Virus record (IMG/VR): IMGVR_UViG_3300021960_000496
Span: 1 to 24,088 of that record
Origin: a virus
Length of the DNA: 24,088 bases
Reading direction: 5' to 3' (one strand)
Made by a program: the position numbers and the translations under genes
Part shown: positions 1 through 24,088 of the stretch, one piece after another
How the letters are laid out: each line of letters begins with the position of its first letter
Position numbering within the stretch: position 1 is the first letter of the stretch
The notes under the pieces: model-generated
The model's database searches: none
What the model saw: the letters and a program-made list of their open reading frames with translations, nothing else
What the model was told of the DNA's origin: nothing

Positions 1-697
1 TTCCGTGTTGTGTTGTATGTAAATAACCGCTTACAAATTGCCCAGATACTCGTGTCATTCCATAGTGTAAAGGTATAGAAGCACCCGCCTCTGTTGAGTT
101 TTGTAATGCTCCGAACATGTTATTTTCTGTTCTTGCCGCTGAATCTGGAGAACCAGAAACAGGATTTTTAGGTTTTGAGGTAAAAGCAGATATTAACATA
201 TTTAATCCCATCATACCAATACCTATCATCAGTGATGACATAAAAGATCCCATTACTGTAAAGCCTGTTGTCATTACAGAAGCAAAACCCCCAGCTGTTG
301 CACCTATTCCCATTCCTCCACCAGCAGCTGCCAGTTGCGCAGATAAGCCTACAGCATAAGGCACAGCAATAGCAATAGCAATTAAGGCTATCGCCATAAC
401 AATCGTTCCTCCTTTACCGCCACCTCCAGCAATAATAGGAGTAATATAAATAGTTTCTCCCTGTTTAGGGCGTTTTACATTTTGTATGTCAGAAGTAATA
501 CAATTAAATTTTTGATCTACTAAGCCTACACACTCTTCTATTTCACCTATTTCAATTCTACGAAGATAATTAGCAAAGCGCGGATGCACTCCTTTAAGAT
601 ATAGTACAATATCTGAATAGGTAGTTATGTCAACTTCATAACTATCTTGTTCAAAATATTTTTTATAGGCAGAATGAAATTTTACATTAACCTTCAA
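1..697 (-). CDS. Lambda I-like tail assembly protein (TAPI), 3' end beyond window
   Basis: The frame is open from a TTG at 697 to the window edge, giving 232 codons without a stop. TTG is preferred because GAGG lies 9 nt upstream and no earlier in-frame start exists; the first in-frame ATG is about 100 codons in. Residues 1-88 look like the small ubiquitin-like N-terminal domain of lambda gpI relatives and end in the typical ITPIIAGGGGKGG stretch. A long hydrophobic, glycine-rich segment follows (about 98-170). The visible C-terminal part carries the family pattern N..FG..N....G..IPL.YG, then V.G (about 192-224). In lambda, gpI acts in tail-tip assembly next to J. The gene overlaps the JAB gene by 11 nt. 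Family assignment is from remembered motifs and gene order; the C-terminus is not visible. Confidence 0.82.
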   Translation of the reverse strand, partial: MKVNVKFHSAYKKYFEQDSYEVDITTYSDIVLYLKGVHPRFANYLRRIEIGEIEECVGLVDQKFNCITSDIQNVKRPKQGETIYITPIIAGGGGKGGTIVMAIALIAIAIAVPYAVGLSAQLAAAGGGMGIGATAGGFASVMTTGFTVMGSFMSSLMIGIGMMGLNMLISAFTSKPKNPVSGSPDSAARTENNMFGALQNSTEAGASIPLHYGMTRVSGQFVSGYLHTTQHG

Positions 698-1058
698 GAT
701 GTTTTTCCTCAAACCGATCAAATTTTAAAGCATTTACCTTATTATCATACCAGTATATAAAAAATTTCTCGCCGAAACCAACCAAAAATTTATACTCTTG
801 GAAAGCAGCCCCAATTTTATCTTCTTTACTTGGAATCGGATTATCATCACCTGGATGTGAGTGAAAAATTCCCCAAATCTGTTCATCATACTGAATTAAA
901 GCACCAGGGTCTAAAATAAAACTTAAAGTAGGTTCACTACTTAAATTTAAGCAGGGAACATAACTAAAGTCTTTTAAAATTAAACCACACGCTTCTCTAG
1001 GATAATCTCTAAGTGAGTGTTTTCCTAACTCTTGTTTTAATTCGGCATATTTATCCAT
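687..1058 (-). CDS. JAMM/JAB (Mov34/MPN) metallopeptidase, half of a split lambda K
   Basis: A 123-residue protein with a complete JAMM zinc motif: Glu22 (REACGLIL), His66-x-His68 in GIFHSHPG, Ser77 and Asp80 in PIPSKED. This is the JAB domain found at the N-terminus of lambda tail protein K, where it is fused to NlpC/P60; here it stands alone at domain length. Such domains are thought to work in tail-tip maturation or cell-wall entry, but the substrate is not known. Its start overlaps the end of the NlpC/P60 gene by 22 nt, and its end overlaps the I-like gene, so translation is probably coupled. All metal ligands are present, which supports activity. Fold assignment is secure; the role in the tail is inferred from position between L-like and I-like genes. 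Confidence 0.9.
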   Translation of the reverse strand: MDKYAELKQELGKHSLRDYPREACGLILKDFSYVPCLNLSSEPTLSFILDPGALIQYDEQIWGIFHSHPGDDNPIPSKEDKIGAAFQEYKFLVGFGEKFFIYWYDNKVNALKFDRFEEKHLEG

Positions 1059-1519
1059 CTAACTATTCCTGTTGTGTATTGTTTATACCAGCGACCGTAG
1101 GGAGCAATCCAACTGGTATGATCTATCATAATTTGTAAAATTTTATTATCGCCTACATATAAAGCACAATGGTTAGTAACATTAGTAGAGCCAATACTCA
1201 TTAAAACTATATCATATTTTTGTGGAGAAGTTACCGATTTCCACCCAAATTCCGTTGTAGCTGCTTTATGCATCCATTGTTCAGTAGTTTTTGAATACCA
1301 ATCTTCATCAACAATATTACAAAAATCTGAAGTAGTATATGGTATGTCAATACCTAGTTGCTCCTTGTAAATTAATCTACAAAGATTGAAACAGTCTATT
1401 CCTGTTTTAGTAGAGGTGCCTAAGTGTAAATAAGGTAGTCCAAGATATTTTTTATACCAAGGACTTATGTCTATAGGCTGCGTAGATACACTCTGACCAG
1501 TTAGAGCTAATGTGCTCAT
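1037..1519 (-). CDS. NlpC/P60-family peptidase, second half of a split lambda K
   Basis: A 160-residue protein with the NlpC/P60 layout: YLHLG then GIDCFNLCRLIY with the likely nucleophile Cys43, followed by LGIDIP, then NHCALYVGDNKILQ with the likely base His117, and a possible third residue near His134. The family cleaves peptide bonds in peptidoglycan, and in lambda K it forms the C-terminal part of a tail protein. The ATG at 1519 is preceded by a purine-rich GAGGGG about 13 nt upstream, and it is the only in-frame ATG before the conserved core. It overlaps the upstream paralogue by 68 nt in another frame, so the first 22 residues double as coding sequence. Catalytic residues look intact; enzymatic activity itself is inferred. 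Confidence 0.85.
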   Translation of the reverse strand: MSTLALTGQSVSTQPIDISPWYKKYLGLPYLHLGTSTKTGIDCFNLCRLIYKEQLGIDIPYTTSDFCNIVDEDWYSKTTEQWMHKAATTEFGWKSVTSPQKYDIVLMSIGSTNVTNHCALYVGDNKILQIMIDHTSWIAPYGRWYKQYTTGIVRWINMPN

Positions 1520-1865
1520 ATTTTGAGTAATTCCCCTCTTCTAAATGTAACATATTATAAGGCAACATAAACATACCAAAATGAATTGGAAAATTTAACC
1601 TTGGTGATTTAAATAATATTACATCACAATCTTGTAACTCTGTCAACGGAACTTTTATTCCGTGTTTTAATGCCCAGGTATCAATGTCTTCAAGAGTTAT
1701 TTGTTTCATCCAACGAGCATTAGTTATGTTAGAAGGAACTAATTCTTTAATACAGTCTATGCCTAACTCTTTTTTAAAGAACTCATGGATAATTGTTATG
1801 CAGTTTAGTCCTGATTCATAAGAGTGTGGAATTCCTAAATAATTTATTATATTTTCTCGTACCAT
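1452..1865 (-). CDS. Second NlpC/P60-like protein, diverged paralogue
   Basis: A 137-residue protein with the same plan as its downstream neighbour: NYLGIPHSYESGLNCITIIHEFFKK with Cys22 at the nucleophile position, then KELGID, later DVILFKSP and PIHFGMFM with His95 in the catalytic position, followed by LHLEEG. Overall identity to the neighbour is low but motif order and spacing match, so an old duplication of an NlpC/P60 domain is likely. Its start overlaps the radical SAM gene by 19 nt, and its end overlaps the other NlpC/P60 gene by 68 nt. It lacks the canonical DC pair (NC instead), so activity is less sure than for the neighbour. It could be a structural pseudo-peptidase. Confidence 0.72.
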   Translation of the reverse strand: MVRENIINYLGIPHSYESGLNCITIIHEFFKKELGIDCIKELVPSNITNARWMKQITLEDIDTWALKHGIKVPLTELQDCDVILFKSPRLNFPIHFGMFMLPYNMLHLEEGNYSKYEHISSNWSECIYAAYRHKSLV

Positions 1866-3031
1866 TCTGCTAATTCCGGGTAGGTTTTTACGAAAGAAGT
1901 ATTGTTAAGTGAGTCTACTTCTGTATTATATTTTTTAAACTCTTTAAGTAAAATATCTTTATTACCAATATCTTTATTTAGATAGCTTAAAGTTTTATCA
2001 ATAGTTTCTAATTCACTAGTATTTAATGATATTTTTCTTTTTAAAATATCAAATTTTTTATTTATTTTATCTTTTATACTATCTGGTAACAATCGCATAT
2101 CAAAATAAGTAGGGGAAACTAAAATACTTAAATAAGTCGCAATATTTAAAGTTTTCATATGGGCTATCAATTCAGGTGTTGTCAAAATACTATATATTGA
2201 AGTAGTACAACTTAAAGTATTTACATATTTTTTAGTTTTTAGTAAGTTAGTCTCAAAAGTGTCCCAATTAAAGTTAGTTCTTCCATACTCAGAATGTTGT
2301 TTATAGCCATCTACGCTGGGCCACAAACTTACTTTATCAAAATGGCTCCATAGTTCAAAAACATCACAATTTTTATATTTGAGAGTACTCAAATTTGTAT
2401 TATAAGTTAATTCAACATCTGTCTTATTATTATCAATGAACCATTGCAAAAGCTTATAATGTCCATCCATTATAAGAGGCTCACCCCCTGCAAAATAAAA
2501 GTATTTAACAGAATGTTTAATTTTATCTAAATAAGTCCAAAAATCAGGAGAGTCTGTATAATAATCTTCTAACTGAGCGGGATAGTTTTTAAATTTAGAA
2601 ATTTTTAATGAATCTTTAAACCAAGTAGAAGAGGCATAGGGACCGCAGATTCTACATTTAAAGTTACATTTATTTCCAAATCTTATATCTAAATAAATAG
2701 GATGATTTACTATGGAACCATCACTTTTAGTATGTTTTTGTAGATTAGCAAACTTACCAAAACGTTTGTTTACTTGTTGCCTATTAGATTCCCCCCCTAA
2801 TTCTTCAAGATCATAACAAGCTTTTTTACACTCTTTTGGGTATTTATTAGATAAGAATTGTTTTCTAGCACTTTTATATTTATCATTATTAAAAATTGTA
2901 GAAATATCATCTTTATATGTTGCCATAATAGATTCAGGTTTATTATCTGTATCTGTATGACAGCATAAACGATATTTTCCGCTTACATCGCCGTACAAAT
3001 GCATCCAAGGTAAAATACAACCTTTTATCAT
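1847..3031 (-). CDS. Radical SAM protein, twitch/SPASM-like, function unknown
   Basis: A 394-residue protein with a clear radical SAM core. RFGNKCNFKCRIC gives Cys122, Cys126 and Cys129 (CX3CX2C) for the 4Fe-4S cluster that binds S-adenosylmethionine, and FAGGEPLI at about 180-187 is the SAM-binding GGEP motif. NTNLS (211-215) and PSVDGY (238-243) are further core strands. Extra cysteines near the N-terminus (CILPW, LCCHTD, CKKACYD) suggest a second cluster of the twitch/SPASM kind. This type of protein recurs in marine phage genomes without a proven substrate. The start overlaps the stop of the L-like gene as TAATG, and the end overlaps an NlpC/P60 gene, so it belongs to the tail-tip transcript. 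A peptide-modifying role is possible but only inferred. Confidence 0.9.
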   Translation of the reverse strand: MIKGCILPWMHLYGDVSGKYRLCCHTDTDNKPESIMATYKDDISTIFNNDKYKSARKQFLSNKYPKECKKACYDLEELGGESNRQQVNKRFGKFANLQKHTKSDGSIVNHPIYLDIRFGNKCNFKCRICGPYASSTWFKDSLKISKFKNYPAQLEDYYTDSPDFWTYLDKIKHSVKYFYFAGGEPLIMDGHYKLLQWFIDNNKTDVELTYNTNLSTLKYKNCDVFELWSHFDKVSLWPSVDGYKQHSEYGRTNFNWDTFETNLLKTKKYVNTLSCTTSIYSILTTPELIAHMKTLNIATYLSILVSPTYFDMRLLPDSIKDKINKKFDILKRKISLNTSELETIDKTLSYLNKDIGNKDILLKEFKKYNTEVDSLNNTSFVKTYPELAEWYEKI

Positions 3032-5517
3032 TACGCCCTTGGAATTGTTCTACCTGTAGCAGGGAATCCGCCGAAATGAATTTGATTATTTCTAATCGTG
3101 CAAGCTTCTAAACTTTTTGAACATATATCTCCGATTGCAGAAGCAGCTATCTCGTTGTCTGCACCGATAGGATTAGCATTACTTTTTAAAGATGTAGTTC
3201 CTGGAATAGGTAATTCTCCTGGTCCAGGATATTGACATTCTTCACCTTTATAAATCCATTGACAAGTATTTTTATAGTATTTTCTTTTTGGCACTACAAT
3301 TTTAAAATACTGCAACCACGAAACCAAACCAAAAGTAGCAGTAGTAATATTTAAAGATTCTAATTCATTAATTTTAAAAATATCTTCTACATAAGACTCA
3401 ACGTCTGCATCAACATTAACAATAAAAACTGAATCACCAATTGAAGTAGAAGAAGATAGTGGATTACTTAAGAATAATAGCCTATTTTCCTCAATAGATT
3501 GAATAGTAGCTTCTGTATCTCCTACAGAAGATTTTACATTGTCTCCTACTCGATAAGGCATAGCATTAACAACTTCAACTACATTTGATGTAATACTTTT
3601 GACACTACTATACTCTGGCCAATGATCTAAAAAGTTCATAAAAGTAGTCTTAATTTCTACTACGCCTCCTAGTAAATCTCTGGAATCTTGTTTAAGCTCC
3701 GTCCAACTTCCATTAACTAATGTTGTTTGATTTTTATCAAAAGATGCATTTGCTTTTCCGTAATAATTTACTATATCTGCAGAATACGATAAACCGTTAG
3801 CTCTTGCTCTTGTTAATGTGTCAAAAGCTTCATCTCCCACAGAACCTACATCAGCAGGATTTTTATTTACCGTGCGTGGATCAATTCCGTGAACAAGCTC
3901 ATTATTAACTAAAGCTACGGTAGAGTTAGAAGAATTATTACCTGATATAAAAGGATCTTCTACAAGAGAAGAAAGAATATTATCAATATTAAAAGCAGAA
4001 AGAGTTACTTCACTAATTTTACCATCAGAACTAGTATCAATAGAAGAAACATTTAAAGGATAAGGAGAATATGATTGTCCGTCATATGTAACATTATATT
4101 GTAAATCTGAAACATAATCCCCATTAATTTCTGCTATACGGAAAGGAAAGTTTAAAGGCCAAGCTAATCCAGCACCTTGCTCAGTAGGATTACCGTTTTC
4201 ATTAGGAGGATACCACTCTCCTGGATAATATATAGAAATAAGCCTAACAATAGGATTCTGTGTAAACGCATTCTTTTCTTTAATAAAAGGAGAGGGAACT
4301 AAAGATGAAATAGTTGTAGTAGCTGTAGTTTCTTCTCCCGTAAACACAGCAGGATTAAAAGGTTGAGATTGAATATTAGCTGTTTGTACCAACACCGCAA
4401 CATTTGTAGCAACTGCTAGTTCTACGTTTGTTTGATTTTCTCTTGTTAGTGTAACTGTTGCATAAGAGTTAGCCTGCGTTGTTTGTTCAGGAAAAGTATA
4501 AAAACCGTTATCGTCTTCAGTTGAAACATATTCTTGCTTACTAGAATATTTTAAATCGTCAATATGACCGTTAAAAGGATCTCCAGAAGAGAATAAGGTG
4601 CTTGATCTACCTATCTCTATAGGCCCACTAATAGTACTTTCTGCGTTACCTGTATAAGTAGTAGAAGCAACACGAGTATTTGCAACGTAAAGACTAAGAG
4701 TATTAGAAGTAGTATTATTGACAATAGCTACATGATAGAAAGATTCTGCATTTACATTACCACCATAAATTTCAATATTAGTAGCTGCATCACCATTACC
4801 CGCAGGATCTATATATACAAAGCCTACATTAGAATTAGCACCTACAAACTTAAGAGCATAGTAGTTTTCTGTACCAGCATCTACTCTAGAAAAAATAGTT
4901 GAGTTAGCAGTAGTACCAGAAGCCAGTCTCATTTGCACTTCAATAGTGCTATCTCGTTCTAGAAACTTAAAATCATCGTTGGAAGGAATAGAAAGATAAT
5001 CTCCAGCCCCATCAAGTAATAAAGAAGCAGTGCCAAACTTTTTCTGCGCAGTATCAAGTTGAGCATCTCCATTAAAAGTAATAGTTTGTTGTTTTATAGG
5101 AGAAGCATCAGTAGTAGTTGTAGCTTCATCAGCCCCGTTAAAATTTAAAAGAAGATTTGATTTAGAAAGATCTACTACGTACTCATCTGTATTAATTAAA
5201 ACATTACCAACAGCTATGTGTACTTCTGTATTAGAATTAGCAGTTATTCCTGTAAAGAATACATTATAAGAAGTAGTAGTATCATAATATGTTATATCTG
5301 ATACAATACGAGTAACTGCAGAATTAGAGGTAATTGTTTCTGTGGCGTAAAACTCTTGTCTGACATTATTAAGTTTTACTTTTAATAAGTTATTAGCTAA
5401 ATCAACATTAGCAATATAGGCTTCTGTACCGGTAGTAGTGCCTAAAATAACATTGCCACTTATAAAACCAGTAGCATCTGCAACAGTTAAAATATAATCA
5501 TAATTACGGGCAGTCAT
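3031..5517 (-). CDS. Lambda L-like minor tail protein with inserted LamG domain
   Basis: An 828-residue tail-tip protein. The C-terminal half resembles lambda gpL: TYDGQSYSPYPL (477-488), FNIDNILSSL, TCQWIYKGEECQYPGPG (751-767), DICSKSLEACTIRNN (797-811) and FGGFP (815-819). Four cysteines (752, 761, 799, 806) match the ligands that hold the 4Fe-4S cluster known for gpL relatives. Residues about 121-330 form a LamG/concanavalin-A-like domain (LLLNFNGAD, SLLLDGAGDYLSI, YHVAIV, EIGRSS, GHIDDLKYS). Residues about 640-705 look like a further small beta insertion absent from lambda. The protein is over three times the length of lambda gpL. AAGAGGT about 10 nt upstream supports the ATG. It probably sits at the tail tip; LamG could bind host glycans, but that is inference. 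Confidence 0.85.
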   Translation of the reverse strand: MTARNYDYILTVADATGFISGNVILGTTTGTEAYIANVDLANNLLKVKLNNVRQEFYATETITSNSAVTRIVSDITYYDTTTSYNVFFTGITANSNTEVHIAVGNVLINTDEYVVDLSKSNLLLNFNGADEATTTTDASPIKQQTITFNGDAQLDTAQKKFGTASLLLDGAGDYLSIPSNDDFKFLERDSTIEVQMRLASGTTANSTIFSRVDAGTENYYALKFVGANSNVGFVYIDPAGNGDAATNIEIYGGNVNAESFYHVAIVNNTTSNTLSLYVANTRVASTTYTGNAESTISGPIEIGRSSTLFSSGDPFNGHIDDLKYSSKQEYVSTEDDNGFYTFPEQTTQANSYATVTLTRENQTNVELAVATNVAVLVQTANIQSQPFNPAVFTGEETTATTTISSLVPSPFIKEKNAFTQNPIVRLISIYYPGEWYPPNENGNPTEQGAGLAWPLNFPFRIAEINGDYVSDLQYNVTYDGQSYSPYPLNVSSIDTSSDGKISEVTLSAFNIDNILSSLVEDPFISGNNSSNSTVALVNNELVHGIDPRTVNKNPADVGSVGDEAFDTLTRARANGLSYSADIVNYYGKANASFDKNQTTLVNGSWTELKQDSRDLLGGVVEIKTTFMNFLDHWPEYSSVKSITSNVVEVVNAMPYRVGDNVKSSVGDTEATIQSIEENRLLFLSNPLSSSTSIGDSVFIVNVDADVESYVEDIFKINELESLNITTATFGLVSWLQYFKIVVPKRKYYKNTCQWIYKGEECQYPGPGELPIPGTTSLKSNANPIGADNEIAASAIGDICSKSLEACTIRNNQIHFGGFPATGRTIPRA
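4811..4839 (-). repeat. 29-bp perfect repeat inside LamG coding region (copy 1)
   Basis: Exactly the same 29 bases recur at 6308-6336, in the same orientation and reading frame, inside the LamG domain of the M-like gene. They encode the shared peptide ANSNVGFVYI. A second shared block of 23 bases lies at 5059-5081 and 6553-6575. The flanking sequence is diverged, so this marks homology between the two LamG modules. Confidence 0.9.
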
Positions 5518-7170
5518 TTAATCAAAGACCTCTTGAAGATTAAAAGAAACAGTGTAAAAGTTTTGAGTAAGATTAGCTCCCGCAGATAAAACTTGTTCTA
5601 TTTGCAAAGGACCAGAAAATCTTGAAGTAATTGTACCAGACTCATTCAAATGTGACAAGTCAAATGTGAAAGCTTCGTGTTCTCCGCTTCGAGCATTGTA
5701 AAAGTTTTCTATCGCAGTTTTTTCAACACCAGTAATATTTGTATAAGATAAAGAATACTGCCGTTTAGATCTACGTGATTTTAAACGACGTTTTTCATAA
5801 CCAGATTGAGAAGTAAAAGTAGCTACGTCAAACTGTTTAGAAGTACTAAATCCTTTATCTGGTTTTCTATCTGCCATAGAAGAAAAACGATCTAGAGAGG
5901 TAATTTCTGCGTCAAATACACGAATCGAAAGAGTCTCGCCGTCTTCGTTAACACCTTTGTCAATACCAGAACCAAGAGGAGCACCGCCTATAACTGTAGG
6001 AGCTGTATTTGCTGGCTCAATTCCGTTTCCATAGTAACGACGAGCCCGAGATATACGCAGAGCGTCTATATGACCATTTAGCGGTTCTCCGGTAGTGTTA
6101 AAAGAACCAGTCCTACCAATTTCTGTAGCTCCTCCCATAGTTTGTCCCGCTACGTTAGCTCCAAGATAGCCATTTGCTACTAATACGTTATTAACATACA
6201 ACATAACATTATTAGTAGAATCATCCCGAGATACCGCTACGTGATAAGATATAGCTCCATTTACATTACCGCCATATAGCTCTATATTAGCATCATTTGT
6301 TTGATCAATATATACAAAGCCTACATTAGAATTAGCTCCTACTACGCGGAGAGAATAATAACGATTAATAGATTCAAATTTAGATAAGATAGAGGCATTA
6401 GTAGTAACATCAGCAGCAACATTAAAATATGTCTCAATAGTCATATCATCCGTAAGAAAAGTAAAGTCAGTAGAAGCAGCAATAGATAAGTAATCTCCTG
6501 TACCATCAAGTTTTAAAGAAGAATCTCCAAATACTTTATCTGCCGTTGCTAATTGAGCATCTCCATTAAAAGTAACTGTATGGGCGCTATCGCTTGCATC
6601 TGTAGTAGTAGTAGCTCCGTTTGTTCCATCAAAATTTAGTAGTAGCTTTGTAGCGGTATTATCACCAATATCAATACCCGCAGTTCCTAAAGTAATTGAT
6701 GGAAAAGTAAAAGCACTAGAACGTTGTAGTACGCCTCCTAAAAATACCATAATTTCTGTTGCAGAAGAAACATTAACACCTGAAGGGATAGCAAACGTTT
6801 CTGTGTTAGCATTAACTACATAGGTATTACTGTCTACGGTAGTAGCTGTTGTATTAGAATAGTCTACGCTTCTTACAGAAGGAAAAGATCTTGTTAAACG
6901 AAAACGCTCGGGAAGAGAAATAGTTTTAACAATAAGTTCTGTAGCGTTAGGAGCAGTCACAAAGTTAATTGATTGTCCTGCGTTAGCTAAGTCATATGTA
7001 GAGGTTTGTTGGAGCGCTCCATCTAAGAAAGCTGTTACTTCACCTTTATGAGCTACAGTAGTAGGTAAGTTAAAATAAGTTCTTGATGCTCCTGTACTAG
7101 AATAAGTAACTTCAGCTACGACAGGAAAAGCTGTTACTGGAGCAGTCGCATCACTAGGGTAAGTAGCCAT
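5518..7170 (-). CDS. Lambda M-like minor tail protein with LamG domain
   Basis: A 550-residue protein placed directly after the tape measure gene, the position of lambda M. The C-terminal domain (about 444-550) has the M/DUF2460-like pattern: RRSKRQYSLSYTNIT, then IENFYNARSGEHEAFTFDL, and a final beta hairpin. The N-terminal part holds two copies of a short beta module with FLDGALQQTSTYDL (48-61) and FLGGVLQRSSAFTF (143-156), common in phage tail proteins. Residues about 174-385 are a LamG domain (KLLLNFDGTN, SLKLDGTGDYLSI, EIGRTGSF, LNGHIDALRISRARRYY) closely related to the one in the L-like protein. Start is ATG, overlapping the tape measure stop as TAATG. It likely forms the distal tail end; LamG binding is inferred. 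Confidence 0.8.
   Translation of the reverse strand: MATYPSDATAPVTAFPVVAEVTYSSTGASRTYFNLPTTVAHKGEVTAFLDGALQQTSTYDLANAGQSINFVTAPNATELIVKTISLPERFRLTRSFPSVRSVDYSNTTATTVDSNTYVVNANTETFAIPSGVNVSSATEIMVFLGGVLQRSSAFTFPSITLGTAGIDIGDNTATKLLLNFDGTNGATTTTDASDSAHTVTFNGDAQLATADKVFGDSSLKLDGTGDYLSIAASTDFTFLTDDMTIETYFNVAADVTTNASILSKFESINRYYSLRVVGANSNVGFVYIDQTNDANIELYGGNVNGAISYHVAVSRDDSTNNVMLYVNNVLVANGYLGANVAGQTMGGATEIGRTGSFNTTGEPLNGHIDALRISRARRYYGNGIEPANTAPTVIGGAPLGSGIDKGVNEDGETLSIRVFDAEITSLDRFSSMADRKPDKGFSTSKQFDVATFTSQSGYEKRRLKSRRSKRQYSLSYTNITGVEKTAIENFYNARSGEHEAFTFDLSHLNESGTITSRFSGPLQIEQVLSAGANLTQNFYTVSFNLQEVFD
6308..6336 (-). repeat. 29-bp perfect repeat inside LamG coding region (copy 2)
   Basis: Identical to 4811-4839. 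It lies at the equivalent point of the LamG fold in the M-like protein. With the 23-base match at 6553-6575 (partner 5059-5081) it indicates a duplication or recombination between adjacent tail genes rather than two independent acquisitions. Confidence 0.9.
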
Positions 7171-10100
7171 TATCTATCACCTCTCATAGATTTTCTAATC
7201 GGACCATTATTACGTAAGTCACGAGTTACAATGTCAATAACAAACTTTTCGCCATCAAAGCGAGGTTGTTTAGCTTCAGCATCTTGTGGAGTACCTTTAT
7301 TTTCGATGTTAACCACCACATTGCCTCCTGGCATTGCTCCAGTACCATTCATTGCATTTAGGGCGGGTCCTCCAATAGCTTTTGCCATTGGTTTGCGAAT
7401 GACGAATTCGCCAGGCTCTAGTAATGCCGGGACACGGTCCCGCATCATCCCACCTGCTGCCATCTGTCTAACAGGACCACCAGTAGCTGCAGGCAAAAAG
7501 ACGCTCATTACCGATTTACCAATAGTTCCCAAAAGTCCAAGTACACCGCTTCCTTCTTGTCCACCACCACCAAAACTACCGAGAAGAGACTTACCTATAC
7601 CAAACAAAGAAGAGCCAAAATCAGTTAATCCACCAGCAACAGTACCAAACAAAGATGTTAAAGGATTAGCACTTAGCTCCATTTGTTGGAAAGAGCTTCT
7701 CAAAGTATTTGTAGATTGTTGTAATGCTGTATTTGCTTCTGTTAGGTCAGTTCCAGAACTTACAGCACCTTCAAATAATCCTTCATCTATTCCATCTTCT
7801 TCCATAGATTGACCAACTCCATTAGGAAATAAAGATGAAAGAGGATTACTTGGTGTTGCTCCTGGACCAGACGGAAGCTTTTGTGATAGAGTACCATCTG
7901 CAGACCTAACGTAAAGTGGGTTGCGTTGTGTTCCATCAGGTTTTCCAGTTAGTCCTGGGAAAAAGCTTTGTAATTGTTCTGCTAAAAAGTCTTTGAGCGG
8001 GTTTACAATAAATTGTTCGGTTATAGAAGCTTGAATATCATTAACAATATTTAAAATAAAGTCTTTAAAACCTTCTTTAAAGTTTTGTACCGTTAGTGTT
8101 CCTTCACGAATCGCGGTAAATAAATCATTTAAGCTCTTTTTCGCGTTTTCTCCAAAACTTTCAAGTCCTGCGATAGCCACTTTTAATCCTCTATTTGAAG
8201 AAATCTCTGCTGCTTTTTTTAACTGATCTAAAGCATCCGTGGCTTTCTCAATTTCTAAATTAGCTGTAGCTTGAGCGTTATTTAAAGCCGTTTGATTTTC
8301 TACTAACTGACTTTTTAATTCATTACTTTTAATTTCTCTTTCTAATCTCTTTGCTTCTTTAACCTCAGTAGAATCTAATAAGTCAACTTGTTTTTGTAGT
8401 TGTTTTCTTAAATATCCCACAGCTAAATCAAAACTTTTAATATCCAGTACTAAGGGCAAATCTTTGCCTATTTGGTTTTTTACGTCGGGAATAGCTGCTG
8501 CTACACGATCTTTTCTTGATGTTGTGTCAACTTGTCCTCTTGCAGCCTCTAACGCTATTTGTCTGTCAACTCTATCTTCTGCTAATACTCTAGCTAAAGC
8601 GCCTATAAAATCATTAAATAGATCTTTTTCTTTTAATATTATATCAAAGCGTTCTTTTAAGCTCTGTCTTTCAATACGTAAAGCACTAATCTGCGAATCA
8701 ACTCTAGCCTTGGCAATTTCTTTTTGAGTTTGTAAAATAGAATCCTCTTTTTTGGCAATTTCAGCATTAGCTTGTATTTGCTTTTCAATTAAAGTTTTTT
8801 GAGCAGCAGCATCTTCTCTAGCTCTGCGCATAGCTTCTTGTTGGTCTGCTACAATACGTTCAAATTCTTTTGTAGCAATTTTTATTTCAAAATCTCTTTT
8901 CTGCCCTGCGGTAAATATACCACCAGCATTATCAAGAGCAGTTTGAAAAGACCTATCTCTTGCATCAGCAATAAATCTACTTAGCTCTTTAGAAGCATCA
9001 GCTTGGTTTCTAATTTGTTCTGTTTGTTTTTTTAATAACTCAAAGCGAGATTTTTCAAGACTAATACGTTGCTTTTCTAAGGCTAACCCTTGTTGTAGCC
9101 CTGTTAACTCGTTTTGTTTTTCTAATTCTTTAGTTTGGTTCATAAGAGCCTCAGTTCTTTTTTCTAGCTCTTTATTAAACTTTTTAACAGCCTCTATGTT
9201 TTTAACTATACTTCCCACAATGGCTTGCTCTGCTTTAAGGGCTGCTTGTGCAGCATATTCTTGTGTCTGGCTTAATTCTTCTCCCTTACGTTGTAATTCT
9301 AATGAGTCTTTTCCTGCACTATATAGTTCTTTTGCCTGTGCTAAAGAATTAACTCTTTGCTGATTTTGATCAGTTATTAAATTACCTTGAGTATCAAACA
9401 AATCTGTCAATCTTTGAGAGGCTGTTATCTCTGAACTAAAATTTTTCTCTATTAGTTTTCTTTGGTTTTCTAAAGCCGATAATTGCTCTACAAAAGCATC
9501 TGTTACTTTTTCTGCATTTTTTGCTCTCGAATATTCCGCATACTCAAGTAAAGTTAAATTTTCTAATCCTTTTTTCTCTAAATCATTAATACGCTTTCTA
9601 ATCTCTGCTTGATCTCTTTGAGCTTTTTCTAAACTAGAAGTTCCATCTTGTAACTCAGATACAAACTGAAGTTGTCTCGTATAAATTCCTGCTAAAGTAT
9701 TTCCTGCGGTAGTAGCCGTATCAAAAGTTTGTGCTATACCATCAGGAGAACCAAAAACAGATTCAAATATATTACCCTTTCCTTTAGGAGTAAATTTTGC
9801 TATTGAACCCTCAATCTCAACAGCTGCTACAGCATAAATTGCGGCAGAACCTTGTCCAATTTCTTTAGCTATAGCGCCAATAGTTTCTGCTCCTACCACA
9901 CTGTCTCTAACGGCTTTTTCAGTAGCGTTCTTTATAGCCATTGCAAGTGGGTTGTTTCGACTATACTGTTCTACGTTTTTAGCAGCTTTCGCTCCAAAAA
10001 TCTTTTCAAACACGGCTTCAACAGCAGTATTTGTTGCCGTATCTAAATTAGCCCCTGCAGCAACATCATTTACAGATGATTCTACTACTTTAAACAACAC

Positions 10101-11786
10101 CCTTTTAAGTTTATCTTCTGTTAGTTTTGTATTGATGCCCTCAAAGAAGTTTAAGTCTTTAAAAATATCTACATTTATATTATTTAACTCATTACTTCCT
10201 TTTACAATAGATTGAATAATTCCAGAGACACCATCTTTTACTGTTTTTTCTGTTTCTTTACCGAACACACCACCAAAAACTCTTTGATTTATAGAAGTTA
10301 AAATATCGTTTAATTTAGTAGAAAAACCAAAAATCTCAGCTAAACCAGATAAAACGCCTCCCCCGATGAGTAAAAATACGGAAAGTCTACTAAAAGCCAT
10401 CCCTAACCCTCTAACCGTACTTGTTAATTTTTTAAATGTACCCTCTAATTTAATAAAGGCAGGGCCTATCTTTGCGGCTAAACCACCTGCTTGAGTTAAT
10501 CTAATAGTTAGATCTCTTACTCGTGGATTAAGTTGTCTAAGCGCCGAAGTATTTGAGATATATTCTTTTTGAAGCGCTTTAGAAGATTTAGCAAAACCAC
10601 CATTAGCTCTTATTTGTTCAAGTATTTCTTTACGTCTTGCTTTGAGGACTAATTGTTCATCTTTTAGTCCTTTTTGAAGCCTAATTGCACTTGCTGCATC
10701 AAGCGAACCTTCTCTCGCCCGTTTAACTAAAGGATTAATAGTTTCTCTGTCTCTTACTCTAGATAAAGAAAAACCTTTAGTACTAAACTTATCGCCTAAC
10801 CCCTCTAAAGCTGCTGCTTGCGCTTTTGCTGATGGACCTATTTGTGATAATCGTCCTAAAATACCATCGACAACGTTACCTACTCCTCCAAAAAACGATT
10901 TTATACCTCCACCAAGAGCAGTTAATCCTACTCCAAAAACTGTTTTAGCTATTACACCAAATAACGTAAGCTGTGCTAAAATATTCTCTGTAAAAAACTC
11001 TGCTAAAGGCACTAAAGTATCAGCTAGAAAACTACCAATTTTAGTAGCTAAATCAAGAAAACTAGCTGCAAGCTTTTCAAAAGCTTCTGCCGTAGTTGGC
11101 ACAGAAGTATTTATGTTACCAAATTTTCTAGAACCTTCTTCAATAGCAGCATTTACAAAAGCTTGTCGTCTTTCAAATGCTGTTAAACTTTGAACTGATT
11201 TTCCTGTTTTTAATGCATACGCCTCAAGAGCCGGTTCTAATCTAGTAAAAATACCAAGTTCATCTAAGAGTTCCGGCTCTAATTTTGCTGTACCACGAGA
11301 AAGTCTAGTGAGCGAATCAGTAAGATTTCTTCCTAATGCTCTAGAAGCTTTTAAAGATACTTCACCTAATTTTTGAATTTGGTCAATATTAAAACCTGCA
11401 GATAAAGAAATATTAGCTGTAGTTGCTGCTTCTGATAAAGTTAATTGTTGGTTAGTAATTTCTTTTAAAGTATTAATAACTGTTGTCCCAGAAGTGCCTA
11501 CAGAAGCTGCTAGAGTATTAGTGCCGGCAATAAGTTGTTCAAACTGAGCAGCTCGTTGAAGAGCAGCAAAAGCTTGTTGTAAGGCAAATACGTTAGCGGC
11601 AGCTCCTGCATATACAGCTACTAATCCTCCCAAACCGTTTGCTTGAGCAGCAAATTGTCTACTTGCGGAAACTCCAGCAGAGGTTTGACGGGTTACTGCC
11701 TTAGTAACTTGTTCAGTATCTTTAGCAACTTTACCAGCGCCTTGAGTTGTAAATTGTGTTCTTACTTCATTAATAGTAGTTGCCAA
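7170..11786 (-). CDS. Tape measure protein (lambda H-like)
   Basis: The longest gene in the window, 1538 residues, directly after the tail chaperone pair. It is rich in Ala, Gln, Glu, Lys and Leu with long predicted coiled-coil stretches (roughly 700-1130), as expected for the protein that spans the tail lumen and sets tail length. Hydrophobic glycine-containing segments occur near 260-305 and 465-490, which in this family may insert in the host membrane at DNA entry. Near the C-terminus AAGGMMRDRVPALLEPGEFV is the signature seen at the end of many siphovirus tape measures. The start codon is TTG at 11786, with GAGG a few bases upstream, directly after the chaperone stop. Proteolytic trimming of the C-terminus is known in lambda but cannot be seen here. 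Confidence 0.95.
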   Translation of the reverse strand: MATTINEVRTQFTTQGAGKVAKDTEQVTKAVTRQTSAGVSASRQFAAQANGLGGLVAVYAGAAANVFALQQAFAALQRAAQFEQLIAGTNTLAASVGTSGTTVINTLKEITNQQLTLSEAATTANISLSAGFNIDQIQKLGEVSLKASRALGRNLTDSLTRLSRGTAKLEPELLDELGIFTRLEPALEAYALKTGKSVQSLTAFERRQAFVNAAIEEGSRKFGNINTSVPTTAEAFEKLAASFLDLATKIGSFLADTLVPLAEFFTENILAQLTLFGVIAKTVFGVGLTALGGGIKSFFGGVGNVVDGILGRLSQIGPSAKAQAAALEGLGDKFSTKGFSLSRVRDRETINPLVKRAREGSLDAASAIRLQKGLKDEQLVLKARRKEILEQIRANGGFAKSSKALQKEYISNTSALRQLNPRVRDLTIRLTQAGGLAAKIGPAFIKLEGTFKKLTSTVRGLGMAFSRLSVFLLIGGGVLSGLAEIFGFSTKLNDILTSINQRVFGGVFGKETEKTVKDGVSGIIQSIVKGSNELNNINVDIFKDLNFFEGINTKLTEDKLKRVLFKVVESSVNDVAAGANLDTATNTAVEAVFEKIFGAKAAKNVEQYSRNNPLAMAIKNATEKAVRDSVVGAETIGAIAKEIGQGSAAIYAVAAVEIEGSIAKFTPKGKGNIFESVFGSPDGIAQTFDTATTAGNTLAGIYTRQLQFVSELQDGTSSLEKAQRDQAEIRKRINDLEKKGLENLTLLEYAEYSRAKNAEKVTDAFVEQLSALENQRKLIEKNFSSEITASQRLTDLFDTQGNLITDQNQQRVNSLAQAKELYSAGKDSLELQRKGEELSQTQEYAAQAALKAEQAIVGSIVKNIEAVKKFNKELEKRTEALMNQTKELEKQNELTGLQQGLALEKQRISLEKSRFELLKKQTEQIRNQADASKELSRFIADARDRSFQTALDNAGGIFTAGQKRDFEIKIATKEFERIVADQQEAMRRAREDAAAQKTLIEKQIQANAEIAKKEDSILQTQKEIAKARVDSQISALRIERQSLKERFDIILKEKDLFNDFIGALARVLAEDRVDRQIALEAARGQVDTTSRKDRVAAAIPDVKNQIGKDLPLVLDIKSFDLAVGYLRKQLQKQVDLLDSTEVKEAKRLEREIKSNELKSQLVENQTALNNAQATANLEIEKATDALDQLKKAAEISSNRGLKVAIAGLESFGENAKKSLNDLFTAIREGTLTVQNFKEGFKDFILNIVNDIQASITEQFIVNPLKDFLAEQLQSFFPGLTGKPDGTQRNPLYVRSADGTLSQKLPSGPGATPSNPLSSLFPNGVGQSMEEDGIDEGLFEGAVSSGTDLTEANTALQQSTNTLRSSFQQMELSANPLTSLFGTVAGGLTDFGSSLFGIGKSLLGSFGGGGQEGSGVLGLLGTIGKSVMSVFLPAATGGPVRQMAAGGMMRDRVPALLEPGEFVIRKPMAKAIGGPALNAMNGTGAMPGGNVVVNIENKGTPQDAEAKQPRFDGEKFVIDIVTRDLRNNGPIRKSMRGDR

Positions 11787-12155
11787 CTATCTTCCTCTCT
11801 TAGCCTTTGATAAAGACTCTTGCTGCTTAGCTTTTTGAGCATAATATTTTCCAGCTTCTGCTTCGGCTACTTTAAGTAATTCAAATACTGCTCGTCGATC
11901 ATCAATTTCATAAATTTCCATAATCGACATTAATCCGCTATAATCTTTTCCCATCCAAGTACCAGACATACCCTCCCAGTTATCTGGGAGAGCGTTGAAA
12001 AGAATTAACGCCTGTTGAACATTAAGAGAAAGTTGGGATGGGTCTTTAGGCATTTGCTCTTCATCAGGTTCCCACCCCATCTGTTCACACATTTCTAAAT
12101 ATTGATCTAAGTTCATACCTCCTGCAAAATAAGCGTTGCGAAGGTATTCAGTTAG
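11787..12155 (-). CDS. Tail assembly chaperone T-domain (GT part, made by -1 frameshift)
   Basis: This frame is open from 12155 and encodes 122 residues beginning LTEYLRNAYFAGGMNLDQYL. It lies in the -1 frame relative to the upstream chaperone and joins it exactly at the slippery heptamer A AAA AAC, giving a fused product of about 265 residues, close to lambda gpGT. In lambda the T part binds the tube protein while G coats the tape measure. A free start at the ATG at 12116 is unlikely: the AGGAGG ends only one base before it, and it is paired in the predicted stem-loop. The sequence has an acidic MCEQMGWEPDEEQMPKDPSQ segment and a basic end (KAKRGR), which is common for T domains. The stop abuts the tape measure start. 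Confidence 0.85.
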   Translation of the reverse strand, partial: LTEYLRNAYFAGGMNLDQYLEMCEQMGWEPDEEQMPKDPSQLSLNVQQALILFNALPDNWEGMSGTWMGKDYSGLMSIMEIYEIDDRRAVFELLKVAEAEAGKYYAQKAKQQESLSKAKRGR

Positions 12156-12177
12156 TTTTTTACGTCTTCCTCTTGTT
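12115..12177 (-). promoter_or_regulatory. Programmed -1 ribosomal frameshift signal
   Basis: Slippery heptamer A AAA AAC at 12161-12155 is in the correct phase (codons GTA AAA AAC TAA), one codon before the zero-frame stop. Upstream, AGAGGA about 8 nt before it can act as an internal Shine-Dalgarno, as in dnaX. After a 7-nt spacer a stem forms from ATACCT (12147-12142) with AGGTAT (12120-12115), extended by an inner GCAA/TTGC pairing. Shifting -1 enters the open frame of the T domain. All three known elements are visible; the efficiency is not. Confidence 0.88.
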
Positions 12178-12583
12178 TCTTCTTTGAAAATTGCTCAAAA
12201 TCATTCATACAATCTGTGATGAATTGATCAAAAATAGTGGAATTTTTAAGAAGATCCAACGCATCATCTTCAGTATAATCAACATTTTCATCACCGTCCA
12301 GTGAAGAAATGTCAACAGGAAGAAGGACGGGCAAATGTTTTACTTTAAGTCCTCTCCAGCCTTTGATAGCACGTTCTGCATAGGCTTCTAAGAACTTATC
12401 ATTATCCACATCTTCTTCACGTTGTCGAGTGCGTTTGTTGAATTTGTAAGTAAGTGCCCGATTACGAATCTTCATTAGATCATCACGGGTAAGATAGACT
12501 AGATGGATTTCAAAGCCATCAATTTCTGGAAACTCGACCCAAGTCTCTGTTTCCTTTGCAATTAGATTTCCGATTTTACTCAT
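12152..12583 (-). CDS. Tail assembly chaperone G-like protein
   Basis: A 143-residue acidic protein between the tail tube and tape measure genes, the position of lambda G (140 residues). It contains beta-rich text (WVEFPEIDGFEIHLVYLTRDDLMKIR, split by charged residues) and an acidic helical end (CMNDFEQFSKKKQEEDVKN). No catalytic motif is seen. The assignment rests on position, size, acidity and the -1 frameshift signal at its end that yields the GT fusion. The ATG at 12583 has TGAGGGGA about 7 nt upstream, and that site lies just outside a 13-bp inverted repeat that could affect its access. The protein should coat the tape measure during tail assembly and be absent from mature virions. Confidence 0.87.
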   Translation of the reverse strand: MSKIGNLIAKETETWVEFPEIDGFEIHLVYLTRDDLMKIRNRALTYKFNKRTRQREEDVDNDKFLEAYAERAIKGWRGLKVKHLPVLLPVDISSLDGDENVDYTEDDALDLLKNSTIFDQFITDCMNDFEQFSKKKQEEDVKN

Positions 12584-12633
12584 ATAATTTTCCCCTCATA
12601 AGGTGAGTGCCCACCAGTTAATTTGCTTTTCAT
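12580..12633 (-). CDS. Possible 17-codon leader peptide before the chaperone gene
   Basis: ATG at 12633 opens a 17-codon frame (MKSKLTGGHSPYEGKII) that ends at a TGA overlapping the chaperone ATG. It runs through one arm of the inverted repeat and through the chaperone Shine-Dalgarno, so its translation could open the hairpin and couple to the chaperone. It has no good Shine-Dalgarno of its own, and such a short frame can occur by chance. Confidence 0.2.
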   Translation of the reverse strand: MKSKLTGGHSPYEGKII

Positions 12634-12674
12634 TAGGTGAGGGGAACCTATAAATTGCAAGCTGGTGGGCACTC
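12605..12674 (-). promoter_or_regulatory. 13-bp perfect inverted repeat, putative RNA hairpin between tube and chaperone genes
   Basis: GAGTGCCCACCAG at 12605-12617 is perfectly complementary to CTGGTGGGCACTC at 12662-12674, with a 44-nt loop. There is no T-run after it, so it is not a standard terminator. The loop holds TGAGGGGAA (plus strand, 12638-12646), whose complement occurs at 12590-12598 (the chaperone Shine-Dalgarno) and at 12691-12699. Two alternative 9-bp pairings with the flanks are therefore possible. It may process or stabilise the tube mRNA or limit chaperone translation. Confidence 0.65.
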
Positions 12675-12710
12675 TCTGTAAAAATGTTAATTCCCCTCAG
12701 AATTTATTTA

Positions 12711-13991
12711 TTAAGCTACAGATTTAGTAGCAAAAATCTTAACTTCTCCACCGTCGCCCTTAGTAGCTGTAGGCTCTTGTGCTACGAAGTTAACACTCAT
12801 TGAAATAACATCATCTGTTGCAAGTTGTGGGAACTCAAACTGACAAGCATCAAGTTGGAAAGCAACTTGTGGGTCACCAGTAGAAGCACCGCCAATGATA
12901 AGGTTTGCATTAGATGTTTGTGCAGAAGAAGTTCTGCTGTCATCAGAAATATTACGTAGGAACTGAGCGCTTTCAGTGTCGCCAGCACGTAGATACATAG
13001 TAGCAGAACCAGTAACAGCACGAGTGCCAGTAAACTGACCAATAGGCGCATTAAGGGCTGAAAGTTCTTCTGGTGTTAGATAGGTAATATTGTTGTTGTA
13101 GTCAAAGCTTAGTGCAGTAACTGGGAATACATACTTAACGTCTGAACCAGCTGCGCTCGGCTTATGATGGAACTCAATTTGGCTAAGACGATTCTTAATG
13201 AATGAGTTAGTGCCTGTTGAGGCTGCAACGTTAGCTGTATCGAATGGATGATAAGAATGAGCAACACCCATTACAAGGTTAGAGTTAGCAGTAACAGAGT
13301 TTCCGTCATTAAGAATACCACCAAAAGCAGCAATAGCATTGTTACGAACATCGCCTGTAAGCTCTTTTAGTGTTGTACCAAAACCAGCCCAAGTAGTTGT
13401 TGCAATTTCTTCAATACCAGCATCTACAGTAGCTTGATTAACTGTTGCATTTGATACCTGATAAACAACGTTATCTAGTTTGAAGTATAAATGATTTTCT
13501 ACTGCGGTAGAAAAGTTAGAACGAGAACTATGAGAGCCTGTTGCAGCAGCAACATTAGTAGTTACTAGTTTACCGCCAGTAGACCAAACAGACTGATAAT
13601 CTGTACCATCAGAAGCAGCGGTATTAGAAACTAGAGATTGCCACAAGAACCAGTCAGCAACCGGCATTACGTTACCGCTTTGGTTAGTTTTTGCGTCTGA
13701 ACCATCAGCGGCGGCACCGGTTTCTACACCAGTAGGACGCATATAAACTTGGAAGTTCCAGTCAACAGGATTAATAGCGGTATTAAAACGTTGCTGAGAT
13801 CTATCTGGAGTATTGCCAGATTCAAGAGAGGTGATGTCCTGAGTAGCAGAGGATGAAGTAACAGCAAAACCAGCAAGAACCTCAAGCTTCCAAGTATTGG
13901 AAGGGGTTATGTTTGCTGCAGCAGCGCCGTTAATAATATCAACTGTTGAAAAGAACACCTCAGAGTTTCTCTGTAGATTAAGAGATGCCAT
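12711..13991 (-). CDS. Major tail tube protein
   Basis: A 426-residue protein beginning MASLNLQRNSEVFFSTVDI, rich in Ala, Ser, Thr and Asn with a beta-rich pattern and ending VAQEPTATKGDGGEVKIFATKSVA. Position between the tail terminator and the chaperone pair is that of the tube protein (lambda V). A segment such as KYVFPVTALSFDYNNNITYL followed by SMSVNFVAQEP fits the tube fold. It is longer than lambda V (246 residues), so an extra surface domain is likely. It has a strong Shine-Dalgarno (AAGGAG, about 9 nt before the ATG) and better codon choice than its neighbours, consistent with a high-copy protein. No sequence motif alone proves the role; context is the main evidence. Confidence 0.82.
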   Translation of the reverse strand: MASLNLQRNSEVFFSTVDIINGAAAANITPSNTWKLEVLAGFAVTSSSATQDITSLESGNTPDRSQQRFNTAINPVDWNFQVYMRPTGVETGAAADGSDAKTNQSGNVMPVADWFLWQSLVSNTAASDGTDYQSVWSTGGKLVTTNVAAATGSHSSRSNFSTAVENHLYFKLDNVVYQVSNATVNQATVDAGIEEIATTTWAGFGTTLKELTGDVRNNAIAAFGGILNDGNSVTANSNLVMGVAHSYHPFDTANVAASTGTNSFIKNRLSQIEFHHKPSAAGSDVKYVFPVTALSFDYNNNITYLTPEELSALNAPIGQFTGTRAVTGSATMYLRAGDTESAQFLRNISDDSRTSSAQTSNANLIIGGASTGDPQVAFQLDACQFEFPQLATDDVISMSVNFVAQEPTATKGDGGEVKIFATKSVA

Positions 13992-14003
13992 AATTATTTC
14001 TCC

Positions 14004-14453
14004 TTATTGTAAAGTATAAAATATTTCTAATTCAATTTCGCCGAGACCATAAGGAGTAACTAACCCTTCATCTGTAGATATGTTTGATATAGTTATATCT
14101 AAAATACCTCTGTTAGAGTTATCTCCCAGGCTGTAAATAACATGTTCAACATCCTGTAGGAGGTTATCTACCTGGCTCTGTGCGTCATCTTCTCCGTAAA
14201 TGTATATTCTTATGGTAGCGTCTAAAGTTGCAGTTGTCAAATTTTGAGAATTAAAATCTCTATTTTCGGTTCCCGCTGATACATAAATGCTGGGAAAATC
14301 GTTTACCTCATCTAAAAATTTCAATTTACGAAAAACATTGTTAAATACGTTAGTGTTATAGGTGTAGGAGGCATCAAAACCTGACACCGCTCCATCAATT
14401 TCTTTTAGTTGAGTAACTATAAATTCTATAATTTCTTTTCTACGTGATGCCAT
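14004..14453 (-). CDS. Tail terminator / tail completion protein
   Basis: A 149-residue protein directly upstream of the tube gene, where lambda U-type terminators usually sit. The pattern FPSIYVSAGTENRDF, then ATIRIYIYGEDDAQSQVDNL, DVEHVIYSL, and a final STDEGLVTPYGLGEIELEIF matches the small alpha/beta proteins that cap the finished tail tube and join it to the head. The size is right (lambda U is 131 residues). Its ATG lies one base after the stop of the neck protein gene, suggesting translational coupling. The assignment is from pattern and position. Confidence 0.75.
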   Translation of the reverse strand: MASRRKEIIEFIVTQLKEIDGAVSGFDASYTYNTNVFNNVFRKLKFLDEVNDFPSIYVSAGTENRDFNSQNLTTATLDATIRIYIYGEDDAQSQVDNLLQDVEHVIYSLGDNSNRGILDITISNISTDEGLVTPYGLGEIELEIFYTLQ

Positions 14454-14454
14454 C

Positions 14455-15825
14455 TTATGCTCTTAAAATATTAAATTGCCTACCATATAATTGTTGAGTT
14501 ACTTCTCTAATAGAAGACTCAATTAAATCACTAGGAGATCTGGTAGGCTCGTGAACTTGGTATACGGGATCATAAAAAAACTTAATTACACTTGTTTTAT
14601 AATTTAAAAGAGCTATCTGTACACTACGAGCAAAACGACCAGACCGATAAGTTAAAACATCATCAGAAAGAGGGGGACCTCTTCGCGGACCTTTTGGCAT
14701 CCTCTGCACTACAGCTCTTTGTACTAAAGCAGTCATTTGCACTTTTGATATAAATCTTCCAGGTCTTTTCTCGTCACCGCTTTGTGCGATATCTATATTT
14801 ACATTTTGCGTTATTGTTCCTGGTTTTCTACTCTTTATAATTGTTTTATATACTAAAGGTGTATTGCTACCTTTTGCAAACTCTTCTGCCAATGAAATAA
14901 CAGATTCAAGATAATCAGTAGGAGATAATTTACCTGCGGCATTAAACTCTTTAAGCGCATAAGTAATAAATCTTCCTGAAAAATTCTTACCTAAAGAAGC
15001 ATGAAACTTTTCTGTTACATTTTTTGCTTTTTCACTAAAAATTTTCATAGACGCATCACTTAATTTAACGTCTATTTGTATACTAACACGACCAGATTTA
15101 GAATCTCTACTTTGTCTAGCAGAAAGTGTTGCAAATTTTTTAAAATTACCACTTATGTTCATAGCCCTTGCAGCACCCGGCAACACCTTAATAACAGGCT
15201 TACCTCCGTGTTCTGCGTCTAAATAGTCTATTAATGCAAAGTTTTCAAACTTTTGTTCACACTGTTTGATTAAGGATTCTTTTAAAGATTGGTCAGTATT
15301 AATCCACTTATGAAGAGTAGAAGAAGGTATTTGAGATATCTGAGTATCTGTAAAAGTCTCTACTTCTTTTCCTTTTCTTATAACCTTGTCTCTATCACCT
15401 ACACCAAAAAAAGATTGAAAAGAAGATTCTAAATCGCTATTTCGGGTAAGCTGTCTTCCAGTAACAGTTGTTCCAAAATCTTTTGTAGTTTTTTGTTTTA
15501 GTTCTAGAAATACTTCAGCACCTCCGGCTATACTTGTTCTTTCTAGTTCTACCCCTAAAACTTTTAAAAAACTTGCAGAACTTCCTTGCATATCAGGAGC
15601 AGCACTATTTTTTTCAAACGCAGCAGAACCTGTAGGAGCTTTGAAAGGGCCTCTAGTAGAAATAAAATCAGACATTAGTCTAAGAGCCGCTGATCTGGCT
15701 TTTTTATTTCCCCTTTTACCTTTTCTAATCGCTTCTCTTCGTTTTTTAATAAAAGTTTTTACTTTTATAGGCTTACTGCCATCATAAATAGTAGTGTCTA
15801 AAGTTATTCCAACTTTTTCAGCCAT
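14455..15825 (-). CDS. Probable neck / head-tail joining protein, 456 residues
   Basis: I do not recognise the full protein. The N-terminus is very basic (FIKKRREAIRKGKRGNKKAR at about 25-44). The last 100 residues contain YRSGRFARSVQIALL, then VIKFFYDPVYQVHEPTRSP and SIREVTQQLYGRQFNI, a pattern I associate with small neck or tail-completion proteins of phages. The middle (about 60-350) has no motif I can name and makes it three times the length of HK97 gp10-type proteins. The position between the gp6-like connector and the tail terminator supports a neck role. The start overlaps the connector stop as TAATG. A DNA-contacting or stopper function is possible but unproven. Confidence 0.5.
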   Translation of the reverse strand: MAEKVGITLDTTIYDGSKPIKVKTFIKKRREAIRKGKRGNKKARSAALRLMSDFISTRGPFKAPTGSAAFEKNSAAPDMQGSSASFLKVLGVELERTSIAGGAEVFLELKQKTTKDFGTTVTGRQLTRNSDLESSFQSFFGVGDRDKVIRKGKEVETFTDTQISQIPSSTLHKWINTDQSLKESLIKQCEQKFENFALIDYLDAEHGGKPVIKVLPGAARAMNISGNFKKFATLSARQSRDSKSGRVSIQIDVKLSDASMKIFSEKAKNVTEKFHASLGKNFSGRFITYALKEFNAAGKLSPTDYLESVISLAEEFAKGSNTPLVYKTIIKSRKPGTITQNVNIDIAQSGDEKRPGRFISKVQMTALVQRAVVQRMPKGPRRGPPLSDDVLTYRSGRFARSVQIALLNYKTSVIKFFYDPVYQVHEPTRSPSDLIESSIREVTQQLYGRQFNILRA

Positions 15826-17186
15826 TAGTCAATCACCCTATACAAATCTAGTATTCTACGAATATGTGGGGGCAAATTACCACTTAAATTATATCTATCA
15901 CCTCTCTCACCCTCAAAGCTAAATCCCTTTTTATCTTGGTCTTGTTTATAAATTAGCTTAATATAGTCAAGAGTAGCCAGTTGTAAATCATAAGGAACAC
16001 TTCCTGATTCATAACCTCCACGATATTCTACCTTAATACCATTAGGATAAGGCATAAACTTAGGAGGACCGCCTAAAGTAAGTGCTGGGTAGTTATTTCT
16101 AACACTAGGATAGTTGCCAAGTACGCCTTGATCTCCTACATCACGAGTAATTCTACCTGTATCACGACTAAACATATACTCATTAGGTGCTGCGTGAACG
16201 TCTTTTGCTTCTGTATCGTCTTGTTTACCGTCAAAATGCACTAAAAATACAGTATCTTCATCTGGACGAAAGCGTTTTGTAGGTGGAGTAAAGTTTGCGC
16301 TATACCTTACTTTGGTAGAAACACGAATTTCATCAATATAACCATCAAAATCGTTAGTTTTAGTGCCAAAACTATTACGACCAATCTCAACATTAGTTGT
16401 AAACGTTAAATTTGCGCCCGAAACCGCTGAAGAATTTGATATTTCGTGACCATTATAAAACAAGGCTAACGTTTCATTTGCATAATCTCGTGACATTGCA
16501 ACGTGTGCCCACTGCTTTTTCTCAAATTGTTGTGCCATTACATTATCATTTCTGCCTTCAATAGTAGTTGCAGTGCCAGAAATATTAGCTTCAAAAGCTA
16601 ATCCTTTGTTTTTTTCTACTCTAAACTCCATATAATTAGAAGCATCCGTATTAATTGCAAAAATTGCATTACTTTCTAAAGAGTCTGTGTCAATTCTTAT
16701 AAAACTTTCAATAGTAAAATCTTGTTCTTCTAATTTTAGCTGAGAAGGAACGGCTCCAGCGATAATCATATCGCCAGAACCGTCTAATTTAAGGGAACTT
16801 TTACCAAATTTCTTTGCTTTTTCTGTGATATGCGCACCACCGTAGAAAGTAAATGATACAGCATCACTTTTATTTGGAATCGGAGTGCCTATAGTAGAAG
16901 GGTCGTCTAATACATCATAGTCTACTCCATTAAATTCTGAAACTTGGTATACATTATTAAGAGGAAGAGCGCCTACATAAACAGCACTTACACCACCGTC
17001 AAACACTTCTACATAATCATTAGCCAAAACAGGTTGACCAATGTAGTGCTCAATAGCTGCTGTGGCATAATTAATTACATTAGAGATTCGTGCATCATTA
17101 GTGGTGCTACTAATAGATAAGTAGTCCTTAACTTGTGCTAAAGTTACAAACGGAAATCTACCTAAATCTTCCTCAAATCTATCCAT
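15825..17186 (-). CDS. gp6-like head-tail connector with inserted LamG domain
   Basis: A 453-residue protein. Residues 10-60 (RFPFVTLAQVKDYLSI, then DARISNVINYATAAIEHYIG) are the helical start of HK97 gp6-type connectors, and the C-terminal part (VEYRGGYESGSVPYDLQLAT, then LPPHIRRILDLYRV) is their typical end. Between a hairpin strand ending EFNGVDYDVL and its partner YMFSRDTGRITRD lies a LamG domain of about 225 residues (106-332: SLKLDGSGDM, WAHVAMSRDY, EIGRNSFG, FDGYIDEIRVS). The insertion is in a loop, so the connector fold can remain intact. Connectors form a ring under the portal, so the LamG domains should project at the neck. An AGAAAGGT Shine-Dalgarno precedes the ATG. The family assignment is good; the function of the insert is inferred. 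Confidence 0.83.
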   Translation of the reverse strand: MDRFEEDLGRFPFVTLAQVKDYLSISSTTNDARISNVINYATAAIEHYIGQPVLANDYVEVFDGGVSAVYVGALPLNNVYQVSEFNGVDYDVLDDPSTIGTPIPNKSDAVSFTFYGGAHITEKAKKFGKSSLKLDGSGDMIIAGAVPSQLKLEEQDFTIESFIRIDTDSLESNAIFAINTDASNYMEFRVEKNKGLAFEANISGTATTIEGRNDNVMAQQFEKKQWAHVAMSRDYANETLALFYNGHEISNSSAVSGANLTFTTNVEIGRNSFGTKTNDFDGYIDEIRVSTKVRYSANFTPPTKRFRPDEDTVFLVHFDGKQDDTEAKDVHAAPNEYMFSRDTGRITRDVGDQGVLGNYPSVRNNYPALTLGGPPKFMPYPNGIKVEYRGGYESGSVPYDLQLATLDYIKLIYKQDQDKKGFSFEGERGDRYNLSGNLPPHIRRILDLYRVID

Positions 17187-17201
17187 GATATTACCTTTCT
17201 A

Positions 17202-17426
17202 TTATTTTTTAGAATCAAAAATACTTGATTTAGGTTTTGGTGCTATTTTAGGCTGATAAACAGCTTGTACTTTTGGTTTATCAACAGGTTTTGGCTCTTC
17301 TTTAACTACTGTAGGTTTCCAAAGTTCTTTTTGCTCTGCAATAGAACCAGGACCATAACCATGACGAGATAGCCAATGTTCTGCTTCCTCCCAAGTAGCC
17401 ATATCTTTAATTGCGGGATCTAACAT
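17202..17426 (-). CDS. Small Lys/Pro-rich protein of the head module
   Basis: A 74-residue protein: an N-terminal part with aromatic residues (MATWEEAEHWLSRHGYGPGS, residues 9-28) and a C-terminal half rich in proline and lysine that is probably unstructured. An AAAGGAG Shine-Dalgarno about 6 nt before the ATG, immediately after the terminator hairpin, supports translation. I recognise no domain. Its position between capsid and connector genes suggests a minor head or joining protein. It is a real gene by spacing and start signal, but its function is unknown. Confidence 0.6.
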   Translation of the reverse strand: MLDPAIKDMATWEEAEHWLSRHGYGPGSIAEQKELWKPTVVKEEPKPVDKPKVQAVYQPKIAPKPKSSIFDSKK

Positions 17427-17439
17427 GTTTTTCTCCTTT

Positions 17440-17476
17440 ATAAATAAAAGGGGAGGTAGTTTCCCACCTCCCCCTT
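17440..17476 (-). terminator. Rho-independent terminator or attenuator after the capsid gene
   Basis: On the minus strand AAGGGGGAGGT (17476-17466) pairs with ACCTCCCCTT (17457-17448) around a short loop, with a single bulged G, followed by TTTTATTTAT. It lies between the capsid gene and the next gene of the same transcript, so it probably works partially, lowering the downstream mRNA relative to capsid mRNA. Confidence 0.8.
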
Positions 17477-17502
17477 ATGTTTCCAACTATGTTTACGGGT
17501 TA

Positions 17503-18897
17503 TTAACCAGTAATTACTGTGCAAGCATAGCTATACTTAGAGGAATCTAGTGCAGCACTTGAGTTAGTTGTAAGAGCCTTGAAGTCGAAACGAGTGCTCA
17601 TGTACATAGCAGTGACCTGCTGACGTGGCTCGTATTCGCTCTCAATCTCAATGGCACGGCGTTCGGCAATCATGAAGCCGGGCTTATAGACTAGAACACC
17701 AATGTGACGGCTTGAACCACCAACGACATCCAAGAATTCAGAAATCTGAATTGGAATACCGTAGACAGCACCGACTGAACCTGTTAGATAAGTGGCATTT
17801 GGACCGAACTTATCAACGGTACGGAAGTCAGAGGTTGTAACAAGGTTGTTATAACCTTCAATTGATGTTAGGTATACAAGCTGGTCGCCAAGTTGTAGAC
17901 CATACTTACCAATAGTGCTACGAGCAGAGGCGATATCTGTTGGATCAACCTTGTCGTTTGCGCCACCAGTGGCGACTTCGAGAGAAGCATCACCGGTTAG
18001 ATTGGTAAGACCCTCAATGACTGACGCATAACCAGTACCAGCAGTAATTGCGTTGGTTGGTGATGCAGTGAAGCCAGTTAGGGCACCTGTGCCGCGAAGA
18101 ATTGACTTGTCAATAGCACGGGCTAGACGACGAGTTGCGGCTGCGCGAAGGAAGTCGAGTAGAGGAAGAACGGTGTCTTCTTCTTCATCCTTGGCTAGGT
18201 GTGTGGTTGCCATGAACTTATGTGGAGTAAAGGTCACGGCTGAGATTGACTGTTGATTAGAAGTTGGGACGTTTGACGAGTCGCCAATGCCTGTGGCAAA
18301 AGTGCCAGAAGCAAATTGTGCAACATCACCGTCTGAATCTTCATCAGCAACTGGAACGCGGAAGTTACGAGCGTCAACTGCAATGCGGTTGAACATCTGA
18401 GCAACTACGAGCTGTTGTTCCATCTCGGTATAAATATTGCTTGAGAAATTTGAAAGGAACTGATCAACTGTTGTGATCGCCTTCATCTTTGAACCAAGCT
18501 TAGTATCAAATGGGTCACGCTTATTCATGCACTTAGCAAGTAGATATGCGTTTGCCATATCCTTCTCTGAGAACTGTTGCGTATTACGCTGATTCTCTTG
18601 GTAAACCATTTTGCTGCGAGAAAGAGCAGCAACCTCGTCCTTGAACTTAGAAATTTGAGCCTTAAGCTCTTCTAGTTCTTCACTTTCGCGAGGTGTGTAT
18701 TCAGACTTTTCTTTAGCGTCTGACTCCTTAATAATTGCTTCGCCAGTCTTTTCGACTAGCTTGGCAACTTCGGGTTCAGACACTTGTACTGAAGCAGGCT
18801 TCTCTTCGGAAACTGCTTCGGCTTTCTTAATCTCCTCAACAGTAGCTTCGCTACCTGCCTTTGTAAGATCAAGGGTATCTACGACCTGTTCTGCCAT
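17503..18897 (-). CDS. Major capsid protein (HK97 fold), made from an internal start
   Basis: In-frame ATG at 18897 inside the protease-capsid polyprotein; AAAAAGGAG lies 9 nt upstream, the strongest Shine-Dalgarno in this part of the window. The product is 464 residues. The first 95 or so are charged and coiled-coil-like (ESEELEELKAQISKFKDEVA), as in the delta/scaffold domain of HK97-type capsid proteins that the protease removes. The rest has the HK97 pattern: NIYTEMEQQLVVAQMFNRIA, VTFTPHKFMATTHLAKDEEE, LDFLRAAATRRLARAIDKSI, GTGALTGF, and a last part with VYGIPIQISEF, VYKPGFMIAERR and MYMSTRFDFKAL. From about 18880 on, base composition becomes more GC-rich than the protease part, consistent with high expression. 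Capsid identity is firm; separate translation is inferred. Confidence 0.8.
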   Translation of the reverse strand: MAEQVVDTLDLTKAGSEATVEEIKKAEAVSEEKPASVQVSEPEVAKLVEKTGEAIIKESDAKEKSEYTPRESEELEELKAQISKFKDEVAALSRSKMVYQENQRNTQQFSEKDMANAYLLAKCMNKRDPFDTKLGSKMKAITTVDQFLSNFSSNIYTEMEQQLVVAQMFNRIAVDARNFRVPVADEDSDGDVAQFASGTFATGIGDSSNVPTSNQQSISAVTFTPHKFMATTHLAKDEEEDTVLPLLDFLRAAATRRLARAIDKSILRGTGALTGFTASPTNAITAGTGYASVIEGLTNLTGDASLEVATGGANDKVDPTDIASARSTIGKYGLQLGDQLVYLTSIEGYNNLVTTSDFRTVDKFGPNATYLTGSVGAVYGIPIQISEFLDVVGGSSRHIGVLVYKPGFMIAERRAIEIESEYEPRQQVTAMYMSTRFDFKALTTNSSAALDSSKYSYACTVITG

Positions 18898-20391
18898 AGT
18901 TTCGTTCTCCTTTTTAAAGTATCCGTGAAGCTTAAGAGCCAGACTAATATTAGAATCTTCACTTGCCTCACTATTGTGTAGCTCAAGTAGAGCTTTAGTG
19001 TTATCAACAAAGTGATTTGCCACTTTGAAAGTACTTTCAGACCATTCTGATGATGGTGTCATTTTAATATTTAGTAGTGTATTTAACTTTTCTTGCTGCT
19101 GGGGAGTTAGCTGTGAAGACTCTTTGAATCTATAAAGATCAACTTCCGTAGCTTTGCAATACTGATTAAATTGTTCTTCAATTTCTTCGTTAGTACGCTC
19201 TTTAACGGTATCAACGATTAAATCAAACTTTGTATCAATGTCCCAAGTATTTGTGACAAATAGATCTTCAACTTGAACATCTAAACTATTATCACAATCT
19301 TTACCTTCTACGTCAACTTCTAAAAACTTAAAAGTTGGACTTTGGGCGGTAGCAATTTTCACAACCTTGAAACGTTTGCCTTGGTATTTCACAAAAGCGC
19401 CATTTTCAATCTGAGCTGTTTCAGCAGAAAGAAGATTAAGAAAAGGAATGGGGGTATTAGGATCAGAATTTACTTCGTACTCCTCATATTCTTCCTCCGA
19501 CTCTTTATCAAGAATTTCTTCTGCTTGATCTTCTTTTACCTCAAGCTCCATCTCTGTAATTTCTGTTTCTTCTGCTTTACCATTAGAAACTTCCATCTCA
19601 GAAGGAGAAAGAGGTCGTTCATCTACATCAGCTTCTACATCGTCAAGCTCATGCACAGCCACACCAACCATAGTCATTTCGTGTGTATGATTTTTTGCTT
19701 CCATAATTACGCCATTAACAATTTTATGGGCGTGATTTTCCATATGAGAAGCATAAGTCGTAACACCATTACCGTCCTTATCCATTTCGACAGTATGATA
19801 ATGACCTGCTTGGAGATTAGTAATACCAGCTTTTAGCTTCGCCGCTTTTTCTTCCTTAGTCTCCTTGTCTTCTGACTTAAAATTCTCAACAAATTGAGCA
19901 TAGTCATCCGTAGATTCAAAACTCTTACGAACACTAAAGAGTGAATCCTGGTTACAAGGAACACTAACAACAGAAATCTCTAAAAGTTCAACATCAGTAA
20001 TTAGCATGGAGTCATCATCACGATTGTACTTACCATCCTTAACTTTAAAACCGACACTAAAACTTTTAAGAGCCCCGTCCTTAATAAGAGTATGAATACC
20101 GTGCTGTGTTTCAGCAGCTTCGCTGACGTCAGCTTCAACAAAAATACCTTTTTTATCTACAGTAATCTTACTCACTTTACCAATTGGGTTTTCGTGTTTA
20201 TGTTGGTAAAGAAGAACAGGATTGCGGCGGAAGTTTTCTACACCTTTTGCCCAAGCCGCAGCAGTGATAATATCTCCTGCACGATCTTTAGCTGTTGTGT
20301 TAGCGTACCCAGCGATTTTGAGATTTTTGCTCTTTTTAGACCGAGCAGTTTTCTCAATCGCACTGTGTAAGAAAAACATCTTATCGCTCAT
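17503..20391 (-). CDS. Prohead protease - spacer - major capsid polyprotein
   Basis: A continuous frame of 962 residues. Residues 1-158 are an HK97-type (S78/U35) prohead protease: KIAGYANTTAKDRAGDII, VLLYQHKHENPIGKV with the catalytic His in QHKH, LKSFSVGF with the catalytic Ser, and ELLEISVVSVPCNQDSLF closing the fold. Residues about 196-240 are histidine-rich (GHYHTVEMDKDGNG, HMENHAHKI, NHTHEM), followed by a glutamate-rich stretch (about 250-310) and an unrecognised domain to about 498. The HK97-fold capsid protein follows from residue 499. A GTG at 20394 directly precedes the ATG; the AAGGA spacing favours ATG at 20391. The start overlaps the portal end. Whether the full-length fusion enters the prohead as protease-scaffold is inferred. 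Confidence 0.87.
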   Translation of the reverse strand: MSDKMFFLHSAIEKTARSKKSKNLKIAGYANTTAKDRAGDIITAAAWAKGVENFRRNPVLLYQHKHENPIGKVSKITVDKKGIFVEADVSEAAETQHGIHTLIKDGALKSFSVGFKVKDGKYNRDDDSMLITDVELLEISVVSVPCNQDSLFSVRKSFESTDDYAQFVENFKSEDKETKEEKAAKLKAGITNLQAGHYHTVEMDKDGNGVTTYASHMENHAHKIVNGVIMEAKNHTHEMTMVGVAVHELDDVEADVDERPLSPSEMEVSNGKAEETEITEMELEVKEDQAEEILDKESEEEYEEYEVNSDPNTPIPFLNLLSAETAQIENGAFVKYQGKRFKVVKIATAQSPTFKFLEVDVEGKDCDNSLDVQVEDLFVTNTWDIDTKFDLIVDTVKERTNEEIEEQFNQYCKATEVDLYRFKESSQLTPQQQEKLNTLLNIKMTPSSEWSESTFKVANHFVDNTKALLELHNSEASEDSNISLALKLHGYFKKENETMAEQVVDTLDLTKAGSEATVEEIKKAEAVSEEKPASVQVSEPEVAKLVEKTGEAIIKESDAKEKSEYTPRESEELEELKAQISKFKDEVAALSRSKMVYQENQRNTQQFSEKDMANAYLLAKCMNKRDPFDTKLGSKMKAITTVDQFLSNFSSNIYTEMEQQLVVAQMFNRIAVDARNFRVPVADEDSDGDVAQFASGTFATGIGDSSNVPTSNQQSISAVTFTPHKFMATTHLAKDEEEDTVLPLLDFLRAAATRRLARAIDKSILRGTGALTGFTASPTNAITAGTGYASVIEGLTNLTGDASLEVATGGANDKVDPTDIASARSTIGKYGLQLGDQLVYLTSIEGYNNLVTTSDFRTVDKFGPNATYLTGSVGAVYGIPIQISEFLDVVGGSSRHIGVLVYKPGFMIAERRAIEIESEYEPRQQVTAMYMSTRFDFKALTTNSSAALDSSKYSYACTVITG
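18898..18915 (-). promoter_or_regulatory. Internal Shine-Dalgarno for the capsid start
   Basis: AAAAAGGAG at 18915-18907, followed by a 9-nt spacer and ATG at 18897, all inside the polyprotein frame. Other genes here have weaker sites or rely on stop-start overlap, which makes this strong site within a coding region stand out. Confidence 0.8.
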
Positions 20392-21649
20392 CACTAGTTC
20401 CTTCGTTATTTGGATTTACAGACTCTTCAGTAGGAGGTCTGCCTCCCTGTGTAGCATCTACGGCACTACCCGTAATATTACGAGGTACTCTAATGCTATC
20501 TTCTCCATCAATAGATGAAAATCCTAATCCCACTCGTGCCTCATTCGGAGTGATAATTCCTGTATTAACCAAAGTAGAGTAGTAAATACTTTGTGTTCTC
20601 TCATCTGGTCGTAGAGCAGGAACGGAAATTTTATCTGGTTTAATTTCAATACCGTTATTAAAATAATGCATAAAAGCACTACAAAATTGATTTAAAATTG
20701 GAATAACAGTATGAGAATAAAATAATTTTTGATTGGCGTCAATATTTGCGTTATTACCACTTTTTAAAAGCACATATGGAACGCCTAAAGCCTTAGACAT
20801 ATCTTGTTGAATACGTTCAATTGAATTCTCAAAATCAAGTTCTTGAAACTTAATTGTTGAGAATTGATCAATTTTTAACCCACCATCCAGAATAGCAGGA
20901 TGTCTAGCGTTATCAAAAATAGTTGTATAGGAATTTCTCCAACCTTCTAACAAACGTTCTTTAACTCGTTTACTTAGAATCGCATCAGTAGTAAGAACAA
21001 AACCAGGAATAGCGTTATTCTTAAAGAACTGACGTTGGAAGTTAATCATATAATAGTAAAGCTCAATTAGCCTAAGCAAAGGTTTAAGTCTAGAAGTACC
21101 TCTGAAAATTGAGCTTTCGTTTTCATTCATAACATGAATTATCTCTTGAGGAGCAAATTGAATAGCTTCTGATTTACGAGTTTGCTTTGCAAAACCATAA
21201 AAATCAGAAGATTGTTGATTAGATACTAAATAATTATAGTGAGATACAAAAGTACGCTCATCAGGAATAACTTCAACGTCATTGGCAGGCAGTAAATATA
21301 AATCTGCACCATCATAATAGAAAAAAGTATTACCATCAAGAATAAAATCTAAAATAGCTCGACGAAAAAAACGAAAACGATCCTCAAAAGGATTTGGTTT
21401 TACGTTTAAAATTTTATTTACTTTTTTTGCGGGAGTTTGTCCTGTAATATTTAAAGGAATGTCTACACAAGCATTAATAATCATTTCAACAGAACGATGA
21501 ATAATCTCAATCTCTCTGTATGCCTGTTCAAAATCAACGATAGTTTCAGGAGATGCATAAGGTTCCAAAGATGCGATAGATGGTTGTGCAGGGTTTAACT
21601 TTTCACTGACCCATTCACGCCATCTAGGAACTTGCTTTGTTTCAGCCAC
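20381..21649 (-). CDS. Portal protein (HK97 family)
   Basis: A 422-residue protein matching HK97-type portals in length and pattern: an early SLEPYASPETIVDFEQAYRE, EIIHRSVEMIINACVDIPLN, NPFEDRFRFFRRAILDFIL, DGNTFFYYDGADLYLLP, then LLRLIELYYYMINFQRQFFK, ALGVPYVLLKSGN and SIYYSTLVNTGIITPNEAR near the end. It forms the ring at one capsid vertex through which the terminase pumps DNA. The start codon is GTG at 21649, with AAAAGGA about 8 nt upstream; the gene overlaps the HNH gene end by 8 nt. Its end overlaps the start of the protease-capsid polyprotein. The order terminase, HNH, portal, protease, capsid is the standard HK97-type head module. Confidence 0.95.
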   Translation of the reverse strand: MAETKQVPRWREWVSEKLNPAQPSIASLEPYASPETIVDFEQAYREIEIIHRSVEMIINACVDIPLNITGQTPAKKVNKILNVKPNPFEDRFRFFRRAILDFILDGNTFFYYDGADLYLLPANDVEVIPDERTFVSHYNYLVSNQQSSDFYGFAKQTRKSEAIQFAPQEIIHVMNENESSIFRGTSRLKPLLRLIELYYYMINFQRQFFKNNAIPGFVLTTDAILSKRVKERLLEGWRNSYTTIFDNARHPAILDGGLKIDQFSTIKFQELDFENSIERIQQDMSKALGVPYVLLKSGNNANIDANQKLFYSHTVIPILNQFCSAFMHYFNNGIEIKPDKISVPALRPDERTQSIYYSTLVNTGIITPNEARVGLGFSSIDGEDSIRVPRNITGSAVDATQGGRPPTEESVNPNNEGTSDER

Positions 21650-22034
21650 TTATTTTTTCCTTTTGTATCTCTAACCAGTTTCTAATTTTAGGAACTAGAT
21701 GATTCAAATAATTTTGCCCATAAACAGTATGTAATTGCTTGTGGTGTGAAGAACAAAGAGTTATTAAGTGCTCATTACTTAAAGAATCTGCGCAATCTTT
21801 TGCAAAAGTTTCTCTAAGATTTTTAATTTGTTCAACACCCTCAATATGTTTTATCTTGTGTTTTGCCAACCAGCTGTTCCATAGCTGTGACAAACTATAT
21901 AAATGATGTAATTCTAGATTCTTATCTACACCACAAATATAACACTGATCTCGTAATTTATAGTCTTTTTTTATGTAATCCCGAATATATTTTACCGGAA
22001 ATCTTTTTAATGTATTCATAATATCTACTTTCAA
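21642..22034 (-). CDS. HNH endonuclease
   Basis: A 130-residue HNH protein. Residues 31-34 CYIC and Cys94 with His97/His98 (ITLCSSHHKQLH) are likely zinc ligands. The HNH core is LELHH (His43/44), Asn88 in SNEHL, and His97/98. HNH proteins beside the large terminase are part of the packaging machine in HK97-type phages, where they stimulate end cutting, so a packaging role is likelier than a homing nuclease. The listed start is TTG directly after the glycosyltransferase stop; an ATG at 22019 (residue 6) is an alternative that leaves all motifs intact. Its end overlaps the portal gene. Confidence 0.85.
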   Translation of the reverse strand: MKVDIMNTLKRFPVKYIRDYIKKDYKLRDQCYICGVDKNLELHHLYSLSQLWNSWLAKHKIKHIEGVEQIKNLRETFAKDCADSLSNEHLITLCSSHHKQLHTVYGQNYLNHLVPKIRNWLEIQKEKISG

Positions 22035-22673
22035 TTATTCTGTCCAACCAATATTTCTAAACTTTTGCACTACATCCCATCGCATAGAAAAATGCTCTGG
22101 ATGCTTATTTAATCCTACATCACCTTCTGGTAAAAACAAAAATTTTTCAGTAGTAACTCGTAATGGTTTTTTTAGTTGCTTTTTAGCTAAATACGAAATA
22201 ATGATATCATCTCCTCTTTCTGGATAACCTATTTTCTCAATTTGTTTAGATAGAGAATTTAAAAGTGTTTGTTTAATTAAAATACACGATCCTACTAAAA
22301 AGTCAACCTCTTGCTCTTTCCAAATATCTTCTAATTGTAAATAATTATTGGCTTTTTGTACACCAGTTTTACCATAGATACCGGTAATTTCTTCTTTAGA
22401 CGTAAGTAATCGTTTAATTAAATCAAAAGAAGGTAAAATATCATCATCAATAATTAACTTATATTCTTCTTTATATTCAAAACAACGAACCCAGCGCTCC
22501 ATGCAATAATAATTACGATCATTATTAATAACATCAACACCTTTTCCAATATATGGAAACGGATGGTTATAGTTATTATTAATTACCGTTATAGGAAAAT
22601 ATTGTTTAAAACTACCTATTATTTTAGATACATTTTCAGGTCTAGAGTGGTTTAAAACTACAAGTCTAAGCAT
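22035..22673 (-). CDS. GT-A-like glycosyltransferase
   Basis: A 212-residue protein beginning MLRLVVLNHSRPENVSKII, typical of small GT-A fold transferases, with YKLIIDDDILPS (Asp76-78, a DXD-like metal site) after a loop that would hold the sugar nucleotide. PERGDDIIISYLAKK (about 151-165) and the histidines near the end (GLNKHPEHFSMRWD) suit the acceptor and metal side of the active site. It is shorter than most family 2 enzymes but the fold seems complete. Donor and acceptor sugars cannot be told. It sits between the terminase and HNH genes, an unusual place, with its start overlapping the terminase end by 8 nt. It may modify virion proteins or host surface glycans. Confidence 0.75.
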   Translation of the reverse strand: MLRLVVLNHSRPENVSKIIGSFKQYFPITVINNNYNHPFPYIGKGVDVINNDRNYYCMERWVRCFEYKEEYKLIIDDDILPSFDLIKRLLTSKEEITGIYGKTGVQKANNYLQLEDIWKEQEVDFLVGSCILIKQTLLNSLSKQIEKIGYPERGDDIIISYLAKKQLKKPLRVTTEKFLFLPEGDVGLNKHPEHFSMRWDVVQKFRNIGWTE

Positions 22674-23913
22674 AAATTGAAATATTACTCATTTTTTGGT
22701 GAGTATAAATAGCATACCGAACAGCATCACACGGATGAGATGCCCAATCATGAACAGGTTTTGGTTTTTCTGTGTTTGGATTCCATTTATAAGCACTCAT
22801 AGCAGCAAAAGTATGCATGGCACCGCCTTCATCAAATAATAAACGATCTTGTTCTACTAGTACTTGAATAGAGTTTATACCATCATTTACAGATTTAATT
22901 GCGTTTTCGCAATAAATATCGTAATCATAAGCAAAGTCTGCTTTTACTTGTTGTGCAGCAGAATCAATATAAATATTATCAATTCCCCAATCATCTATTT
23001 TTTCTCTAATTGCTTCTGCTAAGTCAGAAGTTGTTGTTTCTTTAGAAATAAACTCATCCAAAACATAGTACTTATCTCCATCAGTGCCAATAACTACAAA
23101 TACATTCTCATCTCTGTATCCTACGTCAAGACCTCCAATAACTTCAACAAATCGTTCTCCTATAAATTCACCGATGTGTCTAGCTTCGTCAAGTCCTTCG
23201 TAAACTTGGTCTTCTGTAGTTGTCCACTCACATTCGTATTCTTGAGCAAACATTGCGCGAGACATAGCTTTCCGGGCTTCATTAACATCATGTTCTGATA
23301 GCAACGGGTTAGCTTTCCAAGTAAAATGACCTGCTCCCCATTCAGGAAATTCAGGGTCTTCTCCGCGTAAAAAATACGTATACAAATAGTTACTTTTACC
23401 ACGCGGCGTAGAAATCCATAAACAACGAGAATCTTGGAAAGTAGAAAGGGCAGGGCGTAAATCACGAATAAAATACTCATCATTAGGAATAACAGCTGCT
23501 TCATCTACGATTAGTAGATTAGCGGCACGCCCAATAAGAGAATCACGATTATTAGCGCTTAGTAGTCTAAAAACAGAACCATTAATTAAACGAACAACTT
23601 TATCCTTCTGATTGAACTTTTCTACTTCAAGTTCAAGTTGTTTAATTAAATCTGTAACATAGTCCCAAATAATAGAAGAAAGAGAAAAGTTAGGAGCAAC
23701 TACCATTACCTGCTGACCTGGTTCAAGTAGTTTAGCAAATGCTAAAATAGCGGCGGCATAAGATTTGCCGGTGCGTCGAGCAGCTATTTCTACAAAAAAA
23801 CGATTTTCATCTAATCCTTGAACCATTGCCCACTGAGCCTCATTAAACTGAATTGGTTTAGGAAGACGCTCTAATAATTTTTGGATTTTTATTTTAAAAA
23901 ATTTTTCAGACAT
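22666..23913 (-). CDS. Terminase large subunit
   Basis: A 415-residue protein with both terminase activities. ATPase: Walker A in EIAARRTGKSYAAA (about 43-55), Walker B in LLIVDEAAVIP (133-143), and the coupling motif STPRGKSN (168-175). Nuclease (RNase H-like): GGLDVGYRDE with Asp263, IYIDSAAQQ with Asp317, and HPCDAVRYAIY with Asp396. It packages DNA with the portal and cuts it at the end of filling. I chose ATG at 23913 because it overlaps the stop of the upstream gene as TAATG; a longer frame from TTG at 23982 adds a cysteine-rich stretch unlike any terminase. No small subunit gene lies in the window; it may be just to the right. Confidence 0.96.
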   Translation of the reverse strand: MSEKFFKIKIQKLLERLPKPIQFNEAQWAMVQGLDENRFFVEIAARRTGKSYAAAILAFAKLLEPGQQVMVVAPNFSLSSIIWDYVTDLIKQLELEVEKFNQKDKVVRLINGSVFRLLSANNRDSLIGRAANLLIVDEAAVIPNDEYFIRDLRPALSTFQDSRCLWISTPRGKSNYLYTYFLRGEDPEFPEWGAGHFTWKANPLLSEHDVNEARKAMSRAMFAQEYECEWTTTEDQVYEGLDEARHIGEFIGERFVEVIGGLDVGYRDENVFVVIGTDGDKYYVLDEFISKETTTSDLAEAIREKIDDWGIDNIYIDSAAQQVKADFAYDYDIYCENAIKSVNDGINSIQVLVEQDRLLFDEGGAMHTFAAMSAYKWNPNTEKPKPVHDWASHPCDAVRYAIYTHQKMSNISIYA

Positions 23914-24088
23914 TATTTGGGTAGCATCTGGATAACAGAGTAAATAAACGCAGTAATACCTGCAACAACACCCCCTAGCCAAAGAGTAGTTCTAAAAGCC
24001 GTGCTACCTTGTGTAGCCATAGTATTGAGACTATTTATTTTTTTATGGATATGATTTATTTCTTCATCTAAATGTTCTAGAACACTAA
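23913..24088 (-). CDS. Small membrane protein (XhlA/holin-like), 5' end beyond window
   Basis: The frame is open from the window edge for 57 codons. The visible part has a charged helical stretch (LEHLDEEINHIHKKINSL), then a short linker and one hydrophobic helix (LWLGGVVAGITAFIYSVI) ending QMLPK. A coiled-coil segment plus one C-terminal transmembrane helix is the plan of XhlA-type haemolysin/holin-associated proteins. The stop overlaps the terminase ATG as TAATG. It may help lysis, but it could be any small membrane protein. The real start is not visible. Confidence 0.5.
   Translation of the reverse strand, partial: SVLEHLDEEINHIHKKINSLNTMATQGSTAFRTTLWLGGVVAGITAFIYSVIQMLPK

Follow-up and report, generated by a model that had tools for sequence, protein, structure and literature searches.

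Introduction

Several described systems carry accessory domains on the rings of their virions, each of which resembles our locus in some respects and differs in others. In RcGTA, oligosaccharide-binding sites have been proposed on the tail, six in the distal tail proteins and three in the hub, and the attachment domain of the adaptor lies outside the portal, touching the capsid (PMC7296036). RcGTA is like our window (the whole 24-kb virus record analysed here) in having an outward insertion domain on its distal tail protein (Rcc01695, DUF2460), an inserted domain in its hub (Rcc01696) and a four-Cys Fe-S site in that hub. However, its domains have OB-like or other folds, not LamG, and in the window the tail-end LamG domains sit in an N-terminal accretion on the DUF2460 protein and, in the hub, close to the N-terminus. 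The adaptor of roseophage R4C bears an Ig-like attachment domain that was judged structural, and the phage's distal-tail insertion domain was proposed to serve in adsorption (PMC10276861). R4C shares with the window an accessory beta-sandwich at the adaptor periphery and proposed carbohydrate-binding insertions in distal tail and hub, but its Ig-like domain is N-terminal on a different adaptor fold, whereas the window has a LamG nested inside a T5-type adaptor.

The adaptor of T5/DT57C (T5.148; 8hqo, 9ilp) has the same helical domain and beta-barrel attachment domain as the window's connector, but its barrel has ~65 residues and no LamG. In lactococcal phages of the 936 group, one type of virion bears carbohydrate-binding modules at several levels, with presence varying among relatives (all three decorations occur in only 1 of 113 phages; PMC6669499), although these phages use other folds and carriers, e.g., the neck passage structure, not the adaptor ring. 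Ig-like domains are a promiscuous beta-sandwich found on various phage structural proteins (Fraser 2006, 2007, cited in PMC10276861); they are usually terminal additions, while those in the window are nested insertions with a LamG fold. Thus neither multi-level carbohydrate-binding modules, which have been tested in part in phages of the 936 group, nor promiscuous Ig-like domains are new.

Genome context and relatives

Every virion gene in the window is on the minus strand, and the source is an uncultured, probably marine phage. The genes are ordered as follows: terminase, portal, protease-capsid fusion, connector, a 456-aa gene of unknown family, tail terminator, major tail protein, two small tail genes, tape measure, M-like, L-like, radical SAM, two NlpC-type genes, a JAMM-like gene and a further tail-tip gene. 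The portal shares ~35% identity with portals of T5-like phages, which the N-terminus of the tape measure matches as well. Searches of viral contigs found many syntenic relatives, those compared here being uncultured fragments. GTDB genome contigs, searched for a host assignment, gave 0 matches, as did a tblastn search of named phages with a LamG-free connector query, so no cultured phage connector is detectable this way.

Other features of these genomes deserve mention. At 17503-20394 (-), the prohead protease and major capsid protein are fused in a single 963-aa frame, as they also are in relatives. The 456-aa gene between connector and terminator (14455-15825, -) is fast-evolving except in its C-terminal ~100 aa and had no match in Pfam, PHROG or NCBIfam. 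A 212-aa protein of no known family (22035-22673, -) is conserved in relatives between terminase and an HNH-like gene, and by eye it looks glycosyltransferase-like. Two relatives encode proteins with BLASTP similarity to the tail terminator upstream of terminase (L091:14092-14897 and L100:802-2229), and the first of these also has three tandem stand-alone LamG proteins of 224-240 aa just upstream of terminase (L091:7876-9982, -).

Carrier proteins

Three virion proteins of the window carry an insert of interest. The features of the connector are:

15825..17186 (-), head-tail connector/adaptor (T5 HCP-like, gp6-like), 453 aa, with LamG insert (PF05135, PF24163, PDB 8hqo/9ilp)
16875..17030 (-), attachment-domain part before the insert, aa 53-104, equivalent to T5 HCP DII
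16194..16874 (-), connector LamG, aa ~105-331 (Pfam, BLASTP, AlphaFold2, Foldseek; in 77/77 connectors)
16194..16256 (-), strand TVFLVHFDG, aa ~311-331, at the C end of the connector LamG
16023..16193 (-), attachment-domain part after the insert, aa 332-388

Two Pfam families flank the insert: PF05135 (aa 15-53, E 1.9e-5) and PF24163 (head completion protein; aa 379-451, E 3.4e-13). The earlier reading that the insert splits a loop of a gp6-like fold is supported. The protein also matches the T5/DT57C head completion protein (PDB 8hqo/9ilp, E 0.001), and hhalign aligns its residues 384-452 to aa 104-170 of T5.148 (E 7.5e-6). The order portal, protease/capsid, connector, terminator, tail tube fits a T5-type head completion protein, and a neck position is supported by PMC11313276 and PMC10713586. 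By homology, the connector would form a dodecameric ring under the portal.

The body of the connector was modelled poorly (pLDDT < 50 at aa 50-109 and 328-396), so the orientation of the insert rests on homology to T5. Because the LamG (~105-331) lies within the stretch (~53-388) that corresponds to the T5 attachment domain, an outward or head-proximal placement is likely and a luminal one unlikely.

The features of the distal tail and hub proteins are:

5518..7170 (-), M-like/DUF2460 distal tail protein, 550 aa (DUF2460 sub-threshold, TIGR02217)
6013..6657 (-), M-like LamG, aa 172-386 (BLASTP, AlphaFold2, Foldseek; empty site in L088)
5521..5946 (-), M-like DUF2460 core, aa 409-550 (the whole gene in L219 is the core alone)
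3031..5517 (-), L-like hub protein (PF05100), 828 aa, with four invariant gpL-type cysteines
4393..5319 (-), insert in the L-like slot, aa ~67-375 (missing in most relatives)
4522..5163 (-), L-like LamG, aa 119-332 (Pfam, BLASTP)

The M-like protein matches DUF2460 at 26.1 bits (E 6.7e-6), below the curated cut-off of 30.4, and TIGR02217 at E 0.029; its gene sits between tape measure and gpL, which is consistent with a DUF2460 distal tail protein. The L-like protein matches PF05100 at 83.1 bits (cut-off 25), and its C752, C761, C799 and C806, invariant in alignment A3, correspond to the cysteine quartet known from the Fe-S site of gpL-type proteins. All three carriers are as first read: connector by PF05135 and PF24163, L-like by PF05100 and M-like by its sub-threshold DUF2460 C-terminus.

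Directly after the gpL-like Fe-S hub gene lies a Twitch-domain radical SAM gene (1847-3031, -; NF033640, E 2e-105), which has the same position in every syntenic relative with sequence covering that site. One may ask whether its product takes part in the maturation of Fe-S sites or tail proteins.

LamG domain identity and fold

The earlier note placed LamG/ConA-like domains in the connector, M-like and L-like proteins, and they are there, at ranges within a few residues of those it gave (~105-331, ~172-386 and ~119-332, respectively). Pfam Laminin_G_3 matches the connector (aa 147-294, E 2.3e-19, 70.4 bits) and the L-like protein (aa 169-324, E 1.5e-13, 51.6 bits), both above the curated cut-off of 27.6 bits; in the same search the M-like insert had no Laminin_G_3 match. 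With BLASTP, the M-like insert is 44.5% identical to the L-like insert (E 1e-56) and 30% identical to the connector insert (E 6e-15), and the connector and L-like inserts are 31% identical (E 8e-19). All three are also matched by PHROG families of structural proteins that contain LamG stretches. These similarities indicate that the inserts are true homologues, and the Pfam match and 44% identity to M-like identify the L-like insert as LamG.

AlphaFold2 was run on 45 M-like and 30 connector sequences. The M-like model has a mean pLDDT of 80.6 (~80-91 in the insert) and the connector insert has a pLDDT of 70-88, with a beta sandwich predicted in each. Foldseek matched these to domain 4 of AbnA (TMt 0.61 for the connector insert, 0.72 for the M-like insert) and to other LamG/ConA-like structures, namely laminin LG5 (0.61), CBM40 (0.64) and a neurexin LNS domain (0.61). 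The connector and M-like inserts are thus LamG jelly rolls as modelled. Some top Foldseek matches were to toxin binding domains, which we took only as generic ConA-like fold neighbours. The proposal of one fold at neck, distal tail and tail tip holds up, by BLASTP throughout, by Pfam for connector and L-like and by AlphaFold2/Foldseek for connector and M-like. No ligand site was recognisable in the LamG domains, and their conserved positions look mostly structural.

Presence and absence among relatives

The M-like gene occurs in three states with clean junctions: core only (139 aa), without LamG (317 aa) and with LamG (527-550 aa). Of 92 distinct M-like proteins longer than 250 aa, 91 contain LamG; among those sampled via the L-like gene, 52 of 53 do. 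In the L088 lineage the 317-aa protein shows a cleanly empty site (GIDIDDD/GTPLDD), and that of L219 is the 139-aa DUF2460 core only. At the slot near aa 66 of the L-like protein, 78/99 are empty, 3/99 (the window's clade only) have LamG and 18/99 have other inserts, ten of them E1_FCCH-type by Pfam and eight of other lengths. Relatives with empty sites thus give independent LamG boundaries for both proteins. One slot insert (L167:2324-4207) has what we judged by eye to be a dockerin-like motif (GDFDESGTIRADDALDAAKYG).

The connector is different in that all 77 distinct full-length sequences (441-453 aa) match the LamG profile. This includes loci found with a LamG-free query, which was used to look for LamG-free connectors among close relatives and found none.

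These counts bear on two alternative explanations. The first is that LamG cassettes enter tolerant surface loops selfishly or neutrally and persist without benefit. Unrelated inserts do share the L slot, and LamG is promiscuous in phage proteins (it occurs, for example, in giant structural proteins of cyanophages), but retention in 77/77 connectors and 91/93 M-like proteins is hard to reconcile with a neutral passenger, and we regard this explanation as very improbable. The second is that all three LamGs stabilise weak inter-ring interfaces and bind no ligand. Evidence for it comes from the neck, where LamG is fixed in the connector and where the R4C authors argue that a neck-proximal Ig-like domain has a local-stability role (PMC10276861). 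Since M-like and L-like cores exist without LamG in otherwise syntenic phages, however, the domain is not needed for tip ring assembly.

LamG also diverges faster than the core that carries it, which again counts against a purely stabilising role: pairwise identity is 47% for the M-like LamG vs 56% and 70% for its flanks, and 60% vs 72-83% in the connector, although faster divergence can alternatively mean relaxed constraint. Overall, we judge stabilisation by all three copies to be rather unlikely.

Separate histories of the copies

The LamG tree unites all connector copies in one clade (support 100/99) and joins the window's L copy to the M copy of the same genome (96/91); the cyanophage outgroup branch is long, leaving deeper relations unsure. 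At the DNA level, the window's M and L LamGs have patches up to 83% identical over 58 nt. We rejected recent gene conversion between them, given 52% amino acid identity and near-random codon agreement (57.5% vs 50.1% expected); the pair looks instead like an old duplication within the lineage, with better-conserved patches.

The connector copy may also differ in strand register. Its TVFLVHFDG strand is the last of the domain, while the counterpart in the M and L copies (TKLLLNFDG) is the first strand, and a cyanophage S-M1 protein has the motif at the same position as the connector. In a pairwise test of register, 0.3% of shuffles scored as high for connector vs M and 3.7% for connector vs L. 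A PSSM built from many M sequences did not single out the connector's TVFLVHFDG site, and a search with a doubled profile aligned nothing beyond the common core. The strand order suggests a shifted, likely circularly permuted, register, or a different excision register.

The earlier note had envisaged a display system in which one beta-sandwich decorates several rings, and a single coordinated system of this kind is not supported: the copies differ in history and do not co-occur, as seen in the LamG counts, the tree and two relatives. The M copy is missing from two lineages and the L copy is limited to the window's clade; in L088 and L219 the connector LamG remains and neither tip protein has one. 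The same facts weigh against one virion-wide glycan array, in which 12 + 6 + 3 sites would bind the same class of host or particle glycan, allowing the phage to stick to and slide through polysaccharide. That all three copies share one fold would suit such an array, as would lactococcal phages of the 936 group, whose neck, tail tube and distal tail bear carbohydrate-binding modules, one at the neck and one on the tail having been shown to bind (PMC6669499), and RcGTA, which has been proposed to cross the capsule using many sites (PMC7296036). But phages that lack both tip copies still have the neck copy, and neck copies make up a separate, distant clade, possibly in another strand register. 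We therefore find the array improbable.

Discussion

Our preferred explanation, towards which we lean without holding it firmly, is that LamG was recruited by at least two routes: as a swappable adhesion module at the tail end and as a fixed attachment domain at the neck, where its role is most likely bracing. At the tail end, LamG and other beta domains would first have been grafted onto the N-terminus of the DUF2460 distal-tail protein (six copies expected). In the window's lineage, LamG would then have been copied into the insertion slot of the gpL-like hub (three copies expected). Tip LamGs would most likely bind host surface glycans weakly and multivalently, prior to irreversible attachment. 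At the neck, LamG would have grown out of a hairpin loop in the beta barrel by which the adaptor attaches to the portal, making a twelve-domain ring outside the neck whose most likely function is to brace adaptor, portal and capsid.

We propose glycan modules at the tip and bracing at the neck because the window's three inserts occupy the same kinds of ring as the RcGTA and R4C domains. The copy numbers likewise follow T5, RcGTA and R4C, and we infer the exposure, ligands, geometry and function of the domains. The earlier note was neutral between glycan binding and stabilisation; by analogy with these systems, we think adhesion the likelier role at the tip, and attachment/stabilisation the likelier one at the neck. 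A different possibility for the neck, which we consider quite unlikely, is that the twelve connector LamGs form a glycan-binding lectin skirt at the head-tail junction (for host capsule or organic particles), so that an adaptor, which ordinarily serves as a gasket alone, would also act as an adhesin. If so, 12 connector, six distal-tail and three hub copies would give 21 LamG sites per virion.

We found no description of an uncultured lineage in which a T5-type adaptor has a fixed, nested LamG and in which, in addition, a hub slot has LamG in one clade and other inserts elsewhere. The open-access papers searched yielded no LamG in any adaptor, which is not proof of absence.

On our preferred two-route reading, one lectin-type fold would be used in two modes on each particle: fixed in the head-tail adaptor and swappable on the distal-tail and hub proteins. 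The L-like loop, with its empty sites and alternative inserts, amounts to a natural experiment on which additions a siphophage tail tip will tolerate and select. For uncultured phages without a close cultured relative, these proteins help to annotate contigs whose LamG matches would otherwise be called 'virion structural protein'.
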